This document shows positions 1 through 64,000 of a stretch of 64,000 nucleotides of DNA, in pieces. A program made the translations under genes and the position numbers. A model generated the notes under the pieces. That model saw nothing but the letters and a program-made list of their open reading frames with translations, ran no database searches and had not been told where the DNA came from. The DNA lies in assembly GCF_900107455.1 (NCBI RefSeq), contig NZ_FNQB01000001.1, forward strand, positions 558,001-622,000, given 5' to 3'. The stretch is from Asanoa ishikariensis. Lineage in GTDB: Bacteria > Actinomycetota > Actinomycetes > Mycobacteriales > Micromonosporaceae. Every line of letters begins with the position of its first letter. Position 1 is the first letter of the stretch.

Positions 1-402
1 GGCGAACGTGGCGGTGTTGGCCAGCGCCACCGCCGAGCCGAGGTCGAACACGTCCGGCGCGCCGCCCTGGCCCTTGAGTTGCTTGGCGGCGTTGATCTCG
101 TCCTGGCTGGAGGCGTCCGGCTGCGCCGAGTTCACCTTGATGCCGTACTTGGCGGTGAAGGCGGTGATGATCTCGCCGTAGTTGGCCCAGTCCGGCGGCA
201 GCGCGATGACGTTGAGCGCGCCTTCCTTCTTGGCTGCCTCGACGAGCTTGTCCAGCCCACCGAGGGCGGCGGCGTTCTGCGCCTTCGCCGCGTCACTCGC
301 GGCGGCCTCGTTGTTGCTGGACGGCGGGGAGCACGCGGTAAGACCGACCATCGCGGCGGCAACCGCGACCAGGGCGGTCCCGCGGGTAATCGAGAATCGC
401 AC
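1..402 (-). CDS. ABC transporter substrate-binding lipoprotein (3' end cut by window edge)
   Basis: Probable extracytoplasmic solute-binding protein of an ABC importer; only the first 134 residues are in the window. The N-terminus is a lipoprotein signal peptide with lipobox L-T-A-C, so the mature protein should be tethered to the outer face of the membrane. The next part (L-D-K-L-V-E-A-A-K-K-E-G, then W-A-N-Y-G-E-I-I and Q-G-G-A-P-D-V-F-D-L-G) matches the start of the spermidine/putrescine and Fe(III)-type binding-protein fold. The GTG start is chosen because AAGGGAGG lies 6-7 bases upstream. The substrate cannot be told from this fragment, and the permease and ATPase genes, if linked, lie to the left. 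Confidence 0.85.
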   Translation of the reverse strand, partial: MRFSITRGTALVAVAAAMVGLTACSPPSSNNEAAASDAAKAQNAAALGGLDKLVEAAKKEGALNVIALPPDWANYGEIITAFTAKYGIKVNSAQPDASSQDEINAAKQLKGQGGAPDVFDLGSAVALANTATFA

Positions 403-656
403 GGATCCTCCCTTCTCGCCGATCCGTCTCTGGACCGGCCTCGTAGATTCTTTTGCCGGCATGATCATGCGGGGGACCTGCTTGCGAGCGGCGCAACAGC
501 GGGAGGCCGCACTGTGGCGATTGGGTGGCCAGGCATTTCTCACACCCCGTTCGGCGGGCGGGATGGGCGCCGTCGTCCGAAACGTGCCTGTGCGTCAGGG
601 CGGCGGTGAGTACGCGAGCCCATGCCGCCCGCCCGCCGAAGCAGCATCCTGAGCGG

Positions 657-1955
657 ATGCGGGGGAACCGACTGTTCGTTCAACTCGGAGCGCTGTGGCT
701 CTTCGGCGGCGTCCTGGTGCCGACCGCGGTCGCCGCGCTCACCACGCTGCTCTGGGGAGCGGGGGACTACGTCTTCGTCGGCCTGGCGGTCGGCCTCGTG
801 CTGTTCGCCGGCTACCTGTTGACGGTCGTCACGCTCACCGCCCCGGTCACCCGGCTCGGTGCGACCGTCCCCGCCCGCCTGCTCTGGGTGGTCATCGTCC
901 TCGTCGGCGGCACCGTGCTGTGGTCCCAGGGCTGGGCGTTCGCCGACGCCGCCGAGCTCGGGATCAGCCACAACCCATGGTGGGTGGCACTCTTCGGCGG
1001 CCTCGCGTACGCGCTGGTCGCCGGTTTCCTGTTGCGTGGCTGGCGGCTCAACCTGACCGCCGTCGGCGTCCTGCTCGCCCTCACGGTAGGGGGTTTGGTG
1101 GCGCTGCGGGCAGCCGAGCCCGAGGAGCCGGCCGGGGTCAGCCACGGCGCGGTGTACGTCGTCGAGATACCCGGCTACACGCCCAGCGACGACACGTACG
1201 GCGACCGGATCGGCACCGGGCCGTTCATGCCGACCGACCGCAGCACGATTCCCGCACTCCAGTACGTCAACGTCTTCGGCTACGGCCCCGACAACCAGCG
1301 CCACCCGGGCGGCCCCGGCTGCGGCGAGACGCTGTTCGACTCACCGTTGAGCTCGGCGGAGTGCACCCCCGAACCGGGCGGCAACCTCGTCTACCGTCGC
1401 GGCGTCATCGAACACGGCTACCAGGTCGCCGCCGGATCCGGCTCGATCGTGGTGGTGGCGGGCTCGCTCGCGGTCGACCGGGACCTGCTCCGGTCCGCTG
1501 CCCGTTCGGTGCGCGCCGGCACCGCCACCGACGTCCCCAACATGACTGGCACGTTCTACGTCGCTGACGTACCCGGTTACTTGCCGCAGCCGTTCGGCAT
1601 GCCGCCCGGGGTTCAGTATCTGCGCGCCGACAACAAGAGTGGGGATCGCAGCGTGCGGATCACGGTCTTCGCGGTGCGGGCCGACCAGGGCGACCAGTGC
1701 TTCAACTCGACGTGCTCACCGGACGGGCCGGACCTGAAGTACCTGCGGCGCGGCGACGTGCACGGCTATGTCCAGCACCGGGGCGACATCATCGTCAGCG
1801 CCGAGGGTGGCCTCTTGGTCGACCGCGAGCTGCTGCGGCGTGTGGTGCTGGACGCTCGTCCCGCTACCGACGCCGAACTGCTGCGCGTTCCGCCCACCAC
1901 GCCGCCCGGTGACCGTTACGACCGGCTGCGCGGGTGGCTGCGTACCAACACCTAG
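657..1955 (+). CDS. membrane protein with duplicated extracytoplasmic domain, unknown function
   Basis: I do not recognise the family. The 432-residue protein starts with about five hydrophobic segments (roughly 9-30, 38-62, 74-92, 108-126, 132-150). A hydrophilic C-terminal half of about 280 residues follows. That half is an internal duplication: each copy begins with an aromatic strand ending in a P-G-Y motif (VYVVEIPGY near 163, FYVADVPGY near 302), has a pair of Cys, and ends with a G-Y...V-D-R-x-L-L-R segment. The Cys pairs suggest disulfides and exposure outside the membrane. The ATG at 657 is the first codon that leaves a clean N-terminal membrane segment; the frame is open further upstream. 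Its TAG shares CTAG with the stop of the convergent TetR gene. Confidence 0.75.
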   Translation: MRGNRLFVQLGALWLFGGVLVPTAVAALTTLLWGAGDYVFVGLAVGLVLFAGYLLTVVTLTAPVTRLGATVPARLLWVVIVLVGGTVLWSQGWAFADAAELGISHNPWWVALFGGLAYALVAGFLLRGWRLNLTAVGVLLALTVGGLVALRAAEPEEPAGVSHGAVYVVEIPGYTPSDDTYGDRIGTGPFMPTDRSTIPALQYVNVFGYGPDNQRHPGGPGCGETLFDSPLSSAECTPEPGGNLVYRRGVIEHGYQVAAGSGSIVVVAGSLAVDRDLLRSAARSVRAGTATDVPNMTGTFYVADVPGYLPQPFGMPPGVQYLRADNKSGDRSVRITVFAVRADQGDQCFNSTCSPDGPDLKYLRRGDVHGYVQHRGDIIVSAEGGLLVDRELLRRVVLDARPATDAELLRVPPTTPPGDRYDRLRGWLRTNT

Positions 1956-2659
1956 GTCGAGGTCCAGCCCTGCTGGCGCAGGCGTTCGACGCCGTCCAGC
2001 AACAGGTCCAGCGCGAACTCGAACTCGAACTGGTCGTCGCAGCCCGGCCCGACGACCGACGCGTCGTCGTGCGCCGCGGCGCCGGCGATCGCCGCCAGGT
2101 GCGGGAAGGCGGCGGCGGCTTCGGGCGGGAAGCCCGCGGGTGGCTCGGGATCGGCCGGTCCGGACCTGCCGGCGCGCCGCGAGTCGTCGAACAGCTCCTG
2201 GCTGAAGCCCAGCATCCGGCTGCCCATCGCGTGCATGACGTGGTGGGCGAGGTCGGTGGAGAACCCGCCGCGTTCGCGAAGGATCCCGACCATCGAGTTG
2301 AGGTAGCCGAGGATGGCCGGCGTCGCCTGGTTCCGCGCCTCGATCGCGATCGGCGCCCAGGGGTGGCGGAGCAGCGCCTCGCGCGCCGAGAGGATGCGCC
2401 GGCGGACGACCGGCTGCCAGTCGGCGTCCGACACCGGTGGATCGATCTCGCCGACGACCACGTCGATCATGCCGTCGAGGAGCTCGTCCTTGTTGGCCAC
2501 GTGCTTGTAGAGGGCCATCGGCACGACGCCGAGCTCTTGGGCGAGTTTGCGCATGCTGAGGGATTCGATCCCGGCCTCGTCGGCCAGCGCGACGGCCGCG
2601 TGCAGGACGCGATCCCTGCTCAGCGGCGTCCGGCGCAGCGTCTCGACCTGCTCAGCCAT
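1952..2659 (-). CDS. TetR/AcrR family transcriptional repressor
   Basis: One-component repressor of 235 residues. The N-terminal HTH runs from about residue 13 to 60 and shows the TetR signature (A-G-I-E-S-L-S-M-R-K-L-A-Q-E-L-G-V...A-L-Y-K-H-V-x-N-K-D-E-L-L). The rest is a helical ligand-binding domain of the TetR_C type. The gene is divergent from the oxidoreductase gene 88 bases away. Two near-identical palindromes, GGTGTACnCCGTACACC, lie in the gap and are the obvious operators for this protein. It therefore probably represses the oxidoreductase/DUF2306 operon and perhaps itself. The ligand is unknown. Confidence 0.93.
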   Translation of the reverse strand: MAEQVETLRRTPLSRDRVLHAAVALADEAGIESLSMRKLAQELGVVPMALYKHVANKDELLDGMIDVVVGEIDPPVSDADWQPVVRRRILSAREALLRHPWAPIAIEARNQATPAILGYLNSMVGILRERGGFSTDLAHHVMHAMGSRMLGFSQELFDDSRRAGRSGPADPEPPAGFPPEAAAAFPHLAAIAGAAAHDDASVVGPGCDDQFEFEFALDLLLDGVERLRQQGWTST

Positions 2660-2747
2660 TTCGAAACCTTAACCGCATTGACAGGTGTACGCCGTACACC
2701 TACCGTATTTCCAAGGAGGTGTACACCGTACACCCGGGGAGGGAGTC
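2660..2747 (+). promoter_or_regulatory. divergent promoter with two TetR operators
   Basis: A consensus -35 (TTGACA, 2678-2683) is followed 17 bases later by TACCGT (2701-2706) as the -10. The spacer is exactly one 17-bp palindrome, GGTGTACGCCGTACACC (2684-2700). A second copy, GGTGTACACCGTACACC, lies at 2718-2734 just downstream of the expected transcription start. The copies differ by one base and sit 34 bp centre to centre, about three helical turns. The ribosome-binding site GGGGAGGG (2736-2743) precedes the ATG at 2748. Assignment to the adjacent TetR protein is inferred from position and symmetry. Confidence 0.8.
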
Positions 2748-3734
2748 ATGAAAGCTATCGTTCAGGATCGATACGGCCCGCCGTCCGTCCTCGCGCTCGC
2801 GGACGTCGCGACGCCAACGCCAGCGGCTGACCAGGTGCTGGTGCGGGTCGAGGCCGCCGCGCTCAACGCGTACGACTGGCATGTCATGCGTGGCGACCCT
2901 CGGCTCGCCCGGTTGTCGACCGGCCGGTCCGGGCCGCGGGCGCGGATCCGTGGCCGCGACTTCGCCGGTCGAGTCTCGGCGGTCGGCGCCGACGTCCAGC
3001 GGGTGCGCCCCGGCGACGCGGTCTTCGGCGACCTCGGCGACGCGAACGGCGCGTTCGCCGAATACGCGTGCGTGCCGGAGTCCCTGGTCGCGCCGGCACC
3101 GGTCAACCTGACGGCGCAGCAGGCGGCCGCGCTGCCGTTAGCCGGCGCCACCGCGCTGTTGGGCCTGCGCGACGTCGAGTCCGGGTTCCGTGTCTTGATC
3201 AACGGTGCGTCCGGCGGGGTCGGCACCCTGGCGGTCCAACTGGCGAAGGCGGCCGGCGCGACCGTGACCGCGGTGTGCAGCACCCGCAACGTCGACCTGG
3301 TGAGCTCGCTCGGTGCCGACGAGGTCGTCGACTACACGCGGGCGGACTTCACCCGTCTTGGCGGCCGGCACAACGTGGTGTTCGACCTGGTCGGCAATCG
3401 CTCACTGACCGCGCTGCGACGAGCGCTGACCCCGCGCGGCACCCTCGTACTGTCCGGCGGCGGCGTCTACCGGGGCGGCAGCCTGGTCGGCCCGGTCTGG
3501 CTCATCGCCCGGGGCCAACTCCTCGCGCCGTTCGTGCGCCAGCGCATCTCGGTCCCGGCCGCCACCCCCGACCGGCAGCACCTCGACACGCTCCGCGCCC
3601 ACGCCGAAGCCGGCCGCCTCACCCCGGTCATCGACCGCACCTATCCGCTGGCCGAGGTGCCCGAAGCCATCCGCTACCTGGAAACCGAACACGCCCGGGC
3701 CAAGGTCGTCATCACGATGGACGCCGAGTCGTGA
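2748..3734 (+). CDS. NADP-dependent quinone-oxidoreductase-like enzyme (MDR superfamily)
   Basis: Medium-chain dehydrogenase/reductase of 328 residues, close to the usual length for zeta-crystallin-like quinone oxidoreductases. It has the N-terminal GroES-like fold (MKAIVQDRYG...L-x-V-A-A-A-L-N-x-Y-D-W-H) and a Rossmann fold with G-A-S-G-G-V-G-T-L-A-V-Q-L-A-K near residues 150-165. No zinc-site cysteines are seen, which fits the zinc-free quinone reductase branch. It probably reduces a quinone or enone with NADPH in the cytosol. The ATG at 2748 has GGGGAGGG five bases upstream and lies outside the operators. The stop overlaps the next gene (GTGA), so the two are coupled and share the TetR-controlled promoter. 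Confidence 0.9.
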   Translation: MKAIVQDRYGPPSVLALADVATPTPAADQVLVRVEAAALNAYDWHVMRGDPRLARLSTGRSGPRARIRGRDFAGRVSAVGADVQRVRPGDAVFGDLGDANGAFAEYACVPESLVAPAPVNLTAQQAAALPLAGATALLGLRDVESGFRVLINGASGGVGTLAVQLAKAAGATVTAVCSTRNVDLVSSLGADEVVDYTRADFTRLGGRHNVVFDLVGNRSLTALRRALTPRGTLVLSGGGVYRGGSLVGPVWLIARGQLLAPFVRQRISVPAATPDRQHLDTLRAHAEAGRLTPVIDRTYPLAEVPEAIRYLETEHARAKVVITMDAES

Positions 3735-4378
3735 CCAAAAGCTGGCGCGTCCCGGTGGCGTTGGTCGCCCTCACCCTTGTCCCGGCGGTCGCCGGGTCGC
3801 TGCGGCTCCTCGAACTTGCCGGCGGCCCACAGTTGCTGCCGACCAACCCCCGCGTCGACGCCTCCCCGGCGCCGGTGGTGGTGCACGTGCTCGCCGCGGT
3901 CGCCTACGCCTTCCTCGGCGCGTTCCAGTTCTCGGCCCGGCTGCGCCGGCGCCGGCCGGGCTGGCACCGCGGCGCCGGCCGGGTCCTGGTCGGGGCCGGC
4001 CTGCTGGTCGCCGGCTCCGGGATCTGGATGACGCTGTTCTACCCGGACGCACCGGGCGGCGACCTGCTGTGGGGCGTCCGGCTCGTAGTCGGTTCGGCCA
4101 TGGCGGCAGCCATCGTGCTGGGTTTCGCGGCAATCCGGCGGCGCGACATTGCCGCCCACCGCGCCTGGATGATCCGTGCTTACGCGCTTGCGGTCGCTGC
4201 GGGAACCCAGGCGTTCACCCAGAGCATCGGGGAGGGCGTGTTCGGCACGAGCGACCTGTCGACCGCCATCTCCATCTCAATGGGCTGGGTCATCAACGCG
4301 GCGGTCGCCGAGTGGGCCATCCGCCGGGCACCGGTCGCGCCGGGCAATCGCCGTCAAACAAAGGTCATCCGCGCCTAA
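3731..4378 (+). CDS. DUF2306 family membrane protein
   Basis: Integral membrane protein of 215 residues with about five or six hydrophobic segments. The pattern W-H-R-x-x-G-R-V...G-x-W-M-T-L-F-Y...R-D-I-A-A-H-R-A-W-M-I-R-A-Y-A-L is typical of DUF2306. Its conserved His residues near membrane boundaries resemble heme-binding cytochrome-like proteins, but the family's biochemical role is not established to my knowledge. The GTG start overlaps the stop of the oxidoreductase by four bases, so it is translationally coupled. Membership of the TetR-controlled operon suggests a redox-related job or a response to the same inducer. Confidence 0.85.
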   Translation: MTKSWRVPVALVALTLVPAVAGSLRLLELAGGPQLLPTNPRVDASPAPVVVHVLAAVAYAFLGAFQFSARLRRRRPGWHRGAGRVLVGAGLLVAGSGIWMTLFYPDAPGGDLLWGVRLVVGSAMAAAIVLGFAAIRRRDIAAHRAWMIRAYALAVAAGTQAFTQSIGEGVFGTSDLSTAISISMGWVINAAVAEWAIRRAPVAPGNRRQTKVIRA

Positions 4379-4731
4379 GGGCCCGCGTAGAACACAACTG
4401 GGGTCGCAAGAGTCCTGGGAGTTCATTTACCTACAACTACAAGTGAGCAATTCTCGGCGTACGTTTTCCGCAGCGACTATGAGGGGCCGAGGGGCAGCGC
4501 GGACAGGGTCTGCCGGTTGCCTGCGGCAGGCTTTGTTGATCGGCGGCATCGCCGACGTCTTGTATGTCTTCTTTGCCGAAGTCAGCACTAGGCAGGAAAC
4601 CCGGTGATCTGCCTGGTCAGCCGTTCGTTGAGGTTACCGTGGCTGACATGGGGCATGGAAAACGTCGCATCTGGTCCTTATTGTTTAGGCATCCCACCAG
4701 GTCCACCCCTCAGCCTGGGAGGCAACAGGAG
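4379..4731. other. 353-bp gap of lower GC, no supported gene
   Basis: The stretch between the DUF2306 gene and the small gene at 4732 is visibly richer in A/T than its surroundings. GCCTGCGGCAGGC (4519-4531) followed by TTTGTT is a short terminator-like hairpin that could end the upstream operon. CGGCG-GCAT-CGCCG lies a few bases further on. A promoter for the gene pair at 4732 should be here, but I see no convincing -35/-10 pair. Confidence 0.35.
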
Positions 4732-4929
4732 ATGACGCCGTCCACATCCGTGCCCGCCGACGTTGACGTCGTACAGATGTCCGCAGCCGAGTGGCGGGCC
4801 GCAGCGGAACGCGGTCTTCAGAGACTTGGCATTACCTATGACGAGCTTGCGGGGCAGGCCCGTGCGGGCGACTTCACCTCGCGCGACGCGCACAAGCTGT
4901 GGGTAGCCATCGGTGGCAGGCGCCCCTGA
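4732..4929 (+). CDS. small hypothetical protein (65 aa), first gene of a low-GC pair
   Basis: Acidic small soluble protein with a helical core (M-S-A-A-E-W-R-A-A-A-E-R-G-L-Q-R-L-G-I-T-Y-D-E-L-A). The core resembles short actinobacterial proteins found next to a larger partner gene; I do not recognise a named family. The ATG has an AGGAG core (4726-4730) too close to be ideal, while GGGAGG about 14 bases upstream is an alternative site. The stop overlaps the start of the next gene by 17 bases, so the two are probably made together. The arrangement recalls a small regulator or antitoxin before an effector, but no motif proves this. Confidence 0.55.
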   Translation: MTPSTSVPADVDVVQMSAAEWRAAAERGLQRLGITYDELAGQARAGDFTSRDAHKLWVAIGGRRP

Positions 4930-5629
4930 ACTGAGGGTGCAGGCACGCACCTTCGCATCCTCGTTCGCCGATGTATTGAATACAACGGTCTGCGACAACG
5001 TAAAGGTAGGCGCAGTAGTAGAGAGAGCGTCGGCGTACGTTGGGACCAACCTGGACCGCGCGGACCTGTCCACGTCTGCTGTCCGCCTGCGCACAACTGC
5101 TCGGACCAAGGTGTGGCTCGACATTAGCTGTTCCCTCTATACCAACGAAGAGGGCTACCTCACCGTGGCCAGTTCCTACTGCGGCATCTACCTTGGGGAC
5201 GAGCAAGAGCTACTCCTGCACTACGACTACGAGCGCGACAAGACCGCTTACACCGAGGCTCACATCCAGGTTGCTGGCGACCACCCCATGTTGGAGCAGC
5301 TTCTTCGCGAAGTCGGCCGTCCACGTGACAAAATGAAGAAGCTTCATTTGCCTGTGGGTGGCCGCCGTCTCCGCCCGTCCTTGGAGGATTTGCTGGAGAG
5401 CTTAATCGCAGAGCGGATCTTGAGCCCAAAGGTCGGATGGCAGAAAATACTCGGTGACAGCCGACTGACCTACCGCAAGAACCAGATCGCTGCAGTGGTG
5501 CGGTCCAACCAGGCCACCGCTATCGCCACTCTCAAGCGGCTGGGCTACGAAGTAGTCAGGCGTGAGGATACTGCGGCCGCCAAGCCGGCCAACAAGGGCG
5601 TCGTTCGTCAGCGTAGAAGCGACGAGTGA
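4913..5629 (+). CDS. hypothetical protein (238 aa), low-GC gene pair
   Basis: Unrecognised soluble protein. The N-terminal ~130 residues look like alternating beta strands (V-W-L-D-I-S-C-S-L-Y...Y-L-T-V-A-S-S-Y-C-G-I-Y-L). The C-terminal ~100 residues are basic and helical (L-R-P-S-L-E-D-L-L-E-S-L-I-A-E-R-I-L, then N-Q-A-T-A-I-A-T-L-K-R-L-G-Y-E-V), which might bind nucleic acid. Codons such as GTA, AGA, AAA and TTA, rare in the rest of the window, are common here (for example GCA GTA GTA GAG AGA near 5010). The gene therefore looks acquired. It overlaps the preceding 65-residue gene by 17 bases. Confidence 0.6.
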   Translation: MAGAPELRVQARTFASSFADVLNTTVCDNVKVGAVVERASAYVGTNLDRADLSTSAVRLRTTARTKVWLDISCSLYTNEEGYLTVASSYCGIYLGDEQELLLHYDYERDKTAYTEAHIQVAGDHPMLEQLLREVGRPRDKMKKLHLPVGGRRLRPSLEDLLESLIAERILSPKVGWQKILGDSRLTYRKNQIAAVVRSNQATAIATLKRLGYEVVRREDTAAAKPANKGVVRQRRSDE

Positions 5630-5778
5630 GAATAGGTCGCACATCGCCCGCGTTGATGAGCCGTCCACTCCGTACGCCAACAAGAAGCCTGAGGGTTACT
5701 CCCTGTTTCGCCGTACAACGAGATGAACCCGTGGCGGCGTTGTCGCCGCAGGCGCGCCCGACGGTCGCTCCGCCCGCT

Positions 5779-5797
5779 GGGCCTGCAGAAGAGGCCC
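5779..5797. terminator. possible weak terminator hairpin after alkB
   Basis: GGGCCT (5779-5784) and AGGCCC (5792-5797) can pair over a 7-base loop, a few bases beyond the stop of the minus-strand alkB gene. There is no T tract on either side. A second perfect hairpin, GCGGCG-TTGT-CGCCGC (5734-5749), lies between it and the convergent gene. Confidence 0.3.
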
Positions 5798-5801
5798 GTG
5801 C

Positions 5802-6437
5802 TCAGCTGACGCCCACCGGCCTGAACTGGACGCTGACTCGCGGGCCGACTTTCTTGGCGGTTTTCGGGATCGCGTGTTCCCACGTGCGTTGGCACGACCC
5901 GCCCATCACGACCAGGTCGCCGTGGCCTAGGGGGAACTTCAGGCTGTCGGAGCCGCCGCCGCGTGGGCGTAGGAGCAGCGGGCGGGGTGAGCCGAAGGAG
6001 ACGATCGCGACCAGGGTGTCCTGGCTCGAGGAGCGGCCCGTCGTGTCGCCGTGCCAGGCCACGCTGTCGCGGCCGTCGCGGTAGAGGCACATTCCCGTGG
6101 TGACGAACGGTTCGCCCAGTTCCTGCGCGTAATAGGCCGTCAGGCGCTCGCGCGCCGACGTGAGCAGCGGGTGGGGCAGCGGCTCGTCGGCGTCGTACCA
6201 GCGGAGCAGGCGCGGCACGTCGACCTCACGCTCGTACATCTCGCGTCGCTCGGCTCGCCAGCCGATGTCTCCCAGCAGCGTTTCCAGGATGACTTCGGAG
6301 CCGTCGACCCAACCGGGCAGATGGTCGACCCAGGCGCCCCGGGTGAGCTCGGTGCGTTGGACGCGTCCGTCGAGCTGGCCGAGGGTTGGCTCCTCGACCA
6401 GGTCGAACATCGATGGCTGGTGTGCGATGCCGTGCAT
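5802..6437 (-). CDS. alkB: AlkB-type alpha-ketoglutarate/Fe(II) dioxygenase (DNA alkylation repair)
   Basis: The 211-residue protein carries the AlkB iron site: H129-G-D131 (in A-W-H-G-D) and H188 (in W-E-H-A-I-P-K). R200 and R206 in G-P-R-V-S-V-Q-F-R are placed to bind 2-oxoglutarate. The spacing and length match bacterial AlkB homologues, which oxidatively remove methyl groups from 1-methyladenine and 3-methylcytosine in DNA or RNA. The exact substrate of this member is inferred. The ATG is followed by H-G-I-A-H-Q-P-S-M-F-D, a usual AlkB beginning. It is divergent from the galT-like gene, with an 18-bp dyad in the gap. Confidence 0.92.
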   Translation of the reverse strand: MHGIAHQPSMFDLVEEPTLGQLDGRVQRTELTRGAWVDHLPGWVDGSEVILETLLGDIGWRAERREMYEREVDVPRLLRWYDADEPLPHPLLTSARERLTAYYAQELGEPFVTTGMCLYRDGRDSVAWHGDTTGRSSSQDTLVAIVSFGSPRPLLLRPRGGGSDSLKFPLGHGDLVVMGGSCQRTWEHAIPKTAKKVGPRVSVQFRPVGVS

Positions 6438-6456
6438 AACCGCAGCGTAGCGCGGT

Positions 6457-6474
6457 TTAGCACAACAGTGCTAA
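6457..6474. promoter_or_regulatory. palindrome between alkB and galT-like genes
   Basis: Arms TTAGCAC (6457-6463) and GTGCTAA (6468-6474) are perfect inverted repeats around four bases, centred in a 58-bp divergent gap. The arms resemble CIRCE half-sites, but CIRCE arms are nine bases separated by nine, so HrcA is not the expected binder. A dimeric repressor of either gene is more likely. Confidence 0.45.
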
Positions 6475-6495
6475 CGGGTGGCTTGATCTATTAAG

Positions 6496-7491
6496 TTGAA
6501 CATCGTGATCACCGAGACACGGGTCGACGCGGAGACCGGCGAATGGCGCCTGAGCGCACCACGGCGGGCCCAGCGGCCGGACGAGGGGCGGCGGGCTTCC
6601 ACCGGCTGCCCGTTCTGTCCCGGTCATGAGGAGCAGACGCCGCCGGACCGGCTGCGGGTGCCCGCCGCCGGCGACGGGGCCTGGCGGGTCCGGGGGTTCG
6701 CCAACAAATACCCGATCGTGAGCCCGGCCGCCGACCTCGAGAGCGCGACCGGGCTGTTCCCGAGGTTCCCGGCGACCGGCGACCACGAGGTGCTGGTCGA
6801 GTCGCCGGACCACGACTGGGACCTGCGCATGGCCACGTACGAGCAGGCGCTCGAAGTCCTGGGCGCACTCCGGGAGCGGTCCCGGGCGCTGAGCGGGCCG
6901 CGGCCCGCCGCCGTCGTGGTGTTCCGCAACTACGGTGTCGCCGCCGGTGCCTCGTTGCGGCACCCGCACAGCCAGCTCGTCGCGCTCGACCAGGCGCCGC
7001 CGGGGCTGATGGGCCGGTGGCGGCTGGCCCGCGGGCATTACACCGACACCGGACGCCGGCTGGTCGACGACCTGGCCGCCGCCGAGCGCGCGGCGGGCGA
7101 GCGGGTCGTCGCCGACAACGGGGTGCTGGTCTATCAGCCGTACGCCGCCGCGGTCCCGCATCAGACCGTGCTCGTGCCCGGGGACGGGCGCGGCACCCTC
7201 GCCGACGCTAGCGACGACGCCCTCGCGGCCGTCGCCCGGATCCTGCCGCCGCTGCTGCGCGGTCTCGCGGAGGTGCTCGACGACCCGGCGTACAACCTGG
7301 TCGTCCACGCCGGACCGTCTGATGTGGAGGCTAGGGAGGTGGCCCGGTGGTGGCAGTGGCACGTCGAGGTCCACCCACGGACGACCACGTTCGCGGGACT
7401 GGAGCTGGCCACCGGGCTGCTGGTCAACCCCAGTCGGCCCGAGGAGACCGCGCCGGAGTTGGCCAAGGCCGTGTCAGCCGCCGGACGGTAG
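6496..7491 (+). CDS. galactose-1-phosphate uridylyltransferase family protein
   Basis: HIT-superfamily nucleotidyltransferase of 331 residues. The N-terminus has a zinc-type C38-P-F-C41 motif and the active site is H156-P-H158-S-Q160, the GalT H-P-H-x-Q motif whose second His is the uridylylated nucleophile. A later H-x-E-x-H-P segment (W-H-V-E-V-H-P) fits the second metal or substrate site. No galK or galE is adjacent, so the true substrate may be another hexose-1-phosphate or ADP-sugar-type compound. The start is uncertain: TTG at 6496 or GTG at 6505, neither with a clear ribosome-binding site. The 3' end overlaps the convergent gene by 18 bases. Confidence 0.85.
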   Translation: MNIVITETRVDAETGEWRLSAPRRAQRPDEGRRASTGCPFCPGHEEQTPPDRLRVPAAGDGAWRVRGFANKYPIVSPAADLESATGLFPRFPATGDHEVLVESPDHDWDLRMATYEQALEVLGALRERSRALSGPRPAAVVVFRNYGVAAGASLRHPHSQLVALDQAPPGLMGRWRLARGHYTDTGRRLVDDLAAAERAAGERVVADNGVLVYQPYAAAVPHQTVLVPGDGRGTLADASDDALAAVARILPPLLRGLAEVLDDPAYNLVVHAGPSDVEAREVARWWQWHVEVHPRTTTFAGLELATGLLVNPSRPEETAPELAKAVSAAGR

Positions 7492-8160
7492 CCGCTGTGC
7501 CCGGTAACCGGTGCGGAAGAAGCCCCGCACCGCACGGCCGCCGATGCCGAGGTTGTGCGTGAAGGTCTTGGCGCCGGCCTCGAACGTGATCGCGATGTCG
7601 TCGCGCTTGCCGCGGTTGGGGTCGTAGACGCGCACGCTGACGGCATTTCCATTAGTGGTGTACGCGTACGCCAGCACCTGGTGGTTGAGCGCCAGATCTT
7701 TGGGTTGTCGGGACGACACGGTGATCACGCCGAGGGGCACCGGCGAGCCCCGGTCGAGCTCGGTGCGGATGCTCGGCCACTCGCCACTGACCGTGCGGTA
7801 GGCGATGCCCCGCCGGGTCAGCAGAGGTCGGCCGAAGAGCTGGAACGTCGGTGCGTCGGTGTCCGGCATGCCCATCCACTCGTAGTACTTGGCCACCCCG
7901 CCCGGCAGTCGCCAGGACTCCAGGAGCCGGCGGACGATGAACGAGTAGAGCGGCGTGCCCAGCGGGGGACGGCTGGCGGGCGGCTGCCGGCCGGCGTTCC
8001 AGTAGTCGAGGGCGGCGAACACCATGCCGCCGCACAGGCCCCCGTTGGCCTTGCCGAACGGCACGTCGCCGAACGGGGTGGGCACGACGACGGCGGGTTG
8101 CGCGGGCCACACGTTGTCGAACGTGAACCCGTGGCGTGACGGCAGGAAGTTATCCGGCAC
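7474..8160 (-). CDS. papain-like cysteine-peptidase-fold protein, unknown function
   Basis: The 228-residue protein has no signal peptide. It shows a plausible Cys-His-Asp triad in papain order: C43 in G-G-L-C-G-G-M-V-F-A-A-L-D, starting a helix as in papain folds; H160 in L-A-L-N-H-Q-V-L-A-Y; and D180 in V-Y-D-P-N. This arrangement resembles C39/C1-like proteins annotated as hypothetical in actinomycetes. Peptidase or transpeptidase activity is inferred from these residues only. It is monocistronic, convergent with the galT-like gene and divergent from the 8243 gene. The start has AGGGAGG seven bases upstream. Confidence 0.7.
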   Translation of the reverse strand: MPDNFLPSRHGFTFDNVWPAQPAVVVPTPFGDVPFGKANGGLCGGMVFAALDYWNAGRQPPASRPPLGTPLYSFIVRRLLESWRLPGGVAKYYEWMGMPDTDAPTFQLFGRPLLTRRGIAYRTVSGEWPSIRTELDRGSPVPLGVITVSSRQPKDLALNHQVLAYAYTTNGNAVSVRVYDPNRGKRDDIAITFEAGAKTFTHNLGIGGRAVRGFFRTGYRAQRLPSGG

Positions 8161-8242
8161 CTTCCCTCCCTTGACGGTTGTCCACAGGGGTCGCCCAGCG
8201 GCGGCGCTTTCTCTAGATTGAGCCGGGACGATTGGAGATGCA

Positions 8243-8455
8243 ATGGCGCGGGCACGACTCGATCAGGAGTGGACAGACGGCGACGGCGTCAACCATCCGG
8301 CCGGCGGCGTTGTCGAGGTCGACGACGAGACCCTCGTCCGGTTGGTCCGCGAGGGCCTGGCCGTCGAAGAGGCCGCGGCCGGCCCCGACCGCGGCTGGAT
8401 CGGGCCGACCTTCACGGACGACGGTGCGCCGCAAGGGGACGACCCGACCCGATGA
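8243..8455 (+). CDS. small acidic protein (70 aa), coupled to the 8452 gene
   Basis: Highly acidic small protein, with no hydrophobic segment and no motif I recognise. The central part (G-G-V-V-E-V-D-D-E-T-L-V-R-L-V-R-E-G-L-A-V-E-E) suggests one strand and a helix. GGAG (8234-8237) precedes the ATG. Its TGA overlaps the ATG of the next gene (ATGA), so the two are translated together. Confidence 0.6.
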   Translation: MARARLDQEWTDGDGVNHPAGGVVEVDDETLVRLVREGLAVEEAAAGPDRGWIGPTFTDDGAPQGDDPTR

Positions 8456-9957
8456 GCCCCGCCGCGTTCAGCATCGACGAGGTCGGCGCGCTGGCCGACA
8501 CGATCAGCAAGGCGACGCTGGCCGCCGCCGCGGTCGTCGCTGTCGTGGTGATCCTGGTTGGGCTGTCCCGAGCGATCCGCGAGCGGCTGCGACAGCAGTT
8601 GGTCATCAACGACACCGCCCCGCTGCCGGCGGCCATCGCCGGCAGCGAGGGCGAGGCGTTGACGCTGTCGCCATGGTTGCGGCAACGGGTTCAGGCGGCG
8701 CTCGCCGACGAGGCTGCGGCCGCCCGGGGCATCGTCGACGACGTGTTCCAGCGCGACGTGGCGCTGCACCGGCTGCCAGCCGAGATCGCGATCACCAACG
8801 ACACCGAGCCGATCACGTCGGCCGCCAAGGACACGATGGCGACCGTGGCCAACGGCCTGCGGGCGGTCGCACCGGGTCAGGCCGACGGCATCCTCGGCGC
8901 GCTCAGCTCCGCGTTGCCCAACCCGCGCGGCTGTCTGGTGCAGACCGCGCCGCTGCTGCGAGGCGACGCCGGCAACCAGCGACTCGGGCTCGCCATCGAG
9001 CTGCACGAGCTCGACGGGTCGCCGATAGCGGCGACCACGCTCTGGGAGCCGCCCGGCACCAACCCTTCTGGACAGTCGTGGCAGGAGCGGCTCGTCGCGC
9101 TGATCGAGCCGGCCGCGCACTGGGTCGCCCTGCGGCTGGTCGCCCGCCGGCTGCGGGCGATGCCGGCCGGTGGGCTGCGGGTGCCGTGGCTCAGCCGCCG
9201 CCGCTCGCTGACCACCCGGCTCGAGCTGCAACGAATGCTGGCGGCGGCGCTGACGCTCGACGCGATGAAGGAGTTCACGGGCCACACGCTGGCCTTCGGC
9301 GCTGAGGCGCTCGACGACCTCGACCAGGTCGGCTTCGCGCTGCGTGCCTACCACCGCCCGGCGGCGATCCGTGGGGCCGTCCAGGAGCGGCTCGGCTTCG
9401 CCTACCGCACGGAGAACGTCGAGGCCAAAGCGCGGCGGGCGTTCCTCGACGCGAGCGAGAGCTATGCCGAGGCGGAGCAGCGGCTGGTCACCAACCCGGG
9501 TGACAACGCGAGCTCGACCACCGCCACCGCGCTGGCCGACGAGCGGGAGCGCCACCGCGTGCGCCGGTTGAAGTGCGCCCTGCTCTCCGGCGACCTGGCG
9601 GCGACCACGATCGCCGGCGAGGAACTACGCGACCAGCCGCCGAAGGCCGCCGGTGACGCCCGCACCCTCTATGCCATCGCCTGCCTCTACTCGTGCGCGG
9701 CCGAACGCGTCGAGAAGGTCGCCTACCTGCCGCTGGCGTGGTCCTACCTCGGCCGCGCCCTGCTGGCGGCGACCGAAGAGCTCATGTGGGACCAGGCCCG
9801 CGCCGACCCCGAGTTGGCTTTCCTGGTGGATCGGCAACGCTTCGTCGACGACCTCAACCACACCTGGGCGGTCCGCCGCCGCAGGAAGGCACCGGCGCTG
9901 CTCGTCACCGAGGCCGAGGCGCTGGTGCTGGCCGCGGTCGGCCGCCTGGCGAGGTGA
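8452..9957 (+). CDS. single-pass membrane protein with large helical cytoplasmic domain
   Basis: Unrecognised 501-residue protein. One N-terminal membrane segment (about 22-41, A-A-A-A-V-V-A-V-V-V-I-L-V-G-L) is followed by basic residues, so the long C-terminal part is probably cytoplasmic. That part is almost all helical, with TPR-like stretches after residue 280 (A-Y-H-R-P-A-A-I-R...Y-R-T-E-N-V-E-A-K-A-R-R-A-F-L-D-A-S-E-S-Y) and repeated Ala/Arg/Leu helices. It is coupled to the upstream 70-residue acidic gene by an ATGA overlap. The stop abuts the stop of the convergent XRE regulator. A scaffold or repeat-containing sensor role is a guess. Confidence 0.65.
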   Translation: MSPAAFSIDEVGALADTISKATLAAAAVVAVVVILVGLSRAIRERLRQQLVINDTAPLPAAIAGSEGEALTLSPWLRQRVQAALADEAAAARGIVDDVFQRDVALHRLPAEIAITNDTEPITSAAKDTMATVANGLRAVAPGQADGILGALSSALPNPRGCLVQTAPLLRGDAGNQRLGLAIELHELDGSPIAATTLWEPPGTNPSGQSWQERLVALIEPAAHWVALRLVARRLRAMPAGGLRVPWLSRRRSLTTRLELQRMLAAALTLDAMKEFTGHTLAFGAEALDDLDQVGFALRAYHRPAAIRGAVQERLGFAYRTENVEAKARRAFLDASESYAEAEQRLVTNPGDNASSTTATALADERERHRVRRLKCALLSGDLAATTIAGEELRDQPPKAAGDARTLYAIACLYSCAAERVEKVAYLPLAWSYLGRALLAATEELMWDQARADPELAFLVDRQRFVDDLNHTWAVRRRRKAPALLVTEAEALVLAAVGRLAR

Positions 9958-10809
9958 TCAGCGCCTGGCCGCGGGTTCGGCGCTCCACGAGGTCAGGATG
10001 CGCAGCGCCTCGTCCGACGGGCTGCCCTCTTCCGCGGTGAGCACCACGAGCCGCTGTTCGGGATCATCCGGGTTGGCCCAGGTGTCGCAGTCGAGCGTCA
10101 GCGGCCCGACGAGCGGATGCCGGAAACGTTTGGTGCCATAGCTGTCCGTCGAGACGATCCAGCCCGACCACCACCGCCGGAACTCGGGGCTGCGCCGGGA
10201 CAGCTCCCCGACGAGGTCCGCGAGGCGTGGGTCGTCGGGGTTGCGCGCGGTCTCCATGCGCAGCGTCGCGGCGCCCACCCGGGCCGCGTCCTCCCAGTCG
10301 AGGTGGAGCGCCCGGAGGGCGGGGCTGAGGAACACCAGCCGGGTGTAGTTGCGCTCGGCGGGCGTCAGCAGGGCGAAGTCCTCGTAGAGTGCGGCCGCGG
10401 CCGCGTTCCAGGCGAGGATGTCGTTGTAGCGCCCGAGGACCATGGCGGGCGAATGGTCGAGCCGGTCGAGCAACCGCTGCATCGCGGGACGTACGCGCTG
10501 CTCGGGCTGGTGCCGTCCGCTGGGTGACGGCTTCCCGGCCAGGTCGTAGAGGTAGGTCCGCGCAGCCTCGTCCAGCCGCAGCGCGCGGGACAGCGATCCG
10601 AGGACGGTCGCGGACGCCGGCAGCCGGCCCTGTTCGAGCCGCGTGTAGTAGTCGACGCTGACCGAGGCCAACCGGGCCACCTCGGCGCGCCGCAACCCGG
10701 GCACCCGCCGCTGGGTGCCGTCCTCCGGCAGTCCCACCATCTCGGGCCGCAGGTCGGCGCGGCGGGCCTTCAGGAACGCCCCGAGCTCGGAGCGGCGCAT
10801 CTCAGGCAT
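9958..10809 (-). CDS. XRE family regulator with MmyB-like ligand domain
   Basis: DNA-binding regulator of 283 residues. The XRE helix-turn-helix is at about residues 5-75 (L-G-A-F-L-K-A-R-R...R-R-V-P-G-L-R-R-A-E-V-A-R-L-A-S-V-S-V-D-Y-Y-T-R-L-E-Q-G). It is followed by the MmyB-type domain (W-N-A-A-A-A-A-L-Y...R-N-Y-T-R-L-V-F...W-R-R/W-W-type segments, and a C-terminal H-P-L-V-G-P-L-T-L-D). MmyB-like domains are thought to bind fatty-acid-like ligands. The ATG at 10809 begins right before the conserved R-x-E-L-G-x-F-L; a longer in-frame reading upstream has no family similarity. It lies head to head with the dienelactone-hydrolase-like gene, the typical position for its regulator. Confidence 0.9.
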   Translation of the reverse strand: MPEMRRSELGAFLKARRADLRPEMVGLPEDGTQRRVPGLRRAEVARLASVSVDYYTRLEQGRLPASATVLGSLSRALRLDEAARTYLYDLAGKPSPSGRHQPEQRVRPAMQRLLDRLDHSPAMVLGRYNDILAWNAAAAALYEDFALLTPAERNYTRLVFLSPALRALHLDWEDAARVGAATLRMETARNPDDPRLADLVGELSRRSPEFRRWWSGWIVSTDSYGTKRFRHPLVGPLTLDCDTWANPDDPEQRLVVLTAEEGSPSDEALRILTSWSAEPAARR

Positions 10810-10912
10810 TTGGCAATTGTTACTCGGCCCGTCCGGCGCTGGGAGGGAAGGATTCTTCCCAGGCTCGAACCCGACTCTGCACGGTTCGCGCACCGCGACG
10901 GACGCTCGACCC

Positions 10913-11848
10913 ATGAGAACCGATGTGACCTTCCAAAGCGCCGGCATCGTGATCGCCGGACACCTCTACACACCGACCGGGGAGACCAGCCACACCCGCG
11001 CGGGAATCGTCGTAGGGCACCCCGCGAGCGGGGTCAAGGAACAGGCGGCCGCGGCGTACGCCGTGCGGCTGGCCGAGGCCGGGTTCGTCGCGCTGACCTT
11101 CGACGCCGCCTATCAGGGCGCCAGCGGCGGCGAGCCGCGCGGAGTCGAGGATCCGGCCCAGCGGACCGAGGACCTGAAGGCCGCCGTCTCGTTCCTCACC
11201 ACCCGGGCCGAGGTCGACCCCGAGCGCATCGGTGCGCTCGGGATCTGCGCGTCCGGCGGGTACGTCATTCCCGCAGCCGCGGCCGACCACCGGATCCAGG
11301 CGGTCGCGACCGTCAGCGCCGCCGACATCGGCCGGCAGTTCCGCGTTGGCGCCGACGGTGCACAGGATCCGGCGGTGATCCAGGGCCTGCTGGATGCCGC
11401 GGCCGAGGCGCGGACGGCGGAGGCGGCGGGCGCGGCACCACGGACGTTCGACCTGTTTCCGGAGACTGAGGAACAGGCCCGTTCCGCGGGGCAGCACGTC
11501 TTCGAGGGCTGGGAGTACTACCGCACCGACCGGGCACAGCACCCAGCCTCGGCGAAACAGTTCACCGTCTCCAGCATCGACCGGATCGCCACGTTCGACC
11601 CGTTCACGCACATCGCGCTCATCGCGCCACGGCCGCTGCTCATGGTCGTCGGCACCCGAGCGGTCACCGCGTGGATGAGCCAGCACGCGTTCGAGAACGC
11701 CGGCACACCCAAGCGCCTGCACTGGATCGAGGGCGCCAGCCACGTCGACCTCTACGACCGGTACGTCCCGCAGGCCGCCGCGGAGCTTGCCGCCTTCTTC
11801 ACCGCGAGCCTTCGCGCTCCCGAGCGATCTTCCGCGCCCACACGCTGA
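10913..11848 (+). CDS. alpha/beta hydrolase, dienelactone-hydrolase-like
   Basis: Cytosolic hydrolase of 311 residues. The nucleophile elbow is G-I-C-A-S-G-G-Y, with Cys where most esterases have Ser, as in dienelactone hydrolases. The acid and His fit D and H in the C-terminal L-H-W-I-E-G-A-S-H-V-D-L-Y-D. The first strand-loop (V-V-G-H-P-A-S-G-V-K-E) supplies the oxyanion hole. Natural substrate unknown. The gene is divergent from the XRE/MmyB regulator 103 bases away, which probably controls it. Its 3' end overlaps the convergent M16 gene by 50 bases. Confidence 0.85.
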   Translation: MRTDVTFQSAGIVIAGHLYTPTGETSHTRAGIVVGHPASGVKEQAAAAYAVRLAEAGFVALTFDAAYQGASGGEPRGVEDPAQRTEDLKAAVSFLTTRAEVDPERIGALGICASGGYVIPAAAADHRIQAVATVSAADIGRQFRVGADGAQDPAVIQGLLDAAAEARTAEAAGAAPRTFDLFPETEEQARSAGQHVFEGWEYYRTDRAQHPASAKQFTVSSIDRIATFDPFTHIALIAPRPLLMVVGTRAVTAWMSQHAFENAGTPKRLHWIEGASHVDLYDRYVPQAAAELAAFFTASLRAPERSSAPTR

Positions 11849-13505
11849 AGGCGACCGTCCCGAAGAGCAAAAGGCCGAGCAGCAGGAACATCGACGGGTC
11901 GTGCAGGCCCTCGTCGTCGGGGTTGTTCGCCGGGTCGGCGGTGGCGAGCACTCCGGCGCACAGCAGCGTCAGCACTCCCATGATCGAGGCAATCACGGTC
12001 AGGAAGACCACGCGGGCCGTCGCCTGAGGTCGTTGGGGCAACGACGGCGCGAGCGGCGTCGCCCGGGGGATCGCACCCGGGTCCCGGGCGGGCATCCGCA
12101 CCAGCTTGTCCAGGGGCAGGTTGGCCTCGATGCGGGCGAGCTGCTCGGCCGGCAGGGGAAAGAGCGTGGGTTCGACCCGCACCGAGATGCCGTCGAGGCC
12201 GACGAGCTCGCGCGCGCCGTCCGGCCAGGCCTTGACGACCGCGCAGTCGGCATAGCGCACCGTTCCCGCGTTGCTGCCGTCGACGAGGCTGAGGCCCTCG
12301 TCCCCGACGACGAGCTTGACCTCCTCGTCCTGCCGGGACTGGTAGCGCAGGCCGGCCACGGCGGCGGTCGAGGACGTCGGTGCGGGCGAGAAGCCGGCCC
12401 ACTTGGCGTGCAGGCCCGCCGGCACCAGCAGCAACCCGGTCGCCGTGGCCTCGGCCGCGACCGCGCGCACGTCGTCGACGCTGACGGCCCGGAGCTCGTC
12501 GAGGGTCTGCTCGGCGGTCGGGTTGGGCTGCCCGGTGAGAGCGTTCATGGCGGCGGCGGGCAGCCGGATCGCGTCGTGATCCGCTTGGCGCAGCGCCTCC
12601 TCCGCCCGCGTGCGCACGCTGTCGAGGTCGGCCTGCTCGATCCGGCCCACGCGGAGCTTGGCCAGCACGTCGACGAAGCCGCCGAGCACCGCGTCGTTCT
12701 TGTCCGGCAACGCGTCGGCGAACGCGGTCACGGTGGCGAACTCGTCGCCGCGTGGGTGGTAGGAGGCATCGGCCACGTACGAGTAGCCGCCCTCCTGGCG
12801 CAGGCTGCGGAACATCTCCCGCTCCAGCACCGCGGCGAACACGGTCGCGGGCGTACTCCGGCGGACGACCGCGTCGAACACGACGCCGTTGAACCGTTCG
12901 CTGAAGTACGCCGGCGTGCTGGGCAGCGCGGACGTCGGTCGCGGCACGGGCCGGAGGGTTCCGTCGGGCAGGTTCAGGCGCAGGCCGGCGGGCACCTCGT
13001 CGGAGGTGATCCACAGCACCGCGTTCTGCCGGGTGAACCAGGTGGCCGCCCACTCGCGGACGTCGTCGGCGGTCAGCCGGTGCAGTCCCAGCTCCTCGTA
13101 GCTGACCAGGCCGTAGCCCTGCGCCCCGTATCGCCACGGCGGCATCGCGTCGCCGGCGCCGACCTTTCGGCCGGCTGCCTCCGTACGCAGGATGCCCTTC
13201 TCGAGCTCCAAGCGGTCGACCGGCAGGTTGGCGAGCGCGTCGCACACCCCGGTCAGGTACGGGACCACGTCGTCCGCGGAGCCCTGCAGGTGGAAATGGG
13301 TGACGACCGAGCCCGTGGCGCCGTTGTAGTGGTAGTCGCTCAACCCGCGGTGGTGCAGCGCGAGGTGTTCCAGCAGGTGCGTGATGCCGCCCGTGGCAAG
13401 GGTTTCGTCGGCCCGACCCACCCGGAAGGTGAGGCCGGCCGCGAGCGGACCGCTCTTGGGCGACAGCAGCGTCCGCACGCCGTCGACCTCTGTCTCCCGG
13501 ATCAT
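11799..13505 (-). CDS. M16 (insulinase/pitrilysin) family peptidase with C-terminal membrane anchor
   Basis: 568-residue inverted-zincin metallopeptidase. The signature H43-L-L-E-H47 is intact, and E110 in L-E-K-G-I-L-R-T-E-A is in place as the distal zinc ligand. The middle (M-F-R-S-L-R-Q-E-G-G-Y-S-Y-V-A-D) is the characteristic M16 second-half motif. Unusually, the C-terminus ends with two hydrophobic helices (about 497-520 and 535-555) and a basic tail, so the enzyme should be membrane bound with the peptidase part in the cytoplasm, as no signal peptide is present. The start overlaps the stop of the upstream gene (ATGA), so the two are coupled. Confidence 0.85.
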   Translation of the reverse strand: MIRETEVDGVRTLLSPKSGPLAAGLTFRVGRADETLATGGITHLLEHLALHHRGLSDYHYNGATGSVVTHFHLQGSADDVVPYLTGVCDALANLPVDRLELEKGILRTEAAGRKVGAGDAMPPWRYGAQGYGLVSYEELGLHRLTADDVREWAATWFTRQNAVLWITSDEVPAGLRLNLPDGTLRPVPRPTSALPSTPAYFSERFNGVVFDAVVRRSTPATVFAAVLEREMFRSLRQEGGYSYVADASYHPRGDEFATVTAFADALPDKNDAVLGGFVDVLAKLRVGRIEQADLDSVRTRAEEALRQADHDAIRLPAAAMNALTGQPNPTAEQTLDELRAVSVDDVRAVAAEATATGLLLVPAGLHAKWAGFSPAPTSSTAAVAGLRYQSRQDEEVKLVVGDEGLSLVDGSNAGTVRYADCAVVKAWPDGARELVGLDGISVRVEPTLFPLPAEQLARIEANLPLDKLVRMPARDPGAIPRATPLAPSLPQRPQATARVVFLTVIASIMGVLTLLCAGVLATADPANNPDDEGLHDPSMFLLLGLLLFGTVAFSVWARKIAREREGSR

Positions 13506-14467
13506 CGGCCGAACGCGCGGTCGCGATGGTCGACGAACACGGTGGCCGGGTCACCGAGATAGTTCCACGGCGCCTCGTCGGCGAGGTTGCCGCCGACCAG
13601 GAGCGCGTTGAAGTGGTGCGCCGCGGCGGCGTAGTCCTCGGCCAGGCTGAACGCCATCGCGAACGTGCCGGCCGCGGCCACCCAGCCGGGCACGGGCCGG
13701 AACGCCGGGTTGAGCAATGAATGCTCCGCCGCCGACCGGAGTTCCTGACCGACGTCTGGTTGCTTGAGGTACGCCGTCGCCGCGGTCCTGTTGTCGCGGT
13801 GCAGCACCTGCCAGTGTTCGAGGTGTGCCGCCGCGACCACGGCACCGTTGATCGAGCCGGGCGGCGACGCCGTCGCGCACCGGGCGGCGAACGTGTGCAT
13901 GGCCTCGTACGAGCCGTTCCACTTCGGACTGAGCTGGCGCGTCATGGCGTGCTGGGCCGGATAACACTGCGGCTCGATCTTCGCGTAGCGGCGGCGTGCC
14001 TCGGCCTGGCCGAGGTTCAGCCCGCGCGCGGTGTTCAACCGCTCGATCCACGCGCTGGTGCAGCCGGGCTCCCGCGCGGTCACGTCGACGAGGATCTGCT
14101 CGGCGCGGTTCAGGTTGTCGTGGAATCCGGCGAAGCGCGTGTGTGTGACGCTACGTCCCCACTCACGTCCGATGATCTTCCAGCCGTCGTCGGACAGCCG
14201 CCAGGCCAGCAAGGTCCCGGCGAGCGCCGAGACGGGATTCGCCGCGAGGATCTCTTCGAGGAAGCCCCGGTCGAGCAGCCCGCCGACGACCTTGACCGCC
14301 TTCAACTGGGTCGCGGCATCCGTTAGCCCGCCGAATCCGGCTTCGACCCCCGGCCAATCCCGTGCCTGTGCGGCTTCGCGCACCGCACGTACCTCGGGAA
14401 AGGCCGCGAGCGGGTCAAAATCAGGCGGCGGTACGCCGGGATCTTGCTCGGACACAGCGGGCAGCAT
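13502..14467 (-). CDS. DUF4034-like helical protein, coupled to M16 peptidase
   Basis: 321-residue soluble protein without a signal peptide. The alpha-helical pattern with repeated W, H and R positions (A-R-D-W-P-G-V-E, R-E-P-G-C-T-S-A-W-I-E-R-L-N-T-A-R-G-L, P-Q-C-Y-P-A-Q-H-A-M-T-R-Q-L-S-P-K-W) recalls the DUF4034 group; I regard that as likely, not certain. The last codons overlap the M16 gene start (ATGA). It probably partners the membrane-bound peptidase, as adaptor or substrate. Confidence 0.65.
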   Translation of the reverse strand: MLPAVSEQDPGVPPPDFDPLAAFPEVRAVREAAQARDWPGVEAGFGGLTDAATQLKAVKVVGGLLDRGFLEEILAANPVSALAGTLLAWRLSDDGWKIIGREWGRSVTHTRFAGFHDNLNRAEQILVDVTAREPGCTSAWIERLNTARGLNLGQAEARRRYAKIEPQCYPAQHAMTRQLSPKWNGSYEAMHTFAARCATASPPGSINGAVVAAAHLEHWQVLHRDNRTAATAYLKQPDVGQELRSAAEHSLLNPAFRPVPGWVAAAGTFAMAFSLAEDYAAAAHHFNALLVGGNLADEAPWNYLGDPATVFVDHRDRAFGR

Positions 14468-14487
14468 ACGGCGGCCCGCGCTCGCCC

Positions 14488-15855
14488 CTAATCCACCAGC
14501 GGGATGGTCTTGCCGCTGACCGCAGCGGTGGCCGTCACCGTGGCGCCCGAGGCGGAGATCTGGGTCAGCGACACGGCCGTGTCCTGGCCGAGGTACGAGT
14601 GCGAGCTCGGCGTCGACTCGGGCGAGAACGTCGCATTGCCACCCGTGCCCGGGTAGGAGTCGGCGGCGTCGCCACGATTGCGTTTGAGCTCGAGGTCCCG
14701 CCGGCCGTCGGCCTGCACGAGCCCGACCTTGTAGTGGTTCTCGTCCCGGTTGTTGGGCTGGTTGTCGTCGACGTGCCAGATCAGCACGCCGTCGCCGGGC
14801 AGCCTCTCGTCGAAGCCGGTTCGCTGCCGGTTCTCGACGAGGAAATACTCAGGCCCGCTGGCACCGTCCTTCCACAGCCGCAACACGTTGCGGCTCGACT
14901 GCACGTCGACGATCTCCACGGTCTGCTCGCTCGTCACGTTGGTGACGGAGACCCAACCCTGCTTGACCTTGCACCACGCCGAGGGGTGCGCGGGAACGTC
15001 GCCGCCGCCGTTCCACTCGCCGGCGCCCATCAGGCACCACGAGCCCACGCCCGCCGAGGACTTGTCGGTGTCGTAGAGGTCGGGGAAACCGAACAGCAGG
15101 TGGCCGAGCTCGTGTGCGCAGACGCCGACCTTCGCGTCCTCCGGGATGGTCAGGTAGGCGTAGAGCGAGGTGGAGTCGGTCGAATACGGCTGGCGCATGG
15201 TGGCCTTGTGCGACCAGATCATCGTGCTCGGGTCGGTGGGTGTCGTCTCGCCACCGGATCCGGCGTGCACCACCACGAACGCGTCGACGAAACCGTTGCC
15301 GTCGTTGTCGTACTGGCTGAAGTCGACGAGCGGGTCGGCCGCCTCGGCGGCGTGCCGGGCCAGGTCGCGCGCGCGTTCCGTGCCCGGGGGCGGCTGCCCG
15401 ATGCCGTAGTCGCCGTTGGCGTACCAGGCGATCGTCTCCGGCATCCGCAGCGGCCCGACCACCTCGCCGACCAGGTCGACCAGGCCGTTGCTGACCTCTC
15501 GGTAGTACTCGCGGACGCTCCCGTGCGGCAGCACGCCGGTCGAGAAGAACAGGTCCTGGAAATGCTCGGTGGACGTCGTCATCACCTGGTCCGCGAAGTC
15601 GACCAGCACGACGATGACCCGGACGCCCGCGCGCAACGGTGTGCGGTCGGCCGCCGCGTTGCGGATCACGGCCTCCGGCGTACCCGGCGGGAACCGATCC
15701 GGCGGGATGATCGTGCCGTCGTTGAAGCCCAGCCCCCGCGGGTCCGGGCTGAGGGTGACGTTCGCCGCCACTGCCAGATCGTTGGCGGCGCGGACGTTGT
15801 TCAGTTGGTTGGTCAGGAACTCCTCCAGCTCGGGGCTGGGCGCTGATCCGTACAT
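14488..15855 (-). CDS. M6 family metalloprotease (immune-inhibitor-A-like)
   Basis: 455-residue zinc metallopeptidase. The active site H248-E-L-G-H252 is followed by L-L-F-G-F-P-D259-L-Y-D, as in M6 peptidases, with the Met-turn S-W-C-L-M-G-A-G-E-W further on. A Y-D-N-D-G-N-G-F-V-D-A segment near 182 looks like a calcium site. M6 enzymes are normally exported, but the ATG chosen here (AGGGAG seven bases upstream) gives an N-terminus (M-Y-G-S-A-P-S-P-E-L-E-E-F) without a signal peptide. The in-frame extension to 15981 adds none. It either acts inside the cell, leaves by another route, or has lost its leader. Confidence 0.88.
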   Translation of the reverse strand: MYGSAPSPELEEFLTNQLNNVRAANDLAVAANVTLSPDPRGLGFNDGTIIPPDRFPPGTPEAVIRNAAADRTPLRAGVRVIVVLVDFADQVMTTSTEHFQDLFFSTGVLPHGSVREYYREVSNGLVDLVGEVVGPLRMPETIAWYANGDYGIGQPPPGTERARDLARHAAEAADPLVDFSQYDNDGNGFVDAFVVVHAGSGGETTPTDPSTMIWSHKATMRQPYSTDSTSLYAYLTIPEDAKVGVCAHELGHLLFGFPDLYDTDKSSAGVGSWCLMGAGEWNGGGDVPAHPSAWCKVKQGWVSVTNVTSEQTVEIVDVQSSRNVLRLWKDGASGPEYFLVENRQRTGFDERLPGDGVLIWHVDDNQPNNRDENHYKVGLVQADGRRDLELKRNRGDAADSYPGTGGNATFSPESTPSSHSYLGQDTAVSLTQISASGATVTATAAVSGKTIPLVD

Positions 15856-16067
15856 GTGCGCTCCCTGTTCGTGGGGTCTTCCGATGACGGAGGCGCTCAC
15901 CCGGCCCCTGATACGGGTTCGGTCCAGAAAGGCCTGACCGGCGCCGACGACCGCGTGATCGGTGTCGACAGCCGTGCGCACGACACCACGAAGGCGACTG
16001 ATCGACGGTCCCGTCGACGGGATACCAAGTCCTACGCTGGCGATCGCACCGGGAGGAGGTAGTTGAC

Positions 16068-17000
16068 GTGACGTTCAATCCCGCTGATCTGGTCGAGGTG
16101 CAGCGCGACGTGAAAGCGCTGATCCACATCCCGTTCAACGCCCTGGGCATCCTGGGCGACACCGACCATGCCGACGGCGGCACCAGTTACCACCTGGGCA
16201 GGAACCAACTGCGCGACGACGCTTACTCGTTGACCCAGTCCAACCGGGACAAGCACGCGAGCAACGCCGCCAGCGCGTTCGACCTCGGCAACGAGTGGCG
16301 CTTCGAAGCGGCCAACGACACGGCGGCGAAGAAACGCGCGCAGAAGGCCTTCCTGCGGTTCAACCACCTCTATGTCGCGGCGCTCAAGGCCAAGGTGCCG
16401 GGCACGGAGGACATCCGCGAGATCATCTACACGCCCGACGGGGACGAGGTCAAAACCTTCGACGTCCTGAAGATCAGGAGCGGCGGCGACCTCAACCATC
16501 GGACGCACACCCACACCAGCTTCTTCCGCGACAGTGAGGGCCGCCGCGACGGCGCCTACCGGAAACTCATGCTGCGCCTGCTCCGCCAGGCGATCTCCGA
16601 AGAGGGCGATTTCATGGCAACCGTGAGGCAACAGGACTGGGACGCACTGGTTTGGCGAGTGGAAGGTCTGGCCGCCGGCCGGCCGGCCGTCGCCGGTGGT
16701 CCGACGAAGAAGACACCCATCGGCACCACCACGCGGTTGGAGGCGCTGGCGCACAAGCTCGAGGCCGTCAGCAAGGCCGTGGCCGCCGTGGCCCCCGACG
16801 TGGAGAAGCGGCTCCAGGACGAGTTCAAGCGCATCGACGCCGACCAGGACGCCACTCTCGCCGGGATCAAGGAGGTCGCCGCCGATGTGTCGCTGGACGC
16901 CAGGCTGCGCACGCTGCTCGACCGGCACGCCAGCGGCGAGCTCGACGCCGACACGGTCGTGAGCCAGTTGCACGACCTGCTCACCGCCCCGACCGCCTAG
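16068..17000 (+). CDS. DD-peptidase (M15)-like phage-type protein
   Basis: 310-residue protein. The N-terminal ~160 residues resemble peptidoglycan-hydrolase modules of actinophages with a Hedgehog/DD-peptidase-like metal pattern: H34 in D-H-A-D-G-G, S40-Y-H-L-G, D72 in S-A-F-D-L-G, and H147/H149 in H-R-T-H-T-H-T. The C-terminal part after 190 is charged, helical and coiled-coil-like (L-E-A-L-A-H-K-L-E-A-V-S-K-A-V-A). No signal peptide is present, as expected of a phage-derived enzyme. Enzyme activity is inferred from the residue pattern; no other phage genes are next to it. GTG start with GGGAGGAGG about eight bases upstream. A strong terminator follows. Confidence 0.6.
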   Translation: MTFNPADLVEVQRDVKALIHIPFNALGILGDTDHADGGTSYHLGRNQLRDDAYSLTQSNRDKHASNAASAFDLGNEWRFEAANDTAAKKRAQKAFLRFNHLYVAALKAKVPGTEDIREIIYTPDGDEVKTFDVLKIRSGGDLNHRTHTHTSFFRDSEGRRDGAYRKLMLRLLRQAISEEGDFMATVRQQDWDALVWRVEGLAAGRPAVAGGPTKKTPIGTTTRLEALAHKLEAVSKAVAAVAPDVEKRLQDEFKRIDADQDATLAGIKEVAADVSLDARLRTLLDRHASGELDADTVVSQLHDLLTAPTA

Positions 17001-17023
17001 CGGCTCGGCAGTCAATCAACGAA

Positions 17024-17054
17024 GCGGCCGACGGGGATGCTCCCCGTCGGCCGC
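17024..17054. terminator. bidirectional rho-independent terminator
   Basis: Perfect 14-bp stem, GCGGCCGACGGGGA (17024-17037) against TCCCCGTCGGCCGC (17041-17054), with a 3-base loop. It lies between the convergent genes ending at 17000 and 17071. It has no strong T run, as is common in high-GC actinomycetes. Confidence 0.88.
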
Positions 17055-17070
17055 GTCAAACGCTTGTGGT

Positions 17071-17862
17071 CTAGCTGAAGCTGCTTTCGGTCAGCTCTCC
17101 GCGCAGCTTGGTCAGGGCGCGGGTGAGCAGTCGGGAGACGTGCATCTGGGAGACGCCGATCTGGTCCGCGATCTGCGACTGCGTCAGGTTTCCGTAGAAG
17201 CGCAGCGTCAGGATCTTCTGCTCGCGCTCGTCCAGCGACGCCAGCGCCGGCCCCAACGCCACCCGAAGCTCCGCGAGCTCGAACGAGGTGTCTTCGGAGC
17301 CGAGCAGGTCGCCAAGCTCCGTGCCACGTTCCCCATCGCCGGTCGGCGTCGACAGCGAGACCGCGTTGTAGGCCCGGGCGCCTTCCAGACCCTCGAGGAC
17401 CTCTTCCTCGGAGATCTTGAGGTGGGCGGCGATGTCGGTCACCGTCGGGGAGCGGCCCAGGGTCTGGAGCAGGGTGCTGTTGGCCTCGGAGATGGCGAGG
17501 CGGAGCTCCTGGAGCCGGCGGGGGACTCGGATGTCCCAGGTGCGGTCGCGGAAGTGGCGCTTGAGCTCGCCGATGATGGTCGGGATGGCGTAGCCGGCGA
17601 AGTCGACGCCGCGCGAGGGGTCGAACTTGTCGACTGCCTTGATGAGGCCGATCGCGGCGGTCTGGAGCAGGTCGTCGGTGGGCTCGCCCCGGCCGCTGTA
17701 GCGGTGGGCGAGGTGGTTGGCCAGCGGCAGCCAGGCCTCGATGGTGCGGTCGCGCAACGACGACCGCGAGGGGTGCTCGGCTGGCAGAGCGGCCAGGGCG
17801 GCGAGCAGCTCAGTCGGCTCCGCCGTGTCCGGAGTGGACTTGAAGAGGGTCTGCGTCGACAT
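17071..17862 (-). CDS. RNA polymerase sigma factor, SigB/SigF/SigG family
   Basis: Alternative sigma-70 factor of 263 residues with regions 2, 3 and 4 but no region 1.1, the layout of stress or sporulation sigma factors. Region 2 is at about 45-112 (D-L-L-Q-T-A-A-I-G-L-I-K-A-V-D-K-F-D-P-S-R-G-V-D-F-A-G-Y). Region 3 follows (R-V-P-R-R-L-Q-E-L...G-R-S-P-T-V). Region 4 is near 205-255 (L-D-E-R-E-Q-K-I-L-T-L-R-F-Y-G-N-L-T-Q-S-Q-I-A). No RsbW-type anti-sigma or antagonist gene is adjacent, so its control must lie elsewhere. A small dyad ATAGC-7-GCTAT sits upstream at 17889-17905. Confidence 0.93.
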   Translation of the reverse strand: MSTQTLFKSTPDTAEPTELLAALAALPAEHPSRSSLRDRTIEAWLPLANHLAHRYSGRGEPTDDLLQTAAIGLIKAVDKFDPSRGVDFAGYAIPTIIGELKRHFRDRTWDIRVPRRLQELRLAISEANSTLLQTLGRSPTVTDIAAHLKISEEEVLEGLEGARAYNAVSLSTPTGDGERGTELGDLLGSEDTSFELAELRVALGPALASLDEREQKILTLRFYGNLTQSQIADQIGVSQMHVSRLLTRALTKLRGELTESSFS

Positions 17863-18016
17863 CGTGGGCCTCCCAGGGACGTACCCGAATAGCGATCTTT
17901 GCTATGGAGCACGGGTTAACCAATCGACGCTCACTCTAAGCCGGTCGGCGACAAGAAGCTAGCCGAAAGTATGAGTCATCTTTCCTCCAAAAAGGACCAA
18001 TGCCTGCAAAATGCGC

Positions 18017-18532
18017 TCAGAACTTTTGGTACATGACGTGCAAGCCCACCAAACCGTGCACGCGATGGTCGAAGGCTTCCGGGATCGTCGTCATGATCGT
18101 GAAGCCGAGTTGCTGCCACAGCCGCACCGCGACGACGTTGGTCGACACCACCGCGTTGAACTGCATCCCGACATAGCCCTGCGCCCGCGCCCACTCGACC
18201 GCATAGGTCCCGAGGGCTTTGCCGATGCCTCGGCCCTGGTGCGCCGGGTCGACCATGAAGCTGGCCGTCGCGATGTGCGCGCCGCGACCCGGCCGGTTCG
18301 GGCCCATTTTCGCCGAGCCCAGGATCTCCCCGGCATCCGTCGCGACGACGGTCACTCCCGGCGGCGACTCCATCCACCACGGACGCGCCGACTCGAGCGT
18401 GTGGTCGAGGGGATAGGCGTACGTGCCGCCGGCGTCCGTGATCGCGGCGAAGAACGGATAGATGCGGGGCCAGTCGTCCGGCGATGCGTCGCGAATCTCC
18501 ACGAGCCCGAGGCTAGCGCGAACGACTACCAT
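18017..18532 (-). CDS. GNAT family N-acetyltransferase
   Basis: 171-residue acetyl-CoA-dependent acetyltransferase. Motif A is intact (M-V-D-P-A-H-Q-G-R-G-I-G-K-A-L-G), with the following N-A-V-V-S-T-N-V-V-A-V-R-L-W-Q-Q-L-G-F typical of the phosphinothricin or amino-acid acetyltransferase branch. Substrate not identifiable. Its start codon region overlaps the possible ATG of the divergent ABC transporter gene. Confidence 0.9.
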   Translation of the reverse strand: MVVVRASLGLVEIRDASPDDWPRIYPFFAAITDAGGTYAYPLDHTLESARPWWMESPPGVTVVATDAGEILGSAKMGPNRPGRGAHIATASFMVDPAHQGRGIGKALGTYAVEWARAQGYVGMQFNAVVSTNVVAVRLWQQLGFTIMTTIPEAFDHRVHGLVGLHVMYQKF

Positions 18533-18563
18533 GAATTCGGACCCAGCATCCAGGAGCGGCCCT

Positions 18564-20441
18564 GTGGCCCAGCAGACGATCGACGACCACGACGCCCTGC
18601 CGGAGCTCGAGGCGGCCGGCTGGCTTCACCACAGCGAGTCCTTCGCCGAGACCAGCTTCTGGGCCGTTGCCCGCAGACTGCCCGCGATCGTCCGAGAGGC
18701 GCTCGCGCTGGCCTGGCAGGCCAACCGGTTCGACACGATCGCGGCCATCGCCTTCAACGTCGTCGCCGGCGTCGCCACCACCTTCGGGCTGCTGGCCACC
18801 AGCACGGTGCTGACCGAGTTGTTCGCGGCCGGACCCACGCCGGACCGGATCTCGGCCGCCGTGCCCGCGCTGATCGTGGCCGCGGTCGCCGTCTCGGTCC
18901 GCGGTGGGCTGACCATCGCCGCCGGTTGGGCCCAGGCCCGAATGGCTCCGCAGATCAACTACGCGGTCGAGCTGCGGCTGTTCGGCGCCACCACGGCGGT
19001 CGGGCTGGCCGCCTTCGACGACTCGGGCTTCGCCGAGGAGATGGACCGGGCCAAGGATCGGGGGATCATCGAGGCGGCCTCGATCGTCAACTCCAGTGTG
19101 GACCTGCTGACCGGCCTGGTCCGGGTCGCCGCCACGGCGGCCGCCATCGCCGTCATCGAGCCGATCCTGCTGCCCTGCCTGATCGTCGCCGCGATCCCGT
19201 CGGCGGTGACGGCGGTGCGGATGGCGCGCCGCGAATACCTGGCCATGCTCGCGTTCATCGGCCGGCGCAGGCGGATGTGGCTGCTCGGCAGCATCATGGC
19301 CAACCGGCACACCGCGGCCGAGGTGCGCAGCTACCAGATGCGTGACTTCCTGCTCGGCCAGTACGAGCGGATCATGCGTGGCCAGACCGCGGCGGAGATG
19401 CGGCTCGTGCGGGCGCAGACCGGCACCCGGACCGTCGGCGCGGCCGTGGGTGGCCTCGCCAGCCTGGCGCTCTACGGCGTGCTCGGGTGGATGCTGGTCG
19501 ACGGCGCCATCCCGCTGGCCGCGGCGGCGACCGCGCTGCTCGCCCTGCAGGCCGCGCAGATGGGCCTCAACACAGCGATCTACGCGACCAATCGGTTGTA
19601 CGAGGACGCGCTCTACTACGGCGACTTCCGCGCTTTCGTCGACCGGGCCTGGGCACAGGCGCCCGAGCCGAGCGGCGAACCGGCGAGCGACTTCGACGAG
19701 ATCCGGCTCGACCGGGCCAGCCTGCGCTACCCGGACACCGACACGCCGGCCGTCGACGAGGTGTCGCTGACCGTACGCAAGGGTCAGGTGATCGCGTTGG
19801 TCGGCGAGAACGGCTCCGGCAAGTCCAGCCTCGCCAAGCTCCTCGCGGGGCTCTACCAGCCGACCGGCGGCACTATCTTCTGGAACGGGGTCGACGTGCG
19901 CCGGCTAGACCCGGCCAGTCGGGCCGCTCAGGTCGCGGTGATCACCCAGGACTGGTGGAAGTTTCCCTTCACCGCACACCAGAACATCGCGGTCGGGCGC
20001 GGCGACCGCGAGACCGGCCCCACGGTCGTCGACGCGGCGACCGCGGCCTCGGCCCACGAGATGATCGAAGAACTGCCCAAGGGGTACGCGACGCTGCTGA
20101 ACCGGCAGTTCAAGGACGGCCACGACCTGTCCGGCGGCCAATGGCAGCGCCTGGTCGCCGCGCGTGGCTTCTACCGGGACGCCGCCCTGCTGATCTGCGA
20201 CGAGCCGTCCTCGGCTCTGGACGCCCGGGCCGAGCACGCGATGTTCCAGCAGCTTCGCCGCCGCCCGGACCGCACGGTGGTGTTGATCACACACCGACTC
20301 GCCAACGTCCGACACGCCGACCAGATCTACGTGCTGCACCACGGCCGCATCGTGCAGCACGGCAGCCACGCGGAACTGGTCGCGGCGGGCGGTCTCTACC
20401 AGGAACTTTTCCACCTGCAGGCCAGCGGCTACGTCGGTTAG
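18564..20441 (+). CDS. ABC exporter, fused permease-ATPase
   Basis: Half-transporter of about 625 residues. An N-terminal membrane domain with about six hydrophobic segments (roughly 45-330) is followed by the ATPase domain. Walker A is G-E-N-G-S-G-K-S-S near 414, the signature L-S-G-G-Q near 522, Walker B A-L-L-I-C-D-E-P-S, and the H-loop I-T-H-R. It probably works as a homodimer exporting a lipid, peptide or drug. I chose GTG 18564 because AGGAG sits seven bases upstream. An in-frame ATG at 18531 is possible but overlaps the divergent GNAT start and lacks a ribosome site. Confidence 0.9.
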   Translation: MAQQTIDDHDALPELEAAGWLHHSESFAETSFWAVARRLPAIVREALALAWQANRFDTIAAIAFNVVAGVATTFGLLATSTVLTELFAAGPTPDRISAAVPALIVAAVAVSVRGGLTIAAGWAQARMAPQINYAVELRLFGATTAVGLAAFDDSGFAEEMDRAKDRGIIEAASIVNSSVDLLTGLVRVAATAAAIAVIEPILLPCLIVAAIPSAVTAVRMARREYLAMLAFIGRRRRMWLLGSIMANRHTAAEVRSYQMRDFLLGQYERIMRGQTAAEMRLVRAQTGTRTVGAAVGGLASLALYGVLGWMLVDGAIPLAAAATALLALQAAQMGLNTAIYATNRLYEDALYYGDFRAFVDRAWAQAPEPSGEPASDFDEIRLDRASLRYPDTDTPAVDEVSLTVRKGQVIALVGENGSGKSSLAKLLAGLYQPTGGTIFWNGVDVRRLDPASRAAQVAVITQDWWKFPFTAHQNIAVGRGDRETGPTVVDAATAASAHEMIEELPKGYATLLNRQFKDGHDLSGGQWQRLVAARGFYRDAALLICDEPSSALDARAEHAMFQQLRRRPDRTVVLITHRLANVRHADQIYVLHHGRIVQHGSHAELVAAGGLYQELFHLQASGYVG

Positions 20442-20503
20442 CAAGTTCCCAGCCAACCCTCAGTGAATCCCGATAATCTCGGCGAGTGGATGAAGGTAGT
20501 ACC

Positions 20504-20524
20504 AAGCCGGTCTCTGACCGGCTT
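20504..20524 (+). promoter_or_regulatory. hairpin immediately upstream of CNNM gene
   Basis: AAGCCGGTC (20504-20512) and GACCGGCTT (20516-20524) form a perfect 9-bp stem with a 3-base loop. The stem ends only eight bases before the ATG of the following transporter gene, and no Shine-Dalgarno sequence lies between. It could terminate the ABC gene transcript or control initiation of the next gene. Confidence 0.5.
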
Positions 20525-20532
20525 CCCGCATC

Positions 20533-21873
20533 ATGTTGATCCTGGTGGGCCTCGCGATCATCGTCGCGCTGACGGTGGCGACCGGCTTCTTTGTGGCCCA
20601 GGAGTTCGCTTATGTCGCCGTCGACCGGTCCAAGCTGCGCGCTGAGGCCGAAGCAGGCGACGCTGCCGCCGCACGCGCGTACCAGGTGACGTCACGCCTG
20701 TCGTTCGTGCTCTCCGGAGCACAGCTCGGCATCACCGTCACCGCCCTGCTCGCTGGTTATGTGGCCGAGCCGTACCTCGGTGAAGGCATAGCGGACCTGG
20801 TCGGCCTGACCGGTGCGTCGGAAGGCGTCACCTCCACCATCTCGGTGGCCATCGCGCTGTTGATCGCCACGGTGATCCAGATGGTGGTCGGCGAGCTCGC
20901 ACCCAAGAACCTCGCGATCGCCAAGCCGGAAGCCCTGGCGCGGTCGCTGTCCCGGCCGACGATGGCGTACCTGAGGATCGCCGGCCCGTTGATCAAGATG
21001 TTCGACGCGACCTCCAACAAGCTGCTCCGGTCGGTCGGCATTCACCCCGTCGAGGAGCTGCCGCAGGGCGCGACGACGGAAGACCTCGACCGGATCATCG
21101 AGAGCTCCCGCCAGTCGGGCCAGCTCGACGCCGACACCTCGCGGCTGCTCGACCACGGTCTGGACTTCCGCACCAGGACGGCCGGCGACGCGATGGTGCC
21201 CCGGGTCGACGTGGTCACCGTCCACGCCACCGACCCGGCGGTACGCGTGGTCCAGCTACTCGACACCGGCCACACCCGCTTCCCCGTGCTCGGCACGGCG
21301 GTCGACGACGTACTCGGCATCGTCTCGGTCGGCGACGTGGTCGAGGTGGAGCCGGCGCAACGCGGCAAGGTGCTGGTCGGCACGCTGGCCGTGCCCGCCG
21401 TGCTGGTGCCGGAGACACTGCCGTTGCCCGCGGTGCTGGAGCGGCTGCGCGCCGAGCACCGCCAGCTCGCCTGCGTGATCGACGAGTACGGCGGTTTCGC
21501 CGGCGTGATCAGCCTCGAGGACGTGGCCGAGGAGCTGGTCGGCGAGATCCACGACGAGGACGACCTGCCCCAGCCGTCCGCCCGGCACCGCCCCGACGGC
21601 CTGTGGTCGCTGCCGGGCCGCTGGCGCCTGGATGAGGCGGCCGAGGCGACCGGCGTGCTGTTGCCGACGTCGCCCACCTACGACACCCTGTCCGGCCTGG
21701 TGCTGCAACGCCTGGGCCGGGTGCCCACACCGGGCGACGTGGTGCTGGTGGAGTTGCCGCCGGTGCTCTCGCCGGACGCCGAGCCGGTGTCGCCCGGCCG
21801 CGCCCGCCTCCGGGTGGAGTCGGTCCGCCGGCACGTGCCGGACGAGGTCTCGCTCGAGGTGGTGCCCGCATGA
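20533..21873 (+). CDS. CNNM/CBS-domain transporter (hemolysin C/CorC-like), with CorC_HlyC domain
   Basis: 446-residue CNNM-family membrane protein, related to Mg2+/Co2+ efflux proteins CorC, MpfA and YhdP. The CNNM membrane domain covers about 1-195 (F-F-V-A-Q-E-F-A-Y-V-A-V-D-R-S-K-L...V-V-G-E-L-A-P-K-N). A CBS pair follows at about 210-335 (M-V-P-R-V-D-V-V...C-V-I-D-E-Y-G-G-F-A-G-V-I-S-L-E-D-V-A-E-E-L-V-G-E-I), and a C-terminal CorC_HlyC domain ends the protein. The adenine-nucleotide-sensing CBS pair presumably gates ion flux. The stop overlaps the second CNNM gene (ATGA). Confidence 0.93.
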   Translation: MLILVGLAIIVALTVATGFFVAQEFAYVAVDRSKLRAEAEAGDAAAARAYQVTSRLSFVLSGAQLGITVTALLAGYVAEPYLGEGIADLVGLTGASEGVTSTISVAIALLIATVIQMVVGELAPKNLAIAKPEALARSLSRPTMAYLRIAGPLIKMFDATSNKLLRSVGIHPVEELPQGATTEDLDRIIESSRQSGQLDADTSRLLDHGLDFRTRTAGDAMVPRVDVVTVHATDPAVRVVQLLDTGHTRFPVLGTAVDDVLGIVSVGDVVEVEPAQRGKVLVGTLAVPAVLVPETLPLPAVLERLRAEHRQLACVIDEYGGFAGVISLEDVAEELVGEIHDEDDLPQPSARHRPDGLWSLPGRWRLDEAAEATGVLLPTSPTYDTLSGLVLQRLGRVPTPGDVVLVELPPVLSPDAEPVSPGRARLRVESVRRHVPDEVSLEVVPA

Positions 21874-22931
21874 GCACAACCTGGTCCCTGATCATCTCGC
21901 TGCTGCTGCTCGTGGCCAACGCCTTCTTCGTGGCCGCCGAGTTCGCGCTGGTGGCCTCCAAGCGGCACCGCCTGGAGCAGGCCGCTTCGGAGGGCAACAA
22001 GGCGGCCCGTTCGGCGATCGCCGGCGTACGTGAGCTCTCACTCATGCTGGCCGGCGCCCAGCTCGGCATCACGCTGTCCACCCTGGCGCTCGGTGCCCTG
22101 GCCAAACCGACGGTCAGCCACCTGCTTCAGCCGGTCTTCGACGCGGCGGGCCTGCCATCGGGCCTCTCGTACGTGTTCGCGTTCCTGTTCGCCGTGATCG
22201 TGGTGAGCTTCCTGCACGTGGTCGTCGGCGAGATGGCCCCGAAGTCGTGGGCGATCAGCCACCCGGAGCGGTCGGCGCTGCTGCTCGCCCGCCCGTTCCG
22301 GGCCTTCACCTGGGTGTTCCGGCCGGCGCTGCTCGCGCTCAACCTGCTCGCGAACGCCTGCCTGCGGCTCGTCAAGGTGCGTCCGCAGAACGAGCTGGCC
22401 CAGGTGCACGGCCCGGACGAGCTCCGCCTGCTGCTCCAGTCGTCCCGCGAGCACGGCACCATCGCGGCGGCCGAACACGAGCTGTTGACCGCGATGCTGG
22501 CGGTGCAGAACACCACGGTCGCCCAGGTGATGACCCCACTGGCTGAGGTCGTCTCGGTGCCCCCGACGGCGTCCGGCCGCGAGATCGAGCTGACCAGTCA
22601 GCGAAGCGGCCGATCCCGGCTCGCGGTGATCTCCGCCGAGGGCCAGGTCCGCGGCTTCGTGCACGTCCGCGAAGCGGTCCGGGTAACCACGTCGGGCACA
22701 TCGCAGACAGCGGCCGACCTGATGTCGTCACCGTTGTCGCTGGGCGCGACGGTCCCGGTGGCGGCGGCGGTGCGGATGATGCGCGAACACCGCTCCCAGC
22801 TAGCCGTGGTCACCTCGGACGACCGGGTGGTCGGCGTGGTGGCCCTGGAAGACCTACTGGAAGAGCTGATCGGCGAGTTCGACGACGAAACCGACCGCAT
22901 CGTGGGCGTCGCGACCCGGGCGGGCCGCTAG
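21870..22931 (+). CDS. CNNM/CBS-domain transporter, shorter paralogue
   Basis: 353-residue CNNM membrane protein. The membrane domain is at about 1-190 (F-F-V-A-A-E-F-A-L-V-A-S-K-R-H-R-L...V-V-G-E-M-A-P-K-S-W) with a CBS pair at about 205-340 (V-M-T-P-L-A-E-V-V...V-V-G-V-V-A-L-E-D-L-L-E-E-L-I-G-E-F-D-D-E). Unlike its neighbour it lacks the CorC_HlyC domain. The ATG overlaps the previous stop. Such tandem pairs are common in actinobacteria and may form heteromers. Its stop overlaps the convergent gene by four bases. Confidence 0.93.
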   Translation: MSTTWSLIISLLLLVANAFFVAAEFALVASKRHRLEQAASEGNKAARSAIAGVRELSLMLAGAQLGITLSTLALGALAKPTVSHLLQPVFDAAGLPSGLSYVFAFLFAVIVVSFLHVVVGEMAPKSWAISHPERSALLLARPFRAFTWVFRPALLALNLLANACLRLVKVRPQNELAQVHGPDELRLLLQSSREHGTIAAAEHELLTAMLAVQNTTVAQVMTPLAEVVSVPPTASGREIELTSQRSGRSRLAVISAEGQVRGFVHVREAVRVTTSGTSQTAADLMSSPLSLGATVPVAAAVRMMREHRSQLAVVTSDDRVVGVVALEDLLEELIGEFDDETDRIVGVATRAGR

Positions 22932-23824
22932 GGCCTCGTGGGGTGCTTGTCGCTGCCGAACAGCGAGGCGATCGGTGGTCCGCAGGCGAGGATGGCCAGC
23001 AGGAGCGGTATCCCGTAGAAGATTCCCGGGAACATCCCGACGTTGGGGAACCGGACGGCGATCGAGGCACCGTAGCCCGCCATCGCTGCGAGAGCGAGGA
23101 GCCCAGCGATGTCGGTCCACCGCCAGGTCCGGCGCCGCATGATCGCGAGAATGGCGGGGGGAGCCAACGTCGCCGCCACCGCCACCGCGACAACGATGGC
23201 CAGGACTGCGATCGAACGCGGCTTCGAGTCGGTCCGCATCGGCGGCTCGTAGAAGCAGCAACCTTCACCGGACGTGGGGAAACCGAGGCGAGCCCAGGCG
23301 CCGTGTACGTCCCGGTACAGCAGCCCGTCGCGACCGTTGGCGACGAACACCACGTGGCCGCCCTGGACCGCGTGCACCACGACGGCGCGCGAGGACAGAT
23401 GATCGGCCGGGTTGCCGACGTTCGGGTAGGACTCGGCGAGCTTCTCGTACGCCCTGCCGCCGAGCTCCCACGACGTGGCGTAGGTGCTGCCGCCGTCGTC
23501 GCTCGCCTCGACCCGCAGGGCCGTCCTGGCCACGCGGTAGCACGTCGTATCCGCGCAGTGGGCCACGCTCGGCGCTGCGGCAGGGCTTTCGAATGTGCGA
23601 ACGAGCGCGTTGCCGGTGTCATTCACCACCCAGTAACTGGTCCCTCCGTTGCGCCCCCGGTTCTCGACGATGACGGTGCCGGGACGCTCACCCTCGACGA
23701 CGGCCGTCACCTCACCGAGACTGCCGAGGATCACCGAACGCATACCAAAGTCCATGAAGGACGCACAACCGCATCCGACGGCGACGATCAAAAGGAACGT
23801 GAGTGCGAGTCCCCGTCTACTCAT
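22928..23824 (-). CDS. membrane protein with extracytoplasmic domain, unknown function
   Basis: 298-residue protein I do not recognise. It has an N-terminal hydrophobic segment (residues 5-22, with C18 and C20), then about 190 residues with four or more Cys (C-A-D-T-T-C, G-C-C-F-Y) that look extracytoplasmic. Three C-terminal hydrophobic helices follow (about 203-223, 236-254, 263-283). V-A-V-G-C could be read as a weak lipobox. The strand content and the F-V-A-N-G-R-D-G-L-L-Y-R motif suggest a small beta domain. It stands alone between the CNNM pair and the sigma/propeller module. Confidence 0.65.
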   Translation of the reverse strand: MSRRGLALTFLLIVAVGCGCASFMDFGMRSVILGSLGEVTAVVEGERPGTVIVENRGRNGGTSYWVVNDTGNALVRTFESPAAAPSVAHCADTTCYRVARTALRVEASDDGGSTYATSWELGGRAYEKLAESYPNVGNPADHLSSRAVVVHAVQGGHVVFVANGRDGLLYRDVHGAWARLGFPTSGEGCCFYEPPMRTDSKPRSIAVLAIVVAVAVAATLAPPAILAIMRRRTWRWTDIAGLLALAAMAGYGASIAVRFPNVGMFPGIFYGIPLLLAILACGPPIASLFGSDKHPTRP

Positions 23825-23881
23825 CGATCAACAGTCGCGCCCGCGGACAACAACCTGATGTCGAAACGGCCACGGTAAGTC

Positions 23882-25234
23882 TCAGTCAGCCGCTTGCCTG
23901 CGGCTTACCCGCTGGTCGTCGAGCCAGAGAGCCAGCTTTTCGCGCGTGCGGTACAAGACGATGCCGACCAGCAGGACGGTGATCAGGCCTGTCCAGAGCC
24001 AGAAACGGGGACCGAAGGCGGTGGGCGGGTTCGCGTGGCGGACCTGCCCGCCCCGGATCACGTTGTCGGCCACGTCGATCGCGATGACGCCTTGGGGAGC
24101 GGTGAGCAGCGTGGTGGGCGTGCCGGCACCGCGGCCGAGGGCCAGCACCTGGACAGTGCTGACGTTCGCGTACGCCAGCCGCTGCTCCATCTCGAGGAAG
24201 ATGTCGAACCTGACCTCGGCGGTGGCCGCCGGTTGGTAGGCGACGACCCGCGCGGATCCGTCCGCCGACCAGCCCAGCAGCCGGATGGCGGTCACGCCGG
24301 ACACGGCGGGGACGTCCAGCGCGCCCAGGTCGCGGCCCGTGGTGGGGTCGACCCGCCGCAGACTCCAGCGCATGCCCTCGTGCCTGGTCATCGTCAAGGT
24401 TCGGCCGTCGGCGCTCCAGGCGCCCTTGCCGGCCAACTCCGTCTCTGGCGGGAGGGTGAACGACGAGAGCCGCCGTCCGGCCAGGTCGACGACCGAGACG
24501 TTCCGTCCACTCTGGAACGCCAGCCGCGCGCCGTCCGGGGAGAACGCGACCGGCGATCCCGGCTCGCCGGCCTCGGCCAGGCGGATCCTTTCACCGTCGA
24601 GCGTGACGATGCTTAGCGCGTCGTCGTTCGGCGGCAGGGTGTCCCGGAGGACCAGAGTCCGCCCGTCCGGCGACCACGCGACCGGTACAACCTGGACCGT
24701 GTTCGGGATCCCGCTGTCCACGGTGCGGCTGTCTCCGGTGGCCAGGTCGACGATCCGTACCCTGGGCCCTGTGGAGTCGAGCTCGCTGAACGCGATCTGG
24801 CGGCCGTCGGGGGACAGCACCGTGTTCGCGCCGGCTCGTGTGTCGGCCTCGCCCTTGATGATCCGGTAGCGGTCGGAGTCCGCCCCGACGATCGCGATGA
24901 TGCTGTGTTCGTTGGCCCACTCCATGCCGTCGGCCCTGCCCGTGAAGATCACCGAGGAGGGGCCGATCCGGGGTCGATCCGTCGCGTGCAGGCTCCCGCG
25001 CGGGGGCACGCCGACGCGGTCGGGCAGCGCGGCGTCCGTGCCGGCCGCCGGGACGCTGGAGCCGGTCGCCGGCAGCAGGGCTCCGGCCAACGCGGTCAGG
25101 ACCAGCGCGGCCATCGCCGCCAGCGCGGTCCGCCGGCGGGACCGGCGGGCGGTGGCGAGGGCTTTCTCGTAGACGGGGTACGCGGGAACGTCGGACGCCG
25201 CGGTGCGCAGCGAGTCGCGCAGTCGGGAGGTCAT
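23882..25234 (-). CDS. membrane-anchored TolB/PD40-type beta-propeller protein, partner of ECF sigma factor
   Basis: 450-residue protein. A short cytoplasmic N-terminus of about 36 residues (R-L-R-D-S-L-R-T-A-A...A-R-R-S-R-R-R) precedes one membrane helix (about 37-56). An extracytoplasmic beta-propeller with PD40 motifs follows (L-S-P-D-G-R-Q-I-A-F, W-S-P-D-G-R-T-L-V, F-S-P-D-G-A-R-L-A-F, W-S-A-D-G-R-T-L), then a C-terminal membrane helix near 413-433 and a basic tail. The ATG has GGAGAGGAG upstream and overlaps the stop of the sigma gene (ATGA). By position it should control or sense for that sigma factor, although no classical ZAS anti-sigma motif is visible. Confidence 0.82.
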   Translation of the reverse strand: MTSRLRDSLRTAASDVPAYPVYEKALATARRSRRRTALAAMAALVLTALAGALLPATGSSVPAAGTDAALPDRVGVPPRGSLHATDRPRIGPSSVIFTGRADGMEWANEHSIIAIVGADSDRYRIIKGEADTRAGANTVLSPDGRQIAFSELDSTGPRVRIVDLATGDSRTVDSGIPNTVQVVPVAWSPDGRTLVLRDTLPPNDDALSIVTLDGERIRLAEAGEPGSPVAFSPDGARLAFQSGRNVSVVDLAGRRLSSFTLPPETELAGKGAWSADGRTLTMTRHEGMRWSLRRVDPTTGRDLGALDVPAVSGVTAIRLLGWSADGSARVVAYQPAATAEVRFDIFLEMEQRLAYANVSTVQVLALGRGAGTPTTLLTAPQGVIAIDVADNVIRGGQVRHANPPTAFGPRFWLWTGLITVLLVGIVLYRTREKLALWLDDQRVSRRQAAD

Positions 25235-25728
25235 CGCGCACTCCTCTCCGTCGTGCGGTCGACCAGGTCGGGGGCGATGGCGCGCAGCCGGCGGATCGCG
25301 TCGTAGCCGTGCCGTTTCACCGTTCCGACCGAGCAGCCCAGCACCTCGGCGACCTGCGCCTCGGTCAGGTCCTCGTAGAACCGCAGCACGACCACGGCCC
25401 GCTGGCGCGCGGTGAGTTGGCGCAACGCGGCGGCCAAGGTCAGCCGGAGGGCGGTCGTGTCGGAGTGGTCGTCGCCCGGCTGCTCGGTGGGTTCCGACTC
25501 CAGGCGTTCGACGAGCCGGCGGCGCCGCCACCAGGTGACCTGCTGGTGGTACATCGCGCGGCGGACGTACGCCTCGGGGTCGGTGATCCGGCGCCAGTGC
25601 CGGTAGGTCCTGGCCAGCGCGTTCTGGAGCAGGTCTTCGGCGAGCTGGTGGTCACCGGTGAGGAGGTAGGCGCGGCGTGACAACGCCGCCGAACGTTGCA
25701 CCACGAAGTCGTGGAACGTCTCGGCCAA
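25231..25728 (-). CDS. SigE-family ECF RNA polymerase sigma factor
   Basis: 165-residue ECF sigma factor of the SigE-like group common in actinomycetes. Region 2 (F-V-V-Q-R-S-A-A-L-S-R-R-A-Y-L-L-T-G-D-H-Q-L-A-E-D-L-L-Q-N-A-L) and region 4 (L-T-A-R-Q-R-A-V-V-V-L-R-F-Y-E-D-L-T-E-A-Q-V-A-E-V-L-G-C-S-V-G-T-V-K-R) are complete. I place the start at TTG 25728, where AGGGGG sits six bases upstream and the length matches the family; GTG 25743 is the alternative. It forms one transcription unit with the propeller gene. Confidence 0.88.
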   Translation of the reverse strand: MAETFHDFVVQRSAALSRRAYLLTGDHQLAEDLLQNALARTYRHWRRITDPEAYVRRAMYHQQVTWWRRRRLVERLESEPTEQPGDDHSDTTALRLTLAAALRQLTARQRAVVVLRFYEDLTEAQVAEVLGCSVGTVKRHGYDAIRRLRAIAPDLVDRTTERSAR

Positions 25729-25800
25729 TGCACACCCCCTCACCCAACAGGTAGGACGCCCGCCTTCGCCGAAATGGTTGGGGCCGAGTTTGCTACTAGC

Positions 25801-25831
25801 GCCAACCGGTTTGTTATGAAAACCTGTTGGC
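25801..25831. promoter_or_regulatory. dyad abutting the start codon of the 25832 operon
   Basis: GCCAACCGGTTT (25801-25812) and AAACCTGTTGGC (25820-25831) are inverted repeats matching at 11 of 12 positions around a 7-base centre. The right arm ends at the base before the ATG, covering the place of a ribosome site. It is a likely operator for the winged-helix regulator encoded second in the operon, or a hairpin controlling translation. Confidence 0.55.
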
Positions 25832-26539
25832 ATGACTTCGGATACGGTTCCTGCCGCCGGCGACCCGCGCCGGCTGCTGGCTGAGGTGCGGGGCTTCGCG
25901 CACCGGGTGCGGTTGACCCAGCGGGTGACCTGGTTGCCGCTGCTCGTGTTGGCCCTGGTGACCTTCGGGGCGATTCCCGCCTACATGCTCGGCCGTCCGG
26001 TCACCCGCGACTGCTACTCGGTCGAGGGTGGCGAGATCTGCAAGATCTGGGAGCCGGCCGCAGACCTCTACTGGCTGGTCGCCCTGGTGGTGGCCTACGT
26101 GGTGATCGCGCGCGTCTACCTGCGGGTCGCCCGAGGCCGGGGAGTCGACGCGCGGGTGCTGCCGTACGTGCTCACCGGGGTCGCCTTCTCGGTCGTGATG
26201 TTCGTGCTGATCGGGGTCGGCGCGGGAGTGTGGTTCGTCCGCGACGCGGAGGATCTTCTCCACCCGTCCACCTCTATCGAGGTCCTGTTCCGGCTGCTCA
26301 CTCCGGTCGGTGGGATCGGCATCGCCCTGCTGGTGCTGGCCTGGCTGGAGCGCAACGTCGCGCTGCTGCTGTTCACCCTCGGCTACCTGGCGGTGATCCT
26401 GGTGCCGATCAACTTCGGTTGGGGAGTCCACTGGGGAGGGCACCTGCAGGGCGTGACGGCGCTGATCATCGTCGGAGGCGTGCTGCTGCTCGGCAGTGCC
26501 GGCTTCGGCCTGGCGCAACGGCTGCGGCGGGCCCGGTGA
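25832..26539 (+). CDS. five-helix integral membrane protein, operon with regulator and lipase
   Basis: 235-residue membrane protein without a named family. Hydrophobic segments lie at about 31-53, 78-97, 112-135, 150-172 and 178-228 (probably two). A loop with two Cys (D-C-Y-S-V-E-G-G-E-I-C) sits between the first two. No ribosome site precedes the ATG; the dyad at 25801-25831 occupies that place, so it may be leaderless or regulated there. Its TGA overlaps the GTG of the regulator gene, making a three-gene unit. Confidence 0.7.
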   Translation: MTSDTVPAAGDPRRLLAEVRGFAHRVRLTQRVTWLPLLVLALVTFGAIPAYMLGRPVTRDCYSVEGGEICKIWEPAADLYWLVALVVAYVVIARVYLRVARGRGVDARVLPYVLTGVAFSVVMFVLIGVGAGVWFVRDAEDLLHPSTSIEVLFRLLTPVGGIGIALLVLAWLERNVALLLFTLGYLAVILVPINFGWGVHWGGHLQGVTALIIVGGVLLLGSAGFGLAQRLRRAR

Positions 26540-26865
26540 CCGTCCCGGAGCCCCAGCACCCGGTCACCGGGCTCGACGACGTCGTGCACCAGCGGGTCCG
26601 GCTCGGCATCCTGACCATCGCGCACGAGGCCCGCCGGGTGGAGTTCGTCTACCTGCGCACCCAGTTGGGGCTGACCGCCGGCAACCTCTCCCAGCACCTG
26701 GCCGTGCTGGAGACGGCCGGCCTGGTCGAGGTCGAGAAGGGCTACGAGGGAAAGCGCGGACGCACCTGGGTCAGCCTCACCGCGGCGGGCAACACCGCGC
26801 TGGCGGAGGAGATCACGCGACTCAAACAACTCATCGCCCGGGTCGAGACGACGGCCGGGCAGTAG
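26536..26865 (+). CDS. winged-helix transcriptional regulator (MarR/ArsR-like)
   Basis: 109-residue protein that is nearly all one winged-helix domain: V-R-L-G-I-L-T-I-A-H...F-V-Y-L-R-T-Q-L-G-L-T-A-G-N-L-S-Q-H-L-A-V-L-E-T-A-G-L-V-E-V-E-K-G-Y-E-G-K-R-G-R-T-W-V. This is the small PadR/MarR-like group that usually controls a neighbouring membrane protein. The GTG overlaps the preceding stop (GTGA). The dyad at 25801-25831 is its likely binding site. Confidence 0.88.
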   Translation: MTVPEPQHPVTGLDDVVHQRVRLGILTIAHEARRVEFVYLRTQLGLTAGNLSQHLAVLETAGLVEVEKGYEGKRGRTWVSLTAAGNTALAEEITRLKQLIARVETTAGQ

Positions 26866-26876
26866 GAGGGGACGCC

Positions 26877-28034
26877 ATGACCACCCTGTCCCGCCGGACC
26901 GTTCTCGCATCCGCCTTGGCCGCCGGGCTCACCGTGTCGTTCGGCCGCCCGGCCCTGGCCGCGCCTGTGCGGCTGACCCTGCCCGTGCCGACCGGACCCT
27001 TCCCGATCGGCATCGTGCCGCTGCACCTCGTCGACCGTTCGCGGCCGGACCCCATCGCCGGCCCGGGGCACCACCGCGAGCTGATGGTCAGCGTCTGGTA
27101 CCCGGCCCACGACGTCGGCCGCTACCCGCGGGCGCCCTGGCTCGGCGACGCACCCATGCGCGCGCTGCTGCCGTCCGCCGGCTTCCCGGTGGATGTCGCG
27201 GTGGCACCACGCACCTCCGGGCACGTGGGTGCGCCGGTGCGCCGAACCGGAGGCCGGTTGCCGGTCGTCGTCTACTCGCACGGCGCCCACGACCATCGTG
27301 CCGACAACACGGTCGCGGTGCAGGAACTGGCCAGCCATGGGTACGTCGTGGTCACCGTGGACCACACCCACGACACGTTCAGCGAGTTCCCCGACGGCCG
27401 GCTCACCCTTCCGGTCATCGGCGGCGAGCATTCGTTGGGCGCGCCGGACTTCGCGGCCGACATCCCGTTCATCCTGGACCGCATCGAGGACCTCGCCGCC
27501 GGCCGCAACCCCGACGTCGACCACCGGCCGCTGCCTGTGGGACTGCGCGGCGCCCTGGACCCGCACCGCATCGGCATGTTCGGCTGGTCGAAGGGCGCGA
27601 CGGCCACCGCACTGTCCATGCTGGAGGATCGACGCATCCGCGCGGGGCTTGGTCTCGACGGCCCGATGGAGCCGTACGTGACCACCGACCTCGATCGCCC
27701 GTTCATGATGATGACCGCCGAGTTCACTCGGGCCGAAGAGCCGGTCGCCGAGTTCTGGTCGCACCTGACGGGCTGGCGACTCAACGTCGCGGCCGACGGC
27801 GCGGTCCACTCCTCGTACGTCGACCACCAGGTGCTGGTCCCGCAGGTGGCGGCCGAGGTCGGCATGAGCGACGAGGAGCTTCGAGACTGGATCGGCACCC
27901 TCGACCCAGCGCGAGCGGTGCGCATCTCGCAGGCGTACCCGGTGGCCTTCTTCGACCTGCACCTGCGCCACCGCCGCCAGCGCCTCCTCGAGGGCCCGAG
28001 CCGGTCGTTCCCCGAGATGCGCTACCTACCGTGA
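26877..28034 (+). CDS. secreted platelet-activating-factor acetylhydrolase-like lipase
   Basis: 385-residue alpha/beta hydrolase. The N-terminus is a twin-arginine-like signal (S-R-R-T-V-L-A-S, hydrophobic stretch, A-L-A-A), so it is probably exported by Tat. The body matches PAF-AH/dienelactone-hydrolase-type lipases: S-V-W-Y-P-A, V-V-Y-S-H-G-A-H-D-H-R-A, and nucleophile elbow G-W-S-K-G-A-T near 235. V-H-S-S-Y-V-D-H carries the late His. The probable substrate is a short-chain acyl phospholipid or another ester. GGAGGGG lies seven bases before the ATG. It is the last gene of the 25832 operon, and a strong terminator follows. Confidence 0.88.
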   Translation: MTTLSRRTVLASALAAGLTVSFGRPALAAPVRLTLPVPTGPFPIGIVPLHLVDRSRPDPIAGPGHHRELMVSVWYPAHDVGRYPRAPWLGDAPMRALLPSAGFPVDVAVAPRTSGHVGAPVRRTGGRLPVVVYSHGAHDHRADNTVAVQELASHGYVVVTVDHTHDTFSEFPDGRLTLPVIGGEHSLGAPDFAADIPFILDRIEDLAAGRNPDVDHRPLPVGLRGALDPHRIGMFGWSKGATATALSMLEDRRIRAGLGLDGPMEPYVTTDLDRPFMMMTAEFTRAEEPVAEFWSHLTGWRLNVAADGAVHSSYVDHQVLVPQVAAEVGMSDEELRDWIGTLDPARAVRISQAYPVAFFDLHLRHRRQRLLEGPSRSFPEMRYLP

Positions 28035-28040
28035 GCGGTC

Positions 28041-28066
28041 GCCGGGGGACCCGCGGGTCCCCCGGC
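28041..28066. terminator. bidirectional terminator
   Basis: GCCGGGGGACCC (28041-28052) pairs perfectly with GGGTCCCCCGGC (28055-28066). It is the boundary between the convergent lipase operon and the repeat-protein gene ending at 28076. Confidence 0.88.
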
Positions 28067-28075
28067 GGCTTTCGA

Positions 28076-30966
28076 CTAGTTCACGTAGAAGCGGTAGTCG
28101 GTCGCGTCGGACCACGTGCCGTCCGCGGTGCGCCCGCGCACCCTCAGGGTGTGCGAGCCGGCGTCCGTCGGTGTGTACGTGATCGTGGCCCGGCCGTTGG
28201 CGTCGGCCGGCACGATCGTCGGGTTGACCTCGTTGTCGGTGTACTCGAACTCGACCATTCCCGGGCCGCCCTGGACGAAAGTGAAGTCGCCGGGTACGCC
28301 GGCGCCGCCCGTGGAGCCGCTCGGAAGGTAGACGCTGGACGACACGAGCGGTGCGGTGCCGACCAGGAACGGATAGTCGGTCTGCGGCGTCGTGCCCGTC
28401 GCTGTCCGGCCTCGTACCGACAGCAGGTTTTCGCCGTTGCGGTCGAGTGTCACCGACACCGTGACGGACTGGGCGCCCTCGACGGTCTGCCACGCTCCAC
28501 CGTTGACCTGGTATTCGAATGCCGCGACCTCGCTGAGTTCGGTGTCGAACCGGAACTCGGCCACGCTGCCCAGGCCGCCGCGCGGCGCCCATTCGTAGTA
28601 GTCACTGGACACCCGCACGTACGGGTCGCGGACCCGGAACGCGTAGTGCCGCTGGGCGCTCGTCGTGCCGTCCGCCCCGACACTGGACACCATGAGGATG
28701 TTGTAGCCGGGGTGGGTAGGCGTGATGTCGAGCGTGGCCCGGCCGTCGGGGCCGGCTGCGACGACCTCGTCGGCGTTGCCGTCGAGGGAGTAGCGGTATT
28801 CGACGACATCGTCCCGGCCCGGGTTGAACGTGAAGCGGCCCGGCTGACCCGGCTGGCCGACGGACTCGTTCTCCGGATAGTCGGCGGAAGCGACCAACGG
28901 CGCGTCATTGACCTCGAAGGCGTACACGCGCTCGGGCGAGAAGGAACCGTCCAGGAACCGCATGCGCGCCCGGAGCGTGTTGGCGCCGGAGTGCTCCGGC
29001 GTCCAGTTGACCGTCACCAGCGGGAAGTTCGGGTCGGCGTCGACCACCACTTCCGGGCCGTCGTTGAACTGGTAGACGTACGCCTCGACGCCCGGGAGCG
29101 GGGTGTTGAGCTGGAACTCGCCCGCAATGCCCACGCCGCCGTGGGCGCCGTAGTCGGGATAGACGCTCGAATACACGTACGGCCGGGTGTCGAAGACGTT
29201 GAAGTCGCTGGACGTCCCCTCCGACAGGGTGCCGTCGGCGCTGACGCTGCGCACGCTGATCAGCTCCCAGCCGGCCTGGGTCGGAGTCCAGTGCAGCACC
29301 GCGCTGCCGTCGGCCTCGGCCTCGATCCGCTGCAGGCCCTCGGTCGAGTTGAAGCCGTACTCGTACGCGACGACGCCGGCGCGTCCGGCCGGAAGGTGAA
29401 CGTGCCCGGGCGGCCGACCACGCCGTCGTGCTCCCAACTGAAGTCGGTCGACTCGATCTTCGGTGTGTCCGTGACCCAGACGGACTGGCCCGAGGCGCCG
29501 ATGAACTCGGCACCGACGTACGAGCGCACATAGACCGTGGCCTGGCCCTTCTCCGGGAAGACCACCGACACCTCCGCGGTGCCGTCGGCGCGGACCGGAA
29601 CCCTGACCTCGGCTCCGTCGTCGACCCGATAGCCGAACTCGGTGACTTCTTCGAGGTGGGTCCAGATCAGGACCCGGCTGGGCAGGCCGACTCCGCCCAC
29701 GGTCACGTCGACCGCGGGTGAGGTGCTGCGGATGAAGAACTCGTACTCGGTGATCGGGGACCGGTTGCCGGCGGCGTCGACGGTCTGCACGCGCAACCGC
29801 TCGACGTACGAGTCCGGCGTGAACTCGAGCGTGACGTCGGCACCCGGCCTGGGCGCGGCGATGTAGTTGTAGATCTCGCCGGTGTCGCCCCAGTAGTAGC
29901 CGACCACGTCCTTGGATCCCTTGGCACTGAACCGGAACGTGCCCGGAACGCCGGTGCCGCCGTGCTGTTCGCCGTCGGACGGGTAGGCGCTCGACGTGAC
30001 CTTCGGTGCTGGCGGACGCACGCTGTCGATGCGCACGTAGCACGGCTTCGCCCAGTCGGACTGGTCGTGGCCGTCGTTGGCGCGGGCCGTCCAGGCGACA
30101 ACCGTGCCGTGCGGATACTGCGACATCTCCCATTCGATCCGCGAGAAGCCGCCGCCGTACACCCCACCGGGCAGCTCGACCCGCTGATCCTCGTGACCGA
30201 CCGGCCAGGCGGCGAAGGTCCCGTAGAACTGGTCGAATTGGTCCGCGTCAGTCCCTTGCATCATCAAGGTGTAACTGTGCGCCCCGAGCGGTTGCGGGTT
30301 CTTCTTGGTGCCACAAATCGATTCGGCGCCCCACGACGTGCCGATCCGGGTCACCTTGGGCGCGAAGTTGTATTCGGTGCGCAACGACGGGAAGGGGAAC
30401 AGCACGCGACCGTGCGCGACGTCGGCCTCCAAGCTGCGCGGCACCCGGAGCTCGACCGTCAGGGTCGCTTCGCCGCGGGCGGCGGCCTTCCGCAGTGCCG
30501 GCAGGGCGTCCCACACGAGGTAACCCGGGCACTCCGTCGAGCCGCCCGCCTGGACGGTGCCGAGCAGCTCACGCTGCCGCGGCCGGTTGTTCCAGGTCGT
30601 CGACGACGTCGTCGGATCGGTGCGCCAGAGCTCGACCGGTTGCGCCGAAGCACAGTCGGCCGCGGACTGTTCGGCGATGACGAACTCCGCCCGGTGTACG
30701 ACGGAACCCTTGTATCGCGCGACATCGAAGGTGAAGTAGGAGCGATAGCGGTGCTTGTTGCCGCCGGCGTCGAGCGAAGCACCGATCGGTGCGTTCCCGG
30801 CCGGGTTGACGAATGATCGATCCGGCTGCCGTGAGTCGACGTAGGCCCAGCTTGTCTTACGCAGGTCCCGCTGCTCCCAGGCCTGTGCCGGCCCAGCCGG
30901 CGCGACGATCAGTCCAGCCGCCAGCAGAGCTCCGACGGCCACGCTCAGCGCTTTTGTTGCGCGCAT
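28076..30966 (-). pseudogene. large secreted DNRLRE/Ig-like repeat protein split by a one-base frameshift
   Basis: Read from ATG 30966, the protein starts with a signal peptide (residues 1-29, ending A-Q-A). A DNRLRE-type beta domain follows (Y-V-D-S-R-Q-P-D-R-S-F...R-Y-R-S-Y-F-T-F-D-V), then Ig-like repeats that each hold G-x-P-G-x-F-T-F and a later Y-x-Y. Near 29390 the frame is lost within G-T-F-T-F-R-P. Adding one G there restores P-G-R-A-G-V-V-A-Y-E-Y-G, matching another repeat (F-T-F-N-P-G-R-D-D-V-V-E-Y-R-Y), and the reading continues to the TAG at 28076. The repaired product would have about 963 residues and at least six repeats, probably cell-surface or spore-wall adhesion. A sequencing error cannot be excluded. 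GGGGAGG lies 11 bases before the start. Confidence 0.75.
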
Positions 30967-31118
30967 GCGTTGCACACCTCCCCGTTGTGTGCGATGGCTC
31001 GAACAGTCATCGACGAGGACGAGTCTAGGGGCGGCAACCAAACGACCGAGGCTCCGCTGTCCGAATAGGACCGAGTCGGACTTCCGGGCTTAGTGTGGGG
31101 TTTTTCCGGCGCTTCGCG

Positions 31119-31580
31119 TCATTCCCATAGCTGCCGCAGCAGGGTTTGGGCGTCGGTTTCGGTGAGGCCGATGATGTGGAGGGCATCACCGCTGAGTGGT
31201 TCAAGGAGATCGGGAGCTATCAGAACCCGTCCCTCGACACTGATCGCGATCTGGTGGCCGGCGGACCCTGTGGTCCAGGCGGCGTAGTCGACGCCGTCCG
31301 CCGGAGTGAGGGTTACCACGACGGCGAAGCCGCCGATCCCGTCCTCGCCGATCTCGACACGATCGGCTCGGGTCACGTCGAGGCCCGGATCGACGAAGTA
31401 GCACCAGTCCACGCCGGCTCCCGGACCAGGCAGACCACCCGCACCCGCGACGCATGCGGCCTGGTCCACCCGGGCAACCACTCCTACCGACACCGTGGTG
31501 CGAAGCGGCCGCGATGCCCCGAAACAGCAGCGCTTACGCCGCACAGGCATGTCGCTTCCAATCTGGAATGTCGGGCCCAT
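31119..31580 (-). CDS. SecD P1-head-domain-like protein
   Basis: 153-residue protein. The C-terminal part matches the periplasmic P1 domain of SecD: V-T-L-T-P-A-D-G-V-D-Y-A-A-W-T, then H-Q-I-A-I-S-V-E-G-R-V-L-I-A-P-D-L-L-E-P-L-S-G-D-A-L...T-E-T-D-A-Q-T-L-L-R-Q-L-W. No SecD membrane helices or signal peptide are present, so it is a stand-alone head domain. The ATG overlaps the stop of the propeller gene (TAATG), placing it third in a sigma factor operon; an internal ATG at 31550 is possible. Role unknown. Confidence 0.7.
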   Translation of the reverse strand: MGPTFQIGSDMPVRRKRCCFGASRPLRTTVSVGVVARVDQAACVAGAGGLPGPGAGVDWCYFVDPGLDVTRADRVEIGEDGIGGFAVVVTLTPADGVDYAAWTTGSAGHQIAISVEGRVLIAPDLLEPLSGDALHIIGLTETDAQTLLRQLWE

Positions 31581-32866
31581 TATGCGGTGCGGCGTCGGCG
31601 GATGACCAGAACGGCGGCGGTGACGACGAGCAACAGGAAGGCGACGGCGGCGCTGCGGCGGAGCGACCACGGCCAGCCGCCTGAACTGAGGTCGGACACT
31701 GTGGTCTCCGGCATCAGGTCGGTGGCGAGCTGGAACGCGGTGACCAGGTCGGGCCCGTCCGAGACCGCGGGGAAGCGGAGCACCCTGTCGTATCCGCCCT
31801 CGAGTGTGAATTCCTCCACGGAGCTGCCAAGGGTGGCATAGAGCCTGTCGCGTCCACTCCAGCCGAGCAGCCGGTCGCCGGAGCTCAACGGGATCGACGG
31901 GGGCGTCGTGCGGGTCTGGGCGAGCCAGTCGCCGCGAAAGTTCAGCCGCAGGATGTTGCCGTACCGCTCTCCGACGGCGACCAGCGTCGCTGTGTCCAAC
32001 GGGTGCACGGCCAGCGTCACGACCTCGCGGCATCGCTCGACCGGACCGTCGACGCTGACCGGCTCGGCCGGCTTCGGCGGATCGACCTGGTAGACGCGCA
32101 GCGTGCAGCCGTCCTCCGCACCGGCCGAGGCGAGAACGGCCGAGCCCGCGGCGATGAAAGCCGCCTGCACCAGGCCGCCGGCGGTGCCTGGGCGGGGTTC
32201 GGCGACCTGGACGAAGCGACGGGAGTCGAGGTCGAGGACGCTGACGCCGGCCGGCCCGGCACTGTTACCGGTGGGGCTGACTTGGGTCGCGAATGCCACC
32301 CGACGGCCGTTGGGCGACCAGGCCAGCGGCCGGACGGCGAGCGGCGGGTCGAACGAGAACCGCTGAGCCTGGCCCGTGCGCAGGTCGACGACCTCGACGT
32401 GTGGCGTCGTCCGGGCTGGGTCGCTCACGATCACCGTGAGTCCGTCGGGCGACAGCAGCGCCGCGCCGAGTTGGTCGGCGAGATCGAGCCGGCGGTACGT
32501 GACCCCGTCGGTCGCCAGCACGACGTGGTGGCCGCCTTGGTTGAACAACGCGATCGCCCGGCCGGGTGGGTCCTGCGAGACCGGGGTGGTCGCGGATGAG
32601 GAGCCGGCCAACTCGCGGGGCAGCCGGTAGGTGGTCGACTCCTCTCCCGGAACGGTCGAGGGACCGGGCAGTGTCACCGTCGCGACCATGACGGTCGCGA
32701 CGACGGCGGCGGCCGCCAGCGCCGCGGGCCAGATCCGCCCTGCCCGTCGACGGTCGCGGCGGCGAGCGGTGGCCCGGGCCCGGAACGTCGCCGGCGGGGG
32801 AGGCTCGACCGGAACCGCGTCGACGGCGGTGCGGATGAGCTCCGCGACACGTTCCTCGGAGATCAT
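31580..32866 (-). CDS. membrane-anchored beta-propeller protein, partner of second ECF sigma factor
   Basis: 428-residue protein with the same layout as the one encoded at 23882-25234. A cytoplasmic N-terminus of about 45 residues (E-E-R-V-A-E-L-I-R-T-A-V...R-R-R-D-R-R-R-A-G-R) is followed by a membrane helix (about 46-68), an extracytoplasmic propeller (L-S-P-D-G-L-T-V-I-V, W-S-P-N-G-R-R-V-A-F) and a C-terminal membrane helix near 404-422 with a basic end. GGAGG precedes the ATG, which overlaps the sigma stop (ATGA). Probably the sensor or modulator of that sigma factor. Confidence 0.82.
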   Translation of the reverse strand: MISEERVAELIRTAVDAVPVEPPPPATFRARATARRRDRRRAGRIWPAALAAAAVVATVMVATVTLPGPSTVPGEESTTYRLPRELAGSSSATTPVSQDPPGRAIALFNQGGHHVVLATDGVTYRRLDLADQLGAALLSPDGLTVIVSDPARTTPHVEVVDLRTGQAQRFSFDPPLAVRPLAWSPNGRRVAFATQVSPTGNSAGPAGVSVLDLDSRRFVQVAEPRPGTAGGLVQAAFIAAGSAVLASAGAEDGCTLRVYQVDPPKPAEPVSVDGPVERCREVVTLAVHPLDTATLVAVGERYGNILRLNFRGDWLAQTRTTPPSIPLSSGDRLLGWSGRDRLYATLGSSVEEFTLEGGYDRVLRFPAVSDGPDLVTAFQLATDLMPETTVSDLSSGGWPWSLRRSAAVAFLLLVVTAAVLVIRRRRTA

Positions 32867-33327
32867 CGGTCCTCCAGATGTGCCTGCAGGTGTGCGAGGC
32901 CGCGGTGCAAAAGCGATTTGGCCGTACCCAGTGGACAGTCGAGCGTCTCGGCGACCTCGGCCACCGACAGGTCGAGGTAGTAGCGCAGGAACAACGCCAT
33001 CCGGTAGCGCGGCGCGAGTTGGGCCATGGCGGCACGGACGGCGACGGTGCCGGCATCGGGAGGCACCACGGGCGGTTGGTCGAACGTGCCCGCGTGGCGG
33101 CGCTCCAGGATCCGGCGCCGGACCCACGACGAGCACCGGGACACGACCGCTTTACGCAGATACGCGGCGGGCGCCTCGACCTGGTCGATGCGCCGGTACC
33201 ACTCGATGAACACGTCCTGCACGACGTCCTCGGCGGCCGGCATGCTGCCCACGGTCACGTAGGCGAGCCGGACTAACGGGGCATACTGCGCCGCGTAGAC
33301 CGCGTCGAACGCGTCGACTCCCGCCAT
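32863..33327 (-). CDS. ECF RNA polymerase sigma factor
   Basis: 154-residue ECF sigma factor. Region 2 is Y-A-A-Q-Y-A-P-L-V-R-L-A-Y-V-T-V-G-S-M-P-A-A-E-D-V-V-Q-D-V-F-I-E-W-Y-R-R. Region 4 is L-A-P-R-Y-R-M-A-L-F-L-R-Y-Y-L-D-L-S-V-A-E-V-A-E-T-L-D-C-P-L-G-T-A-K-S-L-L-H-R. I use ATG 33327, just before the conserved start of region 2; GTG 33378 is possible but would overlap the upstream gene. First gene of the sigma/propeller/SecD-P1-like operon. Confidence 0.87.
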   Translation of the reverse strand: MAGVDAFDAVYAAQYAPLVRLAYVTVGSMPAAEDVVQDVFIEWYRRIDQVEAPAAYLRKAVVSRCSSWVRRRILERRHAGTFDQPPVVPPDAGTVAVRAAMAQLAPRYRMALFLRYYLDLSVAEVAETLDCPLGTAKSLLHRGLAHLQAHLEDR

Positions 33328-33344
33328 CGTCTGAACCGCCACCT

Positions 33345-34022
33345 CTATGAGGCGCGCGAGGGGCCCCTTTCGTTGCACGCTTGCCCGGCAGCCGTAGGCA
33401 ACGGATCACGTGCGGGGCGGTCGAGCAGATCTACGAGATCGGGAGAGGTGCCGTCCAGGAAGCCGTGGCGGATGGCCGTGGCGATCGAGGCGAGCATCGG
33501 CGGCTGGAACGGCAGCAGCCCTGGAGCCAGCCTGCGGCGGTACTCGCCCAGGCTGATGATCTGATATGGAACGTCCAGGCGGTCGGCCACCTGTCCCGCT
33601 GTGATCGGCGTACCCGAGAGCTCGTAGACGCGTCCGCCGTGTCGTGCCGGATCGGCCGCGACGATCGCGGTGGCATCGGCCAGATCCTGACGCACGACGG
33701 CGGCCAGGGCGCCGCTGCCGAACGCCGACTCCAGGCCGTCTCCAGCCCAGAGCAGGAGGCTGCCGAAGAGCTCCGCGTACAGGCCGTTGCGCAGGATCGT
33801 CCAGGACAGGTCGCCGGCTCGCAGAAGACGTTCGGTCGCGCGGTGTGCGAGCGCGAAACCGAGATGGTCCCCGGCACCGGTGAGGCTCGTGTAGACGACG
33901 TGGCGTACGCCATCGCGAGCCGCGGCGTCGAGGACCGCCGCGTGTCGGTCGATGACCTGGTCGTCCTCGGCATAGCCGGCGGAGATCAGCACCAGCGTCG
34001 ACGGCACGCGTACCGGCAGCAA
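33345..34022 (-). pseudogene. NmrA/QOR2-like NAD(P)H-binding protein lacking its N-terminus
   Basis: The reading frame matches SDR-type NAD(P)H:quinone oxidoreductases (QOR2/NmrA group) from the third strand onward: L-V-L-I-S-A-G...H-A-A-V-L-D-A-A-A-R-D-G-V-R-H-V-V-Y-T-S-L-T, then H-R-A-T-E-R-L-L-R-A...W-T-I-L-R-N-G-L-Y-A-E. The first ~55-70 residues, with the G-x-x-G-x-x-G dinucleotide loop, are missing. Upstream sequence in all frames is instead the start of the divergent HxlR gene, so this is a true truncation rather than a frameshift. The 225 residues left may fold poorly and cannot bind cofactor normally. Confidence 0.7.
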
Positions 34023-34034
34023 GGAGGCAGTTTG

Positions 34035-34454
34035 ATGTCACTCACGCACATCGGCGTAACCACCCCGGCCGACCTCGACCCCTGCGGACGCGAGCACCAT
34101 CCCGACTGCGGCATCCGCGACGTCCTGGACCGCATCGGCGACAAGTGGTCAGTGCTCGTGATCGTCGAGCTCGCGGGTGGGCCACGCCGGTTCCGCGAAA
34201 TCCAACGCGCCATCGACGGCATATCCCAACGAATGCTCACCCTGACGGTACGCAGGCTCGAACGCGACGGCCTCGTCCTTCGCACCGTGTACCCGACCGT
34301 GCCGGCCCAGGTCGACTACCGCCTGACCGAAACCGGGGCGAGCCTCACCCACTTGATCAAAGGGCTGGCCGACTGGTCCCTTGCCCACCGCGCCGTGATC
34401 GGCGAGGCGCAGCGCGCGTACGACCAAGCCCATCCGGACAACGAAATCCGCTGA
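34035..34454 (+). CDS. HxlR family transcriptional regulator
   Basis: 139-residue winged-helix regulator with the HxlR pattern: C-G-I-R-D-V-L-D-R-I-G-D-K-W-S-V-L-V-I-V-E-L-A-G-G-P-R-R-F-R-E-I-Q-R-A-I-D-G-I-S-Q-R-M-L-T-L-T-V-R-R-L-E-R-D-G-L-V. A perfect AAGGAGG (34021-34027) lies seven bases before the ATG. HxlR proteins often sit divergent from the oxidoreductase they control, and the truncated NmrA/QOR2 gene begins 13 bases away, leaving almost no intact promoter between them. C17 and C26 could act as redox sensors. Confidence 0.92.
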   Translation: MSLTHIGVTTPADLDPCGREHHPDCGIRDVLDRIGDKWSVLVIVELAGGPRRFREIQRAIDGISQRMLTLTVRRLERDGLVLRTVYPTVPAQVDYRLTETGASLTHLIKGLADWSLAHRAVIGEAQRAYDQAHPDNEIR

Positions 34455-34503
34455 CGCGAGCAACGACGCCCGTGTTCGCCGCGATTACCAGCGCCCGAAC
34501 GGA

Positions 34504-35244
34504 CTAGCGCCGGCGGAACAGGCCGCGCTTCGGCCGCACGAGCTTTTCGATCAGCGAGCGGATCACGTCGAAGGTGAGCACGTCGGGATTGCGGTCGGCC
34601 GAGGCGATCAGCCCAAGGCAGCGAAGAATGAAGCTGCGGTCGCCGTGTGGCTCGGCGACGAAGACCGGACCGCCCGCGAATCCGTCGGGTAGTGAGCCCA
34701 GCCAGCGCACCACGCCGTCGGGGTCCCGGGCGATCGTCGAGATGGCGACGGCCAGCGGTCGCTGCTCGCCCGACTCGCCCAGTTCTCGGGTGATGTGACC
34801 CATGGCGTACGCCCGACGAGGCTGACCCTCGACGGCGCGCACGTGGTCGGACGTGCCGGCGGTGCCCTCGGTGATCTGCGTGGTCGCCCACGACCAGCCC
34901 TTCTCCGCCGCATGTTCGTGGAGGAAGAACGTGCGCATCACCGCCACACCGGATCGCCGCGACCACATCTCCTCGAAGTCCAGCACGATCAGGGAGTCCG
35001 ATGCCGCACCGGCGGGCTCGATGAGACTAGGCCGCAGCCGCACCTCGCCCACCTTGGTGCGCGTCAGGCGGTCCGCGGTCACCCACCATTCGCGGACGTT
35101 GTCGCCCTCGGGCGTGGATTCCACGAGCTCGTTGTAGAAGAACGCGGTCCCCGCATGCGGGCGCTGCCCCAACGGCAGGGTGCACGCACTCCAGCGCTCC
35201 AGGATCACGTCAACGAGTGGATCATCGTCGGTCACGGCTGACAT
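34504..35244 (-). CDS. trypsin-like-fold protein apparently lacking the catalytic triad
   Basis: 246-residue protein without a signal peptide. The layout resembles cytosolic HtrA/trypsin-like domains found in conflict and signalling proteins: G-T-A-F-F-Y-N...W-W-V-T-A-D-R-L at the usual His position (here Asp), S-R-R-S-G-V-A-V-M where the Asp-containing strand is expected, and G-F-A-G-G-P-V-F-V where G-x-S-G-G-P is expected (Ser replaced by Ala). If the alignment is right, all three catalytic residues are missing and the protein binds rather than cuts. Fold assignment is inference; otherwise hypothetical. A perfect 14-bp palindrome, CCGCTCGCGAGCGG, lies upstream at 35262-35275. Confidence 0.6.
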   Translation of the reverse strand: MSAVTDDDPLVDVILERWSACTLPLGQRPHAGTAFFYNELVESTPEGDNVREWWVTADRLTRTKVGEVRLRPSLIEPAGAASDSLIVLDFEEMWSRRSGVAVMRTFFLHEHAAEKGWSWATTQITEGTAGTSDHVRAVEGQPRRAYAMGHITRELGESGEQRPLAVAISTIARDPDGVVRWLGSLPDGFAGGPVFVAEPHGDRSFILRCLGLIASADRNPDVLTFDVIRSLIEKLVRPKRGLFRRR

Positions 35245-35441
35245 CCTGCCTGCCGCCAGCCCCGCTCGCGAGCGGCAAGGTCTCGATCTCACCCAACGAC
35301 CTGCGTCCGTTGCTTCCCTATCTCGGCACTGAAACCGTTGCGCCACAAGGCTTCGGGCTCGGCGGAGGCAACGCGTGAGTGGCCTTCTCGACTGGATCGT
35401 TGATGAGTTCGTCGACCACGATTACGCGGGAGGGCTTTCCG

Positions 35442-35582
35442 ATGAGCACCAACAACGAGCAGTCGCCGGACCGGCTCCCGGCGCGGATCCACGCCGTGTC
35501 AGCTCTGGTCACCGCGGTGGCCGCGTTGTTGGCCGCTACCACCGGTCTCGTCGCCGCGCTGAAGGGCTGGGGTCCGTTCTAA
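35442..35582 (+). CDS. small single-pass membrane protein (46 aa)
   Basis: 46-residue protein with a polar N-terminus and one membrane helix (about 18-40, V-S-A-L-V-T-A-V-A-A-L-L-A-A-T-T-G-L-V-A-A-L). GGGAGGG sits seven bases before the ATG. The C-terminus is G-W-G-P-F. Size and form recall small stress or toxin-like membrane peptides, but nothing more can be said. It overlaps the stop of the convergent SDR gene by four bases. Confidence 0.55.
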   Translation: MSTNNEQSPDRLPARIHAVSALVTAVAALLAATTGLVAALKGWGPF

Positions 35583-36466
35583 GCTACCGCCCGCTGCGGA
35601 GCGACCAGGTGGTAGGAGACCCCGGTGAGCCGCTCCGAAGCCACCCAGAGCCGATCGCGCAGCGTCGGGTCCTGCGCGGCGGCCGGGATGCGGGCCGGTG
35701 CCGGGCGGCCACGGCCCTCGCCGATGCCGCGCGGCGCGAAGTAGGCACCACTGGCGATATGCGCGTCGGTGGCCGCGAGCAACGAGGGACGGGCGGCTTC
35801 CTCCGCGCTCTGGCCCATGAGGGCGATCAAGCCGCCGGCGACGACCCGCAGCGCAGGCGACACGTGGCGTTGGATGCCCGTCACCGCGGTGCCCGGATGC
35901 ACCGCGATGCTGCGCAGCCGGTCGGTGCGCGCGGCGAGTTCCAGCGCGAACGCGACGTTGGCCAGCTTGGCCGCGCTGTACGCCCGCATCGGGCGGTAGT
36001 CGCGGTGGAAGTCGAGGTTGTCCAGGTCGATCCGGCCGCGCCGGGCGATCGCCGCGCTGACGGTGACGACCCGCGGTGCTTCGGCGGCGAGCAGCACGGG
36101 CAGCAACAGGCCGGTGAGGGCGAAGTGCCCGAGGTGGTTCGTGCCGAAGGTCAGTTCGAAGCCGTCAGTCGTCAGTCGCCGCTCGGGCACGGCCATCACG
36201 CCGGCGTTGTTGACCAGCAGGTCGACCTTCGGGTGCTCGGCGCTGACCCGCGCGGCGAAGGACCGGACCGAGGCCAGATCGGCAAGGTCCAACTCGCCGG
36301 TCGAGATCGTGCTTCCCGGGTACGCCTTCCGTAGCCGGTCCGCGGCCGTCCGGAGCGCCTCCTGCCTGCGGCCGGCGATGACGACGTGGTTCCCGCGCTC
36401 GGCCAGTCCCGCAGCGGTCGCGTACCCGATCCCCGCAGCACCACCAGTGATGATCGCGACGTTCAT
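35579..36466 (-). CDS. short-chain dehydrogenase/reductase
   Basis: 295-residue classical-type SDR similar to retinol/WW-domain oxidoreductase-like proteins. The cofactor loop is T-G-G-A-A-G-I-G (residues 7-14), followed by R-R in the NADPH-preferring position, then N-N-A-G-V and the active-site Y-S-A-A-K with an upstream Ser in T-V-S-A. It reduces or oxidises an unknown alcohol or ketone. It is divergent from the TetR gene, with two operators between, and is the probable target of that repressor. Confidence 0.92.
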   Translation of the reverse strand: MNVAIITGGAAGIGYATAAGLAERGNHVVIAGRRQEALRTAADRLRKAYPGSTISTGELDLADLASVRSFAARVSAEHPKVDLLVNNAGVMAVPERRLTTDGFELTFGTNHLGHFALTGLLLPVLLAAEAPRVVTVSAAIARRGRIDLDNLDFHRDYRPMRAYSAAKLANVAFALELAARTDRLRSIAVHPGTAVTGIQRHVSPALRVVAGGLIALMGQSAEEAARPSLLAATDAHIASGAYFAPRGIGEGRGRPAPARIPAAAQDPTLRDRLWVASERLTGVSYHLVAPQRAVA

Positions 36467-36486
36467 GATGTCCGCCTCCCGAAGTC

Positions 36487-36546
36487 GTTGACTAACTAGA
36501 TAGTCAACTCCGCCGAAGCCGGATCGTCAACTAACTGGTTAGTCAA
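36487..36546. promoter_or_regulatory. two TetR-type operators between SDR and TetR genes
   Basis: Two 20-bp elements at 36488-36507 and 36527-36546 are both variants of the perfect palindrome TTGACTAACTAGTTAGTCAA. The first has one changed base, and the second has changes at positions 2, 3 and 11. They are 39 bp apart centre to centre, in the 94-bp gap between divergent genes. They are much richer in A/T than the surroundings and are probably bound by the adjacent TetR protein. Confidence 0.75.
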
Positions 36547-36560
36547 GTAGCCTGGGGCAC

Positions 36561-37130
36561 ATGCCACCTGCTGGAGACGCCCAGGAAACCCGCCGTCGCC
36601 TGGTCGAGGCCGCCTACGGCGAGTTCGCCACGCACGGCATAGCCGGCGCCCGGGTCGACCGGGTCGCGGCCGCCGCAGGCGTCAACAAGGCGCTCATCTA
36701 CTTCCACTTCAGCAACAAAGAGGGCCTTTTCACCGCGGTCTTCAATCAGGTCGTCGGCCAGGCCCTCGCTCTGGCGCCGATGGATGCCACGAACCTCCCG
36801 GAGTACGCCGGCCTCCTCTTCGACGCCGGCCTAGCCCACCCGGACGCCCTCCGCCTGGCCGCCTGGCACCGCCTCGAACGCGCCGCGGATCAACCCCCGC
36901 TGAAGGCCGTCCTGGACGCGAACCAGTCGAAGGTCGACGCGATCGCCAAGGCACAGGAAGCTGGGTACGTCACGACCCGCTTCACCGCGGCGGAGGTCCT
37001 CGCCCTGGTCCTCACGATCGCCAACATGTGGTCGGTCCTGACCCCGGAGCAGCACCTGACGGCGCCTCAGGACCCCGCAGCGCGCCGAGCCCTGGTCGTC
37101 TCGGCGTTGACGACCCTGCTCCAGCCGTAA
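36561..37130 (+). CDS. TetR/AcrR family transcriptional repressor
   Basis: 189-residue repressor. The HTH is at about 9-58 (R-R-R-L-V-E-A-A-Y-G-E-F-A-T-H-G-I-A-G-A-R-V-D-R-V-A-A-A-A-G-V-N-K-A-L-I-Y-F-H-F-S-N-K-E-G-L-F), with a C-terminal TetR_C-like helical domain. It starts 14 bases after the second operator, so it probably represses itself and the divergent SDR gene. Confidence 0.93.
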   Translation: MPPAGDAQETRRRLVEAAYGEFATHGIAGARVDRVAAAAGVNKALIYFHFSNKEGLFTAVFNQVVGQALALAPMDATNLPEYAGLLFDAGLAHPDALRLAAWHRLERAADQPPLKAVLDANQSKVDAIAKAQEAGYVTTRFTAAEVLALVLTIANMWSVLTPEQHLTAPQDPAARRALVVSALTTLLQP

Positions 37131-37152
37131 AGGCCGCCGCGGGTCGGCTCGT

Positions 37153-38421
37153 CTAGAGGGGCTGAGCAGTCTGGTTCTGCTTTTCCCACTGGCCCCTCGT
37201 CCGCACCAGTAGCTCTTCGGCCGCCCTGGCGGCATCGGCCGGCACCGGCTCGGCGAGCATGACGTCCGCGGTGCGACGCAGGGCGGCGACGAACTCCACT
37301 CCGTCCGGAGTCAGTGAGCCCGACTCCTCGGCCGCGGTCAGCCCTTGGTCGACCTGGAGGCGGTACTCGGCGAAGCGGTGCTCCGCCTCGGCGACCAAGC
37401 CACGCAGCGCGCGCCAGGTGTCGGCGACACCGACGAACGCGTACACCCCTTGCAAGAGGCCGGCCAAGGGCCGGGGATCGGTGCGCCAGGGCGCGAAATA
37501 CCGCCCCCTGTCCAGCGGGTCGGTCAGTTGCTTCAGGTCGAGCAGGGCGCTGAGCTTGGAGTGCTGAAACTCGTGCACCAACGTGACGGCGAAATCATGG
37601 GCCGAGGCGGGTCGGGTCAGGCCACACGCACCGAAGACGTCCCGCAGCGAGGCGCTCAGCGCGGAGTCGCGACCGGGTGCCAGCGGCACCAGCGAGCTCA
37701 AGCCGACACGCAGCTCGGCTGACCGGTCGGGAAGAAGGTCGGTCAGCAACTGCCACGCCTCGGCGAACAGCTCCTGCCACCGCTCCGCGGCGGCCGGGCT
37801 GAGCCGTCCCGTCGGCGGCGCGTGGTGGCCGTGCCGGTACGGATGAAGATCCTCCAGGTCGACCCGCACGGCGCCGGCGGCCAACTGGCGAAGCGGCAGC
37901 CAAGCAGGCGAGCCCGTCGTGGGATCCGCGGGGACCTCGATGCGCTGACCGTCGACGACCACGACGATCCGGCCGCCCGACGTCGTTGCCTCGACCTTCT
38001 CGTGGCCGTCGGCGACGACCGCACCGAGCCCCGGCAGCATGGCGTATCCATGGTCCACGGGAACCGCCACCGTGCCGTCGACCCCCGCTGCTGCCGCCGC
38101 GACCAGCGCGACGGCGGCCAGATGGGCCACGACCTGGGGGTCCGGCTTGTCCCGAGCAGCGCCCCGGCACGCGATGGCCGTCCATCCGCCGACCATCGGG
38201 GCCCCGACCACGGCGGCGAACCGGCCCGGGGCCGCGACTCGGGACCGCTCCAGCAGGTCCCGCACGGGCTCCGGGTCACCGGGCAGACAGGTGAGCAGGT
38301 ATTCGAGCAGGAGAACGTGCCGGCTGTACCTGGCGTCCCGCAACATGCGGACCGCCTCGGCTCCGCCGAGTCCGCTGCCGAGATCGTCGAGTGTGGACGG
38401 CGCGGACCCGTTAACCGGCAC
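37153..38421 (-). CDS. HExxH-motif peptide-modification protein of FxSxx-COOH locus
   Basis: 422-residue protein. H283-E-F-Q-H287 (in T-L-V-H-E-F-Q-H-S-K-L-S-A-L-L-D-L) is a zincin-like site, and the family is the HExxH putative peptide-modification group that accompanies radical-SAM peptide loci. The N-terminal half is helical without catalytic motifs. It may hydrolyse, trim or otherwise process the FxsA product; the activity is not established. GTG 38421 is chosen because AAGGAG sits eight bases upstream. It overlaps the end of fxsB by 11 bases, so the two are coupled. Last gene of the operon. Confidence 0.82.
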   Translation of the reverse strand: MPVNGSAPSTLDDLGSGLGGAEAVRMLRDARYSRHVLLLEYLLTCLPGDPEPVRDLLERSRVAAPGRFAAVVGAPMVGGWTAIACRGAARDKPDPQVVAHLAAVALVAAAAAGVDGTVAVPVDHGYAMLPGLGAVVADGHEKVEATTSGGRIVVVVDGQRIEVPADPTTGSPAWLPLRQLAAGAVRVDLEDLHPYRHGHHAPPTGRLSPAAAERWQELFAEAWQLLTDLLPDRSAELRVGLSSLVPLAPGRDSALSASLRDVFGACGLTRPASAHDFAVTLVHEFQHSKLSALLDLKQLTDPLDRGRYFAPWRTDPRPLAGLLQGVYAFVGVADTWRALRGLVAEAEHRFAEYRLQVDQGLTAAEESGSLTPDGVEFVAALRRTADVMLAEPVPADAARAAEELLVRTRGQWEKQNQTAQPL

Positions 38422-39640
38422 CAGATCGTCTCCTTCGCAAACCCTCGGCGACCGTCTTGTGAACGTGCCGGACGAACACGTTGAGGTCCGCGCAATACAC
38501 CGACGGCGACCGGAAACCGGCGCCAGGGCGGTATCTGTGCACGTAGTGCCCCCCGCCGCACAGGCCGACGACCGGACACGACAGGCACTCGTCGGCCAGG
38601 GCCCTCCGACCGATCTGCCGCGCGACGACACCCGGATCCGCCAGCGCCTCGTCGAGGTCGTCGTGCAGCACGTTCAAGCCGGTGGCTCCGGCGCCCGGGT
38701 ACGCGACCTTCAGGGCATCGACCTGCTCGACGGCGCCGTCCGACTCGATGACGACCGTCCCGGAGGGACTGAGCCCGAGCTGTTCGCTGGTGCTGCGGCC
38801 GCCCAGGACCAGGTTGATCGCCGCCTCGAAGAGGCGGACGCGAGTCGGCGGTGAGTCGGTGAACCAGCGGTCGAAGAATGCGATCAACCACTGGGCGTAC
38901 GTCGGTGAACCGGCCGGTCGCTCTGGCGGAGAACCCCACGTCGCGTGCGGCAGAAGAAGGTCGATCATCGGTGGCTCGAAGGCCAGTAACTGTTCGTAAG
39001 CGCCAATAGGATCGATGTCCACGTTGACGGTACTGAGAAGTCCGGAATAGGAGTCGTGATACTCCGGGCGACGGAGAAGCTCAATGCCGCGCGCGACGGC
39101 CGCGAAACTGCCACGGCCATTCTTGAATCGACGGTGCCGATCGTGGTCCTCGGGCGTGCCGTCGACGCTGACACCGACCTTGATCCGATGATCCACCAGC
39201 GTGCGGACCGTCGGCTCGTCCAGCCGTACACCGTTGGATTGCATGCCTATCTCGACCTGGCACGATGCGGGCGCCGACCGGCGAACGAGGTCGGCCAGCG
39301 TGATCAAACGATCAAGGCCGTAGAGCAGCGGCTCACCGCCGTGCAGCACCACGCGAAGGCGGGTCAACCCATGCCGCCGGACGTGTGCCAGCACACGCTC
39401 GATGGCGGCGTCCCGCACGGTGTCGGGCATCGAAGGTGGACGGTCGCGCCAACTCTGATCGGCGTGCTCGTAGACGTAGCAGTAGTCGCAGGCCAGGTTG
39501 CAGCGCTGATGAACCTTCAGAATCACCTCGCTGAACGGCACCGGAGTCCAGCCATCGGCCTTCAGCGCCGCGATGTCCAGCGCCGCATACGGCCATCTGG
39601 CCGCGGCACGTTGAGCACTCCGGACGCGATCGGGGCTCAA
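38411..39640 (-). CDS. fxsB: FxsB: radical SAM/SPASM peptide maturase
   Basis: 409-residue radical SAM enzyme. The [4Fe-4S]/SAM cluster motif is C47-N-L-A-C51-D-Y-C54 in V-H-Q-R-C, followed by Y-V-Y-E-H-A-D-Q-S-W, a hallmark of the FxsB subgroup. A C-terminal SPASM-type cysteine set (D-E-C-L-S-C-P-V-V-G-L-C-G-G-G and V-Y-C) holds auxiliary clusters. Related enzymes (XyeB, GrrM and FxsB types) form three-residue cyclophanes by joining an aromatic ring to the beta-carbon of the residue two positions on. The substrate here should be the FxS motif of FxsA, encoded nine bases upstream. The start, TTG 39640, is uncertain; it leaves the family's P-F-S-E-V-I-L-K-V-H intact. Confidence 0.93.
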   Translation of the reverse strand: MSPDRVRSAQRAAARWPYAALDIAALKADGWTPVPFSEVILKVHQRCNLACDYCYVYEHADQSWRDRPPSMPDTVRDAAIERVLAHVRRHGLTRLRVVLHGGEPLLYGLDRLITLADLVRRSAPASCQVEIGMQSNGVRLDEPTVRTLVDHRIKVGVSVDGTPEDHDRHRRFKNGRGSFAAVARGIELLRRPEYHDSYSGLLSTVNVDIDPIGAYEQLLAFEPPMIDLLLPHATWGSPPERPAGSPTYAQWLIAFFDRWFTDSPPTRVRLFEAAINLVLGGRSTSEQLGLSPSGTVVIESDGAVEQVDALKVAYPGAGATGLNVLHDDLDEALADPGVVARQIGRRALADECLSCPVVGLCGGGHYVHRYRPGAGFRSPSVYCADLNVFVRHVHKTVAEGLRRRRSGAG

Positions 39641-39649
39641 CGGCAGACC

Positions 39650-39844
39650 TCATCGCCCCGAAGCGAAGGATTGGAACGCGCTGAGGACGCCATTGGGGTC
39701 GTCAAGCGAGTTGATGACCTGTCGGAGGCCCCGGCCGAGGGCGCTGTCGTCGGCGAGATCCAGCAAATCGACGGGCTGCCCGGATACGTCCGGGATTGGT
39801 GCCCAGGCTCCGTCGGCCGTCTCGTCGGTGTGGACGAAATTCAT
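39650..39844 (-). CDS. fxsA: FxsA: FxSxx-COOH precursor peptide (64 aa)
   Basis: Ribosomal peptide precursor. It ends exactly in F60-A-S-G-R64, the FxSxx-COOH signature that names the family, preceded by an additional F57-Q-S59, so two FxS units stand side by side. The leader is acidic and includes P-V-D-L-L-D-L-A-D-D, a likely recognition element for FxsB. AGGAGGT lies five bases before the ATG, which fixes the start; the in-frame extension upstream has no such site. The modified product is predicted to carry a Phe-Ser cyclophane near the C-terminus. It stands between the NB-ARC/TPR gene and fxsB. Confidence 0.9.
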   Translation of the reverse strand: MNFVHTDETADGAWAPIPDVSGQPVDLLDLADDSALGRGLRQVINSLDDPNGVLSAFQSFASGR

Positions 39845-40095
39845 CGTGACCTCCTGCGCGCGCCAAGCGTCGGGGTAGACCGGAGCAACGCGCATCAAAT
39901 CGAGCGCCGCGGGTGCAGCGACAACGAGACGGGGCGACGCCTCAGCGACACGATCGGCACTCTCACGCCCCCTGCCATGCGCAATCTGTCGAAGACAGTC
40001 CAGCATTCACAGGATCGCATGTATATCGCCGACGAACAACCAACTCTAGGGATGCCGATAAATGCGATCATGCGGACAACGCGCGGTTGTATTGA
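39845..40095 (-). promoter_or_regulatory. gap between fxsT and fxsA with possible internal promoter
   Basis: This 251-bp non-coding interval is the only sizeable gap in the locus. On the minus strand it contains TATACA (40020-40025), a good -10 hexamer in an A/T-rich patch; I see no matching TTGACA at 16-18 bases. It ends with the strong ribosome site of fxsA. A separate promoter would let the precursor and its enzymes be made independently of the TIR/NB-ARC genes. Confidence 0.4.
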
Positions 40096-43000
40096 TCAGA
40101 ACGGGTGTGGGTCAAGCGTGCGGTGCAGGTACCGGAATTGGCGGAGGGCATCGACTGCCTGGTGATTCTCGCCCAGCAGGCCACTCAGACGGACGATCAC
40201 GTCTTTCAGCTCGGCATCGTGTCGTTTGCCCTCCATCTGGCGGCGGATGAGCAGGACATTCCCCTCGCTCCGCACCGTGTCCGGGTGATCGGGGCCGAGC
40301 TGGTCCTGCATCTCGTTCAGGCCCTTCTCGAACTGCGCGCGTGCACCGACCAGGTCGTCCTGGTCGGCGAGCATGATCGCCACGTTCACGCTGGCCGCTA
40401 GCGCGTACGGGTGGTCGGCGCCGAGAACCTGGGAGAACCCCTCGTTCGACTTCTCCGCGAGCGCACGGGCGGAAACCAGATCCTGGGCGGCGCGCGCCGT
40501 CGCGGCGCGGTTCGTGGCGCAGGCCAGGCGGTGCGGGTGGAGCTCGCCGAGGCCCAACCGTCCGTACGCGCGGTCGATCTCGTCCAACTCGGAACCCGCG
40601 CTCTCCACCTCGCCGACCGCGAGCAGGTTCACCGCGCGACTCAGCCGGGAGGCGAGAGTATCCGGGTTGTCCGGGCCCAGGAGATGGTTCAACTGCTCAT
40701 AGGCCTCCTCGAGCACCTCTGCTGCCTCGGCCGCCCGACCGGCGCTGCGCATCGAGACGGCGAGGTTGCTCCGGAAGATGTAGTACCGCGGAGTTCGCTC
40801 CCCGTGCACGATCCGCGCGCGCTCGCACAGATCTCCGAGTAGTTTGACGGATCCGTGGTAGTCGCCCGCCTCGCGCAGGTCCCGGCCTAGATTGGTGCCG
40901 GCCGTCAGCGTCGACGGGTGGTCTTCACCGAACATCGTGGACATCCGCTGGACCGCCGACTGGTCGTGCCGGCGTGCGGACCGGAAGTCGCCGACGAGCC
41001 GGAACGACGCGGCGAGGTTGTTCAGCGCGGACAGGGTGCGCGGGTGGTCCTCCCCGAAGACGTCCGCCCACGCGGCGTAGGTGACTTTGTCGCGGTCGAG
41101 GGCGTCCGCATACAGGCCGAGCGCGCGCAGGTCGGCGCCGAGGCTGCCGGCCGTCATCAGCGTGTGCGGGTGATTCGCGCCGAGCAAGTCGGTCTGTTCC
41201 GCCAGGATCTTCTCGTTCAGCGCGCGCGACTCGGTGAACTCCGACTCGTCCCGGAGGATGTTGCCCAGGTTGAACTGCAGGTGCAGGATCTGCCGGCGAA
41301 GCGACTCGCGCTCCTCGTCGGATTCCGCATGGTTCATCAGCTCACGCCACCGCCCGACGTTGCGTTCGGCGATGTCCCGCGCCGCCTTGATGCCGCCGGT
41401 CATCCAGACATACCGCACGCGGTCGATGAAGAGCCGGCGGACCGCCTCGTCCCGCGACTCGTGCGCCTCGGCGAGCTCGATGTGCGGCCAGATCATCTGG
41501 AACCGTGGCCACGTGGACGGGTTGTCCACGTCGTCGCGGGGCCGCGCGGCGGCCAGCACCGCATGCACTTCTCGCCTGGTCTCCTCGATCTCTTCTTCGG
41601 TCATACGCTGCTTCACCACGTACTGCAGCACCCGGTGGATGTGCACTCGGCGGTTGGCGACGTCGAGCTTGAGCAGGGCGAGCCGGCTGATCGTGTGGAC
41701 CAGTGACCATCGGTATGCCGTCTCGGTGACGGCCGGGTCGAAGGGGCGCAGGACCTCGGCCATCCGGTCGCCGTAGATCAACTCAAGGCTGATCTCCGGG
41801 GCAAGCAACGAGCAGAGCTGCAGCAACCGGTACGACCCGGCCGACGTCTCCCGGAGCCGGGACAGCGACAGGTCCCAGGTCTTCTCCACCGAAGGGTTGC
41901 CCGGACCGGCCAGCATGCTGTCCGGCCGCTCCTGGATGTCGCGCAGGTAGTCCTCGACCGGGGCGCCGGTCTCGGCCAGCCACGCGCCGGCCGCGGCGAC
42001 GGCGATCGGCAGGTCGCCGAGCAGCTCCGCGATCCGGTTGGCGTGCTCGAGCCGAATCAGGGGCACTCGTTGTTGAAGGTGCGCCACACTCTCGCCGCGC
42101 TGGAAGACGTCCATCTGGATGGTCTGCCGATAGTCGACCCACAGTGGGTTGCGCGAGGTGATGAGTACGTGGCCGCCCGGCCCGGACGGCAGGTACGGGG
42201 AGACGCTCTCGATGTCCTCCGCGTTGTCGAAGACCAGCAGCCAGCGGTCGACTTCGCCGCGCTCGAGCCGCTGCTTCAGCGCCTCCGCCTGATCCGGGAT
42301 CGTGCCCTCCTCGACCGTCCCGAGCCGCTTGGCCAGCGTGGACAGCTGCGTGTCGATGAAGGCCACCTCGTCGGCGTTGATCCACCAGACCAGGTCGTAC
42401 GCGTTGCGGAAGCGGTGGGCGTACTCCATGGCCACCTGGGTCTTACCGATGCCGCCCATGCCCTGCAAGGTGATCGACTGGTTCCCCTGCAAGACGGCGC
42501 TCGATCCCTGGCTCTGCAGCTGGCTGCGCAGCTCGAGGATGTCCGCCTCGCGACCGGTGAACAGCTTGTTGCGGATGGGCGCGTTGAAGACACCCGTCGC
42601 GTTGCCCGGGAACCGCACAACGATTCGGTCGGGATCGACCTCAGCCGTCGGACGCCGGACCAGCCTGAGCAGGCGGTCGATGGCCACCTCGGCCGACTGG
42701 TTCGCCAGGAACGCGGAGTCCTCAGCGGCATGACCGCGGAACGGTCGCACGTCGGCGATGTAGACCACGAGAGGCGGCCGGGGGTCGGGCCGTTCCTTGG
42801 AGACACGAGCGGCCTCGGCCTCGGAGTTGGCCGAAGAGACGAGGGTCAACTGGCGGACGTCCTGCTCGATCTCGTCGGCGGCGGCGCTGCCGCTCTCGAC
42901 GGTGCGGACGGTGATGTCGGCCGCCTGGAGGACTTCGGTCACCCACTCCGCCCAGAGGCGATCGACCGGAAGGTATCGAAGGACCACCTTCTCCTCCGGC

Positions 43001-43989
43001 CGAGACACCCGCCGGGCGAAGCGATCCAGGGTACGGGTGCGCAGACCCTCGTCCATCGGAGTGAACTCGGACACCGCCCCGTTGGTGATGTACCGGGTCA
43101 GGGCCACATATGACGCGAGCATCGTCGACGGCGCGACCGGCTGGTCGCCAAAGGTCGCCAGAGTCTCCTCGAACGCGTAGAACGCCTGGTAAGGAACCTC
43201 GACCGTCGCCCAGTACCGGTCTCGCCCGGGATCCGGCATTCCGGCCGGCAGGCCGCTGAAGCGTTGCCGGGCGAGCAGGCGGCCGGCGTCGACCCGCAGC
43301 TTCTCCGCCGAGTCGACGCGCATCGGCACCGGCAGCACCCGGATCGCGCGCGTGTTGCTCCGGCCGACGCCGGCGGCCACCCGGGCCGCGCCGTCGATGC
43401 CCTGCTCACTGAACGTGAAACAGTCGACCAGCACGTCCGGCAACTGTCTGGTGCAGATGCCCGCGACGTCGCTGACGCCGGTGCGGCTGTCGATGAGCGC
43501 GAAGTCGTAGTTCTTCTTCATGTCGGCGCGCAGCGCGTCGAAGAGCTTGCCGCCGCCCAGGTTCTCGTAGAACTCGTCCCAGTTGCGCTCGTAGACGCTC
43601 CGCTCGTAGCCGGGATCGTTCTGCCCGGCCGGCAGGAAATCGATGCTGCCGCCCCGCGGGAAGTGCTTCCAGTTGAGCGAGAATGCGAACTGGCTGACGC
43701 GCGCGAAATCGGCGTGCCAATTGTCCTTACGGTCCGCGTCCTGCCTGGTGGCCTGGTCGTACTGGTTGACCATCTCGACAACGCCGCCCGCGCCCGTCAG
43801 GTCGCTTGGGCGGATGAATGGGTGGAAGAAGCGGTGGAGGCCGGGTGACTCCAGGTCCCAGTCTGCGACCAACACCCGATAGCCGCTGGCCGCCAGGATC
43901 CATGCGACGTTGGCCAGGGCCATCGTGCGGCCGGTCCCACCCTTGTACGAGTAGAACGTGACAACGGTGCCGTCGCGGTTCTCAGCCAT
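40096..43989 (-). CDS. fxsT: FxsT: ParA-like NTPase + NB-ARC + TPR protein of FxSxx-COOH system
   Basis: 1297-residue multidomain protein. Residues 8-300 are a ParA/MinD-like NTPase with deviant Walker A K16-G-G-T-G-R-T22 and Y-D-F-A-L-I-D-S-R-T-G near 161-171. Residues ~334-445 form a degenerate TIR/effector-associated-like region. Residues ~475-800 form an NB-ARC/STAND ATPase with Walker A G510-M-G-G-I-G-K-T517, Walker B W-L-L-V-F-D-N-A-E near 583-591 and I-T-S-R-N near 610. The C-terminal ~450 residues are TPRs with the kinesin-light-chain pattern (G-x-D-H-P-x-T-L). It corresponds to the FxSxx-COOH system TPR protein. The ATG at 43989 has AGAGGAC upstream and overlaps fxsC by eight bases. 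It is probably a receptor or signal integrator for the peptide. Confidence 0.92.
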   Translation of the reverse strand: MAENRDGTVVTFYSYKGGTGRTMALANVAWILAASGYRVLVADWDLESPGLHRFFHPFIRPSDLTGAGGVVEMVNQYDQATRQDADRKDNWHADFARVSQFAFSLNWKHFPRGGSIDFLPAGQNDPGYERSVYERNWDEFYENLGGGKLFDALRADMKKNYDFALIDSRTGVSDVAGICTRQLPDVLVDCFTFSEQGIDGAARVAAGVGRSNTRAIRVLPVPMRVDSAEKLRVDAGRLLARQRFSGLPAGMPDPGRDRYWATVEVPYQAFYAFEETLATFGDQPVAPSTMLASYVALTRYITNGAVSEFTPMDEGLRTRTLDRFARRVSRPEEKVVLRYLPVDRLWAEWVTEVLQAADITVRTVESGSAAADEIEQDVRQLTLVSSANSEAEAARVSKERPDPRPPLVVYIADVRPFRGHAAEDSAFLANQSAEVAIDRLLRLVRRPTAEVDPDRIVVRFPGNATGVFNAPIRNKLFTGREADILELRSQLQSQGSSAVLQGNQSITLQGMGGIGKTQVAMEYAHRFRNAYDLVWWINADEVAFIDTQLSTLAKRLGTVEEGTIPDQAEALKQRLERGEVDRWLLVFDNAEDIESVSPYLPSGPGGHVLITSRNPLWVDYRQTIQMDVFQRGESVAHLQQRVPLIRLEHANRIAELLGDLPIAVAAAGAWLAETGAPVEDYLRDIQERPDSMLAGPGNPSVEKTWDLSLSRLRETSAGSYRLLQLCSLLAPEISLELIYGDRMAEVLRPFDPAVTETAYRWSLVHTISRLALLKLDVANRRVHIHRVLQYVVKQRMTEEEIEETRREVHAVLAAARPRDDVDNPSTWPRFQMIWPHIELAEAHESRDEAVRRLFIDRVRYVWMTGGIKAARDIAERNVGRWRELMNHAESDEERESLRRQILHLQFNLGNILRDESEFTESRALNEKILAEQTDLLGANHPHTLMTAGSLGADLRALGLYADALDRDKVTYAAWADVFGEDHPRTLSALNNLAASFRLVGDFRSARRHDQSAVQRMSTMFGEDHPSTLTAGTNLGRDLREAGDYHGSVKLLGDLCERARIVHGERTPRYYIFRSNLAVSMRSAGRAAEAAEVLEEAYEQLNHLLGPDNPDTLASRLSRAVNLLAVGEVESAGSELDEIDRAYGRLGLGELHPHRLACATNRAATARAAQDLVSARALAEKSNEGFSQVLGADHPYALAASVNVAIMLADQDDLVGARAQFEKGLNEMQDQLGPDHPDTVRSEGNVLLIRRQMEGKRHDAELKDVIVRLSGLLGENHQAVDALRQFRYLHRTLDPHPF

Positions 43990-45142
43990 CGATGTCCTCT
44001 TCATGGGCCGGACCATGGTCATCGGCGATCCTCGGCAGCCGTGGCAGGGCGCCCTTCGGCAGGAAGACCGGAGCAGTGCTCAGATATACCTTGCGGGTGT
44101 CGTCAACCACGGTAGGCATTCTTTTCCCGAGTTGATCAGCGTCGAGAATGCGCCGCACCTGACGCTGGGTGCCGCCCAGTTTATCGTTGACAATGCGACT
44201 GAGCTCGTGGGCCCGCTTGCGATAACGTGGATCTTCGCCGTCGGCCACAACGACCACCACGGCCCAATCGGGCAGCCGCGCGGCCACCGAGTCCAGCGTC
44301 GTTCGCCCTTGTGGAGACTCGGCGATCCGGGGATCGACGAGCACGAGCACCGCGCCCTCGGCCAGCGGTCCGAACTCGATCTGCGCGTCGGCCACGCGCG
44401 GCACCATGCCCAGGCGCTCGCCGTGAATGGCGGCCAGTTCGGCAGGGGGCAGTCGCAACCGGTTGCCGAACGGGCGCCAGCGCGACGGCGGATCGCTGGG
44501 CGCGAGCACCACCACGGTGAGTCGCATGCCGCTGAAGCTCGACTCCGGAACCTCCACATCGTCGATCACCACCGGCGTCGACGGACGCGGACCGGCCGCC
44601 CCGGCGATGTCCACGATCCGGCGGGCCAACCGGCGCAGGACCTCGCTGTACTGGCTCTCGTAGGCGGCCAGCCGACACAGTGCCCGGAGGCCGTTCGCCT
44701 TGTATTCCTTGATGCCGGCGCCCAGCGTCAGGGACGCGGCATGCTCCTCCTGGTGGTTCCAGGCCTCCCACGGCACCCAGAGCACCGGCAACAGGCGTAG
44801 AGCCTGCTCACGTCCACTTAGTTCGTGCAGGTAGGCGGCCCGTTCCCGGAGCGGCACGGACCTGATGAAGTAGCGCGGCGAGTACAAGGCCACGAAGACG
44901 TCCGCGCGCCTGAGCACCTCGCTCACGTCGGCCTTCCAGTTCTCGGACGGCCGACTCGTGTCGTCGAAGTATCCGACGTCCGCCGAGCGATCGTCCCCGA
45001 CGATGTCGCGGACCTCGTTGGACAAGCGGTGGAAAAGATCGCCCACCGTGTGGTCGCCGTCCTCCGGTGCGTCGGCTCCCAGCGGGGCCGACCGGGCATA
45101 GCTGAGGTAGAACGGGTACCGGTCCGGGCGAGACGGAGTCAC
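43982..45142 (-). CDS. fxsC: FxsC: TIR-like protein of FxSxx-COOH system
   Basis: 386-residue protein. The N-terminal ~165 residues are TIR-like (Y-P-F-Y-L-S-Y-A-R-S...V-G-Y-F-D-D...A-D-V-F-V-A-L-Y-S-P-R-Y-F). The C-terminal half is the FxsC-specific domain (M-R-L-T-V-V-V-L-A-P-S...W-R-P-F-G-N-R-L-R-L-P-P). TIR domains of bacterial immune systems often cleave NAD+; whether this one does is unknown, as the usual W-C-x-x-E is replaced by L-R-E-R-A-A-Y. GTG start overlapping the preceding stop (GTGA). Second gene of the operon. Confidence 0.88.
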   Translation of the reverse strand: MTPSRPDRYPFYLSYARSAPLGADAPEDGDHTVGDLFHRLSNEVRDIVGDDRSADVGYFDDTSRPSENWKADVSEVLRRADVFVALYSPRYFIRSVPLRERAAYLHELSGREQALRLLPVLWVPWEAWNHQEEHAASLTLGAGIKEYKANGLRALCRLAAYESQYSEVLRRLARRIVDIAGAAGPRPSTPVVIDDVEVPESSFSGMRLTVVVLAPSDPPSRWRPFGNRLRLPPAELAAIHGERLGMVPRVADAQIEFGPLAEGAVLVLVDPRIAESPQGRTTLDSVAARLPDWAVVVVVADGEDPRYRKRAHELSRIVNDKLGGTQRQVRRILDADQLGKRMPTVVDDTRKVYLSTAPVFLPKGALPRLPRIADDHGPAHEEDIDG

Positions 45143-45807
45143 ACGTCCTCCTCGAAGCTCGTCGGCAGTTCGGAGAGGGACGGCACGTCAGGCATGACCA
45201 CGCAGGACTGCCGGATGCGGTTCACGTGCATGGCGAGCTCCCAGACAATGGCGCGGTAGGCCTTGTCCTGGCCGGTCCGCATGAGACCCAGCAGGCCGTT
45301 GTTGCGGTATGCGGTCTCGTAGCCGGGATCCGGCAGGTTCGCCGGCACGAAGAGCCCGACGCGTTCCACCTTCGGCGGAAGTTTGACGGTGTGATCGAAG
45401 GGATGCCAGATCACCGGCACGATCGCAGTCTCCCCGGTGCGGGCCTTCGATGAGTTCGGCGAGACCTTGCGCCGTGCGAACGCGTGCCACTCACGTGCGC
45501 ACCACTTGCTGTCCCGCAACAAGGGGACAGACATCAGACAGATCAGCACTTGACACGTGCCGATCGCGGTTAGCAACTGCCGCTCCCAATCGGTGCCGAC
45601 GCTGTCGGCGCGGTCCAGGTAGCCGGGGTCATAGCCGAGCGGCGCGCCGATCAACTCACCGACGTCCTCGGTCAGATCCTGGAAGAACAGCCGGACCTCC
45701 GGCCCGCGTGGACGAGACGCCACAGTTGGATGGCCGGGTTCGTAGGGTCGCCGATAACTGACGAAGAACACGGGCGCGTCCGGCATCTCGGGAAGCGGTT
45801 CGCTCAT
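45139..45807 (-). CDS. TIR-domain protein, first gene of FxSxx-COOH locus
   Basis: 222-residue TIR-like protein: V-F-F-V-S-Y-R-R (strand A), V-R-L-F-F-Q-D-L, G-T-D-W-E-R-Q-L-L-T-A-I-G-T-C-Q-V-L-I-C-L-M-S-V-P-L-L-R-D-S-K-W-C-A-R-E-W. The S-K-W-C-A-R-E motif carries the Glu expected in NAD-cleaving TIR proteins, so this copy may be active, unlike the degenerate FxsC. The last four bases overlap fxsC (GTGA). The promoter should lie in the 128-bp gap upstream, where ATCAGGTGT (45854-45862) is inverted as ACACCTGAT (45938-45946). Confidence 0.85.
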   Translation of the reverse strand: MSEPLPEMPDAPVFFVSYRRPYEPGHPTVASRPRGPEVRLFFQDLTEDVGELIGAPLGYDPGYLDRADSVGTDWERQLLTAIGTCQVLICLMSVPLLRDSKWCAREWHAFARRKVSPNSSKARTGETAIVPVIWHPFDHTVKLPPKVERVGLFVPANLPDPGYETAYRNNGLLGLMRTGQDKAYRAIVWELAMHVNRIRQSCVVMPDVPSLSELPTSFEEDV

Positions 45808-45935
45808 GCACGCTCTCCCACAATCACGTCACCGGAGGGCGCCTGAAATTAACATCAGGTGTTCATATGACTACACCGGGCCAAGGTAGGTCAACCGTCT
45901 GTTCCGACAATGACCACTGCGGACACTGGTATTGA

Positions 45936-46862
45936 CTACACCTGATCCGAGTGGTATCGACCAGCCGGTTCCAAGATCCGTTCGGGCGCGCCAGCGAGCC
46001 AGCCGAGGACGGTGGGAAGCTCTTCCATCGCTCCGAAGTGCGCGGTGTCCCGTTGAATTCGGACTTCCGCGTTGTCGATCTGCTCGGCCAGCCAGAGGGT
46101 GTGCTCGACCGGCGAGAAGTTGTCCCGCTCGCCGTGCCACAGCAGGGTCGGCTGCAGGATCTTCCTGGGATCGAAGCCCCAGTCGCGCCGCAATGCCAGC
46201 ACATCGTCGATCCACCCGTACGGGCCGGTGCGCATCGCCTCGCGATAGGTGTCGGTCAGCAGGCCGCGCATCGCGGAGCTCTGGACCGCCGTCTTGTCAG
46301 GCGCCGTCATCTGACCGCGCAGACCGTCCAACATGCTGGTCGGGTTGCGGCGAGCGCGGTCGGCCTGCAGCCGCAGACTCTCAATGAGCTTGGGCTCGTC
46401 CTGGTCGGCGGTCGTGTATGCACGCACATTGGCGTCGGTCATGCCGCTGAACCAGTCGAGGCCGGGTGCGTCGTGCGGCGCCAGGCAGACCAACGCGGCC
46501 ACCCGGTCGACCCGATCCTCGAGAATGGCCGCAGTGGCCAGCGCATGAGGGCCGCCACCGCTGCGACCCACCACACTGAAGCGCTCGACGCCGAGACGGT
46601 CGGCGATCCGCTCGACATCCCGAGCAGCGTCCGCGACAAAGCGACCGATGTGCCTGCTCGATTCGCCATAACCCGGCCGGTCATAGCACACGAGCCGGAC
46701 ACCGAGCTGATGCAGGAAGCTGGGCCGCAGCTTGGGGCCGAGTCGGCTGCCGGGTGTGCCGTGCATGAGAAAGACCGTCACACCGGTCTCGGCGCCGGAG
46801 ATCTCGACGCTGACCTCACGGCCGTCGCGAGTCGGTATCCGGGTGGCAGGCGATGGAATCAC
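45936..46862 (-). CDS. alpha/beta hydrolase
   Basis: 308-residue hydrolase of the proline-iminopeptidase/epoxide-hydrolase-like type. The oxyanion loop is H-G-T-P-G-S-R, the nucleophile is S101 in V-G-R-S-G-G-G-P-H, and the acid and His fall in H-G-E-R-D-N-F-S-P and D-T-A-H-F-G-A. The segment C-Y-D-R-P-G-Y-G-E-S-S is typical of the family. No signal peptide. GTG start with GGAGGG upstream. It lies on the same strand as the FxSxx-COOH operon and 128 bases before it, but nothing shows that it belongs to that system. Confidence 0.88.
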   Translation of the reverse strand: MIPSPATRIPTRDGREVSVEISGAETGVTVFLMHGTPGSRLGPKLRPSFLHQLGVRLVCYDRPGYGESSRHIGRFVADAARDVERIADRLGVERFSVVGRSGGGPHALATAAILEDRVDRVAALVCLAPHDAPGLDWFSGMTDANVRAYTTADQDEPKLIESLRLQADRARRNPTSMLDGLRGQMTAPDKTAVQSSAMRGLLTDTYREAMRTGPYGWIDDVLALRRDWGFDPRKILQPTLLWHGERDNFSPVEHTLWLAEQIDNAEVRIQRDTAHFGAMEELPTVLGWLAGAPERILEPAGRYHSDQV

Positions 46863-47511
46863 TCATGCCCTCCGTCAACGTCGCGGTTGAACATCCAATG
46901 ACATCTACGTCGGCCCATGGACGTCGGTTCATGGTGCCACGCCGTCCGACAGCGTGCCACAATCATCGTGGCACCTGTGACCGGCGCGGTGTTCACAAAC
47001 AGACAATTTTCCTTATGTTTGGTTAAAGCCCTCTGCGCTAAACGGCGGAGACGCTCCTGCGGACATGGGCAGACCGGCGGCGACCTCCCCGCGACCTTAG
47101 GGAGAAACGCCACAGTAGGGCCGAGGATTACGCTTTGCGTCCGGCCAGACACCTGACCAAGACTCGACAGTTCTTGGTGCCATTCGGATACGAACGGCGT
47201 GCGAGCGCTCCGATCATGCGAGCCGCGCGCACCCGATCGGTCCACGTGCGGGAGCGGCGACGAGCCGGCCGACCGTCACCCGCCGCGGTGCAGCCGACGA
47301 CCGTCATGCTGAAGGCGCGCTCGGCGTACCCGATCTTGATCGAGTCCCGTACGGCAGCAATGTGGTCGGTTGGCGCCGCCGGAGCGGTCCGCCACCGTGG
47401 CCCCGGCGCTTCGTCAGATGCCGGCTCGCTTGATCGGCTGACCGCTTTGGGAACGCTGATTCGCTGATAGCGATTGTTGGGCGGCGTTGTCAGCCCAAAT
47501 ACAACGTATTG
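46863..47511. other. 649-bp non-coding region with clustered short repeats
   Basis: The part next to the hydrolase carries a 14-bp tandem repeat, ACGTCGGCCCATGG/ACGTCGGTTCATGG (46907-46934). Two direct GTGCCAC copies exactly 20 bp apart (46934, 46954) follow, then an inverted GTGGCAC (46968-46974). These look like regulatory sites of the hydrolase promoter. Further right, an A/T-rich patch near 47000 and then ordinary GC-rich sequence show no frame I can support as a gene. Confidence 0.5.
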
Positions 47512-47584
47512 TGGGCCGCCAGGGACTCGAACCCTGAACCTATGGATTAAAAGTCCACTGCTCTGCCGGTTGAGCTAGCAGCCC
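47512..47584 (-). tRNA. tRNA-Lys (anticodon TTT)
   Basis: 73-base cloverleaf. The acceptor stem is GGGCTGC/GCGGCCC with one G-T pair and discriminator A. The D-loop has A-G-C-T-C-A-A-C-C-G-G-C-A-G-A-G, and the anticodon loop is CTTTTAA with anticodon TTT. The T-arm contains GGTTCGAGTCC. CCA is not encoded (CAC follows). Confidence 0.96.
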
Positions 47585-47942
47585 GCGGTCGTCAGGGTAC
47601 CTGACCTGCGGGGAAACGTGGAGCCGGTTACCGGGTTCGGGCCCGCTTCGGCAGGTCAGCCGACACTCGAGCAGCCATGGTGCCGTTGGCCGGGCAGGTC
47701 GAGGCGGCTGCGTGGGCTCCGAGTGCGGCGCACGGAGGGCGCTGGCCGGTTGGTGTGGGCCAGACCACGTCCCACGACCGCCAGCCGCGCGCCCGCCGAC
47801 CACGACCCGCCCCGCCCCACCTTGGAGGCGGCCGCAATTGCGTTTCGCAATTAACCCGGTTGCCAAATTGAATCCGCCGCCGCTCACCTGGATAAACGGA
47901 AAAGCAGTCTCGTATCGTGCGGTGTCACGGCGCGACGGCGGT
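47585..47942. other. 358-bp gap between tRNA-Lys and MFS gene
   Basis: No gene seen. A perfect A/T-rich hairpin, AATTGCG-TTT-CGCAATT (47836-47852), lies about 90 bases beyond the stop of the MFS gene. It could be its terminator, though it lacks a T tract. The promoter of the tRNA gene should be in the left part. Confidence 0.4.
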
Positions 47943-49442
47943 CTACTGCGAGATCTCGAATTCCGCTGGGCCGGCCGGCTGTTCCGGCGTGCGGGCGTTG
48001 CGGCGGAAGCGGGCCAGCAGCGGCGGGCTGTACCAAGCGGTCTCGCCGCCGAACCAGTTCGCCAGCGACGGGGTCGGTGGCTTCACCCGGCCCAGCCAGT
48101 AGAGCGCGATGCCGGTAAGCGCACCGGCGCCAGACAACCCCAGGCAGATCCACAGGGCGGTGCGGACGCCGTCCTCCGTGTTGCTCATGACTGTCGTCGC
48201 GATGTAGACCAGGATCGGCGCGATCATGAATGCGGCCACTGCTCGCAGCAGCTCGACGATCGCGAACACCCGTTGCAGTGCGGCGTTGCGGAGCGAGAAG
48301 CCGGCGATGAACAGCGCCGGCGCTACCGAGGCGCCCACGCCGACGCCGATCAGGCCCGTGCCCACCAGCGTGATGATGGTGCTGGGTGGGAGGGTGCTGG
48401 CGATCAGCGCGATGCCGGCGCTGAGGCAGATCAGGCCCGTCAGGGCAAAGTAGTGCAGGCCCTTGGTGGTGAACAGGATGGCGAACAGGATCGTGGTGAT
48501 CACCGCACCGCCGAACTCGGGTAGGTAGAGCAGACCCAGCTTGAGCGGCGAGTAGCGCTCGGCCAGGATGAGGCCCGACAGCGTGATCGCGGAGATGGAC
48601 GCCGCCGCGGCCGACATGGCCGCCACGATGCCGGCCACCGGCATGGTGCTCGTGAGGGGCCGGACGATCAGCAACGGTCGTTTGGAGAAGTACTGGTTGA
48701 CGAGGAGCACGAAGATCACCAGTACGCCCGCGGTCAACGGCGCCAGTGCGGCGGCGTTGAGCTCTCTGTGGGTCAGCAACTGCGTGGCGCCGAAGAAGGC
48801 GGCGATGCAGCCGGTGGCCGCCAGCGCCACGGGCAGCGGCGAGCGCGTCGCGGTCGGGTCGGCCGCCGGCACGTCCTGGTAGGTCAACACGATCAGCACC
48901 AGCGCCAGGATGGCGATGCCCGCGATCACCCAGAACAGCGGCCGCCAGCCGTTGGCGTCGGCCTGGATGCCGCCGATCAGCGGGCCCAGCGCGACCGCGC
49001 CGAAGATGCCCATGTTGAGCACGACGGCCGTGTAGCGGATTTTGGACGGTGGGAAGCCGGTGACCAGCGGGGGCACGGCCGCGATCAGCAACAGGCTCGT
49101 GCACAGGCCCTGCAGGACGTGCCCGGAGATGAACATGACAGTCCCGACCGCCGCTGCGGCGAGGACGGAACCGACCACGAGCAGCACACCGTAGATGATC
49201 AGCATGCGGCGTTGTGGCAAGTGTTGGGCGAGCTGCACGGACAGCACGGTGCCGAGCGCGTACCCCGCGTTGGCGAGGCCCTGCGCCAGGTTCGTCTCGT
49301 ACGTGCTCATGCCGAGGTCGGCGCCGATGATCCCCGTGAGCGGTTGCAGAGCGGCCGACAGCACGAGGTACGGGATCAGGGCGGCGATGACCATCGTCGC
49401 CACCGCGGGATAGTGGCCTGACAGCGGACCGTGCCATTTCAT
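47943..49442 (-). CDS. MFS transporter, DHA2-like drug/metabolite efflux
   Basis: 499-residue proton-driven exporter with about 14 hydrophobic segments, the DHA2 layout. Features include G-Y-A-L-G-T-V-L-S-V-Q-L-A near helix 2, a G-P-L-I-G-G motif-C-like segment (G-A-V-A-L-G-P-L-I-G-G), and a cytoplasmic C-terminal tail. Substrate unknown. I use ATG 49442 with GAGAGG eight bases upstream; a TTG at 49466 would add eight residues. Single gene, divergent from nothing nearby. Confidence 0.9.
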   Translation of the reverse strand: MKWHGPLSGHYPAVATMVIAALIPYLVLSAALQPLTGIIGADLGMSTYETNLAQGLANAGYALGTVLSVQLAQHLPQRRMLIIYGVLLVVGSVLAAAAVGTVMFISGHVLQGLCTSLLLIAAVPPLVTGFPPSKIRYTAVVLNMGIFGAVALGPLIGGIQADANGWRPLFWVIAGIAILALVLIVLTYQDVPAADPTATRSPLPVALAATGCIAAFFGATQLLTHRELNAAALAPLTAGVLVIFVLLVNQYFSKRPLLIVRPLTSTMPVAGIVAAMSAAAASISAITLSGLILAERYSPLKLGLLYLPEFGGAVITTILFAILFTTKGLHYFALTGLICLSAGIALIASTLPPSTIITLVGTGLIGVGVGASVAPALFIAGFSLRNAALQRVFAIVELLRAVAAFMIAPILVYIATTVMSNTEDGVRTALWICLGLSGAGALTGIALYWLGRVKPPTPSLANWFGGETAWYSPPLLARFRRNARTPEQPAGPAEFEISQ

Positions 49443-49517
49443 GCCGCAGGCCTCTCCCGTGAACAAAGGGGAGTCGAGTGGCGAGAGCCGACACCCGACT
49501 CAGGCGTCACCATCAAG

Positions 49518-50285
49518 CTACCCTGCGTGACGATCACTCCGGGGCGACATTGACCGGACAACAGTCAGGCCGCAGCGGTACGGCTCGTCGAGCTCGCCGT
49601 CCGGAAAGAGGCGGGCCAGTGCTGCGCGATTCGCGTCGAGGAGCTCGGTCCGCTCCGCGGGATCCATGATCACGAAGTGGGAATGGGTGCTCAGGTTGCG
49701 GATGTGCTCATCGACGGTCGTCCGGCGCGACCAGGTGAGCTCGCGGGTCGCGACCCGGTGCGCGGCGAACTGCTCAGCCACGGTGGTCGGGAACCCGCGG
49801 GTGAAGGGCGCCAGCCGCTGGTCTTCCTCCGCGACCCAGCCCACCCGGGTGTCGGCCTGGTTCCACCACAGCGCCAGTGCGCCGTCCGGGCGCAGCACGC
49901 GAACCGCCTCGGGGACCGACCGGGCAGGGTCGGTCCAATGCCATGCCTGGGCGTACGTGATCACGTCGAAGCTGCCGGCGCCGAACGGCAGGTGGTTCCC
50001 CTCGCCCCGCACGATCGGCACCGAAGGCTGCGACCGGCGTAGCTCGGCAGCCATGCCCGCACCGGGCTCCAGGGCGACCACGCGGGCGCCGCGCTCGCGG
50101 AGCTGCCGCGTCGCGATACCCGTACCAGCTCCGCAGTCCAGCACGTCGGCACCGGCCAGGGCCCGACCGGCGAGCTCCTCCAGCGCGTCGAAGAGGGACG
50201 GCGGATAGGTCGGGCGGGCTGCGGCGTACTGCGCGGCCACGGCGTCGAAGGACAGCGCGCGAGCCTGGTCCACAGGGGATGTCAT
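49518..50285 (-). CDS. class I SAM-dependent methyltransferase
   Basis: 255-residue methyltransferase. Motif I is V-L-D-C-G-A-G-T-G-I-A-T, then V-A-L-E-P-G at the end of strand 2 and I-T-Y-A-Q-A-W-H-W-T-D in place of motif II/IV, which is the UbiE/Methyltransf_11 type with the A-W-H-W segment of the trans-aconitate methyltransferase-like branch. Substrate unknown. The ATG overlaps, base for base, the start of the divergent carbonic anhydrase remnant (CATG), so little promoter space is left. Confidence 0.9.
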   Translation of the reverse strand: MTSPVDQARALSFDAVAAQYAAARPTYPPSLFDALEELAGRALAGADVLDCGAGTGIATRQLRERGARVVALEPGAGMAAELRRSQPSVPIVRGEGNHLPFGAGSFDVITYAQAWHWTDPARSVPEAVRVLRPDGALALWWNQADTRVGWVAEEDQRLAPFTRGFPTTVAEQFAAHRVATRELTWSRRTTVDEHIRNLSTHSHFVIMDPAERTELLDANRAALARLFPDGELDEPYRCGLTVVRSMSPRSDRHAG

Positions 50286-50566
50286 GCCGACGATCTTCAC
50301 GTGTCTCGACCCGCGAGTCGATCCGGCCTTCATATTCGACCTGGAGTACGGCGACGCCATCGTGGTTCGCCGACCGCGGCCTCGATGACGCCGCCCTCGC
50401 CGACCTGGCGGTCTTCGACCCGACCAAGACCGTGCCGCAGGACGTCGAGACGCTCCTCGATACTCAGCAGATCTCCAGCAAAATCAAGGTCTCTGGCTAC
50501 GAGTACGACGTGACGACCGGCCTGCTGCGAACCCTGGTGCCGCCGCGGAGCCGAGACGACGGATAG
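50284..50566 (+). pseudogene. beta-carbonic anhydrase remnant with internal deletion
   Basis: The first frame reads M-P-T-I-F-T-C-L-D-P-R-V-D-P...L-E-Y-G-D-A-I-V-V-R, the start of a beta-class carbonic anhydrase with the zinc Cys and the Asp-Arg pair. It then stops at 50391. Another frame continues with F-A-D-R-G-L-D-D-A-A-L-A-D-L-A-V...V-S-G-Y-E-Y-D-V-T-T-G-L-L, the C-terminus of the same family. The middle, with the second zinc ligands (H-x-x-C), is absent and the frames no longer match. An internal deletion of about 50-60 codons explains this. Confidence 0.7.
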
Positions 50567-50610
50567 CTCACACCCGGCCTTGGCGTTGGACAGTTGGGGC
50601 CTCCGACTGG

Positions 50611-53370
50611 ATGCTCGACTCTGTGAGCGTGACCGCCGGTCGGCGGCTCGTCGGGCGTGACAACGAGCTGCGATCCCTGTTGCGGCACCTGGACGAGGTG
50701 GGTTCCGGGGGCCGGGCGATCGGGCTGCTCGGGGAGCCCGGCATCGGCAAGAGCGCCCTCCAGGCGGAGGTCCTCGAGCATGCGCGGGCGCTCGGGTTCA
50801 CCGTCCTGCACGCGCGGGGCAGTCAGTCCGAGACGCACCTTCCCTTCGCCGGCCTGCACCAGGCGCTCCGGCCCGTGTTGCCGCGCGTCGACGGGCTGCC
50901 GGCCACGCAACGTGAGGCGCTTCTCGCCTGCTTCGCCATGAGCGACTCGATCGAGGTCAACCCGTTCTTCGCCTACCTGGCGGCGTTGGAGCTGCTGGTC
51001 GACTCGTCGGGACAGGCGCCTGTCCTGTTGTCCCTCGACGATCTTCACTGGATGGACCGGCCGTCCATCGACGCGTTCGCCTTTGTCTGCCGCCGCATCG
51101 CCAGTGAGCGGGTGATCGTGCTGTGCGCGGCGCGACCCGAGTCACTGCCGTTCACCGATGCCAACACCATCGAGTGGACGGACCTCGACGGCATCGACGA
51201 GGCCGCGTCAGCGGCGTTGCTGGACGGGCGGGCGCCGCACCTGCCTTCGACGGTGCGCGATCGGGTCCTGCGGCAGGCCCGCGGCAATCCGCTCGCCCTC
51301 ATCGAGTTCGCCGACGCGCTGGAGTCGGGGCGGTACGCCTGGACTGAGCTCGACGACGACCTGCCCATGACCACCCGCCTGGAGCGGGCCTTCGCCACGC
51401 GTGCCGAGCACCTCGGCCCGGCCGTGCGTGCCGTGCTGACCGTTGCCGCGGTGGATGACGGCGACGACATCAACGACGTGCTGGCGGCCGCGGAAATCCT
51501 CTACGGCGCGCCGCTTGACCGCGTGATGGCCCAGCCGGCGTTCGAGCACGGGCTCCTGACGGTGGTCGGTGACCAGTACCGGATCGCCCATCCGCTGGTC
51601 GGTTCGGCCCTTCGGCAGGCCACACCGCTGACTACACGCCAGGAGGCGCACGCGGCGCTCGCGCGCGTACTGGCCAGGCACCCGGATCGGGCAGTGTGGC
51701 ACCGGGCCTCCTCGATGTCCGGACGGGACGAGCAGATCGCGGCCGAGTTGGAGCAGGCGGCCGGTAGCGCCCAGCGCCGCGGTGCGATCGCCTCCGCCGC
51801 CACCTGGCTGGAGCGGGCGGCCGCGTTGAGTCCGGAGCCACAGGCACAAGCCGCCCGACTGCTCAGCGCCGCGGAGCTCGCGTACCAGTTGGGTCGGTTC
51901 AATCACGTCCAGCAGCTCAAGGCGCAGGTCAACGCGACGACGCTCCGAGTCCGGGATCGGTCCAGGCTGGCGTGGCTCGACGGCGTGTTCCACGACGGGT
52001 CGACCGGAGAGCCCGCGGAGGTGCGCCACCTGGTCGACTCGGCGCGGCAGGCCACCACCGCGAACGACGTCGACCTGGCCATGCAGCTTCTGGTCGGGGC
52101 GGCCCGCAGGGTGTGGTGGCGCGATCCCGGCGAGCTGCTCAGGCACGAGATCATCCGGGCCGCCCGGGAGGTGACCCTGCCGGCCGACGACCCGCGGCTA
52201 CTGGCGAGCTATGCCCTCACCGGGTTTCCCGAGCACGCGCCGATCGTCATCGAGCAACTCGCTCGCTGGCCCGCGGACGCCGGCGGACAACCGGATCTGG
52301 CCGGGCTGCTGGGCATCGCCGCGTTCTGCACGGGCGATTTCCACCGGGCCATCACCTTCCTCTCGACGCCCGTCCAGGAACTCCGCGCCCAGGGCCGCAT
52401 GAGCCTGCTCGCCGAGGCCCTGGCGATCCGGTCCTGGGCTGAGATCTACCTGGGAGTCTTCGACGCCGCGAGCTCGGCCGACGAGGCCATGCGGCTCGCG
52501 GACGAGACGGGTCAGTCCTCGTGGGCGGCCACCGCCAGGATCGCCGTCGCGCTGATAGACGCGGTGGGCCGGGGTTGGGACACCCGCCACGACCTGCTCT
52601 CGGAGGCCGAGCTCGTGGCGTTGCGGACCCCGAACGCCGCGTCGTCCCTGCTCGCCGGCGTGCAGCTCGCCCGTGGCATCGCCGAGTTGGGTGCGAACCG
52701 GCACGAGCAGGCCTACGGCGAGCTGCACCGCGTGTTCGTACCCACCGATCCGGCGTTTCAACGGGTGCAGCAGGTGTGGACGCTCAGCTATCTGGCCGAC
52801 GCCGCGGTCCGCACCGGCCGCCATGACGAGGCGAGGTCCGTGTTGGCGTCCGTGGAACAGATCGCGAACACCTCCACCGGGTCGACCATCGCCCTGGAGT
52901 ACGCCCGAGCGGTGCTGGCCGACCATGACTCCGCCGAACCGCTGTTCCGGGCGGCCATGGACGGCGCGAGTGGCCAGTTGCCGTGGCACCAGGCGCGCGT
53001 CGAGCTGGCCTATGGCTCATGGCTGCGCCGGCAGCGACGCGTCGTCGAGTCCCGTGAGCCCCTGCGGGCGGCGCGGGCCACCTTCGATGCCCTGGGCGCG
53101 CGCACCTGGGCGCAGCAGGCCGACCAGGAGCTGCGGGCCACCGGCGAACGCGGATGGCAGCCCAGGTCGAACCCGCGCGAGTTGCTGTCCCCGCAGGAGA
53201 CCCAGATCGCCGAGCTCGCGGCGCAGGGCCTGTCCAACCGCGAGATCGGCCAGCGCCTGTTCCTGTCCCACCGCACGGTCGGCTCTCACCTCTACCGCAT
53301 GTTCCCCAAACTGGGTGTCGCCTCCCGCCATGAGTTGGCCGCGGCACTGAGCATGCAGTCACCTGACTGA
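50611..53370 (+). CDS. LuxR-family large ATP-binding (LAL) transcriptional regulator
   Basis: 919-residue regulator. The N-terminal AAA domain has Walker A G41-E-P-G-I-G-K-S48 and Walker B V-L-L-S-L-D-D-L-H-W. A long helical TPR-like middle follows, then a C-terminal LuxR HTH (about 855-912, L-S-P-Q-E-T-Q-I-A-E-L-A-A-Q-G-L-S-N-R-E-I-G-Q-R-L-F-L-S-H-R-T-V-G-S-H-L). MalT-like activators of this size respond to small ligands and often control adjacent genes, here probably the hydrolase/SDR pair just downstream on the same strand. The chosen ATG at 50611 is the first in frame; GTG 50623 is an alternative. Confidence 0.92.
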   Translation: MLDSVSVTAGRRLVGRDNELRSLLRHLDEVGSGGRAIGLLGEPGIGKSALQAEVLEHARALGFTVLHARGSQSETHLPFAGLHQALRPVLPRVDGLPATQREALLACFAMSDSIEVNPFFAYLAALELLVDSSGQAPVLLSLDDLHWMDRPSIDAFAFVCRRIASERVIVLCAARPESLPFTDANTIEWTDLDGIDEAASAALLDGRAPHLPSTVRDRVLRQARGNPLALIEFADALESGRYAWTELDDDLPMTTRLERAFATRAEHLGPAVRAVLTVAAVDDGDDINDVLAAAEILYGAPLDRVMAQPAFEHGLLTVVGDQYRIAHPLVGSALRQATPLTTRQEAHAALARVLARHPDRAVWHRASSMSGRDEQIAAELEQAAGSAQRRGAIASAATWLERAAALSPEPQAQAARLLSAAELAYQLGRFNHVQQLKAQVNATTLRVRDRSRLAWLDGVFHDGSTGEPAEVRHLVDSARQATTANDVDLAMQLLVGAARRVWWRDPGELLRHEIIRAAREVTLPADDPRLLASYALTGFPEHAPIVIEQLARWPADAGGQPDLAGLLGIAAFCTGDFHRAITFLSTPVQELRAQGRMSLLAEALAIRSWAEIYLGVFDAASSADEAMRLADETGQSSWAATARIAVALIDAVGRGWDTRHDLLSEAELVALRTPNAASSLLAGVQLARGIAELGANRHEQAYGELHRVFVPTDPAFQRVQQVWTLSYLADAAVRTGRHDEARSVLASVEQIANTSTGSTIALEYARAVLADHDSAEPLFRAAMDGASGQLPWHQARVELAYGSWLRRQRRVVESREPLRAARATFDALGARTWAQQADQELRATGERGWQPRSNPRELLSPQETQIAELAAQGLSNREIGQRLFLSHRTVGSHLYRMFPKLGVASRHELAAALSMQSPD

Positions 53371-53454
53371 AGCCCACGGCTCGGTCGCCGTCCTACCGTG
53401 CTCGGGACCGCTGCGGCGCACTCGGCGCCCGGCTCCCGACGAGTGGAGACCACC

Positions 53455-54246
53455 GTGGCAACGCCCGTCCTCTTCATCCATGGCCTTTGGCTGCATGCTT
53501 CGTCCTGGGACCCGTGGGTTCAGGTGTTCCGTGACGCCGGCTACGAACCACACGTTCCGGGCTGGCCCGGCGACGGCGACACGGTCGAGGCCTCGCGGGC
53601 CAACCCCGACGCGATCGCGGACCACGGCATCGACGATGTGGTGACGCACTTCGCCGGCATCATCGAACAGCTTCCGTCGGCGCCGATCCTGATCGGACAC
53701 TCGTTCGGCGGGATGATCGCGCAGAAGCTGCTGGGCCAGGACCGTGCGCTGGCCGCCATCGCGATCGACGCCGCACAGATCAAGGGCGTGCTCCCGTTGC
53801 CCCTGTCGGCGCTTCGGGCCACGCTGCCCGTGTTCAAGAACCCCGCCAACCGCCATCGGGCGGTGTCCCTGACCGCCGAGCAGTTCCGCTACGCCTTCGC
53901 GAACGCCGTCTCGGAAGAGGAGTCGGACGAGCTCTTCCAGCGGTGGACGATCCCCGCTCCGGGACGACCGCTCTTCGAGGCCGCCGCCGCGAACTTCAAC
54001 CCGCACTCCCCGGCCGAGGTCGCGACCGACAACCAGACCCGCGGGCCGCTGCTGCTGATCGCCAGCGGAAAGGACCACACCGTCCCCGAGACGGTCACCC
54101 GCGCGACGCTCAAGCAGTACCGCCACTCCGACGCGGTCACCGACATCAAGACCTTCCCTGACCGGGCGCACTCGCTGACCATCGACTCCGGCTGGCGCGA
54201 GGTGGCGGACACCTGCCTGTCCTGGCTCAAGGAACAGTCGCTGTGA
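53455..54246 (+). CDS. alpha/beta hydrolase
   Basis: 263-residue hydrolase. The oxyanion loop is F-I-H-G-L-W-L-H, the nucleophile is S83 in G-H-S-F-G-G-M, the acid is in A-S-G-K-D-H-T-V-P, and the His is in D-R-A-H-S-L. Possibly an esterase, haloalkane or lactone hydrolase. I use GTG 53455 with GGAG six bases upstream; GTG 53443 is also in frame. The stop overlaps the SDR gene (GTGA), so the pair is coupled and probably controlled by the LuxR-type regulator. Confidence 0.9.
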   Translation: MATPVLFIHGLWLHASSWDPWVQVFRDAGYEPHVPGWPGDGDTVEASRANPDAIADHGIDDVVTHFAGIIEQLPSAPILIGHSFGGMIAQKLLGQDRALAAIAIDAAQIKGVLPLPLSALRATLPVFKNPANRHRAVSLTAEQFRYAFANAVSEEESDELFQRWTIPAPGRPLFEAAAANFNPHSPAEVATDNQTRGPLLLIASGKDHTVPETVTRATLKQYRHSDAVTDIKTFPDRAHSLTIDSGWREVADTCLSWLKEQSL

Positions 54247-55031
54247 ACCTTGGCCTGGCCGGCAGGACCGCGGTGGTGACCGGCGCCAGCAAAGGCATCG
54301 GGCTCGCGGTGACTCAGGCACTGATCCAGGAGGGTGTACGAGTCGCGGCAGGCGCCCGGCACGGCTCTCCCGAGCTGAGCGAGCTCGCCGACCGTGGTGA
54401 GGTGACGGTCGTCCTCGACGACCTCACCACGGTGGCCGGATGCCAGACGCTCGTCAACGAAGCCGTGGCCCGCTTCGGCGGCATCGACATTCTCGTCAAC
54501 AACGTCGGCGGCGTGCATCCGCGCACCAAGGGCTTCCTCGAGGTCACCGACGCGGATTGGCAACAGGCGATGGAGATCAACCTCTTCTCCGCCGTACGTG
54601 CCAGCCGAGCGGCGATTCCCCACCTGCTCCGGCGCGCACCCTCGGCCATCGTCACCGTCTGCTCGGTGAACGCGGCGCTGCCAGATCCCACGGTCATCGA
54701 CTACAGCGCCGCGAAGGCCGCATTGCGCAGCTTCTGCAAATCGCTGTCGAAAGAGCTGGGACCGTCGGGGGTACGGGTCAACACCGTCAGCCCCGGACCC
54801 GTCGAGACCGCCTTGTGGCTGGGGTCCGGCGGCGTGGCCGAGACCTTGGCGGAGGCGCAGGGTCTCGACCCGGCGACGGTGAAATCGGCGGCGGTGGCCG
54901 GCACCCCGACGGGCCGGTTCACCCGGCCGGCCGAGGTCGCGCAGATCGTGCTGCTCCTCGCCTCGGAGAGCGCGGGCAACGTGACCGGCACCGACGTACT
55001 CATCGACGGCGGTCTGGTCACCAGCCTTTAG
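54243..55031 (+). CDS. short-chain dehydrogenase/reductase
   Basis: 262-residue SDR of the classical 3-oxoacyl-reductase-like type. It has T-G-A-S-K-G-I-G (residues 13-20), N-N-V-G-G, an active-site Ser in V-C-S-V-N, Y-S-A-A-K, and the C-terminal T-G-T-D-V-L-I-D-G-G. An aldehyde or ketone substrate is unknown. It overlaps the hydrolase stop, suggesting one catabolic or modification step after the other. Its end overlaps the convergent VTT gene. Confidence 0.92.
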   Translation: MNLGLAGRTAVVTGASKGIGLAVTQALIQEGVRVAAGARHGSPELSELADRGEVTVVLDDLTTVAGCQTLVNEAVARFGGIDILVNNVGGVHPRTKGFLEVTDADWQQAMEINLFSAVRASRAAIPHLLRRAPSAIVTVCSVNAALPDPTVIDYSAAKAALRSFCKSLSKELGPSGVRVNTVSPGPVETALWLGSGGVAETLAEAQGLDPATVKSAAVAGTPTGRFTRPAEVAQIVLLLASESAGNVTGTDVLIDGGLVTSL

Positions 55032-55507
55032 TGGAGAAAGCCCAGCAGATGCGGTGCCGCCGCCACCACGCTGAACCTGATCGCGCGGCCGCCGAGACAG
55101 GTGAGGCCGAACACGGCGGCACTCATGGGCGTGCGGGCGGCGTAGACGCTGGCGACGAGCAACGGCGGTATCCCCGTGACGGCGCTGGCGAAAAGGATGG
55201 GCACGGCCTGCCGCGGCTGGTCGAGGCGAGCCAGCGCCGCCGCGGTCCAGCGCCTGATGGCGCCCTGCGGTGCTCGGGTCGGCTTGGTCAAGCGCCGCCG
55301 GAGCCAGGCCGAACGCAGGGCGCCGCGAGCGGTGCAGAAGATCAGCAGTTTCCCGACGGTCTGCCCGACCGCCGCGGCGGTCCCCACGATCCAGGCCGCC
55401 TCACCCGTGGTGGCGACGGCGGCCACCACGTAGGGCTCGACCGGGGTGACCGGAAGGAAGGCCGAGACGACACCGACCAGCAGGGCGGTCCCACAGACGA
55501 CGATCAC
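55028..55507 (-). CDS. VTT-domain (DedA-like) membrane protein
   Basis: 159-residue membrane protein with about four hydrophobic segments. The VTT/SNARE-associated motif (F-L-P-V-T-P-V-E-P-Y, G-E-A-A-W-I-V-G-T-A-A-A-V-G-Q-T-V-G-K-L, P-I-L-F-A-S-A-V-T-G-I-P-P-L) is recognisable, though the protein is shorter than standard DedA. DedA-like proteins move or flip lipids. The GTG overlaps the stop of the phosphatidyltransferase gene (GTGA), which supports a lipid-related role. Confidence 0.8.
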   Translation of the reverse strand: MIVVCGTALLVGVVSAFLPVTPVEPYVVAAVATTGEAAWIVGTAAAVGQTVGKLLIFCTARGALRSAWLRRRLTKPTRAPQGAIRRWTAAALARLDQPRQAVPILFASAVTGIPPLLVASVYAARTPMSAAVFGLTCLGGRAIRFSVVAAAPHLLGFLH

Positions 55508-56115
55508 GCGGGCCGCGGATCCGGCAGGCGCAGGAGAGCCAGCAGGGACACGAGTTTGACGACGGTCACGGCCAGGGCCAGGACGGTCGGGGCGAGCGGC
55601 CCTGGGCTCACCGCGACCAGCACGACCAGGGCTCCCGTGTTGAGCGCCTTGGCGGGCGGCGACCAGTTCCAGCGATGGATGGCCGGGCTGACCTGGTCGA
55701 AGTAGTTGGGGCTCAGCAACGGCCAGCGCAGGAAGGCCAGACTCAGCAGGTTGTCGACCACCATGAACTGGACGAAGAACACGGTGATCGGCACCGCCAT
55801 GTCGGGTCGGAGCATCAGCAACCCGGCCGCGCACACGGAGGTGCAGGCGCGGTCGGCGAGGATGTCGAACACGGCGCCGGCCCGGGTCTCCTGCCTCAAC
55901 AGCCGCGCCGCGAGCCCGTCGAGGATGTCGCCGACCCAGTAGGTGAGGTAGGCGGCGACCAGCAGCGTGGCACTGGCGGTCGTGATCGCTGCGGAGCCGA
56001 GACCAACGGCGGCCACGGTACGCACGAGCGTGACGGAATTGGGCACGTTCAGGGAGTGGCCGAGCTTGCTGTCCAACACAGGGCAACGGTGCCGGCCGGG
56101 TCCGGTTCCGGGCAT
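55504..56115 (-). CDS. CDP-alcohol phosphatidyltransferase family protein
   Basis: 203-residue integral membrane enzyme. The complete family signature D-G-x2-A-R-x8-G-x3-D-x3-D is present in D-G-L-A-A-R...G-A-V-F-D-I-L-A-D. It joins a CDP-linked lipid to an alcohol such as glycerol phosphate or inositol; which one cannot be told. About five membrane segments. The N-terminus may begin at GTG 56079 (V-L-D-S-K-L-G-H-S-L-N-V-P-N-S-V-T-L) because the first 12 residues are atypical. Coupled to the VTT gene. Confidence 0.9.
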   Translation of the reverse strand: MPGTGPGRHRCPVLDSKLGHSLNVPNSVTLVRTVAAVGLGSAAITTASATLLVAAYLTYWVGDILDGLAARLLRQETRAGAVFDILADRACTSVCAAGLLMLRPDMAVPITVFFVQFMVVDNLLSLAFLRWPLLSPNYFDQVSPAIHRWNWSPPAKALNTGALVVLVAVSPGPLAPTVLALAVTVVKLVSLLALLRLPDPRPA

Positions 56116-56181
56116 CGGGCCACGGGCGGCAATCGCCTGGGTGGGTTCAGCCCACGGGCGTACGTCCCCGGACCGAGGTCG

Positions 56182-57924
56182 TCACTCCAGGTCGAGCTGT
56201 CGCAGGTTCGTGTGGGCCAGCTCGACGATCTCGTCGGCGTTGCCCGAGAGGATCGTGCGGGTCGCGTACAAGGTGAAGCCCTTGATCTGCCCGTAGGTGA
56301 GTTTGGGCGGCAGCGACAGTTCCTGGCGGGCGGTGCGGACGTCGACCACCGCCGGCCCGTCGTGGGCCAGGGCATCGCGCAGCGCGGTTTCGAGCTGATC
56401 GGCGCTGTCGACGCGTACACCGAAAAGCCCGGCGGCTTTTGCGATCGCCCCGTAGTCCGAGTCGGGCACGTCGGTGCCGTAAGTGACGATGCCCGCGGCT
56501 TTCATCTCGAGCTCGACGAACGACAGCGCGCTGTTGTTGAAGACCACGACCTTGACCGGTAGCTGTTGCTGGCGGAGCGTGAGCAGCTCCCCGAGCAGCA
56601 TCGCGATCCCACCGTCGCCGGACAGCGCGATGACCTGTCGCTTGCGATCGACGGCCTGGACGCCGATCGCCTGCGGAAGGGCGTTCGCCATGCTGCCGTG
56701 GGTGAACGAGCCGAGCAGCCGGCGACGGCCGTTCAGGTGCAGGTATCGGGCGGCCCAGATGCTCGGTCTCCCGACGTCGACGGTGAACGCCGCGTCGTCC
56801 GTGGCGAGCCGGTCGAGCATCGCCGCGACGTGCTGGGGGTGCAGCGGCCGGCCGCCGCGTCCGGGCTCGGCCAGCCGGTCCAGCCGGGACCGGGCACGGC
56901 GGTAGTGGGCGGTCATCCGGTCCAGGTGTGCGGTGTCCGTCTTCGAGCTGAGCAGTGGCAGCAGCGCGTCGACGGTGTCCTTGACCGTGCCGACCAGCGG
57001 GACCCGGACGGGTACGCGGCGGCCGATGCGCTCGCCGCGCACGTCGACTTGGACCACCGGCACGTCGTCCGGGTAGAAGGGCTGGTAGGGAAAGTCGGTG
57101 CCGAGCATGAGCAGGGCGTCGCAGTGCTCCATCGCGCGATAGCCGGAGCTGAACCCGATGAGACCGGTCATGCCGACGTCGTACGGGTTGTCGTGCTCGA
57201 CATGCTCCTTGCCACGCAACGAATGCACGACCGGAGCCTTCAGCGTGCCGGCGATGTCGACGAGCTGATCGTGCGCCCCGGCGCAGCCCGCACCGGCCAG
57301 AATGGTCACCCGCTGGGCCCGGTTGAGGACTTCCGCGGCAGCGGCCAGCGACGCGTCGTCGGGCCGGATCACGGATTCAGCCTGTCGCACGGCGGCCGGC
57401 CACCTCCCGGGGCCGGCGTCGGCGTCGGCGAAGAAGATCTCGCCGGGGATGACCAGGACAGCGACACCGCGGCGCTGCACGGCCGCCCGCATCGCCATCT
57501 CCAGCAGTCGTGGCATCTGCTCCGGGATGCTGGCCAGCTCGCAGTAGACGCTGCATTCCGCGAACAACTGCTGGGGATGGGTCTCCTGGAAGTAACCACT
57601 GCCGATCTCCGGCGTCGGGATGTGGGCCGCGATCGCCAGAACAGGGACACCACTGCGATTGGCGTCGTACAACCCGTTGATCAGGTGTAGGTTGCCTGGC
57701 CCGCAACTGCCCGCGCACACGGCCAACTGACCGGTCAACCCAGCCTCACCGGCCGCGGCGAACGCGGCCGCCTCTTCATGACGCACGTGTTCCCAGGCCA
57801 GGTCACCATCGCGGCGCAGGGCATCGGTGAAGCCGTTGAGCGAGTCACCGGGAATGCCGTAGACCCGCCGGACGCCAGACGCCTTGAGCGTCGCGACCAT
57901 CGCCTGAGCCACCGTACGCGCCAT
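56182..57924 (-). CDS. poxB: pyruvate dehydrogenase (quinone), PoxB-type thiamine-diphosphate enzyme
   Basis: 580-residue ThDP enzyme. Conserved parts include the catalytic Glu in R-H-E-E-A-A-A-F-A-A, the G-S-C-G-P-G-N-L-H-L-I-N-G-L-Y-D-A segment, H-S-L-R-G-K-E-H in the central domain, and the ThDP motif G-D-G-G-I-A...V-V-F-N-N. The close match to PoxB in order and length suggests oxidation of pyruvate to acetate and CO2 with electrons passed to quinone at the membrane. Acetolactate synthase is less likely given H-L-I-N-G-L-Y-D-A. The ATG at 57924 begins the conserved T-V-A-Q-A-M-V. Confidence 0.92.
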   Translation of the reverse strand: MARTVAQAMVATLKASGVRRVYGIPGDSLNGFTDALRRDGDLAWEHVRHEEAAAFAAAGEAGLTGQLAVCAGSCGPGNLHLINGLYDANRSGVPVLAIAAHIPTPEIGSGYFQETHPQQLFAECSVYCELASIPEQMPRLLEMAMRAAVQRRGVAVLVIPGEIFFADADAGPGRWPAAVRQAESVIRPDDASLAAAAEVLNRAQRVTILAGAGCAGAHDQLVDIAGTLKAPVVHSLRGKEHVEHDNPYDVGMTGLIGFSSGYRAMEHCDALLMLGTDFPYQPFYPDDVPVVQVDVRGERIGRRVPVRVPLVGTVKDTVDALLPLLSSKTDTAHLDRMTAHYRRARSRLDRLAEPGRGGRPLHPQHVAAMLDRLATDDAAFTVDVGRPSIWAARYLHLNGRRRLLGSFTHGSMANALPQAIGVQAVDRKRQVIALSGDGGIAMLLGELLTLRQQQLPVKVVVFNNSALSFVELEMKAAGIVTYGTDVPDSDYGAIAKAAGLFGVRVDSADQLETALRDALAHDGPAVVDVRTARQELSLPPKLTYGQIKGFTLYATRTILSGNADEIVELAHTNLRQLDLE

Positions 57925-58186
57925 GTCCGCTTCCCCGATTCCGTTCCGCGTTTTCGCTCCCCGACCGATTCTGGTCCTATACGGGAGCCCGGCCGGCGAA
58001 TATCGAACGTCCACCATGTGCGAACCCGCCGGTGATGCTGCCGGTCCGGCCGCGGTCGGCGCGTGCTGGCGCCGGTCAGTGTGTCCGTCCGGACCATGCC
58101 GTCACGATCAAGCGGCGATCAGGTCGCTCCGCCGTAGCGTGCCGCACCGACACCCCGTTCGGACTTCTATCAAGGGAGATCTCGTC

Positions 58187-59137
58187 GTGCGTAGCACCAG
58201 GGCATTGCGCTGGATCGCGGCCGTCGTCATGACGACCACCGCGGCGGTGGTCGGGCTGGTCCAGCCCGCCTCGGCCGCACCGGTGGTGCTGAGGACCGTG
58301 CCGATCTACAACCTGCTCACCCTCGAGGCGCAAAAGCCCAAGGTGATGGCCGTGCTGAACGCCTCGACCGGCAACACGGCTCCGATGATCCAGGCCCCCT
58401 TCAGCGAGCCATTGCCGAACAACGACTTCATCGTCATGGAACGGGAGGGCACCGCCAACCTGTACCGGCTCAAGCCACAGCACACGTACACCAATGACGG
58501 CAACGTGCACAACGACAAGTGCCTCGCGGTGAAGAACGCCGACGGGGGCAACAACATCCCGATCGTCAACGCTGCGTGTACGTACGACGACACCGACAAC
58601 GACGTCTGGAAGCTGGAGTACGGCTATCTCGACCAGTTCACCGGCGCCTACTTCATCTCGCCGCCGCTCGGGAGCGGGTCATCGCCCGGGCGGCGGCGTC
58701 GCGCGCCGCCGGCGTTCGGCGACGTGCGCCCGCAGGGTCTCGGCTTCGGGCATACGCAGGTTGGCGTAGAGGGCGACAGCCCGTCCGAAGTGGAGGCCAG
58801 CGTCGGTGGGGGACCCAAGTGCGTCGTGCGCGTGGCCAAGGCCGGCGTGCGCACGCGCCTGCTCGTCGCGGGCGCCACTGATCGTGGTCAGGGTGAGTGC
58901 CGCGGTGTGGTGGTCGAGTGCCTCGGCGTGCTGTCCGGTCGCCCGCGCCGCCTCACCGAGGCCGTTGCGCGCATTGCCTTCGCCGTTCTGGTCGCCGAGC
59001 TCCCGGAACATCGTCTCCGCCTGCCGCAGCAGGTCGGCCGCTTCGGTGTGGCGTCCGAGCTCCGGGTAGACGACTCCGAGGCTGGCCATCGCCGACGCCT
59101 CGCCGCTGCGGTCGCCGTTGCGTTGGTACTGGCGTAG
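58187..59137 (+). CDS. secreted ricin-B-like protein, truncated and read into antisense sequence
   Basis: GTG start with AAGGGAG eight bases upstream. A signal peptide (residues 1-31, ending S-A-A) leads to a ricin-type beta-trefoil start: K-V-M-A-V-L-N-A-S-T-G-N, N-D-K-C-L-A-V-K-N-A-D-G-G-N-N-I-P-I-V-N-A-A-C, and Y-F-I-S. After about residue 158 (base ~58662) the third repeat expected of the fold is missing. The frame instead runs 160 codons through the antisense of the convergent SARP regulator, giving low-complexity Gly/Arg/Val sequence. The 3' end was therefore lost by recombination. Whether the secreted stub folds is doubtful. Confidence 0.6.
   Translation: MRSTRALRWIAAVVMTTTAAVVGLVQPASAAPVVLRTVPIYNLLTLEAQKPKVMAVLNASTGNTAPMIQAPFSEPLPNNDFIVMEREGTANLYRLKPQHTYTNDGNVHNDKCLAVKNADGGNNIPIVNAACTYDDTDNDVWKLEYGYLDQFTGAYFISPPLGSGSSPGRRRRAPPAFGDVRPQGLGFGHTQVGVEGDSPSEVEASVGGGPKCVVRVAKAGVRTRLLVAGATDRGQGECRGVVVECLGVLSGRPRRLTEAVARIAFAVLVAELPEHRLRLPQQVGRFGVASELRVDDSEAGHRRRLAAAVAVALVLA
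58664..58677 (-). terminator. short hairpin after the SARP regulator
   Basis: CCGCTC (58664-58669) and GAGCGG (58672-58677) pair over two bases, immediately beyond the stop of the minus-strand regulator gene at 58679. Probably its natural terminator; there is no T run. Confidence 0.4.
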
Positions 59138-62029
59138 GGACCGAAGATAGAGCTCGGCAGCCCTGCTGTGGTGGCCGCGCCGGTGCTCGACGCGGCCGAG
59201 CCGTTCGAGCGCGTCGCCGTCGCCGGGTGCGTCGCCGATGGTGCGGCACAGCGTGAGGGCCCGCTGAACGTGGCCCGCTGAGGCATCGAGGCGTCCCAGT
59301 TGGTACTCGTCCCGGCCGAGGTTGATCAACGCCCGTACCTGACCGAGCTGGTCCCCGACGTCCAGATAGCGGTTCAGCGCGCGCCGGTGGAGGTCGGCCG
59401 CGGGGCCGTAGCGCCCACGGCGCTGCTCGACGCTGCCGAGGTTGTTCAGTGCCCGCGCTTCGCCGCCGCGGTCGCCGACGTGCCGGAAATGCCTCCGGGC
59501 GGTACGCAGGTAGTCGGCGGCCAGATCGAACTGCCCGCACTTGAAATGGAAGCAGCCGAGACCGTGCAGGGCATGTGCCTGAGCGGCCCGGTCGCCGTCG
59601 AGTCGTGCGGCGGCCAGCGCGTGGCGATAGATGATCAATGCGTCCGTGTAGTGGCTGGCCTCGAGATAGCGAAACAGCACGGTCGCGAGACGGATCGCGT
59701 GGCTGCCCCGGCCGTGCGCTGCGGCGTATGCGACCACCGCGACCAGGGTGGGTCGCTCGGCGTCGAGCCAGGCCAGGGCGGACGCGGCAGCGGACAGGTC
59801 GGGCATGGGCGTCGGCGACTCCGGCACCCGCGGCCGCCGGTGCGCCTCGGCGGGATGCAGGACGTCCATCGCCGCTGCCGCGGTGGCCAGGTAGAAGTCG
59901 AGGAGCCGGCCGTACGCCGATGCGCGTTCCCGCTCTCCGCAGAGTTGTATCGCGTACGCCCGGAGGAGGTCGTGCATGCCGTGCCGGCCGGCGTCGTTGG
60001 CCTGGGTCAGGTGCGCACGGCCGAGCGCGGCCAGCGTGCGACCCGCCTGGCGGGGCGTGGTGTCGGCCAACGCCGCCGCGGCGTACGGGTCGAGATCCGC
60101 TCCCGGATGGAGCCCGAGCAGCCGGAACGTTCGGGCGTCGTCGGCGCTCAGGTTTCGCATCGACCAGGAGAAGACCGTGGCGACGGCGGCCCGGGGATCG
60201 CCGCCGGCGTCCAGGGACCGCAGCCGCTGATGGTGGTCGGCCAGCTCGGCGACGAGGTCGGCGAGTGGCGTCTGGCTACGCGCGGCAGCCAGCTCGGCCG
60301 CGACCCGCAGCGCCAACGGAAGGTGGGCGCACTGCCGGGCGAGCGCCACGACAGCGTCGAGCGATGCCTGCGCCCGCGTGCCGAGCAGCCGGCGGAGCAG
60401 GACGACTGACTCGTCCTCGCGCAGGAGGTCGAGGTCGACCCGCCGGGCGCCCTGGGTCGCGACGAGGCCGGCCAGGTCGTCGCGGCTGGTGACCACGACG
60501 GCGCAGCCGGCGGTGCCCGGCAGCAGCGGCCGGACCTGCTCGGCCGTGCCGGCGTTGTCGAGCAGCATCAACACGCGCCGGCCAGCCAGCTCCGTGCGGA
60601 GCTGTGCGGCCCGCTCGTCGACCGTGAGGGCGAGGTCCGCGCCCGGCACGCCGAGGCCGGTGAGGAGCCGCGCCAGTGCGTCGGCGGGGTCCAGTGGCGT
60701 GTCGGGGTCGTACCCCCGGAGGTTCAGGTAGAGCTGGCCGTCCGGGAACTTCTCGGCGACCAGGTGCGCCCAATGGACGGCCAGCGCGGTCTTGCCCGCG
60801 CCGGCGGTGCCGGCGACCACCGCGACGGAGTCCGTGGTGAGCAACTGGTCCAGCGCCGCCAACTGCGGGGTGCGACCGACGAACGGCGACGTTGCGGCTG
60901 GGAGCTGGGCGGGAATGCGCCGCGCCGGCCGGTCCGCCGGCGCCGCACCGGTCGCGGGCCGCGCGCCGCGCAGGATGCGCAGGTGGATGTCGGCGAGCGC
61001 GGCGCCCGGCTCGACTCCAAGCTCGTCCGCGAGCACGGCGCGCAGGTCCGCGAACACCCGCAGGGCGGCCGCCCTCTCGTCGGCGGCCGCGAGCGCGAGC
61101 ATCAGCCGGCCGTGCACGGCCTCCTGGAGCGGCTCTTCACGACAGAGCGCCCGCAGGGCGGGAATCGCCCGCTCACCGGCGCCGAGCGCGATGGCGGCGT
61201 CGGCGTAGGCCACGGTGGCGGCGATCCGCCGCTGCCCGGCGGCAATGGCAGCCGGATGTTGGCGCAGGCGGTCACCCGCGTCGACGAGCGCGGGTCCGCG
61301 CCAGCAGCGCAGCGCGTCCGCGTACAACTCGGCCGCCTGCGCCGGGTGGCCGTCCGTCCAGGCGGCCTGAGCACGCGTCTCGAGATCCTCGAACCGCGCC
61401 AGGTCGACCTCCTGGAAGCTCAGCTCAGCCGCGTAACCGAGACCGGCGAACCGCACGGTGTGGCCGGCCGGGCCGAGCAGCGCGCGCACCTCACCGACGT
61501 AGAGCTGGACCAGGTTGCGCGCGGTCCGCGGTGGCCGGTCTCCCCACAGCGCGTCGACGAAGTCGTCGACGGGCACGGTCCGGCCGTGCTGCAGGGCGAG
61601 GAGCGCGACCACCGTGCGCTGCCGCTCGGACCGGATGTCCAACGGGGAACCGTTGACGACGACGTCCAGCGGGCCGAGCACGCCGATGCGCAGTTGCCCG
61701 CCGCTGCCGCCGGCGGCGGTCAAGACGGACAGCAACGCCTCGTGCTCCTGGACGCTCAGCGCCAGTGCGTCGAGCAGGCCGCGAACCGATCGCGACCGCG
61801 GCCGCCCGATCCGGCCCTGCTCGATGTCGCGCACCGCGCGCACGCTCAGGCCCGCCCGCCGGGCCAGTTCCTGCTGGGTCAGGCCGGCCGCCGACCGATG
61901 CCGGTGGATCGCCGCTCCGACGTATGCCGCTTGGTGCTCGCCCACGACCGTCCCGCACTCACAGACCTGAATGGATCGCCCATGGTAGTGGTCCCGGTGC
62001 AGCACCGTACGGTGGCGCGACGCCATCAT
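58679..62029 (-). CDS. AfsR-like regulator: XRE HTH + SARP + NB-ARC + TPR
   Basis: 1116-residue multidomain activator. An XRE HTH (about 36-95, H-R-S-A-A-G-L-T-Q-Q-E-L-A-R-R-A-G-L-S-V-R-A-V-R-D-I-E-Q-G) is followed by a SARP winged helix (I-G-V-L-G-P-L-D-V...R-S-E-R-Q-R-T-V-V-A-L-L) and the BTAD domain (V-D-L-A-R-F-E-D-L...G-R-L-M-L-A-L). An NB-ARC ATPase (V-V-A-G-T-A-G-A-G-K-T-A-L-A) and C-terminal TPRs complete it. Fusion of an extra XRE domain in front of an AfsR-type protein is less common than plain SARP. The start at ATG 62029 has no clear ribosome site; GTG 61966 or 61945 are options. Such proteins activate secondary metabolism, but no biosynthetic cluster is in this window. Confidence 0.9.
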   Translation of the reverse strand: MMASRHRTVLHRDHYHGRSIQVCECGTVVGEHQAAYVGAAIHRHRSAAGLTQQELARRAGLSVRAVRDIEQGRIGRPRSRSVRGLLDALALSVQEHEALLSVLTAAGGSGGQLRIGVLGPLDVVVNGSPLDIRSERQRTVVALLALQHGRTVPVDDFVDALWGDRPPRTARNLVQLYVGEVRALLGPAGHTVRFAGLGYAAELSFQEVDLARFEDLETRAQAAWTDGHPAQAAELYADALRCWRGPALVDAGDRLRQHPAAIAAGQRRIAATVAYADAAIALGAGERAIPALRALCREEPLQEAVHGRLMLALAAADERAAALRVFADLRAVLADELGVEPGAALADIHLRILRGARPATGAAPADRPARRIPAQLPAATSPFVGRTPQLAALDQLLTTDSVAVVAGTAGAGKTALAVHWAHLVAEKFPDGQLYLNLRGYDPDTPLDPADALARLLTGLGVPGADLALTVDERAAQLRTELAGRRVLMLLDNAGTAEQVRPLLPGTAGCAVVVTSRDDLAGLVATQGARRVDLDLLREDESVVLLRRLLGTRAQASLDAVVALARQCAHLPLALRVAAELAAARSQTPLADLVAELADHHQRLRSLDAGGDPRAAVATVFSWSMRNLSADDARTFRLLGLHPGADLDPYAAAALADTTPRQAGRTLAALGRAHLTQANDAGRHGMHDLLRAYAIQLCGERERASAYGRLLDFYLATAAAAMDVLHPAEAHRRPRVPESPTPMPDLSAAASALAWLDAERPTLVAVVAYAAAHGRGSHAIRLATVLFRYLEASHYTDALIIYRHALAAARLDGDRAAQAHALHGLGCFHFKCGQFDLAADYLRTARRHFRHVGDRGGEARALNNLGSVEQRRGRYGPAADLHRRALNRYLDVGDQLGQVRALINLGRDEYQLGRLDASAGHVQRALTLCRTIGDAPGDGDALERLGRVEHRRGHHSRAAELYLRSLRQYQRNGDRSGEASAMASLGVVYPELGRHTEAADLLRQAETMFRELGDQNGEGNARNGLGEAARATGQHAEALDHHTAALTLTTISGARDEQARAHAGLGHAHDALGSPTDAGLHFGRAVALYANLRMPEAETLRAHVAERRRRATPPPGR

Positions 62030-62315
62030 CGCTTGATCGATACCAGGGGGTGTGGCGTCGCGCTGACCAGCGCTGACGCGTCATAACCGGCATACGACCG
62101 GCAGCACCACCGGCGGCTTCCCGCCTATCGAGACGTCAGCTTCGCGCCGCGAGCCGGCGGCGTTCCGATTGGACCACCTCGTTGAGCCGTTCCAGGTCGC
62201 CTTGCGCTGCGGCCGATCACTGGTCAGAAGAACGCCGACAAATCGCGGAACGCAATCGCCCCTACCTGGCAGCGGCTCCAAGGTGGGCCGCGAAGGCCGG
62301 TCCGCGTGTAGACCG

Positions 62316-62942
62316 CTATTTGTCGAAGCGGATCTCGACTCGGCGGTTCTTCGCCCGGCCGGCGGGGTTGTCCTTGCCATTCGCGGTGGTTTCCACCGCG
62401 ATCGGTTCGCTCTCGCCGTGTCCGGTGGCCTTGAAGGTCACCGAGGTGCCGGCCAACAGCGCCTTGAGCGCGATCCGGACGGTCTCGGCGCGCCGGCGTG
62501 ACAGCTCCAGGTTGTCGGTCGGGTTGCCGATCGCGTCCGTGTGACCATCGATCAGGATCACACCCTTGGCCTGGCCCCGGATCCGATCGGCAATCCGCGC
62601 CAGCTTCTGATGCGCGGCCGCCGTCAGATTCGCCTTCCCGAACTTGAACAACACGTCGGCGCCGAGGGTGAGTTCGACCCGATCGGTGCTCTCGGCCTCG
62701 GTGCTGTCACCTTCGATGCTCCCGGTGACGACGAAAACATCCACCGCGGCGGTCACCACGTCGATTACCGGGGCGGTAACCCCCTCGTCGTTGGCGTCCA
62801 GGCGTGGCCCACCAACCGCGATCGTCTCGAGGTCCGGCGTGGCGGCGGGTATCGCCCACGCCGCAGTGGGAAAGAGCATCGCCATGGTGCCCGCGATCGT
62901 GGCCGCGAGTCGCCCCAGCGGGCCGCTAGCCGAGCGGAACAT
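62316..62942 (-). CDS. secreted OmpA-family (OmpA/MotB C-terminal) protein
   Basis: 208-residue exported protein. A signal peptide (1-30, ending A-W-A) and a ~65-residue spacer precede an OmpA-like peptidoglycan-binding domain (about 92-205): L-G-A-D-V-L-F-K-F-G-K-A-N-L-T, G-V-I-L-I-D-G-H-T-D-A-I-G-N, D-N-L-E-L-S-R-R-R-A-E-T-V, and K-N-R-R-V-E-I-R-F. It should bind the cell wall noncovalently. It overlaps the upstream lipoprotein gene by 17 bases, so the two form a cell-envelope pair. The 62030-62315 interval downstream shows nothing recognisable. Confidence 0.88.
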   Translation of the reverse strand: MFRSASGPLGRLAATIAGTMAMLFPTAAWAIPAATPDLETIAVGGPRLDANDEGVTAPVIDVVTAAVDVFVVTGSIEGDSTEAESTDRVELTLGADVLFKFGKANLTAAAHQKLARIADRIRGQAKGVILIDGHTDAIGNPTDNLELSRRRAETVRIALKALLAGTSVTFKATGHGESEPIAVETTANGKDNPAGRAKNRRVEIRFDK

Positions 62943-63534
62943 TCTCGAACACCGGGATCTGCGGGATGATCAGGTCGATGGCCGTGACGTCGGCGGGCGG
63001 AGCCCCGAAGGTGGCGAAGAGCTCGGCCGTCTGCTGCGGCTTCACGAACACCGCGTTGAGGTTGGTCGAGGCGAGAAACTCCTCGTTGGCGTTACGCGCC
63101 ACCAGATACTGCTTGTGGTTCTTGCGATCGAGCAGGTAGACGCCGGAGAAGCTTTGCTTGTTGTCGACGCTTCTGGTCGCACCGGCGAAGGTGTCATTGA
63201 TCTGCCAACCCAACGAGGAACCCTGCCCGTCCGGCGTCAGGTTCGTCACCTGGACGTTGATGGTCACGAACCCTTGATCCCGACGCGGCCCGTACAGGTC
63301 AATCTTGATCGGCACAGCCTCGCCCGCGTAGCTGACTTGCGCCTCCACTGTCGCCACAATCGCCCCCCGCTGCTGCGGCCCGCCCTGCGCCTGGCCGCCG
63401 GCGGGAGCCTGCTGGCCCGCCGGGATGCCGGCGGTCTGCTCCCGGCCCGACTTCGAGCCGGGCATGCAGCCGCTGGTCAGCAGCGTTGCGGCCAATGCCA
63501 ACGTGACCGCGGTCCTCGCCCTGGGCAATCGCAC
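62926..63534 (-). CDS. lipoprotein with DUF4352-like beta domain
   Basis: 202-residue lipoprotein. The signal peptide ends at lipobox L-T-S-G-C (C23). A Gly/Gln-rich linker (30-55) leads to a beta-rich domain (V-P-I-K-I-D-L-Y-G...V-Q-V-T-N-L-T-P-D-G...V-K-P-Q-Q-T-A-E-L-F-A-T-F-G-A-P) like DUF4352/telomeric-repeat-binding-like folds; function unknown. GTG start with GAAAGG seven bases upstream. Coupled to the OmpA-like gene by overlap; both products would be at the cell surface. Confidence 0.82.
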   Translation of the reverse strand: MRLPRARTAVTLALAATLLTSGCMPGSKSGREQTAGIPAGQQAPAGGQAQGGPQQRGAIVATVEAQVSYAGEAVPIKIDLYGPRRDQGFVTINVQVTNLTPDGQGSSLGWQINDTFAGATRSVDNKQSFSGVYLLDRKNHKQYLVARNANEEFLASTNLNAVFVKPQQTAELFATFGAPPADVTAIDLIIPQIPVFENVPLG

Positions 63535-64000
63535 GATGTTGCCTTTCGTTCGTGATCCGTTCGCGAGTGACGTTACTGATGATCAGACCGGCCTTTATCC
63601 CTGATCCATGCCACGCTGACCAGCCGCCAGCCCCCGCACGGTCAACGCGGACCGGCTCACCGTCGCGCGTCGGGAACCCAACTGCCGTGGACGCCGAGCG
63701 GCCGTCGATATCCGCGACGCCGCCCTTGTCGAGCTCGCGAACTCATCGAAGTCACCTAGGCCCTGGCCGAAGGTGCGACGTGACGGCTGTTTGAGATGCC
63801 TTTGGCGGTCTGCCTGAGGATCCCCGCCCTCAGCGGTCTTCGGCCGGCCGACCACTGTGGATGGTTGTGAGCCTCTAGGTGCGGTCCTGTTTGCGGTGCC
63901 GGCATCGCCAGACGGCCGCCGTGTCGTGGATCGGGGAGGTCGATGCCGGCCACGATCAGGAGTTCCGCTGCCTCCACCCGGAAGGCGCACGGAAATCGGC
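63535..64000. other. terminal 466 bp without a supported gene
   Basis: Several open frames cross this stretch on both strands, but none has a family I recognise, a convincing ribosome site or consistent codon bias. Fragments such as V-W-R-C-R-H (minus strand near 63900) and I-H-A-T-L (plus strand near 63605) faintly recall recombinase and integrase pieces. That is too little to call. The promoter of the lipoprotein gene at 63534 is expected at its left end. Confidence 0.4.

Follow-up and report, generated by a model that had tools for sequence, protein, structure and literature searches.

The locus lies on the minus strand of the window, a stretch of 64,000 nucleotides of Asanoa ishikariensis DNA, where six open reading frames are confirmed between positions 37153 and 45807. 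They encode a short TIR protein, FxsC, a large protein with ParA-like, TIR-like, NB-ARC and TPR domains, the precursor peptide FxsA, and the proteins FxsB and FxsH. The NCBIfam FxSxx-COOH models match all six genes (6/6), with FxsA, FxsC and the short TIR protein under the cut-offs. FxsB, the 1297-residue STAND protein and the HExxH protein have scores above the cut-offs, in agreement with an earlier note on this DNA. The six genes had been described there as nearly all overlapping. Overlaps are found only between the TIR gene and fxsC (4 nt), between fxsC and the STAND gene (8 nt), and between fxsB and fxsH, while fxsA is separated from fxsB by 9 nt and from the STAND gene by 251 nt. The six listed genes are all present, but the list was not complete, as an α/β hydrolase gene (45936–46862, minus strand) had been missed. 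A scan for promoters and terminators gave nothing exceeding shuffles.

The six-gene order is found again in two genomes of another genus (G470 and G539), and the hydrolase gene is present there too. Between the window and G470, the dN/dS values of the six genes are in the range of 0.2–0.5, below 1 in every case, and each gene is conserved. The family scores, together with the same six-gene order in two other genomes, exclude a chance arrangement. An assembly artefact is ruled out by the same architecture in G470 and G539.

FxsB (38411–39640, minus strand, 409 residues, TTG start) is predicted from its family to be a cyclophane-forming radical SAM/SPASM maturase. It scores 444.4 bits against TIGR04269 (cut-off 370) and matches ChlB (PDB entry 9gm3) with an E value of 8.8e-73. 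The cysteines C47, C51, C54, C352, C355, C361 and C383 are invariant in A1. FxsH (37153–38424, minus strand, about 423 residues, with an approximate start near 38421) belongs to the α-ketoglutarate (αKG)-HExxH peptide β-hydroxylase family, with a score of 156.9 bits against TIGR04267 (cut-off 40). Its HExxH motif is intact, as HEFQH. FxsH matches PDB entry 22nu with an E value of 4.8e-56 and ChlH (8s5f) with an E value of 2.2e-5, with the HExxH motifs aligned. A peptidase function of the HExxH protein is ruled out by the match to the αKG-dependent peptide β-hydroxylase family.

The precursor FxsA (39650–39844, minus strand, 64 residues) ends in SAFQSFASGR. Its score against TIGR04268 is 18 bits, below the cut-off of 28, and its identity is based instead on its position, on the AGGAGG that precedes the ATG at 39844, and on orthologues with a similar C-terminus beside FxsB (L074–L076, L234 and L235). 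The peptide had been described as an FxSxx-COOH precursor. By letter, the final FASGR fits this pattern, yet the TIGR04268 alignment stops at S59, and a two-residue tail is not maintained across the lineage. The orthologues have S[AS]FxS[FL] in common, followed by tails of 3–7 residues behind the S (5, 5, 3, 4, 7 and 7 in the window and five relatives). In comparison, a tail of two residues was counted in 56 of the 58 fused-FxsBH loci with a candidate precursor. For the other two, L138 also ends in FSSAL when read by eye, and L135 resembles a noise ORF. The FxSxx-COOH terminus is therefore near-universal in fused-FxsBH loci and not conserved in the lineage of the window. As the precursor falls below the TIGR04268 cut-off, the locus is named here a divergent hybrid relative rather than a strict FxSxx-COOH member. 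In loci with no F-x-S ORF, a search for precursors by GC3 and short-ORF listing yielded little; L111 has FGNAV.

The STAND protein (40096–43989, minus strand) consists of a ParA-like domain, a degenerate TIR domain, an NB-ARC domain and a TPR region, and scores 869 bits against NF040586 (cut-off 300) and 131.6 bits against NF047398. The NB-ARC domain contains the motif GMGGIGKT. The ParA-like domain has KGGTGR, in which the Walker A lysine is replaced by arginine, and KGGTGR[TS] is observed in 73 of 74 ParA-like copies. FxsC (43982–45142, minus strand, 386 residues, GTG start) has a TIR domain and a second, TIR/flavodoxin-like α/β domain, and is seated beside a ParA-type receptor as in related loci. 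The N-terminal domain has a predicted TIR fold, with NAD-bound RUN1 among its best structural matches. The short TIR protein (45139–45807, minus strand, 222 residues) carries a WCAREW motif and scores 30.1 bits against PF13676. Against NF040588 (cut-off 130), FxsC scores 127.3 bits and the short protein 126.7 bits.

Both stand-alone TIR proteins of the window carry the glutamate that we take, from plant and animal TIR work, to be the catalytic position. In the alignment of stand-alone copies, this Glu is kept in 70 of 71 long (FxsC) and 46 of 46 short proteins, or 116 of 117 in total. In the TIR domain of the receptor itself, it is absent in 71 of 73 ParA-type proteins; TIR domains outside ParA proteins have it in 8 of 11 cases, and those eight loci lack FxsC. 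These residue-pattern numbers, including those for the ParA lysine, are plain counts over copies with kinship ignored. As judged from the aligned sequences, the two types of TIR domain complement each other in cis and in trans, with the putative catalytic Glu in the stand-alone proteins and missing from the ParA-type receptor. The alignment of 117 copies also rules out the loss of Glu from FxsC, with the tandem pair being one active and one dead TIR. The single TIR of locus L147 lacks the Glu column. TIR proteins had been proposed as the effectors, and the retention of the NADase-type motif Glu in the stand-alone copies is consistent with such a role, but FxsC is not a general component.

The association of the receptor with the maturase is broad. 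NB-ARC is present in 68 of 80 named FxsB loci, and NB-ARC or TPR in 70. This companionship is therefore the rule, which upholds the expectation that NB-ARC travels with FxsB and the view of the gene set as a single system. The corresponding expectation for FxsC fails, as it is found in 29 of the 80 loci, all with ParA, and is missing from 51; FxsC rates that include the 40 loci chosen for FxsC presence in family genomes reflect that selection. The higher frequency of NB-ARC than of FxsC beside FxsB would also fit a secreted RiPP, with the NB-ARC/TPR protein as its biosynthetic or regulatory partner and the TIR proteins as side components. A related plasmid locus gives this further support, as a 'cyclophane-containing RiPP biosynthesis TPR protein HaaT' is annotated there beside HaaA and an FxsB-family maturase. 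However, a domain search of the STAND protein gave no DNA-binding domain match, and two conserved TIR genes would be left unexplained. Moreover, a Pfam scan of representatives of eight recurrent neighbour families (see below) found no transporter. This explanation is considered rather unlikely.

The hydrolase (308 residues) has a GRSGG nucleophile elbow and scores 75 bits against PF00561; it is also weakly similar to S33 aminopeptidases (PF12146, 34.5 bits). Among the named loci, 23 of the 31 ParA-type ones have it no further than 1.2 kb from the module, as compared to none of the 49 FxsB loci that lack ParA. Over all loci examined, it is near the module in 56 of 72 ParA-type loci and in 0 of 58 without ParA. 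In 200 genomes of the family, 62 of 75 high-scoring hydrolase copies start within 10 kb of an FxsB or FxsC among the matches listed, and 9 of the 75 have none of these listed FxsB or FxsC matches within 13 kb. In L095 and L096, which have FxsB and no ParA in the stretch examined, the hydrolase gene is next to a different TPR gene, at a distance of about 5 kb. The hydrolase is an overlooked further component, which travels with the receptor module. Such a hydrolase could release a peptide, and Kaur 2020 (PMC7159879) proposed a toxin or a signal, so that the matured peptide might be a toxic payload whose release is controlled by the STAND/TIR part. This is quite unlikely, as the hydrolase accompanies the receptor module and not FxsA/B/H, and the Glu-bearing TIR proteins would be superfluous.

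In a neighbour survey of 71 ParA-type loci (filtered ORFs of at least 110 residues, often just 2–3 kb past the module), the hydrolase is the sole broadly recurring family, in 53 loci. Nine other families, one of them an acetyltransferase, occur in 5–9 loci each, and the Pfam scan covered the remaining eight. A gene for a SLATT-type effector is located near nine related Streptomyces loci; it is seen only in these close Streptomyces relatives, with none in the cassette of the window. Six Streptomyces loci have in common a secreted protease of the trypsin type, which may indicate a link to export there.

FxsB and FxsH of the window are 67% and 59% identical, respectively, to those of Paractinoplanes ovalisporus. 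From sequence comparisons, the locus is a hybrid: its FxsB and FxsH fall in the lineage in which these two are separate proteins, and its receptor genes in that of FxsC/ParA. The peptide and the maturase stay paired across loci with different receptor modules, and the peptide tail goes with the maturase, not with the receptor type. In the AU test, placing the NB-ARC of the window together with the three NB-ARC genes located upstream in L074–L076, two or three of which are long-branched, is not rejected (p = 0.19), and grouping with the downstream NB-ARC genes of these loci is rejected (p = 4.6e-5). The upstream genes have neither ParA nor the degenerate TIR, and gene content therefore still sets them apart. 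The trees are from quick searches with SH-aLRT support only, with L056 and L059 left out. The near-duplicates L054, L056 and L059 were omitted from the tail and hydrolase counts, and kept in those for TIR Glu, ParA motif, NB-ARC/FxsC co-occurrence and fused frames. The different histories of the modules, and the 251 nt between the STAND gene and fxsA, could mean that two unrelated systems are adjacent by accident. As the six-gene order and the hydrolase are shared with a different genus (G470 and G539), with all genes conserved, and FxsB and NB-ARC co-occur broadly, this is very improbable.

The preferred reading, to which a probability of roughly 40% is assigned, is a cassette of two modules, one making a RiPP and the other being an NLR-like switch that is set by the peptide. 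In the first module (FxsA-FxsB-FxsH), FxsB would join Phe57 and Ser59 of FxsA, the predicted site, into a cyclophane, and FxsH would put a β-hydroxyl group on the peptide. The second module (the hydrolase, the short TIR protein, FxsC and the STAND protein) would be an intracellular switch. Key residues are missing from the ParA-like and TIR-like domains of the NB-ARC/TPR protein, which may be the sensor and scaffold of this switch. Once activated, the receptor would recruit the short TIR protein and FxsC in trans, and these Glu-bearing proteins could cleave NAD+, such that the cell is stopped or a nucleotide signal is made. The switch would be set by the peptide as an internal signal, and the hydrolase would work on the receptor side, probably by removing or releasing this signal.

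The earlier suggestion of the peptide as a receptor ligand is affected by the exchange of modules. As the tail follows the maturase, specific peptide-receptor recognition is not favoured, but recognition of the shared F-x-S ring would be compatible with the data. A more detailed version, in which a cyclophane RiPP from the cassette itself gates the STAND protein of an NLR-like system, the TIR proteins act in trans on a receptor devoid of its TIR and ParA key residues, the signal is reset or released by the hydrolase, and peptide-maturation modules are swapped between receptor types with only the F-x-S ring being read, is possible though somewhat doubtful.

The logic could also be inverse. By the chemistry of these families, maturation would depend on SAM and a reduced Fe-S cluster as well as on αKG and Fe(II). 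The modified peptide might hold the receptor off, with infection or stress that blocks SAM/αKG/O2-dependent maturation setting it free. Of the 65 fused FxsBH frames, 14 have no HExxH, and hydroxylation thus seems dispensable there while the radical SAM step does not. However, an activator role of the peptide fits equally, and the inverse arrangement is distinctly unlikely.

Models of PADLOC-DB 2.0.0 (2023) gave no full-length match to any anti-phage defence system. Partial matches link residues 8–55 of the STAND protein to PDC-M28B, and the radical SAM core of FxsB to pVip. In a scan of IMG/VR for phage carriage, the STAND protein was without any relative and FxsB had relatives of at most 40% identity (best 80 of 127). 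On plasmids, 25 records have FxsB-like matches, all below 60% identity.

Of 200 genomes sampled from the Micromonosporaceae, the family of the window, at least 118 have FxsB, and the role of FxsA/FxsB peptides beside STAND and TIR proteins concerns many actinomycetes. With its exchanged modules, the hybrid locus offers a natural test of which of them determines the specificity of the peptide. Concrete parts for tests of mechanism are the hydrolase and the distribution of the TIR Glu between cis and trans.

This kind of system is known already, and what is found here is the hybrid make-up and the overlooked hydrolase gene. Kaur 2020 (PMC7159879) described stand-alone actinobacterial FxSxx systems with an FxSxx precursor, radical SAM/SPASM and HExxH-type proteins, AP-ATPase (NB-ARC) with TPR, and an inactive MinD/ParA-like domain, as in the window. 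Section 24 of that paper names a metallopeptidase and does not mention FxsC, the tandem TIR pair or the α/β hydrolase; in the parts of the paper seen here, an α/β hydrolase is tied to caspase VMAP and GTPase-centric systems. The locus of the window differs from these in its hybrid make-up, in having FxsB and FxsH as two proteins, and in the order of its genes. A literature search, with most subscription papers outside its reach, found no paper pairing FxsB with radical SAM. The NCBIfam FxSxx-COOH set consists of TIGR04267, TIGR04268, TIGR04269, TIGR04276, NF040586, NF040587 and NF040588. NF040587 is a fused FxsBH with an inactivated hydroxylase part, whereas the two proteins are split in the window and HExxH is intact. 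The matched enzymes ChlB and ChlH of Chlorogloeopsis are a cyclophane synthase and an αKG-HExxH hydroxylase, according to the parts of PMC12636437 seen here, and their precursor differs from FxsA. The Haa locus (HaaT/HaaA/HaaN) of a Streptomyces plasmid also has an FxsB-family maturase, and its precursor gene is preceded by one for a TPR protein, but FxsC, ParA and an HExxH gene are not annotated there and an N-acetyltransferase is present instead. Finally, the plant TIR-NB-LRR receptors RUN1, RPP1 and RPS4 also combine TIR with NB-ARC, and the predicted TIR domain of FxsC is close to theirs. In the window, by comparison, the Glu-bearing TIR proteins are in trans, the TIR domain of the receptor is degenerate, TPR takes the place of LRR, and a RiPP is encoded in the same locus.

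The six minus-strand genes that the earlier note had described at 37153-45807 are all present as open reading frames in the window, and family scans assign a family to each. In transcription order, they encode a short TIR protein (222 residues), FxsC (386 residues), the ParA-like/TIR-like/NB-ARC/TPR (STAND) protein (1297 residues), the precursor peptide FxsA (64 residues, ATG at 39844 with AGGAGG ahead of it), the radical SAM/SPASM maturase FxsB (409 residues) and the HExxH protein FxsH (about 423 residues). The matches to FxsB, the STAND protein and FxsH are above the curated cut-offs, and those to FxsC, the short TIR protein and FxsA are below their own. The description of the genes as nearly all overlapping fails for the STAND and FxsA genes, which are 251 nt apart, a spacing that makes two transcripts possible. 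A scan for sigma-70-type promoters found none.

The five congeners sampled all match the SDR/TetR gene pair of the window at the DNA level, and in each the similarity ends at 37100-37131, just before the fxsH stop at 37153. The TetR gene ends there too (37130), so the border can be placed no more precisely than somewhere in the intergenic stretch. FxsC was found in one of the other five congeners (G412). The gene set is an accessory cassette. The tRNA-Lys gene at 47511-47584 (minus strand), 1.7 kb upstream of the short TIR gene, is a possible island border.

The FxsB loci fall into two lineages. The first has a fused FxsB-FxsH protein (FxsBH) together with FxsC and a ParA-type receptor. In the second, FxsB and FxsH are mostly separate genes, accompanied by an NB-ARC/TPR protein without ParA. 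The window locus is a hybrid, with FxsB and FxsH of the second lineage and receptor genes of the ParA lineage. In the FxsB tree (93 rows), a Paractinoplanes ovalisporus locus (L074) is the sister of the window (support 96) inside the second lineage; the identities are 67% for FxsB and 59% for FxsH. Grouping of the window FxsB with the first lineage was rejected (AU test, p = 0.013). The ParA label requires 8 changes on this tree, at least six of them through starred branches. In the NB-ARC tree (94 rows), the window lies inside a seven-row, all-ParA set (support 100), the other six rows being named or coded members of its family. Placing the window NB-ARC with the upstream NB-ARC genes of L074-L076, two or three of them on long branches, was not rejected (AU test, p = 0.19). 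Among the loci compared, the receptor parts of the window are nearest to L143, L147, L104, L116 and L057. Second-lineage maturases are near a ParA receptor in L075, L111, L113, L133 and L119 as well.

The order TIR-FxsC-STAND-FxsA-FxsB-FxsH is also found in two genomes of another genus (G470 and G539), with 65-82% identity by domain. Pairwise dN/dS values between the window and G470 are about 0.26 for the short TIR, 0.32 for FxsC, 0.26 for STAND, 0.51 for FxsA, 0.22 for FxsB and 0.32 for FxsH.

An α/β hydrolase (45936-46862 in the window) is a component of the cassette that had been missed. When the filtered reading frames around 71 ParA-type loci were clustered, this neighbor family recurred in 53. 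A dedicated profile placed the hydrolase no farther than 1.2 kb from the module in 23 of the 31 named loci of ParA type and in none of the 49 named loci that lack ParA; among all loci examined, the counts are 56 of 72 and 0 of 58. Its strand is opposite to that of the adjoining receptor gene in 52 of the 56; the copies in the window, L234 and L235 share the receptor strand and lie upstream of the TIR gene. In the hybrid, it sits with the receptor genes. Scores in 200 genomes of the family form two groups, 75 matches scoring 389 bits or more and 23 scoring 307 bits or less. Of the higher-scoring group, at least 62 begin no more than 10 kb from a listed FxsB or FxsC, and at least 66 no more than 13 kb, versus at least one of the lower-scoring group, a partial match.

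Other neighbors are more restricted. Many first-lineage loci have an AAC(3)-like acetyltransferase (PF02522), possibly a third tailoring enzyme, between the FxsBH and FxsC genes (L104, 12052-13167; L116, 12283-13131, 222.8 bits; also L143 and L147); the window has none. A SLATT_3/SLATT_1 effector-type protein (L125, 8625-9773, minus strand) lies at least 0.8 kb from the module in nine first-lineage Streptomyces loci, all among those whose FxsBH has lost HExxH. A family with no Pfam match occurs in eight loci, seven of them shared with these nine, and a secreted trypsin-type protease in six Streptomyces loci. The loci in each of these three sets are closely related, so shared synteny may suffice to explain their common neighbors.

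With at most four candidates scored per genome, FxsB was found at E 1e-60 in 11 of 396 genomes of the phylum. Of the 15 loci among the matches listed, 11 lie by position within 10 kb of an NF040586 match, and four do not (G235, G050 and two in the genome of the window). In the window's family (200 genomes), FxsB is present in 118 and FxsC in 81. Eighty named FxsB loci, the best 80 of 529 relatives and thus over-representing nearer ones, were annotated with profiles made here. The idea that TIR and NB-ARC genes always accompany fxsA/B holds largely for NB-ARC (68 of these 80; NB-ARC or TPR in 70) and not for FxsC (29 of 80). FxsH is found in 65 and ParA in 31, including all 29 with FxsC. Of the 12 loci without NB-ARC, L077, L098 and L150 are full-length 21-kb stretches, and the rest are shorter, down to 4 kb.

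The window also has a second NB-ARC-containing frame (58679-62080, minus strand, 1133 residues), related most closely, among the loci compared, to NB-ARC genes of the FxsB loci L143, L102 and L123. Elsewhere in this genome, another TIR/FxsC pair accompanied by an NB-ARC protein (L236, G000:C6:42142-43337) has no FxsB within the 16 kb examined and is possibly an orphan receptor module. Three further FxsB genes are located at G000:C3:1364008, C5:402589 and C6:491292, with precursors ending in GGFSSFVDADL (C3) and GFCSFLDADL (C6).

The FxsB frame runs into FxsH in 62 loci, 58 of which have a candidate precursor. A C-terminal F-x-S-x-x was counted in 56 of these, and on reading in L138 too; L135 is noise-like. 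The window precursor ends in SAFQSFASGR, those of L074, L075 and L076 in SSFGSFVSDS, SAFQSFTS and SAFQSFTSA, and those of L234 and L235 in SAFSSLTPPPNP. All six share SxFxS, followed by 3-7 residues. The reading of FASGR as the FxSxx-COOH terminus, as the earlier note had it, is therefore probably a coincidence, and a predicted ring at F57-S59 is more likely. The peptide travels with its own maturase though the receptor differs. The tail pattern is not uniform, as the Frankia hybrids L113 and L133 likewise have the longer tail, whereas L111 ends in FGNAV. Multi-core precursors adjoin FxsB in L059/L101, L058 and L150, with GNFSSFIE, GNFNSFI or GFSSYTEAPS repeats.

The catalytic-type Glu is kept in 116 of 117 stand-alone TIR copies (74 loci, 43 with two copies) and is missing from the receptor's own TIR in 71 of 73 ParA-type proteins. 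Among TIR domains of proteins without ParA, 8 of 11 keep it, all 8 in loci without FxsC, two of these being loci of the window's genome without detected FxsB. The receptor-TIR pattern has a Fisher p of 1.6e-7, which ignores kinship and includes 40 loci chosen for their FxsC. The ParA motif KGGTGR[TS] is found in 73 of 74 copies, and the window receptor has an intact NB-ARC P-loop (GMGGIGKT). The predicted structure of FxsC (pLDDT 81, pTM 0.63) has a TIR domain (residues ~7-183) and a second TIR/flavodoxin-like domain (205-355). HExxH is present in 51 and missing in 14 of 65 fused FxsBH frames, and is present in the separate FxsH of the window. For a cassette whose anatomy and modularity are directly observed, the chemistry and function that we infer as most likely are an internal NLR-like switch, with TIRs that would act in trans and an FxsA-derived cyclophane that would be the signal.

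PADLOC gave only partial matches for the cassette proteins. NCBIfam has names for their families, the HExxH family being an αKG-dependent β-hydroxylase. FxsB matches ChlB (9gm3) with E 8.8e-73, and FxsH matches PDB entry 22nu (E 4.8e-56) and ChlH (E 2.2e-5), with HExxH aligned. Kaur et al. 2020 (PMC7159879) describe FxSxx peptide-processing systems with a radical SAM/SPASM gene and an AP-ATPase plus TPR, note an inactive MinD/ParA-like domain in stand-alone actinobacterial loci, and suggest a toxin or signal role for the peptide. A Streptomyces plasmid (L280, 5884-10679), annotated HaaT/HaaA/FxsB/HaaN, carries a related locus for a cyclophane RiPP, which includes a TPR protein and an acetyltransferase.
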